Of a DNA stretch of 64,000 nucleotides, positions 1 through 64,000 are shown piece by piece (the stretch's first letter is position 1; every line of letters starts with the position of its first letter). The notes below the pieces were generated by a model, which had not been told where the DNA came from, ran no database searches, and saw only the letters and a list, made by a program, of their open reading frames with translations. A program made the position numbers and the translations under genes. Origin of the DNA: Thelonectria olida (taxonomy: Eukaryota; Ascomycota; Sordariomycetes; Hypocreales; Nectriaceae); contig JAGPYM010000069.1 in assembly GCA_020736575.1 (NCBI GenBank), positions 1-64,000 of the forward strand. Direction: 5' to 3'.

Positions 1-1606
1 CATCGTGGGCCGGGGCTCCCCAGCTGTCCATCTCTGCCTTGTCGATCTCGATGTCCCGATAGTGTGGGTTATTCCTCTGCAGCCAAGCCAACGCCCTCTC
101 GACAACCCGACGCCGTACGGACAGGAGTCTTGACAGATCGCTCGGTCCCGGCTTCCGCGCACCATTCCATGACACATGGATCTCGTCCATAACCTTAACC
201 AGCGGATGAGGCAGAACTCTTGTCACCAGCTCCTGGACATTGTTCGGGAATACTGTAATGTGTCCCTTGATGTGTTTCGGGTACGTGACACCCTGACGTT
301 GCCCATCCACAACGGTATACCTTGTAATGAAGCCATAGCACGAGTTTAGGCTGATCAGCTTCTCCTCCACCGGGGTCAGACCTTTCAGTTCCTCCGGGAA
401 CATATGCTCACACCCCAGGCGAACGTGCAGCCGGGCGGTAGCTGATAGAAAACCTCTCTTGAGGCAGCTTGCGCACTCCGGACAGGCCAAGACATCGCGG
501 CCGACGGGGAAGCATTTGTGACAAGAAAGGGGTGAGGAGGGACTGTCCTTATTGTCCATGGACACAGACAGCCACTGGTCCCATTTCACATCTTCCAACT
601 CTCCTTTCCCGCGCTTCCGGTAGCACACCGCGCATGTCCATATGGGCAAAGTCTGCGTGCCGCGAAAAGCCTTGTGGAACGACTGCACCGTCGATACCTT
701 CCTCTCATGCGGGACGGGCGTGCACCATTCCCTATCATGGGACAGCCGTTCCTTCTCAGCAAACTCGTCGTCTAAGAAGCGCAAGACGCTTGTGAGATCC
801 TCTCTCCTCTCCTCTTCCGTTCTTTCCTTGCGGATGCCCGCGCGGACCCGTTTCGCTGGCGGTCCTTCTCTAGCGACCTGGGTCGTCCTTTTTCTTCGCC
901 GGGACCCATTCGAGGTCGATATGATCTCCTGCTCTGGAATAGGTACTGACTCTGACTCTGCTAGAACCTCCTGTACCGATGATGGCGTCGCCGGAGCGAT
1001 GTTTCTCCGTGCTTGCTGTTCCTGCGCTCCTCCCTGCCGCGCAGGTCGCCGTGCGCTCCCCGTCCTTCTGGATCCGCGCTGCCTAGACCCGAATGGTGCT
1101 GGGGGAGTATCGGCTGGTCCGCGGTGCAGGCCCGCTCTCACCGGGTCGACGCCCCTGTGCCCACCTCCTTGAGGCGATATCTCCTCCGTATGCGACTCCC
1201 TTTGCTCGTGCTGAACCTCTCTGGGTCGTATGGCCCGCAGCGCGACTCGTCCGGTAAAAGAGGGCTGCTTTCGGGTCCTTGGTCTTCCGCGTCGACGCCT
1301 AGTATGGTTTCCACCCTCATCTACTGTCTCGTGCCCCTTCTGCGCGCCACTACCGTAAGGTTCCGTAGTTTCCTCACCCTCTAGGGTGTTTTGAGTTGGT
1401 CTGGGGCTTGGGTAGGCCAGCTCTCTAGTCTCAGGTATTCCTGTGGCTTCTGTAGGCAAAATCGGCCTATATGTAGGGGGTGGTGTAGCCACTGATATGT
1501 GAGGCGCTTGTTGCATCTCGTCCTCCTCGGCCAAGCTGTAGATATTGATCGTATGGTGCTCTATGGTTGCGAGAAACCCCGTCTCTCGGTCTGCGTCCTG
1601 TTCCAT
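1..1606 (-). CDS. Helitron Rep/helicase, N-terminal part (runs off left edge)
   Basis: An open frame runs leftward from an ATG at 1606 to the window edge without a stop: 535 codons. The first ~270 residues are low-complexity and basic, with an AT-hook-like motif (RRGRP) near residue 105. Next comes a Cys-rich segment (WTCAVC; later CHKCF and CPECASC) and then the helitron helicase-like DUF6570-type region: a GHITVFPN core, then RRVVERALAWLQRNNP and a DIEIDKAEM stretch. In the family this region precedes the HUH Rep nuclease and the PIF1-like helicase, which would lie outside the window. Rolling-circle transposition is known for Helitrons; the assignment here rests on the DUF6570-like part. 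There is no frameshift or stop in the visible part, so the copy may be intact. The ATG is the first one in the frame. Confidence 0.8.
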   Translation of the reverse strand, partial: MEQDADRETGFLATIEHHTINIYSLAEEDEMQQAPHISVATPPPTYRPILPTEATGIPETRELAYPSPRPTQNTLEGEETTEPYGSGAQKGHETVDEGGNHTRRRRGRPRTRKQPSFTGRVALRAIRPREVQHEQRESHTEEISPQGGGHRGVDPVRAGLHRGPADTPPAPFGSRQRGSRRTGSARRPARQGGAQEQQARRNIAPATPSSVQEVLAESESVPIPEQEIISTSNGSRRRKRTTQVAREGPPAKRVRAGIRKERTEEERREDLTSVLRFLDDEFAEKERLSHDREWCTPVPHERKVSTVQSFHKAFRGTQTLPIWTCAVCYRKRGKGELEDVKWDQWLSVSMDNKDSPSSPLSCHKCFPVGRDVLACPECASCLKRGFLSATARLHVRLGCEHMFPEELKGLTPVEEKLISLNSCYGFITRYTVVDGQRQGVTYPKHIKGHITVFPNNVQELVTRVLPHPLVKVMDEIHVSWNGARKPGPSDLSRLLSVRRRVVERALAWLQRNNPHYRDIEIDKAEMDSWGAPAHD

Positions 1607-2307
1607 CGTCTCGTTCCTTGCTTATCCAATTCTGCCCTTTTACTTATTGTGGCTTTACTATTGACTGAACCTAGTTCTCTTTCCTTATGGCCTTATGTCT
1701 TGCTATATATATGCGTAATGTATAGCCCTCTATTAGCTTTCAGCCATCAGTTTCTTCTCACTTCTGTGCCATGCTGGACCCTGCCCGCCTTCTGAGACAT
1801 ACTATCGCATGTATCTTCTGAACCCCGCCTTCTTCTATCTGCTTCTACTTCCAAGATCCTACTCATACATCAGTCACTACTAACACTTTTGGACTACTTT
1901 TGGTAAGTATGTGCAGCTATTGAATGCCACACCAGCATCCGAGCACCAAGCCCATACCCAATAGCAACTGTTTATCAGAGACAGATCTACTCACCGCCTG
2001 GCTTATATATGTGGATTTTCTTTCATCATCACCATGCAGGTCTCAGATTCCCTCTGGACGTCCCCGCCTGATAATCTTCCTCCCCTCATCCTACCCCTCT
2101 CCCGATAACTGACCGCAACTTGCATTTGATGAAGCTACTCCTGCCTGGTGTGCCATCGTCGTCCGTCGTCTTCATCCTCCATCATCCCTTTTCACTATAA
2201 CTTTTGACCTTTATCGACCCTGCTTCTACCCGCATTTATCAACATTCTAGCCTACATCTCTTGAAAGGTGGCAAAGAAGACCTATAAGCCACGAGCTACC
2301 TACGATT
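1607..2307. promoter_or_regulatory. Divergent intergenic region inside the Helitron
   Basis: About 700 bp lies between the leftward helicase and the rightward OB-fold-like gene. It is pyrimidine-rich on the plus strand, with a TATATA-like stretch near 1701-1716. No gene is visible. By position it must hold both promoters; no specific regulator site is recognised. Confidence 0.45.
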
Positions 2308-3504
2308 ATGTCTACTTCCACTATCTCCAACGATAAGTCGCCGCAGACTCGCAAGCCGCTGGATAGCCAGTGGAGCGCCGGCGGCGACATGTCCATCATG
2401 TTCTTCGTTCAACCCGGCCGTCCCTTGAAATTTTCCTCTCCCGACCAGCATCGCGTCAGGGGCCTGAATGCAGAGACCATCGCGAGAGTTCTCCTTCCGA
2501 CCCCCTCGTGGCTCGCCACTCCCGATTACTCGCCTTTGCGTACCGACCCTGCCGACCATCTTCCCTCCATCTTCTTCAGCCTCAACCTGTCCCTGTACAA
2601 CCAGCAGCTTGTCCCTGAGGACTGGTCCGACCAGTGGTTCTATATGACCGGTCGAGTCCACCCCTTTGCCCTGACCTGGGAGCTTGAGCACCAGGTTGGT
2701 TTCGAGGAGGATTCAGCCGATGACGATGTTGTTGTGTACACCATCCCGGTTCTTATCGTGCGCGACCAAGGCTATCAGCCGTATGTTATATTCTTCATGT
2801 CCACTTTCTATATTATTCACTGACTCTTTTCCCATCGCATAATGCCTCGAAGCTTGTCTGCCACCGATCCGTTTCCCCTTGTTCCACCGACTGTCAGTTT
2901 CATTGGGCCAGTCGTAGGATCCGGTAACACCCTCCTGCATAGGGAATCTGTACCCGCCCTGGATGACACCCAGCTCAAGTGCTGCGGTTTCGTCCAGCTG
3001 ACCACATTTCTTGCCCCCGGGAACTCTGATAAGACGCCATACCGAGGCTTTCACCCCTTCCAAATCTTTATTATCTTCCCCATCCACGCCAATCCGTGGG
3101 CCTCACTTTGCAAGAAGATGACCGAGAGACGGGATACCCAATTCCAAAGCAATGTATTGCTGACCTGTATTGGCAAGGTGGCCGGCCTGCTTGATCATCG
3201 TCTTATGGTGCAGCCGCCGGCTCTTAGGCAGGACTATGTTTTCATTGTCGTTCCGGACTCCTGGACCTTTCTCGACAAGGGAGTTCCCGGGCCTGCCCCA
3301 CCAACGTCATCACCAGGCACGGAGGCATCGGCCTTCTGTTCATCATCACCCAGCCATGCACCGTTGGAGGCGTTCAAGGCCAAATTCACCTCCCGCAGAC
3401 CTGCTGCTACCCTTCCCGCTGCAACCCCGACTCAGGCATTAGCACTAGGTGGATCTACATCATCATCGCAAAGTCACTACCTCTCTGCCCCGCCCCAACG
3501 ATGA
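2308..3504 (+). CDS. Helitron-associated protein, possible OB-fold/RPA-like (two exons)
   Basis: Two exons, 2308-2780 and 2853-3504, join across a 72-nt intron with a GTATGT donor, a CACTGAC branch site and an AAG acceptor; the phase matches (CC|C). The product has 374 residues. The middle carries beta-rich segments (IGPVVGSGNTLL, FQSNVLLTCIGKVAGLL, YVFIVVPDSWTFLDKG) that look like OB-fold strands seen in fungal proteins of unknown role. The C-terminus is Ser/Pro/Thr-rich. It is divergent from the Helitron helicase. Some plant and animal Helitrons carry RPA-like single-strand-binding genes, so an RPA-like accessory role is inferred. The splice sites are convincing; the function is not. Confidence 0.5.
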
Positions 3505-3764
3505 AGCGATCAGCTTCAAGCGTTAATCATACACCACCTGCAAAGAGGCCACGCCAAACGTCAGCATCCCCAATTGTCATCCCTTCTACAGCGACCCCTT
3601 CTACCAGCAGCTCAAGCTCCCAAGAGACTGTTGATGAGCCCGAGACGGCCCGTCTTATGCATGCATCCGTGCTTGACACCATTACGGCTTCTGTATCGGA
3701 GCCTTCCAACCGCCGAAGCCGGAGTCGCCACCCTCCTAAGAATAAATATTTAGACATCTCTTAA
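3501..3764 (+). CDS. Small basic Ser/Thr-rich ORF overlapping the upstream stop
   Basis: An 87-codon frame starts at an ATG that overlaps the upstream gene's TGA (ATGA). The product is low-complexity, with an NLS-like PPAKRPRQ near residue 12 and an Arg/Ser-rich tail (NRRSRSRHPPKNK). It could be a last exon of the upstream gene, but I see no good intron that would fuse them. No family is recognised and it may not be a separate gene. Confidence 0.25.
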   Translation: MKRSASSVNHTPPAKRPRQTSASPIVIPSTATPSTSSSSSQETVDEPETARLMHASVLDTITASVSEPSNRRSRSRHPPKNKYLDIS

Positions 3765-4055
3765 GTTTAATTAGTAAGGAGGCTAATTGGAAATTTATCT
3801 TCATTTAGAGGCCAACAAAATCATATGTCCTTTACCTCTTCTATCTCCAAGTAGTACAAGTAAGCTCAGATATCTCCTGGAGCGATCCTTCACTGCCCTC
3901 TCGACAATTGAACCTTCTCCCCATCAGACATTCTAGGGCTCTAAGTTATGCCCCCAAGCTACATTATGTATTGTTTGGTATAATACGCGTCACCAATAAC
4001 TACCTCGGATTCGAACTTGGAGGCTGTGATCGAAGTCGAAGATGAACGCGAAATC

Positions 4056-4230
4056 GGTCATAGCCAGCTCCGTTCCTCAAGGCTCTTTTGCGCAAACCGG
4101 TGGCGGTTTGCCTCTCCTGTGCTGTAAAAGCATCTTGAAAACCGCCATAGCCACCTTCGTTCCTCAAGGCTCCTTTGTGCAAACCGCGACAAGTTTGCCT
4201 CTCCTGTGATAGTAGAAATGTAAAAGCTGT
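4056..4230. repeat. Two-copy tandem repeat (~85 bp)
   Basis: Two diverged direct copies occur, each with 'cgttcctcaaggctc', then 'gcaaacc', then 'gtttgcctctcctgtg'. Copy 1 starts near 4060 and copy 2 near 4146. They lie between the Helitron genes and the DUF6536 gene. No coding function is seen. Confidence 0.6.
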
Positions 4231-4411
4231 GATTGGTCCAAAAGTGGAAACGGGGGCGCATTTCTGTCTAATATACTTGAGTAGGCCAGCTATGACAGGC
4301 CTTTGGAGAAAAACCAACGCCATCAACATCAGAATGTTATCAACGAGGTTGCTGTTCTCCTATCTGTTCGCTTTTGTTTGCTACTTTAGACGCTGATTCT
4401 ATGTCCTCCGC

Positions 4412-6684
4412 TCAGGAGTACTTAACGCCAACCCGAGGTTCGTCAACATACTCGCTGGAAAATCCGCAATGACCTACCGCCCCTTCATCAGGGGCCTCGC
4501 CATGACTGCCCATCACACCCCACCTCAATGGGAGGAGGGGTTCGTCCGCCTGTGCAAGGCCATTAGGGTGGTGACACGCTGCTGCAATTGCGAGACTGCA
4601 GCTCCCCACTACAGGAATTGCAGTTGGAAGTCGGCGAAACCCTGTGATGACGACTGCTGAAACCAATACCCCAGATGCTAAAACGACAGCAATAATCGCA
4701 ATAGGCGAGTAGCCACACGTAGAATACAATGTGGCATCCTCACTATCTCCTAGCTTTTCAACCGCAACAACGAATATGCTTTGTGATAACATCCAGTGTA
4801 TCAGAATAGACATAAACAGTAAGGGGATGCTCCAGCGATAAGGGAGTTGCAAGAAATAGCGAGAGCGCTGGTCCCCTTTTGGATCCGAGGAAACCCGTAA
4901 CGGTTTTCTCTTATACCCGAAGTCGCTCCATTCTTTCGCAGCGAGCATGCCCGTGAAAAGGGCATTATATTGGAAGTAGAGGATCGAGAAGAGAAATTGT
5001 GGGATATTTGCAAGGAGAATATTCAGAATGATTTTGGCGTCGTTGAATCGAAAAGACTGGGAATCTTCCTTAATTAGTGCCACCTCTGTCACTGCCCCAA
5101 AGCCCAGATTCCAAAGGGTCTTGAAATCTTTCGGGCCGTCCAGCCCAACAATGCCCCGTATGAGGAAGAAGAGCGACACGCCCAGGGCAGCCAAGTATCT
5201 GATGGCAACCAGTTAGTTTTGGTGAGAGGACTAATCGAACCCACATGGTTCACGCGGGAAGGAGACCTTACAATAACATGCTAAGCAACCATCGCCGCTT
5301 CGTAACCGCTGTTGCCCATCGCCTCTTGACTCGAAACCATTCACGTGGCCCAGTCCAATCCTTCTTGATTCCATTCCTGAGGTCATCTGTAGAAACAAGG
5401 CAACTGTCGGACGAGAATGCATCCGGAGATGTAAGGTACGATTCGATGGCATCGCCGAGAACGAAGAGCGGCTCATCCGGCGGTCGTAAGGCAGTATATA
5501 ACAGTATGGCAGCCTTCAAGGCGTTTGAGACGAGAACGATGGCAACCAGAGGAGGGCTGAAATTAAGCCGGCAGTGCTCCGTTACCAGCTTGCTGAGGCA
5601 GTATTTGATTCGAGTGTCAAACGGCCTCCAGTCATCTGCCTGCTTCTTGATTGTCGGCAGCGTGCTTCGACAGGTTCCTTCGATCCCGTTACCCTGACAG
5701 ATCCAATCATATGCATCGGAGCCTGTCCACTCGACGTAAAAGCTGACGGCATCTTCGAGAAGCGGTATGCCTTGCCAGTCCGGATCGGACCCAGGCTCAC
5801 CAACCAACAGAACATGACCTCTAGATGTCTGAAACGCTGTAGCGTATTTGCTGATGCATTCAGTAGTAGTGAGGTTTTGAAGTTCATCATCTCTGGCCGA
5901 ATTCCACAAGTCCTTGAGGTCTGGGAAGTGCTCATAGTAGAAATACATGTGGTTTTTGTAATAGTATTGCCTGTCATGATAGTATTGAAACTTTGATGTG
6001 CGGTTTGCTTCGTTGAAAGTGTGAGAGAAAGTTGAATCTGCCGAATCCGTCTCATTGACGCTACCAACGATGTAGTCCACCGCCGACAGGGATGAGAAGA
6101 CGACAGAGTTATAACTGAAAACGGAAAAAATTAATGGCCTTGCTTTCCAGGACAGTTGGGCATAAAACCTACAAGAGATGCAGGGGCACCGATGATAGTA
6201 CTAAAAGACCCCAAAGCACAGCTCTCTTCCTTGGAACGTCGACCAGGTTGCGGAGGCTAGGAATTCCGATGTCCATCCATTTCCCCCTAAAATGGGCTTT
6301 GCCAATATCGGCTCGGGTCGGGGCAGAGAGACATTGCATGCAATAGTTGCTTGCTGCCAGTAGTATGGAGCTAAAGACATTGATGGCAAGATGCAGAGCC
6401 ACATTATACTTGCGGATTTCTGAACACGATCCCTCCTTGAGAATCCTCCGAATGTGATTCTCGTCTGCACCTCCTTCTGGCAGAGTCGTTGACCAGATAG
6501 TGACGCCGAGATTGATAGCGAAGACAAGAAGGCAGCTACTCACGCCAAATAGAAGGCCTGACTTCCACCCTGACGAAAATATAGATTGGTGGGGAGCTCT
6601 TCTCGGTTCGTCGTCTGGGTCGGTAGAGTGTAGCGAAATTCGACTTGACCACGGTTTGGCCAGCCTTCGAAGCTCTATCGCCAT
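4412..6684 (-). CDS. DUF6536 multi-pass membrane protein (three exons, intact)
   Basis: Exons 6684-6173, 6114-5272 and 5198-4412 join to 713 residues. Intron 1 is 58 nt (GTAGGT donor, TTTCAG acceptor); intron 2 is 73 nt (GTAAGG donor, CTAACT branch, ATCAG acceptor). Both phases fit. The N-terminal ~170 residues match the fungal DUF6536 signature: a first hydrophobic helix (FGVSSCLLVFAINLGVTIW), an EGSCS motif, then LHLAINVFSSILLAASNYCM and PTRADIGKAH...WMDIGIPSLRNL. Several more hydrophobic helices follow in exons 2 and 3 (for example LVAIVLVSNALKAAILLYTA and IAIIAVVLASGVLVSAVVIT). The large hydrophilic region between is probably extracellular. The molecular role of the family is unknown. Length and domain order are normal and no break is seen. 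Confidence 0.85.
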
Positions 6685-7826
6685 CGCGAGACACCAAAGG
6701 CGAGCGATTTCGGCGGGGGATCTTGATTTCAGGTCGTTGACAGTCGGGAATGGAGATTTAGCGCTCAGCCCGATGGATTAAGATCGAGGTTGTCGAGGTC
6801 AGCAACGAGAGCTTAAAATAACAATCAGGATCTCTCAACGCGTGCCGTCCTGTTTCACTGGTGTGTTCACCCCCTGACACGCGACATGCAACGTGCGGTT
6901 GGCTGAGCGGTCACCATGCATGGGGTGGTGGAGTGATCCTTGTACGCGTCTTCCAAATTTATTCAGTCCGCGTACGAAGGTTGGCGCCAAATGTTTGCAT
7001 CAGGCTCGCTGGTCGCCCTGACCTTCCTGTCCTTCACTCTTTCAGTCCCCATTCTCTCCTCTTGTCGGGTGGGTGTGTTGGCTGTGCCTCAAAGCATATC
7101 GCCGTGAATAGCCGCACATGTAGCTCTGTAACCTAAGGGGAAGCCGCCGAAGATTCTTCCATCTCGAGTCGGTTCATTACCAGCGACTTTCAGCAACTGA
7201 CGGAGCCTCAAAACCTGTTCTCTGTCGGCCCCTTCTGCGCGACTTGGCTGGGGTCTCTTAAGGTTGTGATGCAACTGCAGGAGCAAAATCCTGAACAAGG
7301 CCAACATCCAATCATATTTGCTGTGACTGATATAGCTCTCAGCCGCAATGCTAACCACCCGAACCTAATCTCACGCCGAAAGACCAAACTCTAAGACTTT
7401 AGCATACCAGCTGCTCGTAAGTCTGCTTGATGAATGCTTGCTAATGCCTCCCGTGACGCTCACCTCTCTCCGTATTGGCTGGCTGCTCAGCTGTGGTACC
7501 CACCAGAGATTGTCAGTGTGGTAAGTGATGCCAGGGTGTCAATTGGCTACAGGAGATGCATTGGGAGGTTTGCATGTACGCGCAGGAGGGCTGAAGTTGA
7601 CTTTCTCGTGTCGTCCAACTTGGATTTTCCGCACGTGAAATCTGCCGAGACAGTGCCATATCAGCAGAAGCAAACATCTACATTCCGTGTGGACTTCAAA
7701 TCGCACTCTACGCGAGCACTCGGTGGGTAGTGAAGTTATTCAACCACGAGATGGGCCAGATATCACATGTCTAGAGCAAGACTGAGTTTGCAGGGCTGTT
7801 GTGTATTCCCTAAGGCTTCCAACGCG

Positions 7827-8169
7827 CTAGATATCTCTTATATCCTGCTTTCCGTAGCACGGTTCGAATGCCCCTTCAGAACAGTACAAACCAAGGGCTT
7901 TGGGGATCTTCTCGAGAGCCATACGGCCGCCGGCCTTAGAGGCAGATACGAATTCGATCAGTTCCTCCACCTGTAGCTGTGTAATGCGTGAAAACGGCCG
8001 GCTCATAGAGGAATCCCTTGAACTTGCTAGAGATGTCGACTTCCCCCGGTGTCTTGTCCAACCAAATAACTTCAAAATTCTTCTTCATAGGCGGGAGAGC
8101 AAGAAGCAGCTTCTTCGCCTTGATGATAACCTTGTCACCAGACAGTGCTTGGCCGTGACACAGCCCCAC
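7827..8169 (-). pseudogene. Possible FAD-dependent amine oxidase remnant
   Basis: A minus-strand frame (8169-7936) contains a segment like the substrate-domain strand of flavin amine oxidases: GDKVIIKAKKLLLALPP, then a SKFKGF...YEPAVFTHYT stretch. Neither a start nor the FAD-binding Rossmann motif is present, and the neighbouring overlapping frame (8075-7827) does not continue the homology clearly. I read it as a short decayed fragment; it may be chance similarity. Confidence 0.3.
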
Positions 8170-8565
8170 TTCAAATTAACATTGAGTGAGCCGATCACGT
8201 TATGGTTTCGACAGGTAAAATTAAGTAGTAATGGAAGTACGTAGCACATTCGAGCCATAGGTAAGCAAGCGGAGAGTTGATGCGTGCATTTGATGAGCTA
8301 GAGTCCGTACGCATGTGGCGCAACTGGCACAACTGGCGCCAGGCTTCCAAAGTTCAGTAACCAATCTGAACTGATGTCTCGCACCACCACATCTCTTTTC
8401 AGCTCCAAGGAACTAGTGTGTGAACCCCCGGCTATTTCGTTTTAGAGTTTAGCCAAATTTGCACAGCTGATAGTCACATTACTTCACCCACCACTTTCGG
8501 GAGCAGATCCATAAGAACTTGCACAGACCACTAGTTATTGTAAATGAAATCATCTTTTCCAAAGG

Positions 8566-8748
8566 CACACCACTTCTCCCCCGTCTACCGTTACAACGGC
8601 TGGTCCGACAACTCCAAACGGCAGCATTTCCGGCATCATTGGCTCTACCGTCCCTGGAGTATCAAGGCTTATTGCGCTATTGCCAATAACTCCGGTCTTG
8701 TTGGTAATTCAGGGCCTTCTGGTGCGGCGTTGTGTTTCATCTAGTTAG
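8566..8748 (+). pseudogene. C-terminal exon fragment with GPI-anchor-like tail
   Basis: One frame (CAC at 8566 to TAG at 8748) encodes a Ser/Thr/Pro/Gly-rich stretch followed by a hydrophobic end (LIALLPITPVLLVIQGLLV) and a few polar residues. This is the usual shape of the C-terminus of a fungal GPI-anchored or secreted wall protein. No upstream exon or start is found, so it is at best a truncated remnant. Confidence 0.25.
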
Positions 8749-9461
8749 AGATAAAAATAAAACTACAAAGCGTTCAAAGCCAAGCCAGACACATTGGAAA
8801 CCGATATCCTTATAAAGCCCAACTCTAGGTATAAGTTACCATGTAATATCCTTCCAGAACAGCTCCCTTGAAAGTGAAGTATATCTCGGTTCTGCCTCTT
8901 AAGATGAGCTCCCCTTCCTCGCCATCCACCGTCGCTTGTTCTGCGGAGGTTCTGGCCGGAGTAATGAAAGGAAGTCTTTGTGACTCATGGGACTGTTCGT
9001 CTCAGTTGGGACCTCAGAGCACTCGCGGTTCAACGAGATCTCGGAGTCCCATTCTGCCTGGCTGCCGTATTTGTCTGTCGGAGACTGCCGGTGGTGGTGA
9101 AGGTCCTGACTGGATGCGATGTGGTCTGTACTCCGTTAGAAAATGTATCAACTTGACGCTCAAGAACGATAGCCCTTACCACCATCGCAGTCGGAAATGG
9201 CAGAGTCTGTGTTGTTGGAGGTGTTCGTCGTGGAACTAGCATATTGCTTCTCGGAGGGCACTGCTTCCGGTCGCTTTCCCCAAGAGCGCTCATACGAGGA
9301 GGGAGAGTCGCCTAGGATAGGAGAAGACACTGTTGTCAGTTTGGATAAATCATGTTCGAGTTCGAGTCTGAGATGCCGATGCAGGGCCGATAGGGACCGG
9401 GGGACACCATGATTGTATGTTCACTTGCGTTGGAGCCGAACCCCTGGACCAGACCAGGCTG

Positions 9462-9701
9462 TCAGTTACTCACCTCTGCTCCTTCGTTCGGTTCGTGAGG
9501 CTCTGGGGATGGCGCTGCCGATCTTCTAAACCTCTTACCGCTTGGTCCGTCCTCTGCTAATTCGTCCGGGGAGCCGTAGTCCTCTATTGAGGCGATAGCT
9601 ATTAAACTAGTTGCCCTAGCTTCACACTCATCGCAGTCAACGTCGATTAGTGTTACGCAGCAGCAGTCACCAGATATGATGTTGCACGACGGAATCAACA
9701 T
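9462..9701 (-). CDS. Possible exon of an unidentified gene
   Basis: A 79-codon frame is Cys-rich at its N-terminus (DCCCVTLIDVDCDEC) and acidic/proline-rich after it, and ends at a GTGAGT that could be a donor. A second frame at about 10017-9879 on the same strand (with MADRTLPRLDEDVVEAL) could be an earlier exon, but I could not find junctions that keep the frame open. Coding status is uncertain and no family is recognised. Confidence 0.2.
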   Translation of the reverse strand: MLIPSCNIISGDCCCVTLIDVDCDECEARATSLIAIASIEDYGSPDELAEDGPSGKRFRRSAAPSPEPHEPNEGAEVSN

Positions 9702-10948
9702 GGAAATGTCCTACTTGACCGACTAGTCGTCGATGATATGGTGCAGCAACGCTAGCTATTGAGCCTCTTCCCACCCATATGAGCCTATGCCGAGGTGTCG
9801 TGATGTGCCGAAACAAACTGACCGAACAGGACCATTCTGATCTAGATTCGTTCGCGGCAATTGGCCCCTGGCTCTTGACTACTTGTTTCCATCGTTACTC
9901 CGGTCACAATCCTTGTTGGCAGGGTTCATCATCGTAGCCAATGCCTCCACAACGTCCTCGTCCAAACGTGGCAGTGTCCGATCCGCCATGGGTGAAAGCT
10001 GAGGCGGTTTGCTTGCTGACATTTTGTCGGTTTGGTTCAAGCGCGTTCGCCTTGGGTTCGTCCGTTTGTCGTTGTTTGGTTGCATTGCATAGGCAAGCCA
10101 GTCGGAACAATGGGTTGCGAGTTGGGCACAACAGTCGCCTAGCGACGAATAGAATGCTACACGGGCTGTGTGTACAGTATTGTACTGCACCCCTCTCGAC
10201 GGTTTATCTACACAGGATCTATTTAACCAAGGCAACCCGAGCGCGCGACTAACTATCACGCTGTTCGCCCACTTTTGGCCTCCAGCACAGATGAACGACG
10301 ACCAATATTGTCAGATGTTCAGGTGAAAAGTTGTGTATTCATCTCCTCTGTCTTGTCAGATAGTTGGCTTGGTACTGTATGTACCCTATTTCTATCTGTT
10401 CAGTGATGACCTAGCTGAGAGGTTGTTACAATGCTAAAACAGCTCTCCGACCGGTAGTTCGGACCTCCGGTTAGCGGGTGTCCTTTCACCAGTATTCAAC
10501 AAATATAGATCAACGCAATCCAATATAGACGCCATGTGGGGCGAGACAACGAGAAAGAAATGGACAGCACGCAAGAATCGACATACGGGAAACAGCACCT
10601 TCGGGCAGTGGCCTGGAGAGGAGCTCGCAAAGGAAGGCCTCTGAGCATCTGTCGAGCATCCTATCCCTGTAAGTAGAGGGAAATAGTCTGAGCAGGGTGG
10701 TCCATTTGTTGTTGCTGTCCGTCTTTTAAGTCAAGGCGCCCACCCCGATATCTTTCTCTCGTTTTCTTGATACCGCCACATTCTCTTGGTATCAGTTCGA
10801 TAACCATTCCTTTCTCTATTCTTTGTTACTCCCGAGGCTGCGCCTTGCTAATAATTTAGACACAGATCTGTGATCACCACCACTCCTTGACAAACAATTT
10901 CTCATCGCTGTGCGTTGAGATTATGTCGAGCCAGTCTCTTGACCAACG

Positions 10949-11608
10949 GTGCTCACTTTCACCGCTCTTCTCGCCGGCGCCTCGGCCACCACGGTCTCCG
11001 CTGCTGCCCTCACTCTTCGTGGCGCTGACACCGCTAGCATGACCCCCCACGACATGTACTCCTCCAGTGTGGGCGTCCTGGGATGCAAAATCAACACCAA
11101 CCGCGTTGCGTACTGGCCCAGCCCTGTCGGCTGTGACGACATCTGCGTAAAAGTCTATAACGAGGGCCGCACTGTCTACCTCCTCAAGATCGACCAGTCC
11201 GGAGGCGCCCACGACATCTCCTATGACGCCTGGAACTACCTCAAATGCGGCAGGTCCGCCACTGAGAGCCCTCAGACCGGAGGTGGTGAGAACTTCGAAT
11301 ACGAGACCGTCCATACCAGCAAGTGCGCTCACCTCATGGACAACGGCAAGCTTCCCCTTGCTGCCGCCAACTCCATGAACTACGTTGCGTCTTGCATCTC
11401 GCAGCCCAACAGTTGGGTCGCCAACAACTACCAGCTCTACAACATCCTCGATCCCGTCTGCAAGTACGGTCTCAACGAGAAGTGCACTCTCAACCTTGCC
11501 ACTTCCAACCAGCCGACTTGCCCCAGCGGTCTCGGCTCTAACGCCGCGCTGAACCTCAAGGTCACCAACGTCCTCTACGGCACTGGCCAGGTGGTTGCTG
11601 CTGCTTAA
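10949..11608 (+). CDS. Conserved fungal secreted protein with damaged 5' end
   Basis: The frame encodes ~219 residues that begin inside a signal-peptide-like segment (LTFTALLAGASATTVSAAA) and continue into a conserved Cys-containing extracellular domain: an MYSSSVGVLGCKI segment, SPVGCDDICVKV, VYLLKIDQSGGAHDISYDAWNYL, AANSMNYVASC and YNILDPVCKYGLNEKCTL. The Cys spacing suggests several disulfides in a compact, possibly barwin/DPBB-like fold; no activity is known to me. The frame has no ATG: it opens after a TGA at 10940-10942 and its first possible start is GTG. An ATG at 10923 lies 26 nt upstream in another frame, so the start region appears shifted. Confidence 0.7.
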   Translation: MLTFTALLAGASATTVSAAALTLRGADTASMTPHDMYSSSVGVLGCKINTNRVAYWPSPVGCDDICVKVYNEGRTVYLLKIDQSGGAHDISYDAWNYLKCGRSATESPQTGGGENFEYETVHTSKCAHLMDNGKLPLAAANSMNYVASCISQPNSWVANNYQLYNILDPVCKYGLNEKCTLNLATSNQPTCPSGLGSNAALNLKVTNVLYGTGQVVAAA

Positions 11609-12543
11609 GCTCGCAGCTATGATCTGATGAACAAACAATGGTTCCCTAGAAAAGGGGGTACTACACTACACTTCTACTCTATGGCATGAAACGACAGGAC
11701 GACACAGAAAGAATACAGAGGGATTTTGTTTTTCCTTCCATTCGTTGTATATACTCTTAAATGAAGACGAGCCAAATACAAGAGGGCATTTAGATGGACA
11801 TGGCTGTGACCCAACACATTTCCTCCCTTGATTTCCATGCCACAACAACAACCTGGAGATTGGCGGCAGAGACTGAGTGGAGCTGGGAGACCTCTACATT
11901 CGACACTATCGCTAATTGTACCTTTCGCCTCGATAGAAGATTAATCATGCTGGAAAAGCGTGATTTCTCCCTAGATTCAAGGTTCCGCCTATCGATTGTT
12001 TATATAGGAGGTATGTTAGTGACTCCTGGTGACAGCGATCGGCCTTGATAAGCTAGTCTTGCGTTAGGAGTACCGAACAGGCGAGACCTGTGGCTTGAAG
12101 CTCGTCTCCGAGACGCGGACCGACGCCGACCCGTGTAAACCACGGAGAAGAAGCAGTGCCGACGTCTAGCGCTAGTAATGCGAGGGCAACCGGAGCGCCG
12201 GTGAGATGCACGATATTCTGGTGCAGATTGAGCGAATGAAGGGGGAGCATGAGCATAGAATACAGTCACTAAGTCAAATAGAGAAATGAAGGAACGATTT
12301 CGTCAACCCATGACTAAACTGTTCCTACTCTACCGTCGTTCCAAGCTTCACGTCGCATCGAGCTCATTATGTTAGTTAATATATAGACGACTAACGAATC
12401 GTGAGTGATCCTGGATGGCGAGTGCCTACCCTAGAGACAGAACGCGAGCGCAGGGGCGCGTGTGCAGCACCAACGCGTGCCGATGGCGTCTCTTCAAAGA
12501 GTAGTCCTTATGTATGCGTTTCTTTCATTACATAGATACAGTT

Positions 12544-12710
12544 GAAGGCGGAATGGGTGTCGCGGCATCGACTAGATAACATCTTTGGGCGGGTTCATCC
12601 TTGGACGCCTACGGCCTCGCAAAACACCCCCCCCGCCTCGTGTCTGTGCCCGTAAACGAGCCCGCTTCAAAACATCGTTAAGTCAATCCCGCGACACCCA
12701 TTCCGCCTTC
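12544..12710. repeat. Perfect 22-bp inverted repeat with ~123-bp spacer
   Basis: Positions 12544-12565 (GAAGGCGGAATGG...) are the exact reverse complement of 12689-12710 (...CCATTCCGCCTTC). The spacer contains a C-run (CCCCCCCC) and no convincing gene. It could be a decayed small inverted-repeat element or a local hairpin. Confidence 0.7.
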
Positions 12711-13114
12711 GACTGTACCAACTGTAGGCGCAAAAGGTTAACAACTTGTTGCCACCGAGGCAATTTCGGCGGCCGTCCATCTGAGACTACACTCGCAGAG
12801 GTAAGTGATTGGTCCACAACCACATCGTATCCAACATTGGCTCTAGAGAGAAAGAGAACAGGTATGCAGAAATTGACCCTGAGCCTGAAATGGACGTGTG
12901 CACTTCTTTTCTGCTGATAGTGTGCACCAGGGCGTCCAGAAAGGGCCACTGGATATCATTACATATCATGGGTCCATCCACTCAGCCGTGCTCCATAAAG
13001 GCAACAAAAAAAAAAAAAAACTCTCTTCACTGTGTAAATGTAAGACGCGTGATAACAGGAGCGAGAGCAGACATAGCGACCAAGCGGTGTCTCTTGAGCA
13101 GCCACTGCAGTATC

Positions 13115-13759
13115 ATGAACCTCATCTGGCTTGCCGCCCTGTGTCTTGCTATTCTTTTGCCGTACATTCGGTTCACGTCATGGACGTCTCTGACCGGACC
13201 CAATGTGATTCCGAGGAACAATCCCATCGAGCCCCGAGAGATACAGGCTCGTCTCGATACTACATTCTCTCAGCATGAACCGAGCGTCAGACGTTTCGGT
13301 CAGGTATAGTGCAGGCCCTGCTCCCTTTAATGCGTCTATGGCTCAAATACAGGAACGTAGGTCTATCTCTGCCATGGCGAGGATTGGGGGCCGCCATGCT
13401 TCGTGTATTACCCTAAACTCAACTACACATGTTCCGCTCTCGGTCCTGAGCTGTCCGGACATGTTGGCTCGATCTATGTTGAGCCTGGAATTATATGTCG
13501 GCTTTGCACGTACGTGGACTGTTGGAGCAAATCAGAGATGGAGCTGATGCAATCTAGACTTTCGGCCAAGAATACATGCTTATCGATGCAGATTTTCGCT
13601 TGGCCAGAAATCAAAGGTGGATGGCCGGACGTATACCGACGCAAAATGCCAGGCGGCGATGGGTTTTTGGGAATCGCGACGACTCACTTTGCGTGTGCTC
13701 TTGCACAGCGTGTGGTCAAGCGTAGTAACGCGGACATGGTTTACCTGAGATCGCTCTGA
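13115..13759 (+). CDS. Small Cys-rich secreted protein (two exons)
   Basis: Exon 1 (13115-13303) and exon 2 (13361-13759) join in phase 0 across a 57-nt intron (GTATAG donor, CGTAG acceptor), giving 195 residues. The N-terminus is a signal peptide or membrane anchor (LIWLAALCLAILLPYI). The mature part has a YLCHGEDWGPPCFVYYP start followed by paired cysteines (ICRLCTYVDC), the shape of small fungal secreted proteins with a beta/gamma-crystallin-like Cys pattern. No enzyme motif is seen. A role as a secreted effector or stress protein is inference only. An alternative acceptor eight bases upstream would end early. Confidence 0.6.
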
Positions 13760-13860
13760 GCGGGGTTTGGAACCAACCTATTCTATCTGGCTAGGGTAGG
13801 AAAGATCCCGCCTACGAGGAGGTGTTAGGATGGTTAGCGACGGGGTGGTTTTACGTTGTT

Positions 13861-14081
13861 CTATATTCCAGACGCCTCCTAGGACAATGCTTCAGTTACA
13901 GAGGAGTATACACTACCTTGAATTTCTCAGCGCATGCCGCATGAAACACCGGAGATTGACTGCAAATGATCACCCTATGAATGGGTATAGTACAGCCTTG
14001 ATAAGTGAATAAAAAGTCGGTAAACACATTGTTCTCCCGTAATCTATCGAGTGAGTTAGATTTAATATGTTCAGGAAACAA
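13861..14081 (-). pseudogene. BTB/POZ domain protein remnant
   Basis: The frame from 14081 encodes the start of a fungal BTB domain: FTDFLFTYQG...IPIHRVIICSQSPVF, then EKFK. A GTAGTG...CCTAG stretch (13916-13879, 38 nt) would splice to EASGI, the usual continuation, but a TAG follows at once. The rest of the domain is not found downstream. It is a truncated, stop-containing remnant. BTB proteins normally mediate dimerisation or cullin binding. Confidence 0.6.
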
Positions 14082-15315
14082 GACATACGCATATACTTCA
14101 CAATCTGTTCTGCTGCCTTTCTAGAAATCATTGCCGTGTTGCTTGAGGTTATAGTCTGATGAACAGAAACTTTAAAATATCAAGCCGCCGGTTTAGCGAC
14201 CTGGGGTAGTGCTTGATCACGTTATGGGGGTATTATAGCCATTCTAGATACACGACCTAACGCTTCAGCTTCCAATGTCATCGAGAGGATTGAAACTCTA
14301 TGAGACTTTTAACGTATGCGATGTGTGGTTGACTGTTTATTGGATATCCCCAATATGAACTCCCTTATAGTGGGAAGCTCAAAGCCAAACCTTTCATACA
14401 TGCAACATATCATCATTTTTACGACACAACCTAAGACTTAGCTCGGAGAGGCGATCCGATGAATCCGTGAGATCACTACCTCCAAAATTTCTTACATCAT
14501 CAGTGCCATTTACATACAAATGGGGAGCATGACCGTGCCCGATCACCCACGCTTGATTCTCTCCCGTAGGCCCATTTCCATCAGCTTCTTTCCCGGAGTC
14601 TCTGAATGAGCTTTACGGATTCTTACAGTACACGCTTCCGTCTCTTCTCTGTATTGTTAGGTTAATACGCCTTTTAATGCAGGTACTCCCCGCCAGCTCA
14701 CTCAATAATTGCTTTAAGCTAGAATATTAATTGCCTCCCTTCCAACCCTTTCGGTCTATCCGCGCCTATTCTTTCTTTAGACTCAGAATTCATCCTAGTC
14801 GAGGCACTATATATGATGCATAGCCCTGCGGTGAAACATAAAGCATAGGTAACTTAGAGGTCCAATAAATGACACCGAGCCATTTTCGGCTATCCTTAGG
14901 CCAGGACTTGCCTGACTCCACTAGCCGAATGCTGTTCCCAGACACTTGCTGTCCTCGGCAGCTGGGTAATCACTCGTCCACAAGTGGCCTGACTTCGGAT
15001 TACCCTTAGGTGCAATACTGTACTATAGTGACCGGTACCGGCTGCGAAGAGTGTCTGGCAAATTGAATTGGATGTCAATTCTCTCTTACTGTACCGTACA
15101 GGTATAGGACTCTGAACACTTGAAGAATAGCCTTCAAGTTAGCTTGCCAATAATACAAACCCCACGAGATTCTGCGGAGAGACGGAAAAACGAAGAGGCA
15201 AAAGCAAAGATTGGACGCTGTAAGGGCTTTTACGAGATCATGGCAAAAGTTGGGAAATGGATATGTACAATAGCAACTAGTGCTCTATTGGTTATAAGCC
15301 ACCGGGCGAGATAAA
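14082..15315. other. Gene-poor stretch
   Basis: About 1.2 kb is AT-rich with no convincing reading frame. It includes one member of a dispersed repeat (15022-15088) and ends in a (TG)n run at about 15316-15333. Confidence 0.5.
15022..15088 (-). repeat. Dispersed 67-bp repeat, copy A
   Basis: This segment is the reverse complement of 46136-46202 with about two mismatches. Similarity stops on both sides, so it is a short conserved piece of a larger dispersed element or a terminal sequence. The element type is unknown. Confidence 0.75.
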
Positions 15316-15317
15316 TT

Positions 15318-16055
15318 GTGTGTGTGTGTGTGTATCGCGCTACCTTAAAGACGAGGCTGAGCCTTGAGCTGAATGCAGACCATGTCACTCAGGCCATCAA
15401 CACGTGCATCGACTATGAAGTCGCGCACCTCGTATCGCTGAAGGACGACAAATCACTGCAAGATCATGTTCGGGATGAGATGCGACGTAAAGCCCATGGA
15501 ACCTTCCTCTGGGTGGCTTTCGTCGCAAAGGAACTTGAGAACGTTTCTCAAAAATGGAAAGTCTTAAGCGTTCTCAAACAAATGCCGGCCGGCCTGGTGC
15601 CACTCCACAAACGAATGATGCTTCACATTCAGCAACTGCAGCCTCAAGATAGCGAGTTCTGCCGCCTTGTTATTTCGGCGGCAACTGTCGCTTACCGGCC
15701 GCTCCCCTTGTGTGAGCTGGGCGTGCAATCTGGGTTGCCTCGAGATGTCTCCGATGACCTTCGATTTGTGGTAGATGTGTGTGCCTCGTTTCTTACGATC
15801 CGGGATGACCATGTCTATCTCATTCATCAGTCCGTCAAGGGTTTCCTGAAGGAGTCGACTACAATTTTCCAGCATGGATTTGCAGCCGGACATCATACCA
15901 TGTTCTTGAAAGCGATACAGATCACGTCTGATACGTTGCGACACGATATGTACGACTTACACCATCCCGGCACCTCTATCAACGACGTCCGCCAGCCTGA
16001 ACTAAACCCGTTTCTATCGCCAATGGTATTCGGTCTATTCAAGCGTGTCTTCTGA
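15318..16055 (+). pseudogene. NACHT-protein (NLR) fragment, post-NACHT region
   Basis: A ~245-codon frame lacks a P-loop but matches the part that follows the NACHT domain in fungal STAND proteins: RLSLELNADHV, then KAHGTFLWVAFVAKELE, LVPLHKRMMLHIQQL and VYLIHQSVKGFLKE, ending in TLRHDMYDLHHPG. In intact proteins this leads into WD40 or ankyrin repeats; here it stops at 16053-16055. It starts next to a (TG)n microsatellite and the real start is missing. It converges tail-to-tail on the NLR-like gene at 20597-16272. I read it as a remnant of a second NLR. Confidence 0.75.
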
Positions 16056-16271
16056 TGGCCATCCTCTTTCGCTATCACGCACTGACCCCTGATTGGTATC
16101 TTGTTGCGGCGTTAACCAAATTGAGGAGCAGACGGAACAGTACAAATTCCATACCACTGCTGAGCTGCTAACTGAATAGTCCTGTTTCTGGGTGTTGAAT
16201 CCCCATAAGTCAGTTTTAAACTTAGTACCTATCTTGACCCAGAGGTCCGCATAAACATCTCTCAGCTCACA

Positions 16272-19200
16272 TCATCCGGCAAGGGTGTGCACCTCCGTGC
16301 TGTTCGTGCCGGTGTTGCTCTTCTTGATGGCGACCAGGTCCGGGCGTCCGTCACCGTTCCAATCAGCCATAGCAAAGTCGAACGTGCTATCTGTCTCATG
16401 GAGCGCAGTACCCGTCTGCAGGATGAAATTCCGAAAGTTCGAAGACCCCGAAAGGATGTGCACCTCCGTGCTGTTCGTGCCGGTGTTGCTCTTCTTGATG
16501 GCGACCAGGTCCGGGCGTCCGTCACCGTTCCAATCAGCCATAGCAAAGTCGAACGTGCTATCTGTCTCATGGAGCGCAGTACCCGTCTGCAGGATGAAAT
16601 TCCGAAAGTTCGAAGACCCCGAAAGGATGTGCACCTCCGTGCTGTTCGTGCCGGTGTTGCTCTTCTTGATGGCGACCAGGTCCGGGCGTCCGTCACCGTT
16701 CCAATCAGCCATAGCAAAGTCGAACGTGCTATCTGTCTCATGGAGCGCAGTACCCGTCTGCAGGATGAAATTCCGAAAGACCGAAGACCCTGAAAGGATG
16801 TGCACCTCCGTGCTGTTCGTGCCGGTTTTGCTCTTCTTGATGGCGACCAGGTCCGGGCGTCCGTCACCGTTCCAATCAGCCATAGCAAAGTCGAACGTGC
16901 TATCTGTCTCATGGAGCGCAGTACCCGTCTGCAGGATGAAATTCCGAAAGTTCGAAGACCCTGAAAGGATGTGCACCTCCGTGCTGTTCGTGCCGGTTTT
17001 GCTCTTCTTGATGGCGACCAGGTCCGGGCGTCCGTCACCATTCCAATCAGCTATCGCGAAGTCAAACGTGTTATCGGTATTGTGGAGTGCAGTCCCCGTT
17101 TGCAAAATAAACTTTTGAAACCCCTCAATTTTTGGGAGGGCCTTGAGGCTGATGTACATGCTAACAGCAGCGGAGATGGACTTTTCATTCAGCTCCAGAC
17201 ACAACCTTACTTTCTGTCTAGCTGCTTCCAGGTGCTCCTCGATGTTCGGCAAGTTGCGACTGGAGACGACCCACTTAACACGAGGAGACCCAGCTGACTT
17301 CTCGACAATCAAATCGAGAAGTTGCGGCAGGTCCGTCACGCATTCGTCCAGCGCGTCGATGATCAAGAATGTGCTCTTCAAGTCCGGATCTTCCAGAATG
17401 TTTGCAAAGATCTCGGATAAAGCCACCCAGGCATTCACGTCCTCGAAGAGGCCTTTGCCCGCGTGGTCGTACCTCTTTCGCACGTGCGAGATGAGCGACG
17501 GCTGCTGGTTGACGAGCATGTAGATCAGGCCGCGTAGCACAGCGGTGGCATTGTTGTTGCGCGAGTCAGTGCACTGGCAGAAGAAGTAGGACAGCAGGGC
17601 CGGGTGAACAGTTGACTTGTTCAACTCGTCGATAATACCGCAGAGCAACATGGTCTTGCCCTTGCCTGGACCGCCCTTGATCCAAAGCAGTCTGCTCTGG
17701 TGGTTGTCGCGCCATTGCCGAAAGTCGGGGTTGTCGAGGATCCAATGGTACAAGTCCTTCAACAAGCCGCCTTTGGTCCACTCGATGCGCGTCTTGTCGT
17801 CACGGGGGTCGGACAACCGCAGGTCCTTCAAGCAATTGTCATTCTCCCTCTGAATGACATGTTGAATAGAAGTTTCGTCGTCCAGTTCTGGAACCTGGAT
17901 GATCTCCACGGGACCGAGAAGGGCCAGACAGGTGGGATCTGAGGCCGTGAGAAGAAGGCTCCCTCTCAGCCCTTGTGGTATTAGATTTTCGAAGCTCAGA
18001 TACAGAGCAGTCTGACGTTGTAGGCCGTCCATGACGACCAGCCAATGGCCGTTGAATGTCCAGGTAAGATGACGTAGGAAAAGTTGAACTCTGTTTAAGA
18101 TAGAGCCTGGCCACTCTGGGAAGTCGCCAAACTCTCCTGCTATTGCATTATAAGACTGTTCAATGCTGTTTTCAGTACTTGCATCTACCCAGAACACAGA
18201 ACAGTCTTTAGACTGCTCCCGCATTCTGTGGACGAAAATGCGGGCGATTGACGTTTTCCCCATCCCTTTGGGGCCGATGAGTGCTATTCTCGACTGTTGG
18301 TTGGAGTCCTGGTTGCAGAAAAAGAGAAGATAGTCGAGCTTTTCCAGTATATTCTCGCGGCCAGTAAAATGTGAGGGTGGGGATGGCACGGATATGTCCT
18401 GGACAGAGTCGGCTGTAGTTTGTTAGTCAAGTGGCTCTTGAACAGTGAAAAAGTGAAGATAGCCCTTGGGTGTAGGGCCTCTTACTCTGGTTGATTGGGA
18501 GTCGTTGAGCCTTGGCCACAGCCGCGGAATTCATCTCTTCTACCGCTTCTACCGCCTCTACCGCCAGGTCCTGTATGTCTGGATCCCTCCACCACATGCT
18601 GTCCTGAGATATGAACTTGAGGGTGTCTAGGATTTCTTTAAGCCTACGGGACTTGGTTTGCCAGAGCTCCGTTGCAGCAGCATCTGAATGTAACGGCCGC
18701 TTTAGTCCAGGTTGAAGGAACTTAGTCCCACTAGTCGAGACGAGATGCCAAGCCCTGTCCATCGCGTCTTCAACTTCTTGAATTGTTACGACGGGATACT
18801 CGCGGGCGATGATTGCATCGATACTGTTCGATTGCGTATGTGATAGCAACCGGGATGCCTGAGACGTCTTGCTCCCTGGGTCGTCTGTTTCCCTTGCACC
18901 TTCAGGGAGAGCCCTGAGTGCAAATTCATGCAAGTGTTGCAATATGTGGTCGTCGATCTTCGTATCCATGGATCCGGTGCTGAACTCGCACAGAGGACAA
19001 GAGAGGGGGCCGATTACTCGGCGCTTGTTCAGCTCTGCTAGGATGCCACGCTGATCAGCCGGGATCTCGTCTCCGTGAGCCAGTGAAATGTGCGACTCCC
19101 ATTCCTCAGCATTGTCGAACAGCTGTTGCTCCTCGACGGTAGAGTCTTTACCTTCTTTCACCCCGAAAGCACAGTAATCACAGGTCCAGCGCGTCGTGGA

Positions 19201-20597
19201 ATGCAATTCAAGTGTATGAGCGAGAAGAGTGTTGGCCGTGAGATACATTTCGTCTGGAGTGTCGCAGCCCTCTATTACGCAGGAATATGGAATTATGTCT
19301 TGGACAACGTGCGCTCTATTCAGTAAACCAGTCAGCCGGCTGAATCATGAGCAAATGCGTCGAAAGGGAGCATACTTCCAGCTGTCCTTATGTTTGGACC
19401 TCGAGTATTCCAATGGTAGGACATCGTTGCAGTACGGACATAGCACCGCTCCATCTGATCCAGGATTTGGACAGCCAGGAAAGGCTTGCGAAGATCCTAT
19501 TCTTGTCATTTTGGTGACTGTTGATGAGGCCGGTCTCGTCAATATATGCTTGATATCGAGCTTAGAGCCGACATCGGTAGCCGTAACGAGAGTGGTATGA
19601 GCCACGGACCGAGTGGATTCCCCTGGCGTCGTTTGACGAGGAGGTGTAATGGTAATACTGGGCGTAGGCTGAGACGGGGCGGGGTCAGTATCAACAGTTG
19701 CGGGTTCAACGGCTGCCGGCATGCCTGCATCGACTGCAGGCTCTGGCCGCCCCACCACCGACGTTGGGCGGCTCTTTCTAGTCGGCGATCCGGTGACGAA
19801 TTCGATTCGATTTCTCCTAAGGATGTTGGCGCGAACCATGCGTCGTTGGATCGGAGTTAACCTGTCATAGTCTGATGCTCGCTGCATTTTTTGAACAGCA
19901 GTGAGTTCCTTTGCCTCTGTGTCTTCGAAGGCTATCAAGATGATGGTGGTGAGATGTTTGCGGAATTCTTCAAATATGTTCCCGTCCAGTGCGGCATCTG
20001 CTTTCTCGAACCTGTATTTGTTCCCCGATTTCCGTATGGCCAGGGAGATCCTCTGGAGTTGGCTCAGGATCGTCTTGGCGTACGAAATTTGCTCAGATAG
20101 GATTGGATCTAAAGTCTCATCCCCAGAGGAAGAAGCCGGTCCGCTGGATTTATTCGAGATGGCTTCCCAGGACACATAGCTCTGAGGAGAGTCTGGATCT
20201 GGGTCTCCTGGATCTGACTGGAATTCTTCTCTGATGGTCGCCAAGCCGTCATCAAGCTTCGATTCTTCTGACTATATGTCAATCAAGTGACCGCCAACCA
20301 TGACAGTTCGAACTCACCGACAACCAACTGCTGGCATTTCTTCAGGGCCTCCACGAGGGCTCGGACCAGGCCGCGCACGGCATCGCGCACGTCTGGTCTC
20401 GTCCTCAGGCGATAGTCCAAGGACGACTTGCCGGCACTAGTTGCATTGATGCTAGCGCACCAAAGGTTGAAGTCGCCTTGGGCGGCCCGGATCCATGCCT
20501 GATGGCCTAGCGATGGATTGGCAACGCACTCTGCGAAGACGGCTTTGCACTGCCTGGCGACGCCACAAATCTCGAGGCTGCCCCTAGAGTCGTCCAT
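16272..20597 (-). CDS. NLR-like STAND protein: zinc-finger-like N-terminus, NB-ARC-like, NACHT, FG-GAP repeats
   Basis: Four exons (20597-20318, 20267-19376, 19315-18486, 18412-16272) join across 50-, 60- and 73-nt introns with consistent phases to 1,380 residues. Residues ~1-360 are a helical fungal N-terminus. Residues ~360-450 hold paired Cys/His zinc-finger-like elements (CPYC...H, CDYC...H). A first NTPase follows, with P-loop GPKGMGKTS (~714-722), a Walker-B-like LVVMDGL and sensor-like LLLTASD, resembling NB-ARC. A full NACHT then has WIKGGPGKGKT (~914-921) and LIIDALDEC (~1017-1025). From ~1100 to the end come five 57-residue FG-GAP/VCBS repeats with Ca-binding DWNGDGRPDL loops. STAND proteins oligomerise on ligand detection and activate effectors. 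It is head-to-head with the protease gene and no break is seen. Confidence 0.85.
16286..17118 (-). repeat. Five 171-bp tandem repeats encoding FG-GAP units
   Basis: The motif gtgcacctccgtgctgttcg recurs at 16287, 16458, 16629, 16800 and 16971, an exact 171-bp period. Copies 1-4 are almost identical at the DNA level; the fifth (first translated) diverges at its far end. Each encodes one 57-residue FG-GAP/VCBS unit. The identity suggests recent duplication or gene conversion, as known for repeats of fungal NLRs. Confidence 0.9.
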
Positions 20598-20889
20598 CCG
20601 GGATAGCGGATATGGGGAGCAATGGTTACAGAGCCCTGCGACGGCAGATAGATGAGATGGAGCGTTAGGCTAAAGGATAGGCTAGCGTTGGCGAGGACTA
20701 GCGAAGCTGAGATGGTTTTTGGGCCCCTCCGACTCGGCCACGTGACGATGATGCCTTATCCTGAACCATAACGACGCTGCGCAGCCCCGCCCTTGGCGCC
20801 CTCACCGCCGCCAAAAGCAGGGCTTCAGCGCAGCACACGTCGCGATCCTGACTTCGAAAACGAGCGCCTCCGAAAGAAGACTCGCAGAC
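20598..20889. promoter_or_regulatory. Shared 292-bp divergent promoter, NLR / DUF7580-subtilase
   Basis: The NLR-like gene starts at 20597 leftward and the protease gene at 20890 rightward. This short GC-rich interval must hold both promoters and 5' leaders, which makes co-regulation plausible. No binding site is identified. Confidence 0.55.
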
Positions 20890-23800
20890 ATGGCGTCCAT
20901 TCAGCGGCGGGGGCGTGGAAGCCGCGCCATCACGACAGCAACCCACGAGCCAGCGCGTCGACCTGCGACCCCCAGCCGCAATGCGCACTGGGACCAGGAG
21001 CCGCTCCTGGATAAGGATGCCCTCGTCGCCTTTGCCGCCGAGGCGACCGCGGCCCTCCGCCGGGAGTCTAGCGCCTTGGCCAAACTACGCAGACCGAGCC
21101 CTTTCTTCGCTATACTGTGCTCCCTGTTATCCGACGTGGAAGAGCGTTTAGAGAATGCAGCTTCTGTGACCGAGTCGAAGGTTTCGGAGCTCCTTGCCAC
21201 GCTTGAGAGATTGGCAAAGGCAAGCATCCACTCTGCCTGATCCTTCTCCATATTTCGGTCACGCTGACGGTTCTCCTGCAGTGGCCAAAACCCTTCAAAG
21301 CCCCAACAAGACCCTTCGACCGAAACGCTTATTCTAGACTCATCCACATCCTCGGCGACAGTTCGCAGCTCGCTCGAAGTTGCATCAAGACACTGGCAGA
21401 AGATCCGAGGGCAGTTAATGATCGACAGAAGTTTCAAAAGGCGTTCAAGGCGTTTGCCAACGTCAAGCTCGGACCGCGCGGGCCCAAGCTCTCGGAGCTT
21501 ACCAGGTCGAGCGCGGAATCGGAGTCGAACTCGAACAGCGCTACCGCCCAGTGCCTCCAAAAGCTATACTGGACACTTTGCCAGCTCTGCCGCTGCTCCC
21601 TTGCTGTCGGCGGAGGCGGCTTCAAGGCAAACGTTGTGGTGGACTACGAGGCGCGGCCAGCAGTGGCAGACGACGGCGTCATCATCGAGTCGTTCTTTCT
21701 GCATCGCCACCATACTGGCAACAACGAAACAGGCGAATGGAAGGAGACGCGGATACAGGTGCTACTTGACCAGTAGGCCGCTTCTGCATACCGGAGTGTT
21801 TCGATATCTAACTGACTGTGCTACACCGCGGTCATTGAAAGGTTGGCACTCTGCAATCAAGCATTATACAGATGACTTTCGGCCGAGAGGTTCCTGTGCG
21901 ATGTTCCTTGGAGCATTCTTGGAACTGCCAATGGAATCCTGCGGCCGATTGGACATGCTGAGTGTCCGTCTTTCAAGGCACACGGTGTGCTAGGTACGAC
22001 ATCGAAGACTCAGACAACACTAAAACCCGTGTTCTCCGATCCGCACGGGGTGACAAAAAGATCTCGGACTTTTGCAAACTCCTCCAGTCCCAAGAACTAG
22101 GTTGCTTGAAGCTCAGAGCCTCTAGCGGTGGCCTGTTTGACGACGGCATCGAATTATCCAGAGACGGAATCTCCCTTCAGGCGCCTAGCGTATCCCTTGC
22201 GCGAGTCTTGGCCTCGGCTAGCTTGAACAAAGACTCTCAGCGCAAGTTACTTCTCTCTTATCTTCTTGCAAAAGCGGTCTGGCAGTTCTACGACTCGGAT
22301 TGGATAGCCGAGGCCTGGTCAAAGCAAGAGGTGCAGTTCATGCAGCAACGTATTGACAAGCTGCAGAACAAGGTCCTGCTCAACTACCGACCCTTCATTT
22401 CGGCCGAATTTCGAGACGATGCACCGCCTCAAGGAGCTCCGTCGCTGGAGGGATATGGAGTTGTGGCCAAAACTCCCAAGGGGACTCACATCTTCCCCAA
22501 GATTCTAGCTCTGGGAATTACCCTCCTCGAGATAGAACTGGGCGAGGGCATCGAAAATCGATACGCGAGGGAATTTCTCGATGCGGATGGCCGACCGCGC
22601 GCAAACGCTGCCCACATGACCGCCGGTGACTTCATCACTTCAGACAAGTGGAAGGCCCAGAAGAAGGTCTACCTGCCAGTGAGGCAGGCGATCGAAATCT
22701 GCGTGAAGCCCGACACGGGCCAGCTGGGGACAGATCCCGCGCGTGTGCGCGAAAACTTGCACCGCTGCGTCGTCGCGCCGCTTGGGGCGCTGTTCGGCAT
22801 GGCGTACGACTGCGATGGGTGCCCCGAGAAGTTCGACCCCGGTCCGATGAACTTTGAGTCGTCCGACGAACCCTGCGATGATATCTACTCCGTGCCTGGT
22901 TCGGCTCACATGCGGGAGACAAGTGGTTCGCCCAACTCTCCCTCTGCGCAGCAGCTCGTGGTTGAGTATCCAACAATTTTGCCTGTTATCACAGCTAAAC
23001 TGTACGAAGTTCAAGAGCCTGAGAAACCAGTCGAGAGCGCGAGAGACTGCGAACTTTTCGGCAATGAGAATCAAGAGCCGCCGGATCCCAGGTAAGAAAT
23101 ACACAACAAAAATAAAGCAGATAGACTAACAGGCAGATAGGAAATACGAACAAACCGAGAAATGGGTTTATACGTTCAAAAGGCTGCGAACGGAACACAA
23201 AATTGGCGTTGGCCCCGTAAACCGGATCAAGGTCGCCATTTTGGACACTGGCATCGACATAAAGCATCCGAATATTTATCTAGAGCGCAGACGGATATTA
23301 AAGCACGAATCGTTCATCGACGGCGACGCGACGGTAGACGCATCCGGCCACGGCACCCACATTGCTGGCATCGTGCTCGACCTTACCACCAATGTCGACT
23401 TGTGTATCGCTAAGTTCGTTGATTCCCGAAGATATGGAGACAGTGAAAAAGAGGCCGTGGGGCAAAGAATTGTCAAGGTGAGTCAGCCTCTGGAGGGCAA
23501 TCAAACTTGCGCTGACATGCGGAAGGCGCTACAGCGTGCCAGACTTGACTGGAAAGTCAACATGATATCGCTCTCCTTTGGCTTCAGCAAGGTAGGACCT
23601 AATGACCCGATCCAGAAGGAGATCGAGAAGTGCCTGAATGACAACATCGTCGTCTTTGCTTCTGCTTCCAACGACGGTGGAAACCGGCCTCGCACCTACC
23701 CCGGTAACTACCACCGCGTCCTCTGCATTCACTCGGCCACTGGAGTCGGCGATGGGTCCTCCTTCAGCCCAACCCCGGAGACGGACGCGAGGGACCACAA

Positions 23801-24170
23801 CTTCAGCGCCGTCGGAGAATGTGTGAAATCATGCTGGCCGGTGAAAGAACCCCTTACTGCTGATAAGTATAAGCACATGTCCGGCACGTCGTTCGCAACG
23901 CCGGTGGCTGTCTCGATCGCGGCATTCATGGTCGGTTACATCCAAAGAAAAATGCCCAACTATGATTGGAACGTTGAGCCGCTGAGTCCGGAAGGCATAC
24001 AGATAATTTTTCGGATGATGTCGAGGGGGAACAAGCGGGATGGGTACGACTGGATTAGTCCCCAATGGTTCTTCACTAAAAACATCGAAGGCAAGATACA
24101 GCAGGATTTGATCCAGGAACTACGAGGATATCCCAAAGCCACCGATGCGAAGTCAATGGAAACGAAATAG
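20890..24170 (+). CDS. DUF7580-subtilisin (peptidase S8) protein, HET-Q2-like; one in-frame TGA
   Basis: Best model: exons 20890-21219, 21282-21772, 21862-23091 and 23141-24170, about 1,020 codons. Intron 1 is a GC-AG intron (AAG|GCAAGC). Intron 3 is 49 nt (GTAAGA...GATAG). A 48-nt in-frame stretch, 23478-23525 (AAG|GTGAGT...GGAAG), may be a further intron. The N-terminal ~680 residues match the fungal DUF7580 domain (VWQFYDSDWI...WSKQEVQFM, GTHIFPKILALGITLLEIELG). The C-terminal S8 domain has all catalytic elements: Asp in VAILDTGID (~719), His in SGHGTHIAG (~754), oxyanion Asn in ASASNDGG and Ser in SGTSFATPVA. The exon 2-3 junction is weak, and this model keeps a TGA at 21959-21961: a premature stop or a missed intron. 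The gasdermin-like gene follows 446 bp downstream. Confidence 0.8.
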
Positions 24171-24616
24171 AATCTTCTATTGATGGCGCGCATCTCCCTA
24201 GCTTGAGAAACCGGCTTAGACTGTTATGAGTTGATTGCCTAGCAAGCTTGAGTTTGTAACTGTGGACACGGGAGTTGTTGAGTCCAAAGTGCGACTTTCT
24301 CGCGAGCCGTTTCACTTGGAAAGAATTCCGCAAAGACAAGATCCCGAGTGTGCGAGCCCGAGTATGGTTTAGATATTCGTCTGGATTATGGTCTGGAGCA
24401 ATGCTAAGAAGACGGGCCTGTTCGTGGGTTCAGCCCGCCGCCCGCAAACCTAGGCAATCGCCATTGGCCAGAGTACCCGACGGCGCCATCTCAGCCGCAA
24501 GGCGGGGTAAAGGACATCACACATCGAATGCGAAGGGTCACGGGCCCTCTTCCCCTTGAGTCTGGCTCCGAACTAAAGCATAGCATCAACGACCAAACCG
24601 ACAGCTCCCACGAGAC
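24171..24616. promoter_or_regulatory. Intergenic region between protease and gasdermin-like gene
   Basis: A 446-bp gap holds no gene and by position contains the protease 3' end and the gasdermin-like gene's promoter. No specific site is recognised. Confidence 0.4.
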
Positions 24617-25453
24617 ATGAAGGGAGACCCGGAGTTCGTCATCCTAAAGTACCAGGCGTGGATGGAGGCCGCCGAGTTCGAGGACGTGATCCTCGGCGCC
24701 ATCGTCCGCGAGCCGCTCAGCCCGTCAACCAACTACGTGCCCGACGCACCCCGCAAGTACGTGACGCACGAGCACCAGACCGGCACGGCTACCGACTTCG
24801 TGCTCGCCGAGTCCGGTGCTTCCGCGACCGAACTAGTGGCCTCGCTCAAATCCATCGGCGGGTTCTCGGTCAGCGGCAACCGTGAAGAGAGTATGTACCT
24901 GGCTGGCAAGTTCATCCGTTACAAGCGCATCCGGCAGCTCGACCGCTTCTGGGCGAAGCTGCTCGAGGACGAAGATGTCAAAGCGACAGCGCCCAGGTGG
25001 ATCTCCCTCTTCAACACGTGGCCCGTGTGCCTCGTGGTCGGCATCATGGTGTGCGAGGACGTCGAGCTGTCTATGGAAGGGGCGCAGTCACGCAAGCTAG
25101 AAGGCAATGTCGAGCTGCCGATTGGGCAGATCACACTCGCCGCCGGCGCGCCGAACCCGGTCGGCGACAAGGTCGACCCGCAGGTCAAGCTGGCGTCGGC
25201 CAAGCAGACTGCAACCATCTTCAGGGCCAATATGGGCAAGAGTAGCATCTTTGCCGTCGAGCTGCGGAAAGTGACGACAGATTTAATTAGGTGGAAGCTG
25301 CTACAGCTGAAGAACGAGGGGCCTGGTGTGGATAACACGCGGCTTGCCAGCGACGAGTCGGACGACGAACACTATCAGGACCAGCCTGTGGCTGGCGAGA
25401 ACATGATTCTCGACGAGTTTAGCCCCGATGAGTACGAAGATATGGTAGGCTGA
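24617..25453 (+). CDS. Gasdermin-like pore-forming protein (HET-Q1/RCD-1 type)
   Basis: A single intronless frame encodes 278 residues. The segment order fits fungal gasdermin-like proteins: an N-terminal FEDVILGAIVREPLSPSTNYVP, a basic stretch (KFIRYKRIRQLDRF, ~98-111), a strand pair centred on WPVCLVVGIMVCEDVELS (~135-152), a Gly/Ala/Pro-rich loop and a last strand (SIFAVELRKVT, ~210-220). Known family: gasdermin N-terminal domains insert into membranes as beta-barrel pores once a C-terminal segment is cleaved, killing the cell. Here the C-terminal ~45 residues (233-278) are highly acidic, fitting an inhibitory tail. The length is near the ~280 residues I recall for HET-Q1. A subtilisin gene lies immediately upstream, the known partner arrangement. 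The call is from pattern recognition without alignment. Confidence 0.72.
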   Translation: MKGDPEFVILKYQAWMEAAEFEDVILGAIVREPLSPSTNYVPDAPRKYVTHEHQTGTATDFVLAESGASATELVASLKSIGGFSVSGNREESMYLAGKFIRYKRIRQLDRFWAKLLEDEDVKATAPRWISLFNTWPVCLVVGIMVCEDVELSMEGAQSRKLEGNVELPIGQITLAAGAPNPVGDKVDPQVKLASAKQTATIFRANMGKSSIFAVELRKVTTDLIRWKLLQLKNEGPGVDNTRLASDESDDEHYQDQPVAGENMILDEFSPDEYEDMVG

Positions 25454-26107
25454 GGCGCAGTCAGTGTTGTGAAATACGAGACATACTTGTGAACTTCACC
25501 TCCTAAGTTGGAACGGCAACCTGGTCAGATACTGAACATAATAATCAATGTTGGCTTTTCGCGGAACACACGCAATATATAAACTGTCCGAGCCCCTCTC
25601 CATCTTTACCTCCCGCAATCCATTTCTCTCATCATCTATAAAAACGAAGGAATGCGACCCTGGCTTTTGACCATAGGCCTCGTGATTCTAGTATAGAGAT
25701 CCAACTTCGACCTTGGAACTTCACTAGGACGCTTAACCGTCGGTGCTAGAGGTTGATCGGAGTGTGGACATATACGGACATTTCGGTTAGGACGTGTCAG
25801 AAAGCATAGAACTAGAATGCGATCTATATCGATATCTGGAATACGGTTTAGGACGCACATTCGAATAGATAGTTATCATTGGACGGCATAACTTTGGCGG
25901 GGGACGATTAATGATGCCCAAGTGTGCTTGCAAAGGTCGGGGATCGGTATTATGGTATTTTATGGAAGGGTGTGGGCTACCGTTGATCTATCCCACCGGA
26001 AGTGCATCTGCCTCATATATCTAGTTGCTGGAATAGCTAGGTTGGCTCTCGCACGCCCCATACCCCTCCGGAGGTTGTGGTCCTGGGCGTTAAATATACT
26101 CACTCAC
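25454..26107. other. Intergenic stretch without a gene
   Basis: About 650 bp downstream of the gasdermin-like gene, with no convincing frame. It ends in a (ACTC)n microsatellite at about 26098-26116. Confidence 0.5.
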
Positions 26108-26356
26108 TCACTCACTCTTTCTTGTCTCCATCAATCCCACCTCTAGCTCCTCCGCCTCCTTCCATCGGCCTTGGTTCCGATATGTCGACGCCAGGTCCGC
26201 CATGCTCGTCAGCGTAGAAGGATGTTCCTCTCCCACTCCAGCCTTCCACATCGCGTCGTACATATCCAAATGAGACCTCATTGTCTTTGGCATGATGTAA
26301 TATGCAGATTCCTTGGTGATGTCAGTTTGAGGAATTGCTAGGCGTTCTTCGCGCAA
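26108..26356 (-). pseudogene. TPR fragment of an NB-ARC/TPR NLR
   Basis: An 82-codon frame ends with a kinesin-light-chain-type TPR pattern: GEEHPSTLTSMADLASTYRNQGRWKEAEELEVGLMETRK. This is typical of the C-terminal sensor repeats of fungal NB-ARC/TPR proteins. No NTPase domain or neighbouring repeats remain and the upstream residues do not match. It is another NLR remnant 0.7 kb from the gasdermin-like gene. Confidence 0.65.
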
Positions 26357-27418
26357 ATTCGCGGATTCCGTTGGAACTTGTGAATCCCATTGCCCCGGTC
26401 GTCGTGAAAGGTCTCTTGTCGCTTTGGAAGGTGGGGGGTGCTCGTCTCAGCATGGTCCTCGTGCCAGGGTTGTCTCCCATCCATTTCGGCGAGATGTTCA
26501 TATGGTTATGATTCACAGGCGCGACTTTGCTCGGCGTGGAATCATCGGTAGGGGTAAATATCGCGGAATGACTAAACTGGATGGGTCCGAGGAAGGGCGA
26601 TCGTCACAACTGGATTTGTCGGCCGATTCGTCTTTGGACACGGAAAGAAGGCGACGGGAGAGACGATCGAGCGCGCATCAGGCAGCCATGGATGGTCAGG
26701 CTGTCATGCTCTGCCTTGGTACACCCCTCCAAATCACCAGCTTGAGTGTCTGGTGGCTCCCTAGTTAGTGGACAAGCACAGTGCGGGTACCTCCGGTAGC
26801 TCAGCACCGAGGCCAGGAAGTGTCATCGTTACCTACCTCTCAAAAACATTAGGCACCAATCTGAAGGCGAAGTGGAAAAGCTAGCCAAGGCCGACTTTTG
26901 CCGCCGACTTTTTGTAACAAGCCCCAAAACGGAGGCAAGGTGAAAAGCAGTGCCTATCAGCCCAACGCCAAATAATTGAGCATCCGACGGTGGTCCGTCA
27001 CAGCACATCATCATGTTAAGAGGCAAGCAACAGCTGATAGAGTACAAAGACATGTTTCATGTTTCATGCCTGCCACGCCAGCGAGTTCAAACCGGGAAGC
27101 CCTAAAGGCATACGACACAGAAGAGAAGCTCATGGAACCAAAGGAGTACTAGGTTGATATCTCGAGTTATAACAATGTGCATGTGATTCGACGTGACTAA
27201 AGATCAAACTGTTTCAATTCCCCCTTGGATCCGCGAACCTTCATGCGGAGGTCGGGTCGATAGATGTACCTATAGATTTCTATTGACACGGCGGGATGAA
27301 CAGGTGAGGCAAACGAAGCGGGGTTTTATTGTAACAAGGGTTGCGTGTGCCATTTTCGGCCGTTTTTTTGTGTCTTCCGGGAAATCGCTCAAGATAATAT
27401 AAAACGCCACTATGGACT
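26357..27418. other. Gene-poor stretch
   Basis: About 1 kb between the TPR remnant and the bZIP gene's 3' end. Only short overlapping frames without recognisable domains occur; nothing is supported as a gene. Confidence 0.45.
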
Positions 27419-28435
27419 TCATCGAAATTCCCATTGCGATCCCCAGAATATATCGTCCCATGGCTGAAGCAGAGCTCCCGTGCCGATGTAGGTCCCCTTA
27501 TAGTAATCTTCATGCATCGACGGAATGCTCGAAATTGGTTGACACGACACTGGGATAGGCTCCGTTTGAATCGGTTCCGTTTGAATCGTTTCCGATACTA
27601 GGTTGAATGTATCCACTCCCACTTCCGGTGAGCTCGAGTACTGCTGTGGATCGGTGCATGTAGGCGAAACACTCTCCATCTCAGGGGTAAAGATGTCATG
27701 TGAATTGGTGACGCTTACTATGCTTCCGCTCGAGCCTCGTTGATATCTAGTTAAGGGCGCCATATTAGGCTGGAAGGGCGAAGGATAAGGCGGGAGCCTA
27801 TCAACGGACTTTCTAGCCTCATGGGCAATGTATTTCTGGATGAGGACGCAGTCGCAATCGGTATGATGCAGCAGCTGGGTCTTCAAGTGATAGATCTCGG
27901 CTGCTAGCTGATTGAAGATTGACGACAAGTCCCGGTTTTGATCCTTCATGGCCTGCTCACGGGAGGCAAGAGCTGATGCTTCATCCCGCTTTCGCAGACG
28001 GCACTTCATAGCAGCAATTTTATTGCGCTCAAGAATGCGTCGTCGACGGGGATCCCCAGGCTGAGCTTCACCGTCAGAGTCCTCCAATGTTGGCGCTTTT
28101 GAAGACACTTTGCGTGAAAGTTTGGGCTTCTTCCCATGCTTTTTTCTTTTCGATCTATCTGCGATCGGTTCAGAAACTTTATCTTCCAATGTAGCCGAGA
28201 CTTTTTGGGGTTTCATTGGGTATTGGGGTCGGCAAGGTGGTTTCCGCTCACCCTCCACGGTCAGCGAGACGGCTTTGAGAGGCTCAGGATCCTCGGGCAT
28301 CTTCGCCTGCGCGACTTGCTGAGGGGAGCATGGAGGGAAACAGAAATCCGCCTGGGTCGACATCGGTGAGGTGCTCATTGTCCCATTAAAGAAAGAAGCA
28401 TTGGCGACTTGGTTCATTGCGGGTTGAAAAGCCAT
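27419..28435 (-). CDS. bZIP transcription factor (ATF/CREB type)
   Basis: A single-exon frame of 338 residues starts at the ATG at 28435 (MAFQPAM). A long Ser/Pro/Lys-rich N-terminal half with a basic cluster (RSKRKKHGKK) precedes a bZIP domain at about residues 135-200: a basic region RRRRILERNKIAAMKCRLRKR followed by a heptad zipper through FNQLAAEIYHLKTQLL and an HTDCDCVLIQKYI end seen in fungal Atf-type factors. It would bind CRE-like DNA as a dimer in the nucleus. A copia element is inserted exactly at the start codon; the frame also reads 11 codons into the LTR to an ATG at 28468. Its original promoter now lies beyond 34590. Confidence 0.85.
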   Translation of the reverse strand: MAFQPAMNQVANASFFNGTMSTSPMSTQADFCFPPCSPQQVAQAKMPEDPEPLKAVSLTVEGERKPPCRPQYPMKPQKVSATLEDKVSEPIADRSKRKKHGKKPKLSRKVSSKAPTLEDSDGEAQPGDPRRRRILERNKIAAMKCRLRKRDEASALASREQAMKDQNRDLSSIFNQLAAEIYHLKTQLLHHTDCDCVLIQKYIAHEARKSVDRLPPYPSPFQPNMAPLTRYQRGSSGSIVSVTNSHDIFTPEMESVSPTCTDPQQYSSSPEVGVDTFNLVSETIQTEPIQTEPIPVSCQPISSIPSMHEDYYKGTYIGTGALLQPWDDIFWGSQWEFR

Positions 28436-28438
28436 ATT
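28434..28438. repeat. Target-site duplication ATATT (left)
   Basis: The five bases before the left LTR (ATATT) are repeated directly after the right LTR at 34590-34594. The A and T of the bZIP start codon (28435, 28434) lie in this duplication. Confidence 0.9.
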
Positions 28439-28572
28439 TGTTGAGACCGTATGACTAAGATGGTCCAATCTGCTGGTGGCTGGGATGTGGATATTTAGTG
28501 AGCCGTGCTCCTCACAAATACATGTAACTTAGACCTTTCAACAATATCAATGGTAACCTTTTCGCTTCATCA
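28439..28572 (+). repeat. Left (5') LTR
   Basis: 134 bp, TG...CA ends, identical to the copy at 34456-34589. Read on the minus strand it supplies an in-frame upstream ATG (28468) to the bZIP gene. Confidence 0.95.
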
Positions 28573-28585
28573 GGTTATGAGCCCG
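28573..28585 (+). promoter_or_regulatory. Primer-binding site, initiator Met tRNA half-molecule type
   Basis: GGTTATGAGCCC directly follows the LTR. It is complementary to the anticodon-loop region of eukaryotic initiator tRNA-Met (GGGCTCATAACC). This is the internal-half primer known for copia-group elements rather than the tRNA 3' end. Confidence 0.75.
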
Positions 28586-29010
28586 GAGGGCACCATCTTC
28601 CTCCAAACGCAAAGCTGAGTGTTTTCTGTCTTCCTTTCTACTTTTCCTGGACAGCACAAGAAGTCGAAAGACTTCCTTCCACTGCGCATGCGCATTCAGC
28701 TTACCCGGATCTACCTCCTTCTTTGGGTATTCGTGGAGCTTGCAAATTGGCTGACAAGATATGTCTAGAAATATCTCGAGAAGGAGCCCTTGACCCCTCC
28801 GTCCAAGACACCAAATTTGAATCATCAATTCCAAATCACTGAGGGACTCTCAGACTGTAGTCTGGCTGACGAACTGGCAGACCCAGACCAACCCCCTCGG
28901 TCTGTCAGTCTGAGATTGTTGAAGCTCCCGATCGGGCGGTCTGCGCCCACTCAGGCCGACACAGACCAAGACCGGTTGAAAGAGCTGAGACTGCTATGTG
29001 TTTGATCCTT

Positions 29011-29047
29011 CGGATAGTCTCTATCCGGCTCGGATAGCCCCTATCCG
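29011..29047 (+). other. Twin stem-loops in the copia leader RNA
   Basis: Two perfect 7-bp stems with 3-nt loops lie 20 bp apart: CGGATAG-TCT-CTATCCG (29011-29027) and CGGATAG-CCC-CTATCCG (29031-29047). They precede the gag start by about 190 nt, where RNA packaging or dimerisation signals usually lie. The function is inferred. Confidence 0.7.
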
Positions 29048-29238
29048 TGTTACACTATTGAATGAGCAACCTGATCTTGACAAATCATACGACCTCGAGC
29101 CAATAAAAAAAAAAAAACTCTTCTAGCAGGCATCGCCTAACGAAGACAAGAGGACTCTCCAAGCCTCGACCTGAAACCTGTCGAAAACTGTCTCTCCCCC
29201 CCCGTACCTTGATCATCAGCCTCTTAGGAATATTCACC

Positions 29239-32200
29239 ATGTCCCTTTCCAAGGAATCGCTCAACCTCGCTAGCAATTCAAGCGCCATTCCAAAGCTGGA
29301 GCAAACCAGCCAGTGGCTGACATGGAAGAGAGAAATGCTGGACCTACTGGACATGTGCGGATACGGAGACCTCTTGACCAGGAACGCTCAACCACCAGAA
29401 GAAGGGAGCGACCTCATAACACAGATTGAGACATGGAGGAGCCGTCAGGATCGAGCATGCGGCGCCATCCGAAGTCGGCTCGGCTACAACGCCCGAGTAT
29501 TCACCACGGGGATCCTAACGGCACAGGGCATGATCAATCACCTTGAAACCCGTTACCGCCCCGTTGGAAGCGCCATCTTTCAAGAGCTCGACCGGAGATA
29601 CCAAGAACTCACCATTGACTCTTGTGATTCGGTTATGGAATATGCAAACAAGCTTCGTCAAGTTAGGGCTGAACTCGTGGAGATGGATGAAATCTGCCAG
29701 ATTGGGGAACCACACTTTGTCAACAAGTTCCTCTGCGGACTTGGTCCAGACTATGAAGTCTTCCTCACTGCTTTCAATCAGAACCATAACATCCTTCCTA
29801 TCCGAGATCCAAACAATCGCAACGTTATCCTCAAAGAGGCCGTTACGTTCGAAACTGCTATCTTTGCCGCATCCCAAGAAGAGGACAGACAAAGAGGAGC
29901 CACTGCAAGGATTGCACATAGAGCCATGGTGGCCCAGGATACCTTAGGTTGTGGACACTGTGGAAGAAAAGGGCACAACAAGTCAACTTGCTGGAAACTT
30001 CACCCGGAACTCAGAAGAAAGCATGAAAAGACGGCTCACGAGAGACGACAACGAAAAACGCAGAGACGAGAGAAGGAAAAGGAGAAGACGAATGATGAAC
30101 CGGAATCTGCTACGGCTGTGACTCCTGCATACCTCCAACCCGACCAAGCGAGACTTGCTCTTTGGCAAAATGACTTCCAAGGTCACCTTGGATTAATTGG
30201 CTCGTCATTCGGACTCTCTGGATCTCAGGCATCCCCCCAAGCCCGGGCCCTCGAACGGATCCATGTCTTGGATAGTGGTGCCTCTGCACACATCTTTTGT
30301 CGATCTGCGAACTTTACAGTTCTTCACAAGTACCAGGGACTCCCGATCAATGGCATTGCAAACGCAACAGTTATGCCAGGAGGACGTGGAACCTACTCCC
30401 TCCGAGTGCAAGGACCCAAGGGGCCACAGAATGTTAGTCTCGATAGCGCTCTGTATGTTCCGGAAGGATACTCGAACCTACTGTCCGTGTCAGCACTGGA
30501 GAAGAATGGGGCAGAAGTTCTTTTCCGAGATGGGAAAGCAGTGGTCAGAAACAAAGGAAAAGTCGTCCTCACTGCAACAAGGATCTCTGGCGTCTATGTG
30601 GTCGACGAAGCTGAGGAAGATCACTTTCAAACCGCTTTGGCCTCCTTTTCAGTGGGAGACCCTCGGCTGCATCTTTGGCACGAACGACTCGCACACTTGG
30701 GAGAGAGAAATATTAAGAGACTGATGAAGATGTCTACTGGAATTCGACCGGACGAGTCTACATCAAACCCATGTGGAGCTTGCGTGCAAGGCAAACTCAA
30801 GGAATGCCCCCATGTTCGACCGATCAAGAAAGGAACTTACCCCCTGGAGTGTATCCATGCGGACATTGCCGGCCCCTTCCCGGAAGTGGGAGTAGACGGG
30901 AGCCGGTACTGGGCCTGTTTTATTGATGACTTTACTCAAATGTCCTGGGTATATCCAATCGAAGAAAAGTCAGAGTTCGAAGAATGCTTCCAGCATCTGT
31001 TGGAGCGGTTCGAAAGACCGGAAAGACGATGCCACTTCCTGCATCTCGATCGAGGAGGAGAAAATCGAAGCCACATCCTGATTGTGTTCTGCCGGGACAG
31101 AGGAATTCATCTCTCGTACACAGCGACAGAGCAGCACGAACAAAATGGATTGGCAGAGGTTCTCAATCGAATCATTATGGAAAAGCTCACGCCCACACTG
31201 GTCAAATCCGGACTTGCTTTGAAGTGGTGGCCATACTTTCTCAAGGCAGTGAACCACATCCGAAATCTCTGTCCCACGGCGAGCATCTCCACCACTCCAT
31301 ACCAAGCCTGGTATGGAGATGTTCCTGATCTCAGCCACCTGCGAATCCTTGGCTCACGAGGATGGGCTCTACTTCCATCTTCTAAACGAAAGAAGATGCA
31401 ATCCAGGAGCACTCCCTGTCAGCTTCTCGGCTATCAGGGTAGTACGAACTATTTTCTTCTTGACGAAAGGGGACGAGTCTTTGTGTCTAACAATGTCGTC
31501 TTCTCTGAAAACATCAAAAGTGTCGAACCAACACTCGACAATCTCACGCATCAGATGAGTGACCAGAGACCATCGCAACGACGACGGGTAGACAGAGAAC
31601 AGAACACCGACGTGGAAAATCCTATCATTCTAGAACCGTCGCCGCTTCCGATCGCGTCAGGAGAGGCAAATGGAACCGAGGAGATTGGCCGTGGAGAGGC
31701 GACCTCGGATGAGTCCTCAGTGGGAAATCCAGGATGGGATCCGGACCAAGAGTCAACCAGATCGAGTATCCATGTTGCCACAGACGAGCACGAAGTGCCA
31801 CCGGAAGCAACAGAACGGCACGCAGAGTCTCGGCTGCCCGAAAGATCGACCAGAGGACAGCTGCCATCGAGATACATACTGGCCAGCACAAACTTCGCCT
31901 TCCTCGCAACGATTGCAAGACAACTGCACCTAGTTGCTCGCGACTTCGACCAGTCAGAACCAAGAACCTTCAAGGAAGCCACTCAGGGTCCTCATGGAAG
32001 ACTCTGGTGGGGAGGACTGAAGGATGAACACGGATCTCTAATCGAGAATGGTGTCTGGACCCTAGTTACGCTTCCATCAGGACGAAAGGCCCTTCGAGGC
32101 AAATGGGTGTTCAAGCTCAAACGAGGGAAAAAGGGGGAGGTTCTGCGGTACAAAGCCCGCTTTGTCGTGAGAGGTTTCGAGCAAAGGGAAGGAATTGACT

Positions 32201-33507
32201 TCAACGAAACCTTCGCCTCTGTTGTCAAGCCGATGAGCTACAAGATGATATTTGCCATCGCGGCGGCACTCGACTTGGAACTGGAACAAATGGATGTCAA
32301 GACAGCCTTCCTCTACGGCCTCGTAACTGAGGAGATATACGTGGAACAACCCGAAGGATTCGACGATGGAAGTGGGAGAGTCTGTAAGCTCCTGAGAGCA
32401 CTATATGGACTGAAGCAAGCTCCGAGAGTGTGGTACGAGACCATCTCGACCTTCCTCGAGACGCTCGGGTTCAAGCCCTTACTTTCAGACATGGGGGTCT
32501 TCGTGAAAGGTCACACGTTCATTGCGGTGTATGTGGACGATCTGCTTATTGCTGGACCCTCCAAGGACGAGATCGTAGCAGTCAAGCAAGCTCTGTGCAA
32601 CAAGTTCAAGATGACAGACCTGGGCCCATGCAGATATTACCTAGGCATGTCCTTGAGAAGAGACAGGGCGAACCGATCGATTTCCTTGTCGCAGACAACG
32701 TACCTGGAGAAAATACTTCGAGACTTTGGAATGGATCGATGCGCCCCTAATGCCACACCAGTTGCCACAAGCAAATTCGGCGAACCAGACTCCGACTACA
32801 AGGCAACCGATGAACTCAAGCAGTGGTATGCAAAGGCGATTGGATCCCTGATGTATCTCATGCTTGGGACGAGACCCGACATTGCCTTTGCCGTCTCTCT
32901 ATGCAGTCGACACCTGGGAAACCCAACCAACGAACATCAGACCGCTGTCAAGCGTATCTTTCGATATCTCAAAGGATCGCAAAATCTGGAACTGATGTAC
33001 CAAGGAAAGCTGCAACCTCTTCTCGGCTACACCGACTCGGATTGGGCGGGAGATCTGGAGAGTCGAAAGTCAACGTCTGGATACGTGTTCAACCTTGGCA
33101 CGGGCGCTATTAGCTGGAGCTCGAAGAGACAAAGGACTGTTGCCCTGTCCTCATGTGAAGCAGAATACATGGGGCAAACGGGAGCAGCGAAGGAAGCAGT
33201 CTGGTTGCGAAGCCTTCTCCAGGAACTGTTGAAAGAATACAGGGAGGTCCCAGAACTGAAGACAACTGTGATCTTTGGGGACAACCAGGGAGCGATCGCA
33301 ATGTCGAAGAATCCCCAGTTCCATGCAAGAACCAAGCATATTGATATTCAACATCATTACTGCAGGGAGAAGGTCAATGATGGAACCGTTGACTTCCAGT
33401 ACATTCCAACAGGCAAGCAGGTCGCTGACGGGCTGACGAAGGCTTTGCCGAAGGATCGATTCTTACTATTTCGGGAAGCATTGGGTCTCAAAGAACGACG
33501 ATTGTGA
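29239..33507 (+). CDS. Copia Gag-Pol polyprotein (intact)
   Basis: One unbroken frame of 1,422 residues from the ATG at 29239 (chosen over one 10 codons upstream for its CACCATG context). Domains in order: a UBN2-type Gag with a CCHC knuckle CGHCGRKGHNKSTC (~238); aspartic protease LDSGASAH (~344); integrase with an HHCC zinc region (HLWHERLAHLG...CGACVQGK) and DDE residues in HADIAGPF (~540), HLDRGGEN (~603) and NGLAEVLNR (~637); reverse transcriptase with MDVKTAFLYG and YVDDLLIAG (~1098); RNase H with TDSDWAGD (~1265) and SSCEAEY (~1302). The protease-integrase-RT-RNaseH order defines Ty1/copia. Gag and Pol are in one frame, so the Gag:Pol ratio must be set otherwise than by frameshifting. 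Confidence 0.95.
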   Translation: MSLSKESLNLASNSSAIPKLEQTSQWLTWKREMLDLLDMCGYGDLLTRNAQPPEEGSDLITQIETWRSRQDRACGAIRSRLGYNARVFTTGILTAQGMINHLETRYRPVGSAIFQELDRRYQELTIDSCDSVMEYANKLRQVRAELVEMDEICQIGEPHFVNKFLCGLGPDYEVFLTAFNQNHNILPIRDPNNRNVILKEAVTFETAIFAASQEEDRQRGATARIAHRAMVAQDTLGCGHCGRKGHNKSTCWKLHPELRRKHEKTAHERRQRKTQRREKEKEKTNDEPESATAVTPAYLQPDQARLALWQNDFQGHLGLIGSSFGLSGSQASPQARALERIHVLDSGASAHIFCRSANFTVLHKYQGLPINGIANATVMPGGRGTYSLRVQGPKGPQNVSLDSALYVPEGYSNLLSVSALEKNGAEVLFRDGKAVVRNKGKVVLTATRISGVYVVDEAEEDHFQTALASFSVGDPRLHLWHERLAHLGERNIKRLMKMSTGIRPDESTSNPCGACVQGKLKECPHVRPIKKGTYPLECIHADIAGPFPEVGVDGSRYWACFIDDFTQMSWVYPIEEKSEFEECFQHLLERFERPERRCHFLHLDRGGENRSHILIVFCRDRGIHLSYTATEQHEQNGLAEVLNRIIMEKLTPTLVKSGLALKWWPYFLKAVNHIRNLCPTASISTTPYQAWYGDVPDLSHLRILGSRGWALLPSSKRKKMQSRSTPCQLLGYQGSTNYFLLDERGRVFVSNNVVFSENIKSVEPTLDNLTHQMSDQRPSQRRRVDREQNTDVENPIILEPSPLPIASGEANGTEEIGRGEATSDESSVGNPGWDPDQESTRSSIHVATDEHEVPPEATERHAESRLPERSTRGQLPSRYILASTNFAFLATIARQLHLVARDFDQSEPRTFKEATQGPHGRLWWGGLKDEHGSLIENGVWTLVTLPSGRKALRGKWVFKLKRGKKGEVLRYKARFVVRGFEQREGIDFNETFASVVKPMSYKMIFAIAAALDLELEQMDVKTAFLYGLVTEEIYVEQPEGFDDGSGRVCKLLRALYGLKQAPRVWYETISTFLETLGFKPLLSDMGVFVKGHTFIAVYVDDLLIAGPSKDEIVAVKQALCNKFKMTDLGPCRYYLGMSLRRDRANRSISLSQTTYLEKILRDFGMDRCAPNATPVATSKFGEPDSDYKATDELKQWYAKAIGSLMYLMLGTRPDIAFAVSLCSRHLGNPTNEHQTAVKRIFRYLKGSQNLELMYQGKLQPLLGYTDSDWAGDLESRKSTSGYVFNLGTGAISWSSKRQRTVALSSCEAEYMGQTGAAKEAVWLRSLLQELLKEYREVPELKTTVIFGDNQGAIAMSKNPQFHARTKHIDIQHHYCREKVNDGTVDFQYIPTGKQVADGLTKALPKDRFLLFREALGLKERRL

Positions 33508-33511
33508 GAAC

Positions 33512-34335
33512 ATGCAAAGATGGGCATGGATGGGAGACCTACCATGGACAGACAGAAGACCCACAGATCCAAGATTGCACTGAAGCGTGAGGAAGGTGCA
33601 AAGATGAGTTGGAGTGGGAGATCTTCTACGGATTGAAGAAGACCCACGACCTCAAGATTGTACTGAGCGTGAGGAACGTGCAAAGATGGACTGAAGTGGG
33701 AGACCTACCATGGACAGAAGACCCTTGGACTCAAGATTGCACCTGACTTGAAAAGAGCGTGTAAAAATGGGCTTTAGTGGGAGATCCTCTATGGAGGGAA
33801 GAAGACCTATAAGTTCAAGATTGCACTGGACTGAGAGGAAAGGTGCAAAGATGAGCTTTGGTGGGAGATCTTCTGCGGGTAGAAGAAGACCTACGATCCC
33901 AAGATTGCATGGACTCGTGAAAAGGTGCAAAGATGGGCCTCAGCGGGAGATCTTCTGTGGACAGAAGAAGACCCATGGGCTCAAGATTGCACTGGACTAG
34001 GAAAAGGTGCAAAGATGAGCTCAAGTGGGAGATCTTCTATAGTTAGAAGACCCATGGGTTCAAGATTGTACTGCACTGGGAAGAAGGTGCAAAGATGAGC
34101 TTAGAGGGAGATCTTCTGCGGACAGAAGAAGACCTGTGGTCCCAAGATTGCGCTGTATTGAAAAGAGCGTGCAAAGATGGGCTTCAGTGGGGATTCCTCT
34201 GTGGACAGAAGAAGACCCATGGTTTTAAGATTGCACTACCAAGAAGAAAGGTGCAAAGATGAACCTAGGTGGGAGATCTTCTGCGGATAGAGGAAGACCC
34301 ACTGTCCCAAGATTGCATGGAGCTGTCAAGAATTT
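33512..34335 (+). repeat. Tandem ~80-bp repeats between pol and the 3' LTR
   Basis: About ten diverged units of 79-85 bp, each with 'gtgcaaagatg', 'gtgggagatcttct', 'gaagaagaccca' and 'caagattgcact'. Units begin near 33516, 33598, 33678, 33757, 33842, 33926, 34007, 34088, 34168 and 34251. Antisense frames through them are by-products of the repeat. The role is unknown. Confidence 0.85.
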
Positions 34336-34455
34336 CCAAAGTGCCTGGGTCGAGATGGCTCTTTCCCTGCAGTTTTCACCCACGAAGGTGTTTTTGGGGT
34401 TTTAACGAGACTCGACAGGCCTGCACATCAAGTCCAACAGCAGCTCGAGTGGGAG

Positions 34456-34589
34456 TGTTGAGACCGTATGACTAAGATGGTCCAATCTGCTGGTGGCTGG
34501 GATGTGGATATTTAGTGAGCCGTGCTCCTCACAAATACATGTAACTTAGACCTTTCAACAATATCAATGGTAACCTTTTCGCTTCATCA
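34456..34589 (+). repeat. Right (3') LTR
   Basis: 134 bp, identical to the left LTR, preceded by the purine tract and followed by the ATATT duplication at 34590-34594. Confidence 0.95.
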
Positions 34590-34594
34590 ATATT

Positions 34595-37500
34595 GCCTTG
34601 AGATGTGGGGGAATCTGTGCTCATGCGATAGGGTGGAGGGGTAGCCAGCCATCCTGACGAGGACAGTGTCAATTCTGTCCCATCGAAGCATGTGACAAAT
34701 GGGAAATGCTCCGCTGCCAGAGGGTAGGGATTAATAAAAGTTGCCATCGAGATTCTTGTTCCACAACGGATAATTTCTTATAGGCAGCTTGATGCTATCC
34801 GCGAAGGAGCAGATGGGGCGGGTAAGACAGGGCTCAGACCACAAGCTTGTTGCCAAACGACGAGTACACGGTTTCTCGAGGGCCTCGTCTTGCTTCCCAC
34901 GGCAGAGTGACACCGGTGTCTTGATCAGGGCGAGCCGACGAGCGGTTGGGGAGCACCAAAGATACAGGTATTGGTTTAAGGTTCAGAAAGTGAGTGGGTT
35001 ACGTGATGATAAAAGCAACAACGAACGACAAGGTGCGTCAGCGGAGAAGTCCCAATAGCAAGCAATGAAGAGTGTGAATTGAGGGAGGGGGACGATCATA
35101 TATACATAGCAGTTCCGCAAGCCACAGCTACCACGGCCGCAATGCCACGCCAGGCTCAGAAGATAAAGTAACAACATATGGAGTGACCATTAGACATTCT
35201 GCATAAAGTAAATGGTGTCAAGGCGCGGTATCGCTGTTTCTGTGAGGAGACCGGGCTTGCAAGCTTTAGGTGACTCCGGGTCATAGGGGTTTGTGCACTT
35301 TCCTAATCGCATAATCCAGGTCCAAGAGCAGTGACCCTCGACATTTTGTAGCCTGTCCCTCCACATGGGGAATTAGGGGATCGACGAATGGTTGATTCAA
35401 CGGCGCGCTATCATCATCTCCCAGAAAAGCGGCTTGCATGTGGGCGAAATGACGGCCAAGCTAGCGCACCCGGCAATATTACTCTGCCGCAGCTTCACCA
35501 GCCAGAATGGATCCGACGGAGAGAAAAGTGGCTGTTGAGCCAAATGGGCTCGGGTGTTGGGAGGGGAGGTCCGAGCCTGCCACATGCTGGGACTGCAAGT
35601 CATTGTGACCGCATGGCAAATGGTGAGAAAGTATTTGGAAGATCGGATGGCACCAACGCACAGTCCTCCTCTCGATCTATCAAAATGGCGATGCAATCTT
35701 TATAGATGCCATAGGAAAAGTGGCTGTGATATCTTTTGAAGAATAGCGACGAGAGGAACTAAACCATGGCGGCTAGTGATGGACTGCGATAGGTTTCAGA
35801 ATATCAAGCCACACCGGAAACTAGTAATTAGTCTCGCAACTTCTTCCCTTTACAGATCAACGGAGGATTGCTGCTCCTAAGATCAGTCGATCCTCTCTGC
35901 GTCGAGACCAACGCGCATTGACTAACCTGGACAACAAATCGTAGTGGGGTCTGGTGTCAAATATCTCCATACTTCCCCCTCCAATTAATGCCCGTAGCTT
36001 TCGCGCCGACCACATTGGATTCCGCCCCGGAGACCCGTTCGCAAACGCCGAACCATCAGAACAGAACGCGCCGGCCATTAGGCTTAGTCTGCTGGAAGAG
36101 CCTGATTCCAGGAACATCATCTTCTAGCTTTTTAAAAGGTTGAGAACAGAGGAACTTGAATGGACGGGATCTGAGCGGGCGTAACTTCGAGCTGGCAGTG
36201 CGCCAGGAAGCCCCGTATCCAAGCCACTCCGCCAAGGTCGAGAGGCTGATCGGTGCGCCATCCTCGATATGCTTGGGGGAGACATTTAAGCTCTTCCCTC
36301 GGTTTCTAACGTACCACAATTTCTCGTATACTGTATACCGCTAATAAATTCAGACGAACAATCACTATTTGTTGGGTGTCGGGCAGTGTGTCGCCAACGC
36401 ACTTAAGACGGATACGAGGCATTTTCGTATTAAGGTCAGCAGTTTGCATAACAAAGGCATCCATGGGGAACTGCGAATCACAAGTTAGGCAGGTTTCATT
36501 CTGCATTTGAGACAAATCCTAGTCTCACCTCGACCCTGCACTGAGGTGGAGGATACCGATCGGGAGGAACACGTCAATCACGTCAATGCGCAAAGGTTTC
36601 CACTCATTCATTGGTCGAGAGGATCTGGGCGAGCTAACGGTCGGACCCTTGCGGCCTTGGCTAACGATCAGGTAAACTTGAAAATTATTACGTCCATCAC
36701 ACACTACTTTTATTGGTGACCTCACGCAGTCAAGAGGGACAGAGTGTATGTGGTTTGGCCGTAACGGGTCACCTGTCGCTGTGGTCTTATGCGTAAACGC
36801 GTTAAACCGTAGCGTCAGAGAGAGCCCCGTCCGCGCTCCCCTGTAGGGAGGCAAGTGTCTGTATATTGCAGTGGTTCTATATACAGAGGGAAGGTGGGAG
36901 GGAAGAATCGAGTCTTGACTGCGTGAGAGATGACGAGTTACTTGCAGAGGCGAGCAATTGACTCCCGTGAGGCAGTTGCAGGAGGGGAAGAACCCCTCAA
37001 TAAGCCCTCCAAGGCGGGGAGCCTATTCTGTAGTGTGGTCATCACGTGAGGCAACCCCAATAAAACTATCCCCTCTATGACGGTACACTAACCTAAGCAT
37101 CGTGGCGACCCCACCCGGGCGAAGCCATACCAATCTTTGATGTCCTAATTCGTCCTCCTACATATTTAGTCTCGTCCAGAGTTGAAGGAAGTCGACAAAG
37201 ATTGGCGAGCGCCTGGTAGTCTGTGAGCCCTACTCCGGGTAGTAGAGGTGTGCCGTACCAGGTCTTGTATGCAGCTCGACCTACAGGGAAGTCATGTCAG
37301 TCTCCTGGGTCACACCTGGACGGGGACTCGGGTACGCTTCCCAACCACCCTCGAGAGGAATCAATTTCGAGTTTAGGTCCGTCATGATGTTCGCATTTGC
37401 ATATAATCATGCCCATGGAACGCTGGGCTGGTGGCTCAAGATGTCTCCGAGGACGATGCCCAGCGCTCTTTGGTTGTCAATGCGACTGAGTGCAAGTGAA

Positions 37501-38100
37501 GGGTCTATGGGAAATAGGCTGGCAGCCTGATTTGGGAACGCCAACTTATTATCCATATCGACCACAGTTAGCAAGCTAATATTAGTTCGGCATTTCAGCA
37601 GCACCCACGTATCAACAAATGATGACACGCAACAAACCCGAATTGAACTCACATGTCACCAGTGAGTTGACGTAGGGCGTTGCTTGGCCCTACTAACATG
37701 GAATAGTTGAGGGATGGCTTTATGTAGTGCGTACGAAGGTTTGCGACAAAGGTTTATATTCACCCGGCTGCCAAGACGAATCATCGGACGAGGGTGTGTT
37801 GAAATGAGAAGATACAAGTTTCTTGTTTCTTCCTAAATGTGCAGTAGGGGAACCACTGTCTATAACTATACAGGCACGATCTCTTGTGGAATGTTCCATC
37901 CTCTTCCACACCTTGCCGCCGACTTGGTCGCCTCACACTTGTGATCTCCAACAGGGTGAGTGCCCACGCAAGCGCCGCAGGGTCTCAAGACTCTCCCACT
38001 GGTCTGAGGCGCCCTGCGGCTGTAAACATAAAGCGCCCTTGTGAGGGTGGAGCATCTAGTTAAGAGGCACGACACCGGGCAAAACAAAGCAGATCAACGT
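34595..38100. other. Long gene-poor stretch, displaced bZIP upstream region
   Basis: About 3.5 kb without a supported gene; all frames are short and none shows a domain. The part next to 34595 was the promoter and 5' leader of the bZIP gene before the copia insertion. Confidence 0.45.
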
Positions 38101-38105
38101 TCTAT

Positions 38106-38266
38106 CAGACAGTATGTGTATTCGGTCCATTGACGCCAGATCAGTGTATTCGTGTTGCGTGTTCTCTCGTTAAGTGTCTGCCCCTGAAGGATCTACCGTT
38201 TCTATACGCAATCTTAAGACCCTTGACCCGCACGTGACACCCCAGCATATGCCTTCTGTTCAACAC
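38106..38266 (+). repeat. Dispersed repeat, copy 1 (related to 53381-53528)
   Basis: This ~160-bp segment (tgtattcggtccattga..., then gttaagtgtctgcccctga..., ending cacgtgacaccccagcat...) is similar to 53381-53528 in the same orientation, with small indels. The second copy lies upstream of the LINE ORF1, so both may derive from that element's 5' region. Confidence 0.7.
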
Positions 38267-38273
38267 GTTCTCA

Positions 38274-38324
38274 GGCAAGCGGCGTTCTCGGGCAAGCGGC
38301 GTTCTCGGGCAAGCGGCGTTCCCA
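38274..38324 (+). repeat. 17-bp minisatellite, three copies
   Basis: GGCAAGCGGCGTTCTCG is repeated three times in tandem, the last copy with one change, directly after the dispersed repeat. Confidence 0.85.
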
Positions 38325-38775
38325 GCCCAGCATCATTGCAGACCATATCCGCCGAGACCGAAATTGGGGCTATTCTCGTTAAGTTTAAGGAATAGCCGCT
38401 TGAATATGCCTCACTGAAACGCATCATGGAGAATGGAAAAACGACCGTTTAGTTGCAATTTGGACCCCTTATATACAGCATGGGCAAGCCAGTAGCACCG
38501 ATCGTGACTGGGCTGATTCATTATGGATACGGACAAATTAAAGAACTTCAGCTTTAAGTACGAAGGCCTTATACAATTGAGGAGGATAGCCTTCTCAGAA
38601 AGCTGAAAGGAGAAAAGGGGCTTTTGTGGCCTGAGATCTACCGGGATATATCTAGGGTGGACCCTCCAGAGCCTCCAAGTCCATGACTCTACTAAGCGTG
38701 GCAGCAAATGTGATGGTTCACAGAGTCGATGCATAATAATGAGTTTCTCCCTTGTATTGATAGGAGCCGTGGTGA

Positions 38776-39400
38776 CTAGAGTGCCGGTTGGCCGCTGCCC
38801 CCGCCATCAGTATCACGTCGAATCATTCTGTCCATCTGCACGATGCGATTTGACATCCCGCGAATTTTAGCTGCTAATCTTCCCAACGCTTTTCGTCTGC
38901 CTGGCTCGGGCTCTTTGGTTCTGTTCATGGACATGTTTGCTGATCCAGTTAGACTATCCTCAGCAGATAATAGGGAGTAAAAAGTTGTAATACCTTGAAT
39001 GCGTTGTAAGGATTCTGTGTTGCGCACAATAATGGATGATTTGGGATGATGAGATCCCAGGACTGTTTGGAAACCATGTAGCGCCCGCTCATACATCTCC
39101 TCTGCCTCATTGAACTTGCCTTGGTCCGAGTAGAGGAGTCCCAAGTTGTTGACCGTATTGAGAGTCGACGTATGATCGGGCCCAAGCGCCTTCTCCTTGC
39201 CTTCCAACGCCCCTTCATACATCTCCTCTGCCTCCTTGAACTTGCCTTGGTTCGAGTAGAGGAGACCTAGCATATGTAAAGAGGATATTGCCGACTCATC
39301 CCCATATGCCAAGTCCTCTGAGCTACCTCTCGCACCCACCCCGCACATCTCTCTGCGTGTGGGAGAAGGTTCTGCTGGGGCACCCAATACTCCCTTACTC
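38776..39400 (-). pseudogene. TPR (kinesin-light-chain type) NLR C-terminus, truncated by a mariner element
   Basis: The minus-strand frame holds two clear TPR units (LLYSNQGKFKEAEEMYEGAL...LGPDHTSTLNTVNNLG; LLYSDQGKFNEAEEMYERAL) and a basic C-terminus after a possible intron (GTATTA...GTCTAAC...ATCAG, about 38994-38942). These repeats form the sensor part of fungal NB-ARC/TPR or patatin/TPR proteins. Upstream, the frame meets the left end of a Tc1/mariner element at 39401, so the N-terminal NTPase part is separated or lost. The NB-ARC piece at 42140-41620 on the same strand could be its displaced upstream part, but the repeat types differ. Confidence 0.65.
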
Positions 39401-40760
39401 CAGTGGGTCAGAAAAGTTCCGAGGAATTCCGCAATCCCGCTCCTCAACACCAACATACTCAATATCACACATCAACTTCAATCGCATTTATCTCTATCAG
39501 TTTTCATTATGCCGCGGTCAGGGCCGAGTCATTCTCCTCACAAGAGAACAAGGATTGTAATGTCATATTTTTTAGGCAAGACTGCGCGCATGATTGGGGT
39601 CGAAGAGGGCATTTCCAACCGAGCTGTCTACGCGATTGTTGGGCGTTACCGGGACCAAAAGAGTGCACAAGATCGACCTCGCTCAGGGCGGCCTTCATCA
39701 TTAACAGAACGCGATAAAAGACATATCTTTATACTCACCAATACCGACCCTTTCGTACAGCGTAGGGGTTTAATCGACCAGGCCGGCCTGAACTGTTCAA
39801 TAACGACTATAACCCGGTACCTTCGAATGGAGCACATTGAACACTGGACTGCCCTGCGGCGGCCCAAATTGACGCCAGAAATAGCCCGCATGCGGCTTGA
39901 TTTCGCGAGAAGCTATTCAGAAAAGCCGGAAATCTTTTGGAAGGTCTGTATTTTTACAGATGAAGTCACAGTTGTCAGGGGACAAGGCGAGAGACAGAAG
40001 TGGGTTTTCTGCCGAAGGGTGCGACTTCTGAACTCCCTTATTCCTCCACAACTAATAGAGATACAGGGAGAGCGGTTATATCCTAAGATTGTGCAGCCAC
40101 GAGAGAAGCTGTCACGACATTCTCAGATGTTTTGGGGCGGATTTGCGGGCTTGAGGCGGACCTCTTTGGTGCCCTTGATTGGGGACCCCGAGGCACCTCG
40201 GGGGGGAGTAACAGGCCGCCGAATTCAAGCTTGCATTGAAGAAAACCTCCCAACTATAGCTGAACCCGGCTATACATTCCAGCAAGATAATGCACCCGTG
40301 CATACAGCTGGTATAGTTCAAATCTGGCTGGAAGACTGGGCTGAAGAGAATGGGGTCGCTATCGCCAATTTCCCCCTTATGCCCTGACCTCAACCCCATA
40401 GAGAATATCTCGCCCTTGATAAAAACCCGGATAATTCAGGCACACCCCGAATTAAACGAAATGCCTCGAACGGACAGGACTAAACAGCTGCTTGTGCAGG
40501 CTACTGTTGAAGCCTGGGAGGGCATTGAAGATAGGGTCTTAAACAACCTGTGGAAATCGATGCCCAAGAGGTTGAAGGCCATAATAGAAGCCAAGGGCTC
40601 GTACACCAAATACTAGCCTGTACCAGAAGAAAGCCTGTCTTTTGCTATCATAATTCTATTTTCAATGAATCAATTGACCTTCATTTGGCTGAGAAGTGTG
40701 ACTTCAAAGTTCATGTGTTGGGGGGTGTGGTCATGCATTGGAACTTTTGGGGACCCACTG
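39401..40760 (+). mobile_element. Tc1/mariner element (~1.36 kb), inactive
   Basis: The ends are imperfect inverted repeats of about 20 bp: left 39401-39420 (CAGTGGGTC..AAAAGTTCC) and the right end read in reverse from 40760 (CAGTGGGTCCCCAAAAGTTCC). A TA follows the right end; the left flank is TACTC, so the expected TA is three bases off. It carries one transposase gene with a frameshift. Confidence 0.8.
39509..40616 (+). pseudogene. Tc1/mariner-type transposase, frameshifted
   Basis: From the ATG at 39509 the frame has an N-terminal paired-like helix-turn-helix (GISNRAVYAIVGRY, then the GRPSSLT linker) and a DDE domain: first Asp in FTDEVTV, second in QQDNAPVH, third acidic residue Glu in PDLNPIEN about 34 residues on (DD34E). 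A frame change just before PDLNPIEN (around 40375-40387) ends the first frame at 40386. The second frame (40350-40616) continues the domain to the normal C-terminus. The enzyme would be cut off before its third catalytic residue. Confidence 0.85.
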
Positions 40761-41167
40761 TAAGTCCATCTGAAGCTAGCGCGCATTCTACTCCGCTATT
40801 GGCCAATTCAAATGCTTTGGAAGCCTTAGGATTGCTCCTGCTGCCGTCTCCATGCGGTGAATCCCGTACCTGTTAGATGAGCGCTCGCATTAATTACGCT
40901 GCAGGAGGAATGCAATGTGGTGTACCGAAAAGGCTTATGATATCTGCCTTGAAGCAAATGCTGATGATTCATACGCTGTACTATGCCGATCTACCCTTCA
41001 CTTAAGGCCCTAATTATATCTGCGGGAGACAGCGGAGATATCCAACGTCTTATCCTCCTATGGGCGATCAAGTCACGTATGAATCATCTGGACCACTTCG
41101 ACCAAGCGCAATGATACTCGAGTGCTAGCTAGAAATTTAGTATGAAAGTAATTTTGCGGGGTCAGAT

Positions 41168-42218
41168 CTACCAACTACCAAGAGCGGGGTAAGTAGGATC
41201 ATCATCCACCAACCCGGGCTCAGGGTAGAGGGATGCTCCACTCCAAGAACCGTCAAACTCGTCTCGATTACTCGCAACCTGTAACTCTTCCGCCTCCCTC
41301 CATCGGCCTTGATTACTGTATGTCAACGCCAGCTTGGCCATGTTGGTCAGCGTAGAGGTATGCTCCTCTCCGAAAATGATCGCCCTCCTTTCTGCAGCCT
41401 TTTCGTTCCACTTCTCTGCTGCTAGGTAGTCGCCTTTAGTATACCATGCACAGTTTATAGCAAATGAGCCCACGGCTGCTGGCTTCCCTCGGTTCCTCCT
41501 CCACAATAGACTCAACATAAGAAAGTAGCATCCGGCAGATTGTCCAGATCTCATATTTACTAGATGGGAAATGCTTCTACATAGCCAATACAAAGGCTCG
41601 CCTTCATTATTCTGCATTATTAACTTGAGATAGCCAAACTCGGGCAAAATTTCACAAGGGAATGCATCTCACAAACACCACCCTTTGCAGTCGTGGATAC
41701 GAGCGAATAGTCACGGAGGACATCTAGATCATCCTCGAATTTGTCACTTATCGTCACTGTTTGCATGCCCCGACTTATCACCCCCATAGCTGTGAAGCAC
41801 GAACTCAGTGCTGCCTGAGGATTGAAGAAGCTCATGAAAGCAGATCGGCTGCTGATGGTTTCTCGCGGCGTATCTGTTCAAACGTCACTTGCCATGCTGT
41901 GACAACAGAGTTTGCGACGGCCTCATCTCGTCTCTGATCTCCCACATCGCTATTGAGGAGGCTTCCCTTCCTCCTATCGTTCTTGCGGAAGTCGCCTAGA
42001 TTTGTCCTCACCGATATGCGAGGGGCGCAACGATTGATATATGCCGCCGCCTGGGTGATCGCGAGCGGGATATCAATGTTCTCCGGAGAGAAGGAAGCGA
42101 AAGTCCATATTAACACGACTACAATGGCCATCAGTAATGAGAAGGCGATAATCACGACCGTTTCAAGCTTTCGCCTTGGTAAAAGGATCGAAAACACCGA
42201 TGAGCCACTCCTTTCCAA
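41168..42218 (-). pseudogene. NB-ARC/TPR NLR pseudogene
   Basis: Three minus-strand frames give successive parts of one NLR. The first (to 41832) has PLAITQAAAYINRCAPR and VTAWQVTFEQIRREKPSAADLLS, from the end of an NB-ARC domain. The second (41835-41620) has MSFFNPQ and FEDDLDVLRDYSLVSTT...CEMHSLV, the winged-helix region. The third (41647-41168) has AAEKWNEKAAERRAIIFGEEHTSTLTNMAKLALTYSNQGRW..., the TPR region. They are joined by frameshifts, including a small deletion at the Leu-Ser/Met-Ser-Phe-Phe junction near 41835. The P-loop half is missing; the 5' end of the first frame is unrelated hydrophobic sequence. No active NTPase can be made. Confidence 0.8.
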
Positions 42219-42239
42219 GCTCGTGATTTGTCAACCCCA

Positions 42240-42965
42240 TCTCTGAGGTTGTAATGAAACATCTTTCAGTAGTTATGCACCTCGGGCTTCGTGGTCGGCG
42301 GATTGAGGTGCTAGTCCAGACGGGATCCACGAAAGGGGAAGTGCCCTGATGACTGCTTAAGCCACCTGATTTCTAATCTCACCTTACAGCCTTTAGGAGA
42401 GAGGGTATGTAGTTACTCTACCTGACCAGACCGAGTTCACTGAGCAGAACGAGACGACTCCCTGGCTACGACATACTGGCGAGGGGTCTTATATATTTGT
42501 ATATAATCTGAATGTTTGACGAGTCAGTTAACGGCTATGACTGCGGATTATAATATTTTCAATCATTTCCGCCAGCGACGGTTCGACTCCCTCTTGGGAC
42601 CTTTTTGAACGCCGCTTAGTGCTAAATTCCGGTCTGAGACTGACTATTTTCCCCCCTCTGTTTATTTTCTTTCGTTTTGCTATTGGGTTATTCTGATGTA
42701 CACTTTGACAGTACGAAAATGACAATTATAGGACAGTATCTAATGAGATCTCTCGTCCATATATTCCTCATGGTCAAAATAGAACACGTCAAGCTGCCAT
42801 TGATGATCACTACACTATATTAAAACCTCCTTGTTGCATTCTCTCGTGGTCTCATTAACCCAGTAGAATCTAGTTGCAGACAGTATCTATCAGGCGTTTG
42901 ACTTTCTTCCAGCACACCAAGTACCATGTTGTAAGCGCTCTGGAGAGATCTGTGCTTCCCGTGCA
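42240..42965. other. AT-rich stretch without a gene
   Basis: About 0.7 kb with no supported frame. Confidence 0.45.
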
Positions 42966-43787
42966 TCAACTCTTTGGCCTTTCGTTTTGATACGAACGTC
43001 TCGCGACCTTGGTCAACTCCCAGCTAACATCAGCTAGAAACTCCTCCGCATTATCAGGTGTCATGTAACTATCATAGTGGGCGATAAAAGGTTCGTCCAC
43101 ATAGTGCAGTCGTTTACGCTTGCGTGGCCAATCAAAGCCAAGTGTTTCAACTTCGTGCCGTTCCCAGTCATCCGTTCTTAACATTGGTCTACCACGCGGA
43201 GAGGAAGGTACGATATCGTCGTCTGACAATGAATCATCTGTTGACCCAGAAACGTGCTGCTCTTCCCCCGGCTGTGTATCTCGAGCCCGCTTAGACGGAT
43301 CACCGGAAGTATTTTGACCAACCTGGCTGTCTGGGTTTCGCGACTGAGAAGGTGACTCTAACACACTTGGACTTGATAATTTGGCCAGCTTGGTTCGTAT
43401 GTCGAGTGGCGTATCCTCGCCAGATGTCGCTGCACATGCCCGAGACAGCACACTGGCGAGCTGCCGCGAGACACGAATCTCGAAACCTGGCAATGGTGCA
43501 TTTGGCTCGTTCGGCCTGGATGGTCTCTTGGGAAGGCGTAACCATGTTGGGAAGATTATCTCCTTCGATCGAAGGCTGACCGATCTCTAAGTCCTTATAT
43601 TCGGGGATACAGAACCAGATACTGATCGTTTCGAGGGCGATCGAGAGCTTTTCCGTGCACGTGCTGTCTTTCGAAGAGGGTCAAGGGTCGGCAGAGGGCT
43701 TCTTCGGCGGCAGGTAGCGTGGTTCAACGCGGCGGGTTGGTTTGGAATGTGCTGTGCGCAGCCGGCTACGGGAATGGTTAGCGACAA
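42966..43787 (-). pseudogene. Unidentified nuclear-type protein ORF interrupted by one TAG
   Basis: One minus-strand frame stays open from about 43787 to 42966 apart from a single TAG near 43590. It encodes a basic Ser/Arg-rich start (RKTARARKSSRSPSKRS), a hydrophobic/basic segment (IIFPTWLRLPKRP), a long polar acidic middle and a C-terminus with PRKRKRLHYVDEPF and EEFLADVSWELTKVARR. No ATG begins the frame, so a 5' exon may be missing. The TAG could come from CAG by a C-to-T change. No family is recognised. Confidence 0.35.
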
Positions 43788-43925
43788 GCTGCCCTACGTA
43801 CATGGCGCTGGCAGTTTACCAACCGTTGACATGAGAGTCCACTGGCTGGCCAGTCGACAGGCTGGGAGTTGCCATAATTCAGGTCCGTTAAAGTCTTCGA
43901 TGACCTGTATGGTTGTTCTGAGGCG

Positions 43926-44455
43926 ATGATCCAGATCACTGCTATCATCCATTCGTTTTCAGTTGTAACCATAAAAGAAGCGTGGTGGAGATGGGTTGCG
44001 ATACTTGAATGTGTTGAAGTAACGTCAATCGTTCTCTTCGCACTGCGTTCAGAGATTGCGGCTCCCCTCGAACTTGCCTACATGGCACCATTCACTTCCC
44101 AAGCTGCAGCCATTGGAGTCATATTCTTTACTTCTAGAGGCATAGAATCGAATAGTGTACCGAAGCATATGGCTGATCATTTGCTTGTTACGGGCTTGTT
44201 GTCATCTTGGTCTCAACATCAGCACTTGTGCTGTCGCTCTTTGCGCTGTACACGAGGTTGATGTTGACTCAGTGGGTTATCGCCTCCCGGAGAGCTCAAG
44301 TCCAACGGGTGAGACTCAAAGATCGCGTTGACTCCGAATCGCCAATCAAACTTCAGCTCTCTCGCGGACAACTCACCTTGGCTACAACTCGACGGTCGTC
44401 AATCCCTCTCCGCTGGGCCAATCCTGCTGCCTCCTGTTGCCACAATCTCAAGTAA
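43926..44455 (+). pseudogene. Possible membrane-protein remnant
   Basis: Two overlapping frames (43926-44261, 44207-44455) contain hydrophobic stretches (TSIVLFALRSEIAAPLELAY; SALVLSLFALYTRLMLTQWV) that would be adjacent helices if one frameshift near 44205 is assumed. No family is recognised; it may be a decayed polytopic membrane protein or chance. Confidence 0.25.
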
Positions 44456-45469
44456 CTAGCTCTCTGGCTCCTAGGATAAGTAATTATCTGATTCTATAGC
44501 CTCGCAGTTGTCGATGCCATGTGGGAAATGGGCATAGATAGCCCAGTGTAGGATCTCAAGAATTTGTTAATATATTATCGCGCAGTTGAAGGACCGGGTA
44601 TATTGTTAGGGCAAATATGCAATTAATAGTCTGCTTTCATCTCAGATTACTTTCAAAGCCCCCTAGTTCTCAGAAACATAGCGTCACCTCCGAAGCACTA
44701 GAAGTGAGCATTATCATAGTGGCTTGTGTGAAGACTTATGGATTTCGTAGCCTCGATCCCGTGATCCTTAGAGCATCCTTTCTCGAGTTGCGCGTTGTCA
44801 CACCCATTCCACCAAGGGACACCCCTCTCGCGTCAAGGTTGAAGAGGACCACGAACCATGCAAGGCGTTCTTACCATCTTTGTATGGTATACTGTGATGA
44901 GATTCGGTACTGGGGGAAGATCGTCAGGGAGTCACACACCAAGAACATGGCCTTTTCCCGCTTTACCCGACCACCAACTCTCTGTAAAAGCCTTCAGCAA
45001 TCTTGCATAGTCACACATGGCCGCTAAGATTGTTATGGAACACTTCGCCGGGGTGGTGCCACGGCGTCTGTTGACTGTGACAGACAAGACCGGCTACTCC
45101 GGGCTTTACTCCAAGATCATGCCGAGGGGAAAGGGGCAGCTCCTGCATATGGGAACTTCAAGGGGATGGCTTCCATGAAAGTCTCGCCACCATTATGACA
45201 TAATCCCTGAAAGACCGGAGTCAAAGCCCCTTTTACCTATCATAGTGGTCGTGCTGTGTGTCGCCAGGGGGGGAGCGAGGGGGGTGTTGGTTTTGTCGAA
45301 GAAGGCGTGGAGCGCAGAGTATGCCTTACCATGAGCAGCTCTCGCCCTTGACTTGTTGCACTGGCAATCTTTGAGTGCAATTATAAAGCCCATGAATTTT
45401 CCAGCTGTCCCTAACACTCAACAGCCGTCTCTCAAACCTTTCACTTGACACTCTCCAACGATCGATAAA

Positions 45470-45878
45470 ATGAACACTCAACAGTGTCTTGTTTCTACCG
45501 TGCCTCTTCCCAAGGAACTCTTGGGGGAGTCATTCGTCGATGAAGAGGAATTGGCGGCTAAAATTCTCTATGTCGTTCAGGAAAGAGAGGGCGCAGATGC
45601 CTCCGACACAAGGCTGAAGACCAGAAAGAGACGAAGAGGGAATGAGGAGGGACCGGCAGGTACGAGAACCCCTTTAGCCTGTAGTGATGAACCTAATGTG
45701 TCTGGCAGTGAAGCGTTTGAAAGAAGGACCCTTTGACTCGCTACCTACGCCATGGAAGACATGCTACTATGACAAAGGGCTATTGAGAATCAAACGGAAA
45801 GAGAGACTTGTTCGAGAGGAGAAGTACAAGATTTCTTTTGACACTTCCTTACAGTCATTCGATGGCATTAAACACTGA
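45470..45878 (+). CDS. Small two-exon protein of unknown function
   Basis: Exon 1 (45470-45659) and exon 2 (45709-45878) join in frame across a 49-nt intron (GTACGA donor, TGGCAG acceptor) to 119 residues. The protein is charged: an acidic N-terminal part (ESFVDEEELAAKILYVVQE), an NLS-like KTRKRRRG around residue 50, and a basic exon 2 (LLRIKRKERLVREEKYKI). A purine context and a CT-rich leader precede the ATG. No known domain is recognised. It may be a lineage-specific gene or a fragment of a larger one. Confidence 0.45.
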
Positions 45879-46135
45879 ATGCTCAGCAACGGATGGAATT
45901 TGGAATACGTCTCTATCAGCAACTCTAATGATCTCGTTGTCAAGGGTTGCACTGAGGTCCCATCAGAGTTTGGACCCAGCTTTCCTGACATTCTAAAAGA
46001 ATTGACGGAGATAATTGCGGACGAGAGAGAAATTGATCCATAGGATAGAATGAATTGGGCAGGCAGGGAGAGCGTCGAGGTTGAGCCGTAAACGTGGGCA
46101 TCTTGACAAGCACGTCAGCTCACAGTATATACCTA

Positions 46136-46202
46136 TAAGAGAGAATTGACATCCAATTCAGTTTGCCAGACACTCTTCGCAGCCGTTACCGGTCACTATA
46201 GT
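46136..46202 (+). repeat. Dispersed 67-bp repeat, copy B
   Basis: Inverted relative to copy A at 15022-15088, about two mismatches over 67 bp; similarity ends abruptly on both sides. Confidence 0.75.
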
Positions 46203-47918
46203 AGTGCGCTGCGTTCTCCGTAGTTAATATTCCGAATATATGCATTTGCATGAGGGCACAGCTAGCCGCATATGAACTCGGTCTTTCTATTCGAGCAGCA
46301 TCTCTAAGCATTTGCCATCATACCGAGAGTCTAGAGTGTTGGCCGCGAAATTCTAATTAGCCAGCAATTAACAAATATCATAAAATAGATGACAAGATGA
46401 TGATTTGAAAGCAAAATAACTAACACTAATAAGTGGAGAGGTGATACTGCAAAGAGTCAACTAAGTTAAAAGACTCCGGAATCTGCCGTAATACAAAAAG
46501 AAAGTATTTCCTTGCATCCTGGTTCTTAAGTCTAGTTGTATTTCTAGTAAGTTAACTTCAATATTTCTATTAGATTCCTTAGATATTATTTAGACTTAAA
46601 ATAGCTATAAGTTAGTCTCTTTATCCTCTTAATGCTATAGATCTCACTCTCTGTAACCTGCTGCATCATGTTCCGTCTCGAACGCCTTCCGCTTTGGCGA
46701 CGAGTCACTTCAGTCGGGAGAGCTTGTCCAATCAATTCCACCACTTTCTTGGGTGTGTGCAATAGAAATCGGAAGGGTCCTTGCCGTAAGTTGGGTCATC
46801 GGGTTATCGATATAGTTATCGATATACTCGGCTTTCGATAAGGCGCACTTAACTAAGTTATCCGTAATCCAAAAGTGTCCATGATCCAAACTGTCCATGA
46901 TCCAAAACTATCCATGATCCAAAACTATCCATGTGTCATATTCAGGCTATAAGCCATTATTAGCAAACGTATTGGTGGAGTGCGCATTCCATTTTGCCCC
47001 AGCTGGTAATGCCACACCATGATCCAAAACGTATGGAATAGATACCTCATGTAAATAGGCACCTCATGTAAAATAGACACCTGAATCCTCATGATGGTAT
47101 GCATAAAGTATTCCCGAACACGGGCAGAGGATTAAAATATACGAGTCTTCAGAAGCAATAAGAATACGTTTCGAGTTAATCAGATTTCCGGCAGTCTTAC
47201 ATAGCAGACAAGCTGGTTAATTCGATCTTAATGAAACTTCTACAGTAGGTTTAACCGGAGAGTCCAATTTGAACTGTTAATTTACGAAATCGTGATTCAA
47301 GCTTCGTCATGTGAAGATGAGCAGGGGGGCCAAAACTGGACTCAATAGTCACGAAACAGGACCACCGAGTCCAGTTTTGGTCGCTTTCCATTTTTAAAGA
47401 TAGGTGTATATTCTGATTAGGCTCATTAATCAAGGCCACTGGGAGGCGAAGGACCAGAAAGTGGTCCCCAAATCAGAAACAAACTACACCACGGTTCGGC
47501 CGTCGCAGTTACCCTACATGGAAAGTTGTAGATGCACGAGCCAACTCAAAGCGGCCGATGGATATCACCGTTTCATCGTATTACCAGAAGATTCTTCGGC
47601 ATATTCCGTCGTGCCCCTGCACTACGCAGATCACAGGGTACAAATCAGCTTTGTAGGAGTTGCTGTCGGCACCTTTGGTTGCGGGGAATACTAGCGAAGT
47701 CTATATTCTAGCGCCACGGTGGCGCTTGGCCATATGAGCGAAGATATCCGTGACGCTAGCTTACTACAAGATAAGCAAAGCGGTTATAAGCACGGCGGGC
47801 CTTTCCGGGCTGACCCTTGATTGGCATTACTGGGGCAAGTTCCGCCGGGACAGCAACTTGTTAAATTTTACCAACTGCACCATACTATGTACAAAAATGA
47901 GGATCCCCACTTAGAGCA
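46203..47918. other. AT-rich gene-poor stretch with a short tandem repeat
   Basis: About 1.7 kb is AT-rich, especially 46340-46640, with no convincing gene. At 46865-46933 a ~19-bp unit containing CCATGATCCAAAA is repeated about four times. Confidence 0.5.
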
Positions 47919-48223
47919 ATGTCACAGTGGTTTATATCTGACAATTCCATGCAAGGTTTGGTGGCTGTTGCGGGTCACGGACGTCCCAGTGCCACTGTGC
48001 TGTTCGGTGAGTCGTTTTTTTCTTCATCTACAGTATCCGTGCTCGCTCGATACTGTAAGCGAGTGGATCAAAAAGTAAAGATCTTGTTATCCTTACAGAA
48101 TATCCCGAAGTCGGCGGAGTGGTGACTTTTGTGCCCATCGAAGATCAAGAGGCAATGTCGAGCGATAGATCGATCCTTGATGTGTTTATTGAAGTATTCG
48201 GTTTACTTGAATCCTCGTTATAA
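47919..48223 (+). CDS. Possible two-exon small protein
   Basis: An ATG at 47919 with exon 1 to 48006 and exon 2 at 48099-48223 gives 70 residues across a 92-nt intron (GTGAGT donor, CTTACAG acceptor) with matching phase. The sequence has a strand-like start (MQGLVAVAGHG, SATVLFEYPEVGGVVTFVPIED) and an acidic end. Splice signals are good but there is no family match. It could be the end of a larger decayed gene. Confidence 0.35.
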
Positions 48224-48605
48224 ATGCCCTGGATCACTGTAACCCATTCCTAGTTTCCCAGCTCGGTAGTTCAGGGCCTTCCATCCTTTTTGCGCTTACC
48301 ATGACCATGCTAGTAGAGATGATTCCAATATCAAGCCAGCCTTGCCAAAGAGTTAGATTGCAGCAGTCCTAAGGCTATAACTTCGCGATCATGTTTTCTA
48401 AGAGGCAGAAGTAGCCACGAACAAAGACTAAATCTCTGAATTTGGCTGTGATAATAGTCTTTATGATCAATAGGCGTCGGGAGTTCTGGGATGGGTGCAA
48501 TTGGTCTTTCTGGAATTACTCCTTAGATTCCAGAATCTCCTAACGTGGCCAAGTTCGAGCTCGAAAACGCACGAGAATCCGTCATCACGAAGATGGACAT
48601 TCGTA

Positions 48606-48948
48606 TTACTTTTTGTGATAAGCTTGGGAGCCTAGGCTGGACGTAAGTTCACGTACCTTCAACTCTGGCTCCGTGGGAGGCAAGATGATTATGCAACAGT
48701 CCTTATGCGCCATATGGGCTGAAAGAAGAGCCTTAAGCGTTTTGAACTCCTCTTGGAGACGACGTATCTCGACGGATAGCGCAGCATTCCTCGACTTCAG
48801 CCCTTCCAGTCGGGCCACTATCGCCGGGTTTGTTGCGTCGCAACGAAGGCAGTCGTCGAAACTCTGGTCCCAGGCCATCCGAATCGACGCGCGAGGCCGT
48901 CTGTCGTGGTATTTTCAGTGGTAGGAGAAGTGGTTGTTTTCGAAGCAC
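48606..48948 (-). pseudogene. bZIP leucine-zipper remnant
   Basis: The frame 48878-48606 encodes a heptad coiled coil (VARLEGLKSRNAALSVEIRRL then EEFKTLKALLSAHMAHKDC) like the zipper and tail of fungal ATF-type bZIP factors, compare the intact gene at 28435-27419. The basic region that should precede it is found only in scrambled form in the other frames upstream (for example RRLPSLRRNK). I read it as a frameshifted bZIP remnant. Confidence 0.5.
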
Positions 48949-50405
48949 TGGAGTCGAGGTTTAACAGACCTCTTAAGAATTTATATCCCATGAAGTATTA
49001 CCGAGTTCTGCTCATGAGTCTACCTCCTCACCATCTCGGATCCAGACCAACACTCAGCTGAAGGATGTACTGTACCCCTGGATATATGTATGTGGACAGG
49101 GAAATACGTCATCACGACGTCGACAAACCCTTATATAGCGGTTTTCCACCACAAATATACGATATCAACATGTGCCTTGCAAGTATTCCGCCCTAATAGG
49201 TTGTCAAAGCGTAGGAAACTCAAAGACTCGGCAGTGTCGTACTCCGTGCGTAAGACTGGATCGCATCTTGCTATGGCCCGAAGAGGTTGGCCCCACGACC
49301 TCGTGCCGCTGGTGTGGCGCACCTAGTCCTGTCTGGTTTAATACACTCGTGACCTCACGTTAAATACGCACTCTCTTACGGTAGTAAATAGGGTTTGTGA
49401 CAGCTGACGCCTTGCGGGTGTTTACCGTGTTGGGCTAGCCCCAAACTATAACGCCCTATGAGCAGCTGTCTCTCTCCCCGCCTCCACTTGCTCGCTCAGT
49501 CTCCATCCGTCTGTGCGTGGCAGGCATTCGTTCAAAGAGGTTCATCTACTAACGAAGTGGAATTTTTGTGGCTCATGTGGCCTATTCGCCTTGTCTGAGA
49601 AGCACAGAACAGAAGCTCTGGGGAAGATCGGCACACACAAGTAAGGTCAGTTGTGGCAGGAGTCATAAAGTAACGTGACCTGTAGCGACCAACGCTCGAG
49701 AAGGTGCTGACCACTCTGGAAAATAACCGGGAAGCAAACAAGGTCGATCTGCAAGCACGGTATTATCCAAGATTATCAATCTCAAATTGCATGTCCCAGA
49801 TACTGTACAGTAGATCAACGCACTTCGGGCATAGAGCTAAGCTCAGGCTGCAAATGGGCTATTGGGCACATATGTAAATCATAGCATATCGTTTGCGCCG
49901 TTCATTCAATCGGGCTTTCCTCTTTCACAAGGCAAATAAAGTCAGAGTTTGGATGCCATCTAATTTTAGTTCATACGGTTTTCGTGCCAAATGTTAAGTA
50001 GTGTCCGTATTTCCGACCCTTGCTATGCCTAGGGAGCTGCTTTCGATTACCACTAACGCTGCGTCTTGATTTCGCTTCATCTGTTATTTTTAGCATAATA
50101 CAAAAGCGAAAGTGGATATGTAGATTTTATTGAGATCTTCGTATGTATGGAGATTTCGGTACGAAGCCTCTCAGAAGACCATATAAAATCTTATAGTCAA
50201 AACGGGTGACCTCGTGGAGAAATCCTCGCACGAGAAGTTTCCAAAGAATCCTCGACTTCAGGGAGCATGAGACGTATTCAAGATACCTATATCCGATAGA
50301 TGGTGCTTCTCCAGTCCAACAAATTGGCTCATTCAAATGCCATCCCACGCAAAATGCACCTTCCAGCAATTCCTGGCTCTCCACGCCCGTTCAATCCACA
50401 CTAAC
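48949..50405. other. Gene-poor stretch
   Basis: About 1.45 kb, AT-rich in its second half, with no supported gene. Confidence 0.45.
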
Positions 50406-51014
50406 TCAAAGTCCGAACAACCTCTCATACGCAGCGACTCTCAACTCAAGTGTCATATGCTCTGCTTGAAGTGTTTCATTCCTCTCTTCTAAGCGTGAAA
50501 TGTACAGCATTGCTTCACGCAATATTGTTGCCTGTATTCTCATTAACCATCATGCTGGATAAGTTGAAAACTCCCTTACCCTATACGCAGATTCTCTAAC
50601 GGTCCGTTCTTGCTGATATTCGGGATGGTTCTCCTCTTGTCCCTTTGTCGTTCTATCTCGTAGGCTTAGGATGCTCTCTCGTAGTGCAGAAAATTCATTG
50701 CTCAATTTAGTGGGATAGCGTCTGTCAATTGCACGTCGAGTTGTTGTTTTGGATTTGTGGGGACCAGATCGACGGGCTGGAAGAGATTTAAGATGATCTT
50801 CATCTTTGCCCGACTTGCATTTGCAAGGGGTTAAGTGGTGCAATGTAGGGTTAGTTATCCCGCCGGCCGAACAGGAGGTGGATGAGTTCCCGAAGTCTTG
50901 GCAGCAGGAGTCTTCGCTTAGCTCCGATGGTGCAGGGCTCGAGGTGGAGCTGTGAAGATCGCAACCCGGCCGTGGCAAGGAGTCATCTTCGGAGACAGCC
51001 TTGCGGAAAACCAT
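50406..51014 (-). CDS. bHLH transcription factor (two exons)
   Basis: Exon 1 (51014-50580) and exon 2 (50531-50406) join in phase 0 across a 48-nt intron (GTAAGG donor, ATACAG acceptor) to 186 residues. Residues 1-100 are Ser/Cys/Pro-rich. The bHLH basic/helix-1 part reads RRAIDRRYPTKLSNEFSALRESILSLRDR, typical of fungal SREBP-like bHLH proteins apart from the usual Glu-Lys-Arg (here Asp-Arg-Arg). Helix 2 in exon 2 is ATILREAMLYISRLEERNETL, then a short leucine-zipper extension. It would bind E-box-like DNA as a dimer. The spliced domain is complete; the protein is short for the family, so upstream exons may be missing. Confidence 0.7.
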
Positions 51015-51580
51015 ATTGTCTCCTGGGTGTTCTGAAAAATCAATGCCGCCGGTAGTATGTTACCATCCCAACGAAGCACAACGAACTGGCGAGTCAGCAG
51101 ACTTCAGAGTTCCAAGGTCAGGCCTAAGAGAAGGTAATCTGATGATAATGCGTCATTGACGGGGCATTCACTCTTTGGTATCGAAAGACGTCCGCTCAGA
51201 CACTTAATCGAGGTCTTTATATCCAGTCGACATCGATCCCGCTGATCGTCGTCGTTTGGCAAATAGTGTGACAACTCGACAATTATCGAGTATGGTTCCT
51301 GGAAAGGCTAAAGCCACAAGATCCCACAGGACACCTGGCTCGCTTGGGATTAACCCAAACTGGTTCTAGCCCAATTGCCCGTGGCGCTTTGGTTGCGTCT
51401 CATTCGTCAAGCTGGAAGTCCTCGGCCCGGCTGCTTATGACGATCTACAAAGGTGCCTCTCCCGATTTGCCGGTCATTGGCCGGGACCGTTCCATTGAAG
51501 CGCCAGTCTTGTGTTCAAGAAAGGAAGTGGTCTGATTCTTTGATCACTCACCACCACCTTTCTGTAGAGTATCGAATCGA
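51015..51580. other. Intergenic stretch
   Basis: About 570 bp upstream of the bHLH gene and at the broken 3' side of the LINE; no gene is seen. Confidence 0.4.
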
Positions 51581-51865
51581 TTAGGCTGAGTTGTCGGCTC
51601 TGATGTTACGTGAACGCATCCTATTAGTACAAAGTATTATGATGGCAAGCTTGACGGTGATGTTAGGTGGGTAATTCCAAACTGTAGGGACCATCTTAAC
51701 CCACCTGGGGTGCCCCATAGGGACTGTGAGCAGCTTGCCGTCCCTTTGGTGTGCCAGTGGTTCTTGAATCGCTATCACCGCATAATCTTGAAGTTGATTG
51801 TCGTTCATTAGGCTCTCATGCACCATATCCTGTTTTCTCACGTTTAGTTGAGTTACCTGAAACAT
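51581..51865 (-). pseudogene. LINE ORF2 start, endonuclease N-terminus only
   Basis: The frame begins with the apurinic-type endonuclease strand ([20 protein letters not shown], then [13 protein letters not shown]), whose Asn and Glu are metal-site residues. About 30 residues after [14 protein letters not shown] it loses similarity and stops. The rest of ORF2 is absent. Confidence 0.75.
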
Positions 51866-51866
51866 C

Positions 51867-53180
51867 TTACTCGTGCTGTCTAGGGTAGAGTTTCGGGCAG
51901 TTTCTGCTGAACGCCTCATGCGGCCCGCTGCAGAGGGCACACTTGGGCACCTGCGCCTGGCACTCACTGTGGTGGTGCCCTTCGCCGGCGCACCTTGCAC
52001 ATACCCGATTCTTGCTGCACGAGAATGCCTTGTGATCGAGTTCTTGGCAGTTATAGCATTGTTCCGGGCCGGTTCTTCGCTCGAATACACTGGTGCATGC
52101 CGACTCACCAGCTACAAGAAAGTATCCTACCTGTAGTAGTCTTCTAGCATCGCTGGCTTTAGAAAGATACGCCACCATAGACCCGTATGCCTTGGGGTTG
52201 GCCTTTTGACTCAACCATGCCACCTTGGCTATCTGGACCTCGTTCTCTTGGCTTAACGTTTCCATCGCTCCAGGGAGAATCTTGTATTCCTGATCGAAGA
52301 CGGCCGCACGGTTCATGTTGTCAACTTTGACTGGGTACAGTTGGTCCCGAAGGACCCTGGCGCCTGGGGCCTTTCTGGCCTCGAGAATAGTCTTGATCTT
52401 TTGCATTTCTTCTTCGTTCCTACTAATGACCCTCAGGCGGTTGGCGTTCCGTCCATCTCTGGTCACTGCGACGCATCGCCAGTGAGGTTGTTCGCTTGAC
52501 GTTCGCATCTCCTGTTCAACGGTCTTGCGGATCATTGCCGGTGTAGCCTCTCCAATACGATCCTCGGGCACCCTGGACGTGTCCACTGTGCAGAACACCG
52601 GTTCTGGAGTTGCCGATCGGACCGTGGACGGAGATTGGGTGGACATGCTGACCGGCGTCATTCTGGCTGCGTCTGCATATGTCCGGCCTGGCGATCGTGG
52701 TGCCTCAGCCTTGTTCAATATATCCAGCTGTAGTCGGGTCTGCTCCAGCTCGCCGCAAACCTGGGTAAGCTGCTCTCGGGCTTGCGATAATTCTTGCGCC
52801 ATCTGGGCCGTGGCCCTAGTCACTTCCTCGGCCATGCGATCTCTGAGTTTGGTGAACTCGAGCTGGAATTCTGCCATCATTGATTCGATTTTCTTGTTGA
52901 AGTCTCGCTCCAGAAGTTGCTTCAGGTTCTGGATTGCCTCGACCATGCCGCCGGCCGCTTTGGGGGCAGCCTTCTTCCGAGCTCGGGTTTGTCCCAGAGC
53001 TTCCTCACTGCTCTCAACTTGCTCCTGCCATTCCATATCACCATTTTGCTGCTCTGATTCCATTGCCTTCGTCGTTTTGACTCTCTTTCGCAGGGGACGT
53101 TGCGATCCCCCACCCGGGGCATCCGGCTCACGTCCCATGACGATGATGACGTCTGAAGCGGGGTTCGCAACACCAGACAT
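51867..53180 (-). CDS. LINE ORF1, Gag-like zinc-knuckle protein
   Basis: An unbroken frame of 437 residues. The N-terminal ~190 residues are polar with a long coiled coil (about 80-160, [20 protein letters not shown]). A globular middle follows. The C-terminus has three CCHC-like knuckles: [28 protein letters not shown] and [15 protein letters not shown]. This is the ORF1 layout of Tad1-type fungal LINEs; the protein would coat element RNA. Confidence 0.85.
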
Positions 53181-53380
53181 CCACCAACGGCCTGAATCTC
53201 CGCAAAGCGGTTACCAGGCCTTTCAAAAGTTATAAAGAAGATAAATAAAAGTATTTTTAAGAGATCTCCCAGTCGTCTACAGTGTTTGACTCGTCGGTCT
53301 TACAGTACTATTCGAAATCGGTTGTCCTTTTGTGGAACTCTTTAGATTTGTCCGCACGGACATTTATGGGTGGGGTGGTG

Positions 53381-53528
53381 TCAGACAGGACGTGTATTCG
53401 GTCCATTGATCCAAATCAGCGTATTCATGTTGTGTGTTCTCGTTAAGTGTCTGCCCCTGAAAGATCTGCTGTTCATCATAAGACCCTTGCCCGCACGTGA
53501 CACCCCAGCATATGCCTTCTGTTCAACA
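53381..53528 (+). repeat. Dispersed repeat, copy 2 (related to 38106-38266)
   Basis: Same orientation as copy 1, with small indels; lies ~200 bp outside the LINE ORF1 start. Confidence 0.7.
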
Positions 53529-54582
53529 AGAACAAGCAACAGAATAACAGAACAAGGTGCCCATGTATGCTTCGCGTCGTCTACATCTGTAAAGGACTTC
53601 CGTTCCTCAAGGTATCTACGTTTCCCGTAGTTAGTCGTGCCATTCACGAGTAATCTGTAGACAACTATGCATCCAAGCCAACGACTTGATGGCATCCCAC
53701 ACTACATCTGTACTTGCACAGAAAGCCACTGGCGAGATGATTAGCTTGATGGCGGGCACCTGACAGCGGTGCTAGCGGTGAGCTTGCCTTAAAGAGGGTC
53801 AAGCGTCGGTCTTTTCCACTTCCGCGACCGGCGTCCTCTCCTTCTATTTGAACTTTGTATTGAGCCATGGCTGTGAGAATGATAGCTAGTGCTCACCTGA
53901 ATTTACAAATAAGTAATTACCTTACAGAGTACATCTATTGCAATTGATGGCGACTTCCGTCTTTAAAGGCGCCCTGTTGATATGCAATTGCCTCACGATG
54001 CAACGGATGTAACGGAAGTGCCCGTCTTCCATCATGGCTCCTAGATCTCCCAACCATCGAGTTACGTGCAGGGTCTCGACCTGTGCAAGCATTAGGGGAG
54101 AATAAATCATGCGTGGGTGTATGTATATTTACTACATTATTATGTGTGTGTGTGTGGAACGACCCTCCAACAGTGCCGGTGGCGCTGTCCGGGGCTTTCC
54201 TTGGCGAATGAATGTACACCGAGAGAAGCGGTGACGAATGGAAACCCTTTTAGCGTACCTCCATAGTTATATCACCAATCGCTATCACCAACACCAACAC
54301 CATCACTCAAACACAACCATGCATATAGGGCATCGCACCACCAGCGAATATTTGCTCGCACCGCTTCCCTACCACTCAGCCTTATCATATCATTCTAAGA
54401 TCCAAAAAATCCGAACCCTTTACGGCCAATATTGCTATAATTGAGCGCTTGGCACCATTTGATTCTGCCGTTGTCGCATTCCCACCGTCGATCACATCGG
54501 CACCATTCGGCTGCAACTACTCCAGCCTCACGCCGTTCCCACTTTGAGCGCTTACCCACATCTCCATGTCCTTGATCCGAAA
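53529..54582. other. Intergenic stretch with (TG)n microsatellite
   Basis: No supported gene in about 1 kb. A (GT)n run is at about 54144-54156. The part next to 54582 should contain the promoter of the CBM21 protein gene. Confidence 0.4.
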
Positions 54583-55701
54583 ATGCCATACACTCCTCCA
54601 TTGAAACCATCTCCATGCTCCCGGCCATCTGAGACAGTCCATTTGGATGTACCATGGTCTTTGCAAACGAAATCCCGACAATTTGAGAACCAATCCACCA
54701 AGAATCTCCCCCCGGCGCCAAGGGAATCTCGGACCTATGAATCATCCGTGACGCCGTCCCCTTCAGATATCGTGACAGATCTGAGAGAATCCTGTAATGT
54801 CCCTCACAAATCCGATGATGCAATCCTTACCGAATCCGAAGATGAAACAGAGGACTGGCAACAAAGCAAACAGCGGGTAATTCGCAAAATGTCTGGCGAG
54901 TTGGTCCGGCCCATACTACGCCCGCCATCTCGTCGGCGCCTTGCGAGCATGCCAACCAGTCCCACCGCCACAAAGTCAGTTCACTTCCATAGCCACTTGG
55001 AAGAGACTCTCAATTTTTTTCGACTAGATTGCTCCCTTTCTATTAGCGCTGGGTCACGATCCGGTCTAGTCGATAAGAGCAGCAGGGAACGTCCCATATC
55101 CCGACAAGATGCAGCGGCTCAGTGGGAGATGGTTACACCCAACTTCCTGCGACAGAGCGGATCGCGCGAGTCCCAATTTGTGTATATCAAGAAGTTGAGA
55201 TTATTGGACGACCAAAATTCCATGCAAGGCGTGGTGACTGTCCGGAATGTGGCATTTCAAAAGTCGGTTACCTGTCGCTTCACGTTTGACAATTGGAAGA
55301 CGACCTCGGATGTCCCCGCATCATACAGCGATGGAAACGCCTCAGGAGAAGCACCTTCGGGGTGCGACATTTTCGTCTTCACCATTGAGCTCTCCGACAT
55401 CGTCAACCTCGAATCCAAAATTGCCCACTTGTGCGTCCGCTACACGGTCAATGGCCAAATGTATTGGGACAACAACTCTGGCCGCAACTTTCAGGTCTGC
55501 TTCTTCAAGAAGACTTTGCCGGGGGATGACAATGCCCTGGCTCAGGGTGTTCCATTGCCGTCACGTAATGGAATCTCCAATAATGCCACGATGGTGAAGC
55601 CCACGTCTAGTCCCTTTCGTGGGTTGGACCTCACAAAATGTTACAGCATCAGCGCATCACTTAATGGCAACGGTCCGAGCTGCCAAACGCAAAGCTTCTA
55701 G
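54583..55701 (+). CDS. CBM21 protein, PP1 glycogen-targeting regulatory subunit (Gac1/Pig-like)
   Basis: A single-exon frame of 372 residues from the ATG at 54583 (MPYTPPLKPSP, the common family start). A Ser/Pro-rich N-terminus with an acidic patch (ESEDETEDW) leads to an RVxF-type PP1-docking motif (KSVHFHSHLEETLNFF, ~143-158). A CBM21 domain follows (~190-305): VYIKKLRLLDD, VVTVRNVAFQKSVTCRFTFDNWKTT, CVRYTVNGQMYWDNNSGRNF. Such proteins bring type 1 phosphatase to glycogen and activate glycogen synthase. The Val-His-Phe in the docking motif is a change from the usual Val-Arg-Phe. The frame ends soon after the CBM21, and other frames continue a Ser-rich tail, so the C-terminus may be shortened by a frameshift near 55620-55700. 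Confidence 0.8.
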   Translation: MPYTPPLKPSPCSRPSETVHLDVPWSLQTKSRQFENQSTKNLPPAPRESRTYESSVTPSPSDIVTDLRESCNVPHKSDDAILTESEDETEDWQQSKQRVIRKMSGELVRPILRPPSRRRLASMPTSPTATKSVHFHSHLEETLNFFRLDCSLSISAGSRSGLVDKSSRERPISRQDAAAQWEMVTPNFLRQSGSRESQFVYIKKLRLLDDQNSMQGVVTVRNVAFQKSVTCRFTFDNWKTTSDVPASYSDGNASGEAPSGCDIFVFTIELSDIVNLESKIAHLCVRYTVNGQMYWDNNSGRNFQVCFFKKTLPGDDNALAQGVPLPSRNGISNNATMVKPTSSPFRGLDLTKCYSISASLNGNGPSCQTQSF

Positions 55702-57157
55702 AAACGATAGCGCGGGGTCTATGAACCCTACGGTTGGCAGTCTCAAGCTATCGTCTCGTTCATTTTCGCAAAAGTCGACAAAGTCTGGCATCAGTGCAGG
55801 CTACTCCAAGGCGAAGTTCACCATCTCAATGCGCAAGTGACTCTGACAGCACACACCTTCCTTGGCGACATCGACATGTCCGACAACTTAAACGCAATAC
55901 CCTTTCGTCCGTATGGTTTTGTTGAATGATGAATCGACGGTTTCACTTTCGCCACTGGCTGTATTTCTGATTAGTGTTCTGCTGCCACTGGCCGTAGATG
56001 AAAAATAAATGAAGAGGATAGATCTTGGGTCGAATGGATTCGATATAACAGAACAGAGGTAGTGTAGGGTATTAGCGATGTGGGCTGAGCTTGCAGCGAA
56101 ATGGCGCAGAATTGGGGTGTAGGAAAATGGCCTGATTTGCCACACACTTCACTCAAAATTCATTTCTTGTGGTTTGTAAATAAAGGGAGCTCTAAAAGAT
56201 TATCCATGTATCTCAGCTTGGCCCAGTTTCTAAAGCTGATGGATGGTCTTCCATGCCTGTAGAATGTTTAGTGCATTTGGCTAGTAGCTCCTGGAAGTCC
56301 GCACAGATATTGGTGCATGGGTGAGGGGGAGCGGAAGTTTCAGTGGAACCAATATGGAGGAGTCACCTGCGGAGAAGGCCTGGAGGGAACGGACGCTATC
56401 TTGAGGCCCAAGCTCATCTCTCAATTGCCGAACAGCGCCCCTGATGCTTAGCGGGTCCGCCATTTGCACGGTGATGACATCGAGGCTCTTAAGTTCGAGC
56501 AGCATGCTCTGACCCAAAGTTTCGTGGGGCACGGCTAAAGGGCATTGGCCCGTCCAATGATTTTGCAGGCACCTGCCACCAAGGCCTCACCTGAGCTCGA
56601 GACTGCGATTCTGAAGTGACAGCTAGTATGACAACTTCCATTCCACTCTTTAGACTTTTAAATCCGCTCGGCCGGACCTCGTGTGATAGCTCGGCCGGCA
56701 AGTGTGGTTCGATAATGAAATAAATCATCTGGCATGGGTCGATAGCGACGGCAGTTGCCGGGTTACAGGAAGAGGTTCTAGACCTCAATTATAGAGCTTT
56801 CCGCGGTAATGCATTTTAGACGGCTGCTTCAGAACGGTCGAGAGCAAAGCGCCTTCCCAGCTCCAACGTTACAAGACCGGTTGCTTAGGTTGATCGATCG
56901 CAAGCTTTCGGGAAATGTGGTGACCGCAAATGGCCGTAGCGTGATGACGGGGGAAGTGTCCACCTCGATTTTTGTCGGCACTTTTAATCCATACAACCTA
57001 CACATTGCTAGCTAGTCAATTAGTTATTACTGATTTTAGAGTATTTAATATGGAATATCAAGGTGAGAAGAATTGAAACTCCAATTTTTATTTTATTGTA
57101 AAAAAAAAAAAAAATTCCCCGCCGAGACCACGCACATACATTCACCAAAAGACCAGC
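55702..57157. other. Stretch without a supported gene
   Basis: About 1.45 kb. Minus-strand frames near 56281-56788 have a protein-like composition but no recognised domain and no clear exon model. A 15-base poly(A) run lies near 57100. Confidence 0.4.
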
Positions 57158-57373
57158 ATGTGCTTCGCCAACCTGGGCATGCTCATCTGTCAGGCATGCG
57201 GCCGGCGCGTGGGCGAACAGCCCGTGGGGACGACACCGTGCTGGGCCATGTGCGGCAAGTTCGTGTCGAAGGTGACAGGCGACGTGGTTCAAAGCGAGTG
57301 TGGTGTTTGTCACGATGCGAGGGAGGAGAGAGCCGATCTGGCGCGGAGGCTAACCCGGGCGTCTAGGAAGTAG
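57158..57373 (+). CDS. Small Cys-rich protein
   Basis: A 71-codon frame has four Cys-pair-like positions: CFANLGMLICQACG, PCWAMCGKF and ECGVCHD, and a basic C-terminus (RRLTRASRK). The spacing suggests a small zinc-binding or ribbon fold. GC-rich codon use contrasts with the AT-rich flanks. No family is recognised; it may be one exon of a larger gene. Confidence 0.4.
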   Translation: MCFANLGMLICQACGRRVGEQPVGTTPCWAMCGKFVSKVTGDVVQSECGVCHDAREERADLARRLTRASRK

Positions 57374-60300
57374 AGAGAGAGGGAGGGGCCCGGGCGGTGA
57401 TTGTGACGCTAACGATGATCATCATCGTGGGGTGGGGTTTTCCTGGGGACGAAGGGCAGGGAAGACAGAAGAGACGAAGATAGATGGTGACAAGTTGGTG
57501 AGTTGTCTGTCCTCTTGGAGTTGGTCATGACTGACGACGTCTATATCGCACAGACATCTGGTTTCCATCCATTATTGCTTGAGAAACGGCCGTGCTCCTC
57601 ATAAACCTGGCATCTCGTTCGTGGACTCGGCCCCAAAGACTGTTATAATAGGTCCACGGTCGGGCCATTGACTGGCTGGGAGGCTGGCGAGGCTGCCTGG
57701 AGTTCCGAGAAGCATGGCGGCTGCTCGGCTTTGTTGCCAAGGGCAGTTCAATATCACGGGGTCATAGTATGGTCGACTTTTGCTCTTCAAGCAGCAAGAG
57801 CGGTTTCGGTTTATTCATTTGGTCCACCAACCCTCCTGTAAGCTGGATGATTATCGGAGACGTTCTTGCGATTGGGGTACGAAGATAGAGAGTTTCACGA
57901 AGCACGCCCTCGCTTGCAGCTGGCTCAACCGGTTCAGGGCTCGGTGATATGCCTGATGCTGTCATTCTCCCAGGGATGTCAGGCCGGCTTTGCATACGAC
58001 AGCACCCTGAGTCGTGGGGATGTCGTCATCGACAGGCTTGGGGATGGCAATGTGGCTGTGTGAGAAGGCATGGACATGCTGCTAGCACTACCTCGATGTA
58101 TCAAGTAGTATTGCCATGTCCGAATCCATTCCGCATACGGCAAATGTCACTCTTTAGATCTCTATGCTGCCTGGCCGGCATGGCTATGTAATTGAGCTGA
58201 GACAGCCTCCTTCTAGGTTCCCAATATTATGTTTGTGTGATAAGCTATCTTTATATAAACTGCCCTGCTTGACTTGGGGAGTTTTGTTCACGGGCTCAAC
58301 TCGCCCCAGTAGAATATAAATTCACATTTCCTCCCCTGTAACGGTCAACGGCAATATATTGACAATTGGCGCTGCCACTGCTAACGAGTATTCTAAGCTA
58401 ACAAGAGAAGAGAAAGAGGGAGGAAAAGGAGAGATGTGGAACGTGTCTCTATATGGCCGAGTGGGTGCCGAGGCCAGTTCGGGCCCAGCCCGTTACATCC
58501 CCATATAATTCTCCGTCCAATTGCCCCAATCTTTTGAGTTTTAGATCTATAAATAATGTCCTCTCCTATTTTAGGTGATAGCCCCTCTATATATAAGCGT
58601 CCTAGGAGGGAGTAAAAGAATTTGAAATACATGCCCCTCGAAAAATATAATGCTAGCCTTCCGACGAACACTCCTACAGATCAAAATATAGTCGTTCCTA
58701 GTAATGGAGAAAGGGTGCTAATACTGAGAGGCAGGCAAGGGAGGGTGTTTGAGATTTTGATATTTCCAGATTTGTCTGAGGCGTGCGAGAGACTACGGTT
58801 CAACTCCACGTCATCTAGTATCCCCAACATCTGAAAGCGGAGCCGATAGCGAGAATGCGGAACATCGAGCCGCAATATTCTGAGCATTCATCAAGAATAC
58901 ATCTCTCAGCAATTGAACTCGAGAATTGTACGACAGATTCAGCAGAGCGTTGCCGTTCCCCATTTGGGATTAAATTGTGTCGATCCGGGACACGAATAGA
59001 ACAGTGAGTCTTCGACTTTTAAGTTTGAGCGATCTGAGGCTTGACAAGACCATGGCCTCAGCTCAAGCCTGCTAAGGACGGTGTGCGAGATGGTGATCTA
59101 GAGATCGACAATCGATGATATCCGCAGATGCGGGCAGGCTTGTCTCTGGTGCCAATTCCCCGTCAAAGACCAGCCGTTGGTGGATTAAGGCATTAGTTAT
59201 TGAGCGGTGTCGTTCTGTCTCAGCCATGCAGACCGATGCCGGGCTTCCGATCCTATCCGCGGCCATCTTAGCAGAGCTTCGGAATGCCAGCGACAAGGAC
59301 CACTCCGTGGAGGAGAAGCTCAATGCCCGCTTCTTGTCTCTATTATATAGAGGGTGGGAAAGTGATAGTCCGAAATTCGGTGGCGAGTAACCCCCAACTA
59401 TCGATCTGGTAGTAAGGTGGTGGTGAGATTCATTCCCGCCTGCTACAAAGAGGGTATCTGTTTCAACCCATAATCAAAAGAAATTCTGATCGACCCACTC
59501 GTAGAGGTGACCTAGGGGAACCAGTTTGTGCAATCAGCAGGGCCGCCTCGAGCCATATCGGGGCTAGTCAAATATGGGATAAGTTAGGCAAAGGTTGGAT
59601 GACCACTGCTGGCAGAAGTAAGTCGGCAAGAATCATACATTAGAGGTGAGCACAACCCATGGAGTTAAACTCTACAACGAATAGCCTGCGAGCCCGGAGA
59701 AGAGGACAATCTCGCGGCACGCAAAGCGCTGCATTAGGCACGGAGAGTAGTATACCGCAATGCGAACAATTGCATCTGTCTGAAACATTATCCCCGGTGG
59801 CATCCTAGAGAACCCCAATTGGTTTGGCGGAAGAGGGAAAGGACCCGGCTGTGACGCCGTGTCTCGGCTCCTTGTTCTGCGACGGAGAGGAAACTCCTTG
59901 TTGATCATAAGAGTTGGAGGTGCTGAGACGGCATCTCTCACTACTTCAAAAAGAGGAGACACGTATGAGTACAGAACCTCGTGTCCCGCCCGCATCCGGA
60001 ATTCACCGAACGGAAAACGGCAGTGTAGTCTCGGGTTTGGATATCACTCTTGGCACTCTCGGCCCGCGAGTGAGACATCATCCAACCATGTCTCTCAGTC
60101 TTTAAGTCGTCTCATTCGAATTTGATGAGGGCGTGTTGCACGAAGAAAAGACGCTTGCTTGGCGTGTCTGTAGTTAAGAGTCGGTTCCAAATATACATGC
60201 CTGAGTCAGTCCATGTGACGGCAACTAGAAGCCTATATTGGTGAAATGCATTCTGACACGGGTGTCACCGAACCTTTTTTGGGTTATAGTTGGCAATTAT

Positions 60301-60376
60301 TAACTTCACAGAAGATGACTCCATAGGTTAATTGACCTAGCCCTTGCAGGCATCTATTCATAAACTTATTCGGAAT
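57374..60376. other. Long gene-poor stretch
   Basis: About 3 kb without a supported gene. Short frames at 58622-58834 and 59115-59390 look mildly protein-like but show no domain or exon structure. Confidence 0.45.
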
Positions 60377-60440
60377 GGCAATTGATAGGGGGGCATGACG
60401 AATTGATACGCGGGCATGACCCTTAGGGGGCATGACTTTT
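60377..60440 (+). repeat. MULE terminal inverted repeat (left)
   Basis: Begins GGCAATTGATAGG and contains GGGCATGAC three times (60391, 60412, 60428). Nearly identical to the reverse complement of 63730-63793. Confidence 0.9.
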
Positions 60441-60628
60441 TGTAACACCTGATTGGGCTAAATTTCGTAGGCCCATAAATACCTTTTAGCAAAGGCGGTG
60501 AAGCCGGCTCTCTTAACAAGCCCAGATCTCAGTGCAGAAGCAACCGGGTCAAGCCGGCCCTCTAGAACAGGTCGCATTCGGCCGTCAAAACAAAGTATTA
60601 TTTTCGATATAAAATAAGGCCAATTCTA

Positions 60629-63600
60629 TTAAGAGCAGCTATCTATGTCTCCTCTTACTACTATGGAAGGAAGAATCTCCTCGTCGCTATTAAGCAGCTC
60701 CCATTGACTCCTTCGTCTCCGAATGCTGGGTTGCGTCTTCCGTCCGCTGGCACGTACTCCTGTATTTCTCCCCGCTCCAATAATAGCCGACTGGTTGCGT
60801 GTCTGGCGCTGATTTGAGGTACCGGCCTGGCTACTCGCCTGTTGGCTCGCCTCGAGTTCCTTTCTAGCTAGAATCGACTTGTTTAGACGACCCGGTGGTC
60901 GACCTCGCCTACGCCCTGATTGGCCCTGGCTGGCTGGTTGATTATTCGGCCGACTGCTTGCTCCGATGGCTAGCCTTGCTGGAACAGCCTGTGTGGTGTT
61001 TTTGGGCCTGCCACGGAGAGCAGTGGCAATCTTGGGGTCAAGAATCCGTCGGTATGGATCTTGAGAAGATGGCTCTCGTAGTCGCCACCGTGGATGGACC
61101 TCCCACTTAGTGAAGGGCGTGGCAGACCCTAACTTCGAATAGACCTTGTGGCAACAAGGTATACCCAGCTCGACCGAGACCGAGCAGTCGGCGTTGCAGT
61201 CCCCGAGTGGCTCCGGAAACGGATTCTTACCAGTCGGCATCGCTTTGCGAGCTAAGCGATATTGCTTGTTGATCAGCCTAAGGCCCTTCGATGATATTGC
61301 TGTCCGGAGTTCGCCTAGATACTCCGAGCTAGACCCTATATACTCGCGGGCGGTGAGTACCTCGTCCGCTGCGCAGGCATCGTTGAAGTCCCGCTCTTGG
61401 TCCTTCACCATGTCCTGCATAGCTTCGACAAGCCGATACAGATGGCTCATACCGTTTAGAAGGTAGCTCTTGATGTTGTTGTTGCTTGCTTCTGTGCCAG
61501 AGGTGACGCGGATGCCAAAGTTGCGATACTTGCGGATGAAACAGCGTGCCCACTGGGCCCTTACAGGCATGTAGGTTCCATGGAGATACCGCAGGATAGC
61601 CCGCTGGTCATCAAATTCCCTACAGAGGTTTCTCCACGCCTTCTCGTGAGCGTCCTCAGTCTCGGCAAACAAGACGAGCTTCCACATCATGAGAACCCCT
61701 CGATAGCTATGAGGGATGTCCTCAGGTGTCGGCGCGTGGACTAACTGTCGGTCTTTGGGGCTAAGCTCAGCCCGTGTCTGTGGAGTAGACTCCTCCCCGT
61801 CGCTGCTGTCGGGACTACTGCTACTACTGCGGCCCTTGACCCACTTTTGCTTTGATTTGAGCAGGACGTTCGAATTGACGTGGTGGATACAGAGCTGCTG
61901 CTGTACATCAGGGAACTGATCGTTCAGGGCGGCCTTCATCTGAACGTCAAAGTCGGTAACGATGACGTCCGGTTGGCGAATGGAGTGCTGCTCTGCGAGT
62001 TGTCGAATACTCTCAGAGAGGAATTGGAACCCCTCCCGTCTCTCGTTGTCGATCAGACCGAAAGCCGCGTTGAAGACAGAACCAAGGCAAGTCTGTCCTG
62101 TTGCCTGGAATAACGGAAGCTTGAAGCGGTTGGTGTTGTATGTGTTGTCGAAGCTGATGACCTCGGGAAACCGCTTCCACATCTGGAGACAGTAGGGAAA
62201 GGTCCAGACAAGACCAACGAGGCGGCTTGGCTCATCATCCGCCCACTTAACGACATAGGGAATGTCTATCTCATCAAATAGCTTGATCAGTGCTGCAGTA
62301 GGAGTGTGGCCATTCAACTTGTCTCGATTGATGAGAGCCCGGGCGTTATAGATGTCCCTCTGCGTGAAGGTTGATTCGGGGTGTTGCTCTTGGACCACAG
62401 CCCGTACGTCACGGGCCCGGATACCGACCCGACGGCTTGTCGACTCAATGGTTGCCCTGATGGGTGTAGTGAGCCGTCTATGGGAAGGGTGCGCAGACGG
62501 TCTAATACTACGCCCATGGTTGTGTTGACTGTGTTCCGGGTTTGGGTGTTGTCGTAGGAGCCACTTGCCCTCTTCTAGAGCCTCGGCTATCACCATCCAC
62601 TTGCATCCGCACTTCTGAGACCTCCGTTGCCGAAGACCTGTACCTCTACTAGGCCGTGGTTCTCCGTATCGGTCACATTGGAAAGAGTATCTCATCCTCC
62701 GACCGTTATAGGAGTAGGCGTTCCGTCGGACAATACCAAAGCCACTCTCTTTCGCAAAGGTGTTTACTAAGTCGAATAGAGCTTCGGCTGACGGCGCTGG
62801 GTCGCCTGGGATCGGTGGGTTTGGGATCGGGTCTGGGGCGGGGGACGAGGAAATCCGAAGAGGAGAAGATCTGGTCTCTTGAGGGGATGGTGCTTGGGTG
62901 GACGGCTCTCGAGGTGGTGAGTATGGAGGGGGGGATTCGAAAGCATCTGAACTGAGCGGCGAGTAGTCCCATCTCTCACGCCATTGGCGGACTCGTTCGT
63001 ATGACCGGGCGAGCTCGAGGGTAAGCCTCCGATCCGTCCCAATCACTTCTCGTACTAGCTTCAGGGCAGATTGAAACTCGGCCCTTGTGGGTGACGATTG
63101 CTCTTGTGCTGATTGAGGTGGAGAGGAGGAAGGTAGTGGGTCGGTTTCTGGGCCTGGTATAGGGATTCTGACTCGCTGCCGCCGTCTTCCTTGGGTTAGG
63201 AAGTCATTCGAAAGGTGTATCTCGTGATCGAAACGGAGCTCCCATGGTGGCTCATGAAGCCCTTGCGATCCATGGGGCCGTGGAGTGGTTGAAAAGGTCT
63301 GTGGATAAGATGCGAAGAGATTTCCGAGTGTATCTTCGTCGCCGACTCCGTAGTATTGGCCGATACTTGTTCCAATGCTGCTCGCTGAGCGAGGTCTATT
63401 CGCGAGTAACGGCGGGCTGAACCTGGATTGTCGGCTCTGCCGCTGTCGTTTTCGGGCGCGTAATTGATCGCTAGGACTAGGACTGCGAGTTCGGCATCTC
63501 GGATTGCTCTCTGAGCTGGAAGGAGACTCGGATTGGGACGTGACGAAGGTCCTAATCATCGAGGGTTGAGACTCAGGAGTGGATAGCTTCCTGATGGAGA

Positions 63601-63631
63601 GAAAACTTGATCGCGTCGCGTCGGTTACCAA
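60629..63631 (-). CDS. MULE transposase with SWIM finger and AT-hook
   Basis: An unbroken frame of 1,000 residues. The first ~280 residues are Ser/Pro/Arg-rich. A FAR1/WRKY-GCM1-like Cys/His zinc segment follows (YSFQCDRYGEPR, KCGCKWMVIAEA, H...HNH, ~310-370). The MULE DDE domain (~430-640) has the first Asp in VISFDNTYNTNRFKLPLFQ and the second in DVIVTDFDVQMKAALNDQFP, with a CIHHV motif after it. A SWIM zinc finger (CNADCSVSVELGIPCCHKV) follows at ~825-845. The C-terminus has an AT-hook (RRRGRPPGR). No stop or frameshift is seen, so the enzyme could be functional. Confidence 0.9.
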   Translation of the reverse strand: MVTDATRSSFLSIRKLSTPESQPSMIRTFVTSQSESPSSSESNPRCRTRSPSPSDQLRARKRQRQSRQSRFSPPLLANRPRSASSIGTSIGQYYGVGDEDTLGNLFASYPQTFSTTPRPHGSQGLHEPPWELRFDHEIHLSNDFLTQGRRRQRVRIPIPGPETDPLPSSSPPQSAQEQSSPTRAEFQSALKLVREVIGTDRRLTLELARSYERVRQWRERWDYSPLSSDAFESPPPYSPPREPSTQAPSPQETRSSPLRISSSPAPDPIPNPPIPGDPAPSAEALFDLVNTFAKESGFGIVRRNAYSYNGRRMRYSFQCDRYGEPRPSRGTGLRQRRSQKCGCKWMVIAEALEEGKWLLRQHPNPEHSQHNHGRSIRPSAHPSHRRLTTPIRATIESTSRRVGIRARDVRAVVQEQHPESTFTQRDIYNARALINRDKLNGHTPTAALIKLFDEIDIPYVVKWADDEPSRLVGLVWTFPYCLQMWKRFPEVISFDNTYNTNRFKLPLFQATGQTCLGSVFNAAFGLIDNERREGFQFLSESIRQLAEQHSIRQPDVIVTDFDVQMKAALNDQFPDVQQQLCIHHVNSNVLLKSKQKWVKGRSSSSSPDSSDGEESTPQTRAELSPKDRQLVHAPTPEDIPHSYRGVLMMWKLVLFAETEDAHEKAWRNLCREFDDQRAILRYLHGTYMPVRAQWARCFIRKYRNFGIRVTSGTEASNNNIKSYLLNGMSHLYRLVEAMQDMVKDQERDFNDACAADEVLTAREYIGSSSEYLGELRTAISSKGLRLINKQYRLARKAMPTGKNPFPEPLGDCNADCSVSVELGIPCCHKVYSKLGSATPFTKWEVHPRWRLREPSSQDPYRRILDPKIATALRGRPKNTTQAVPARLAIGASSRPNNQPASQGQSGRRRGRPPGRLNKSILARKELEASQQASSQAGTSNQRQTRNQSAIIGAGRNTGVRASGRKTQPSIRRRRSQWELLNSDEEILPSIVVRGDIDSCS

Positions 63632-63729
63632 GGTAAGATTAAGGGAGAGCTAAGCTCGAGGTACTTAGGAAGCTCTGGCAGAATTCTGCCGACACTAACA
63701 AAAACAGAATTGACGAATCAGAGGCCCTA

Positions 63730-63793
63730 AAAGTCATGCCCCCCTAAGGGTCATGCCCGCGTATCAATTCGTCATGCCCCCCTATCAATTGCC
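63730..63793 (-). repeat. MULE terminal inverted repeat (right)
   Basis: Reverse complement of the left repeat with one extra G in a G-run; it too contains three GGGCATGAC copies. Confidence 0.9.
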
Positions 63794-64000
63794 CAACGAA
63801 AAGGCTCCACACTTCTCCTACAAGGCGCCTAAGCTTCCTGACAGCCACAGCGCGAAGCCTTCTGGCTCTCATAGTTACCTAAAATTGGCTCGACTCGTCC
63901 CTCAAGATGGAAGGATCCAACTTCCTTTCGACTTTCACTGGCAGAACCAGAAAGATCGTTTTGAAGCTTCATTTGCACACGATGATTCCGGTCAACAAAC

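Follow-up and report, generated by a model that had tools for sequence, protein, structure and literature searches.

A recurring receptor/DUF7580 gene pair in Thelonectria olida, with one copy beside a gasdermin gene, points to a possible modular immune switch in fungi similar to the animal inflammasome

In the HET-Q1/HET-Q2 system of Podospora anserina, the gasdermin is activated by the removal of ~5 kDa from its C terminus (PMC10197012, PMC12881547), and in the text available to us the two genes are described as alternatives at one locus (PMC12881547). Where HET-Q2-like (Q2L) proteases are associated with an NLR, the accessible part of the report describes the protease as forming part of the receptor itself (PMC10197012). 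Receptors and death effectors encoded side by side are described, in the passages available, for NWD2/HET-S and similar systems (PMC12881547, PMC4344463, PMC3321046). According to the available portion of a 2025 review, the regulation of gasdermin-activating fungal proteases is still to be uncovered (PMC12881547). The linkage of protease and gasdermin genes in fungi is already known; the pairing of a receptor with DUF7580 described here goes beyond it.

The window analyzed is a stretch of 64,000 nucleotides of the Thelonectria olida genome (contig JAGPYM010000069.1, positions 1 to 64,000). A sequence-only reading had placed an NLR-like gene, a DUF7580-subtilisin gene and a gasdermin-like gene next to one another in it, and we recovered all three at the same coordinates and on the same strands. 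The receptor gene (16272 to 20597, minus strand) and the protease gene (20890 to 24170, plus strand) are divergent, and the stretch between their start codons (20598 to 20889) was re-measured at 292 bp. The gasdermin gene follows on the plus strand (24617 to 25453). Each of the three genes has an uninterrupted full-length reading frame, and the catalytic and P-loop motifs are intact.

The single-exon gasdermin gene encodes 278 amino acids, and its product had no match in Pfam. A PDB profile search, Foldseek and VIA-align nevertheless agreed on a gasdermin with likeness to RCD-1 and HET-Q1, so that the structural match on which the gasdermin-like assignment depended was found. Homologues numbered 81 at an E value of ≤1e-3, and all matches with a named organism were fungal; 53 of the 81 were aligned with the window protein (A1). 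The structural model had a mean pLDDT of 66.9, with low confidence at residues 235 to 239 and 244 to 254 and higher confidence at 261 to 278. Scans of viral contigs found no match to either the gasdermin or the DUF7580 alignment.

The protease gene has five exons (20890-21219, 21282-21772, 21994-23091, 23141-23477, and 23526-24170) encoding 966 amino acids, which match Pfam DUF7580 (E value, 4.1e-15) and Peptidase_S8 (E value, 3.1e-25). A kinase-like fold is predicted for the DUF7580 domain (21974 to 22780, plus strand), and HRD and DFG, the usual kinase motifs, are missing from nearly all members of this family. The S8 subtilisin domain (23142 to 24074, plus strand) is split by a 48-bp intron and contains D675, H710, N801, and S874, which we take to be the catalytic positions, as in subtilisin. 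With the domain intact and all of these residues present, the subtilisin claim was borne out, and the protein agrees in this respect with HET-Q2-like proteases, which have an S8 or CHAT protease domain. The public entry for the gene (P0202; 647 amino acids) is the same over the first 596 residues, and hence the first two introns are common to both models; beyond residue 596 it is out of frame and terminates without a protease domain. As both domains were present in 26 of 39 protease homologues, we favor the fused DUF7580-S8 gene as the predicted model. The protease alignment (A2) comprised 32 of these 39 homologues, and the DUF7580 tree, from which short pieces were excluded, had 40 rows.

The gasdermin gene starts 446 bp past the protease gene, within the 10 kb used to define HET-Q2-like proteases. 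A gasdermin match and an S8 match were found on contigs of equal size in six other species and were taken as linked, with consecutive gene numbers in two of them (Ilyonectria robusta, 08458/08459; Neopestalotiopsis, g8322/g8323). The expected clustering of gasdermin and protease genes in other fungi was thus observed. In a tree of the 43 S8 rows carrying the C-terminal half (frames without that half were excluded), all seven gasdermin-linked domains, including that of the window, fell within one clade of 18 rows (support, 100/98). A label test on the tree did not show clustering of the gasdermin-linked rows (6 changes; 153 of 500 shuffles were as low), because rows with unknown linkage were scored as unlinked. 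Gasdermin and S8 distances were correlated (r = 0.70; 13 of 5,040 permutations), as were those of the DUF7580 half with both. This correlation may stem from species kinship and is kept as weak support.

The receptor gene is composed of four exons (20597-20318, 20267-19376, 19315-18486, and 18412-16272), and its spliced product of 1,380 amino acids is identical over its full length to the public T. olida protein B0T10DRAFT_281052 (P0082). An N-terminal region is followed by a C2H2-like zinc-finger region, an NB-ARC-like NTPase, a NACHT domain, and FG-GAP repeats. The zinc-finger region (18853 to 19380, minus strand; approximately residues 390 to 545), which spans the intron at 19375-19316, is the part that it has in common with the paired genes at other T. 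olida loci. The first NTPase (18006 to 18368, minus strand; residues 683 to 803) has the P-loop GPKGMGKT at residue 714, and the second (NPHP3_N/NACHT; 17256 to 17747, minus strand; residues 890 to 1053) has GGPGKGKT at residue 914 and FLIIDALDE from residue 1016. Pfam matches were NPHP3_N (E value, 2.7e-43), NACHT (1.4e-20), and AAA_16 in the first NTPase (4e-8); NACHT and AAA_16 were above their cutoffs, while NB-ARC itself was below. Both P-loops are intact, and the receptor thus has the NACHT/NB-ARC-type NTPase of fungal NLRs (STAND). An inverted NLR fragment (15315-16055) adjoins the receptor gene.

In place of WD40, TPR, or ankyrin units, the superstructure-forming repeats of the receptor are five FG-GAP repeats (16272 to 17132, minus strand; FG-GAP_3 E value, 8.6e-29, spread over five stretches). 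Each is 57 amino acids (171 bp) long and in frame, and repeats 3 and 4 are identical at the DNA level. This putative sensor resembles a bacterial five-repeat cassette. A scan of prokaryotic genomes with the array of the window itself gave no match, and a scan with an alignment of five two-repeat FG-GAP pieces found 30 loci. Judging from repeat counts, the array could form a five-bladed propeller; a sequence search of PDB with the array returned no propeller and only weak matches (best E value, 0.069). In fungal NLRs, a helical or winged region is expected after the NTPase. This region is absent from the receptor, and homology to the Trizodia NLR ends at residue 1091, just before the FG-GAP array. 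Because the region that follows NACHT in the Trizodia protein is missing, we refer to the protein as NLR-like, and it may not function as a standard NLR. Another FG-GAP receptor, in this case carrying a HET domain, is known from a metagenome (P0086). On fungal NACHT proteins with FG-GAP repeats, the literature available to us yielded only a general paper on domain evolution, as far as its accessible text shows.

The receptor and protease genes of the window are one of at least 14 zinc-finger/DUF7580 pairs in the T. olida genome. A DUF7580 gene lies within 5 kb of 13 of the 16 zinc-finger loci, and 11 of these 13 pairs are divergent, on opposite strands with facing starts. A 14th locus (C155) has a DUF7580 frame beside the zinc finger that was overlooked by the whole-genome scan. 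The probability of 13 or more of 16 is approximately 2e-28 under random placement and 1e-11 with a 20-fold local enrichment. As a control, 152 NPHP3_N matches were examined; among the matches listed, 54 were on contigs bearing a DUF7580 gene and 2 of those had it within 5 kb, and on this count we dropped the idea that the NLR as such is the conserved partner. Domains at the ends of both partners are exchanged. The C terminus of the zinc-finger receptor varies among T. olida loci (NACHT, FG-GAP, ankyrin, or kinase), and the cargo of DUF7580 varies as well (subtilisin or nucleoside phosphorylase). DUF7580 domains near that of the window are joined to gasdermin-type S8, to other S8 (Trizodia, Curvularia), or to nucleoside phosphorylase (Orbilia) domains.

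After its own entry, the best match of the receptor was in Trizodia sp. (64.7% over residues 6 to 1091). There, a DUF7580-S8 match spanning 98% of the window protease is encoded consecutively with the receptor (tags 006157/006158); this pair has a WD40 sensor, and its subtilisin falls outside the gasdermin-linked clade. As the pair also occurs in Trizodia, a functional link between receptor and protease is plausible. The earlier expectation of a conserved NLR-protease-gasdermin neighborhood therefore stands for the receptor-protease pair, which does have a relative, but the conserved unit is a zinc-finger receptor with a DUF7580 effector. The full trio was seen only in the T. olida genome, with linkage elsewhere judged by equal-sized contigs and consecutive gene numbers. 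Coevolution of the two halves was set aside: for the 7 of 16 zinc-finger loci with sequences for both parts plus Trizodia, the signal was strong (181 of 40,320 permutations), but for the seven T. olida pairs without Trizodia it was not significant (r = 0.30; 675 of 5,040). The literature searched made no mention of DUF7580, and the accessible text on gene pairs held no apparent description of the zinc-finger/DUF7580 pair.

The recurrence of the pair bears on whether the receptor gene belongs to the module at all. The available text depicts gasdermin clusters mainly as pairs of genes, with the protease protein itself acting as sensor (PMC10197012, PMC12881547). Transposon genes within the window and the 152 NPHP3_N matches in the genome would likewise agree with an ordinary two-gene module, in which the DUF7580-S8 protease is its own sensor for the gasdermin and the NLR-like gene is a mere neighbor in a transposon-rich, NLR-rich genome. 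However, this is unlikely given the Trizodia receptor-protease pair and the occurrence of DUF7580 beside 13 of 16 zinc-finger loci versus 2 of 152 NPHP3_N matches, among the matches listed.

It is likewise improbable that the zinc-finger/NLR protein holds the effector in check, whether as a guard, an antidote, or a transcriptional repressor at the shared promoter, with death ensuing once this hold is lost. Such a role is consistent with the divergent genes and their common 292-bp intergenic stretch, with the conservation of the C2H2-like fingers, and with four loci (L032, L035, L039, and L049) at which the finger-bearing frame has no Pfam sensor domain, further exons possibly having been missed. 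Elsewhere, however, the finger region is joined to NACHT, ankyrin repeats, or a kinase, typical of cytoplasmic receptors and signaling, and the P-loops of both NTPases in the window receptor are intact. The end of homology to the Trizodia NLR at residue 1091 before the array, the absent post-NACHT region, and the inverted NLR fragment (15315-16055) next to the receptor gene could also reflect decay, an accidental fusion having put the FG-GAP array in place of the regulatory end of an NLR and left the receptor nonfunctional. Three full-length open frames with intact catalytic and P-loop motifs, an array of five in-frame repeats, and the other FG-GAP receptor, with its HET domain, from a metagenome (P0086) make this highly unlikely.

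The best explanation, and in our view a fairly probable one, is a three-protein cell death module, that is, a receptor/DUF7580-effector pair loaded with a gasdermin-cleaving protease. The receptor, with its zinc-finger region, two NTPases, and FG-GAP sensor, would control a separate effector protein in which a subtilisin is joined to a kinase-like DUF7580 adaptor. The freed subtilisin would detach the gasdermin's short C-terminal tail, with the cut probably falling in the loose segment at residues 235 to 262, and the cut gasdermin would build membrane pores, leading to death of the cell or of the fused hyphal compartment. That the gasdermin of the window is cut by its protease is very likely; that the receptor physically controls the protease seems reasonably likely, and a role in self/nonself recognition or defense can be assumed with similar, moderate confidence. 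The gasdermin is the third part plugged into the zinc-finger receptor and DUF7580-effector unit, and this half belongs to a wider class of divergent pairs in the T. olida genome in which sensor and enzyme ends are swapped and the zinc finger and DUF7580 are kept as matching halves. More tentatively, filamentous fungi might possess a general, unnamed two-protein switch of a zinc-finger receptor and a pseudokinase-like DUF7580 effector, encoded as divergent pairs, with exchangeable sensors (NACHT, WD40, FG-GAP, ankyrin, or kinase) and exchangeable enzymes (gasdermin-cleaving subtilisin, other subtilisins, or nucleoside phosphorylase). The Thelonectria copy, joined to a gasdermin and bearing a bacterial-type five-repeat, perhaps lectin-like sensor, would then be a receptor-to-protease-to-pore relay.

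The recurrent receptor partner is a concrete candidate regulator of DUF7580 proteases, and a single genome offers at least 14 natural copies for mutual comparison. The pair would also allow DUF7580 to be read as an adaptor carrying different death enzymes. Should the protease prove to be under the action of the receptor, fungi would possess an inflammasome-like three-protein relay made of different parts; it is from gene linkage that we infer such a pathway. As in HET-Q1/HET-Q2, the gasdermin is partnered with a subtilisin-like protease; the window protease carries DUF7580 and faces a separate NLR-like gene. Q2L proteases are likewise gasdermin-linked S8 enzymes, fused, according to the accessible text, to TPR, WD40, ankyrin, NLR, or "other predicted kinase-like" parts. 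Three-gene gasdermin clusters are mentioned for them in the part available, which does not state the member genes. In contrast to Q2L, receptor and protease are here separate proteins, and DUF7580 is found with its zinc-finger partner repeatedly across the genome. The receptor gene adjoins the effector gene as in NWD2/HET-S; however, instead of short amyloid motifs and a HeLo pore-former, the window locus has a zinc finger and a kinase-like domain as its constant halves and an enzyme as its effector. In the mammalian NLR inflammasome (NLR, caspase-1, and gasdermin D), receptor, protease, and gasdermin are also three separate proteins, as the available text describes (PMC10197012). Here the protease is a subtilisin, not a caspase, and kinship was found only in the gasdermin fold and the NTPase class. 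Overall, the repeated sensor-protease gene pair suggests that fungi could have a modular immune switch similar to the inflammasome of animals.

Genes encoding the receptor, the protease and the gasdermin were all found at the coordinates proposed by the sequence-only reading. The receptor gene (16272-20597, − strand) comprises four exons encoding 1,380 amino acids (aa), and a public protein of Thelonectria olida (Nectriaceae) matched it at 100% over its full length. The DUF7580-subtilisin (S8) protease gene (20890-24170, + strand) has five exons (966 aa), and the gasdermin-like gene (24617-25453, + strand) has a single exon (278 aa). The public models of the latter two look mis-annotated. The public protease model P0202 (647 aa) is identical to our 966-aa model over its first 596 aa, after which the frame diverges upstream of S8, and it contains no subtilisin domain. 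In the 966-aa model, exon 3 is followed by an intron with the usual ends (23092-23140), and DUF7580 and S8 were both present in 26 of 39 protease homologues. The public gasdermin entry (P0004) comprises the last 199 aa alone of the 278-aa gene.

An open NLR fragment, corresponding to the region after NACHT, lies inverted next to the receptor gene (15315-16055, + strand); it shares 35% identity with the equivalent stretch of the Trizodia sp. NLR and about 40% with other NLRs. The flank, inside the window, is transposon rich, as it contains a Copia-type retrotransposon frame (29107-33507), a Tc-type transposase (39260-40387) and a MULE/FAR1 transposase (60629-63649). Directly past the Copia-type frame are about 10 imperfect 82-bp tandem repeats (33513-34317).

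Searches of the T. olida genome (52.5 Mb, 165 contigs) with the N-terminal part of the receptor and with the S8 domain returned matches that were adjacent on several contigs. Using the zinc-finger part of one receptor paralogue as the query, 16 zinc-finger loci were detected. A scan for DUF7580 gave 26 rows of matches. Thirteen of the 16 loci have a DUF7580 match no more than 5 kb away, and by strand comparison the neighbor is divergent at 11 of these 13. Contig C24 carries a tandem DUF7580 besides its divergent one, and the loci at C57:645850 and on C14 have a tandem neighbor only. C155 represents an additional pair, its DUF7580 frame having been recognized by Pfam in the extracted locus and missed by the genome scan. 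The C94 locus has an adjacent S8 without a DUF7580 match, and neither DUF7580 nor S8 was found beside C57:278285 in the genome scan. When the window and the query locus, from which the idea arose, were excluded, 11 of 14 loci were paired. Conversely, a zinc-finger locus was present near 15 of the 26 DUF7580 rows and absent near 11. The probability of the pairing count was ~2e-28 under random placement and 1e-11 with 20-fold enriched surroundings. As a control, NPHP3_N gave at least 152 matches in the genome (150 of 217 candidates scored). Among the matches listed, 54 are on contigs that also carry a DUF7580 row; two of these (one being the window) lie within 5 kb of such a row and three within 6 kb.

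Both members of the pair have exchangeable ends. Other zinc-finger frames terminate in NACHT and DUF7791 at L033, in ankyrin repeats at L047 and in a protein kinase at L037/L038 (a single 1,145-aa frame), and some had no Pfam-known end domain in the pieces scanned. On C94, TPR-like similarity follows the zinc-finger part on the same strand, at most a putative fusion. S8 lies downstream of DUF7580 on the same strand at seven zinc-finger-linked places (the window, two each on C57 and C24, C115 and C155), with splicing of the gene worked out for the window alone. On C90 and C89, a nucleoside phosphorylase instead follows DUF7580 in one frame (L039:1574-4588, − strand; C89:470406-471985, + strand), each divergent to a zinc-finger locus. 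In the DUF7580 tree, the closest relatives of the window domain are those of Curvularia and Fusarium decemcellulare (100/98), and the Trizodia domain joins next (92/90). In the S8 tree, Trizodia and Curvularia fall outside the gasdermin-linked clade, both on long branches. As the Trizodia S8 lies outside that clade, no gasdermin is expected there; a homologue search with the window gasdermin gave no match in Trizodia, a missing match of little weight. TPR chains in Clonostachys and Penicillium carry S8 domains 61% and 68% identical to that of the window.

The S8 domain of the protease contains the expected catalytic residues. Gasdermin and S8 matches occur on one contig, as judged from equal contig sizes, in six other fungi (Clonostachys chloroleuca, Ilyonectria robusta, Xylaria intraflava, Cladorrhinum sp., Neopestalotiopsis clavispora and Trichoderma evansii); gene numbers are consecutive in two of the six, and the other four show linkage at the level of the contig. 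When 43 S8 domains were placed in a tree, the seven linked to gasdermins all fell within a single 18-row clade (100/98), the remaining 11 rows of which were unscored for gasdermin linkage. A label test on the 43-row tree, with unscored rows counted as unlinked, detected no clustering of linked rows (153 of 500 shuffles as low). A different T. olida contig, C9, holds a second gasdermin-like frame that has diverged strongly (L040:4896-5849, − strand; tblastn E value 1.4e-5; hhalign E value 3.5e-4, probability 37%) and adjoins a DUF7580-S8 locus. The S8 of this locus is sister to the gasdermin-linked clade (100/98), and two stops in one frame of the S8 stretch could reflect either introns or decay. 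According to a published account (PMC10197012), ~80% of fungal gasdermin genes are near a protease gene and ~63% near an S8 gene, and the linkage in T. olida and the six fungi agrees with that clustering.

The receptor shares 64.7% identity with the Trizodia NLR up to residue 1091. Past this point, Trizodia has the usual region and WD40 repeats, while the window receptor continues immediately with five 57-aa FG-GAP repeats. Repeats 2 to 5 are 96 to 100% identical to each other in DNA, and repeat 1 is 84 to 88% identical to them. Unrelated bacterial and fungal proteins contain related repeats; two Streptomyces loci (L050 and L054; 83 and 80% identity) encode a hydrophobic start and then almost wholly five such repeats. 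By motif count, five copies are present in the receptor (P0082), P0088, P0090 and 7 of 30 prokaryote loci (L050, L051, L052, L054, L055, L065 and L068), and ten in P0084. In the other 23 prokaryote loci, 0 to 4 copies were counted, with some truncated, masked or overlooked by the motif. The array may form a closed five-bladed propeller, perhaps a sugar-binding one. One further FG-GAP receptor was seen, a metagenomic HET-NACHT protein (P0086). Loci L050 to L079 contain a conserved FG-GAP cassette with repeats of 57 or 52 residues, found in Streptomyces, Methylovulum, cyanobacteria, Aquimarina, others and fungal proteins. FG-GAP repeats also lie inside a 2,403-aa open frame on T. olida contig C83 (genome G000; 7971-8636).

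The three parts, whose structure, linkage and exchange are established, are compatible with a relay from the receptor through the DUF7580-subtilisin to the gasdermin. Recurrent pairing, together with fungal receptor-effector neighbors such as NWD2/HET-S, suggests that the receptor would switch the protease on; control of the opposite sign, with the receptor restraining the protease, is also conceivable.
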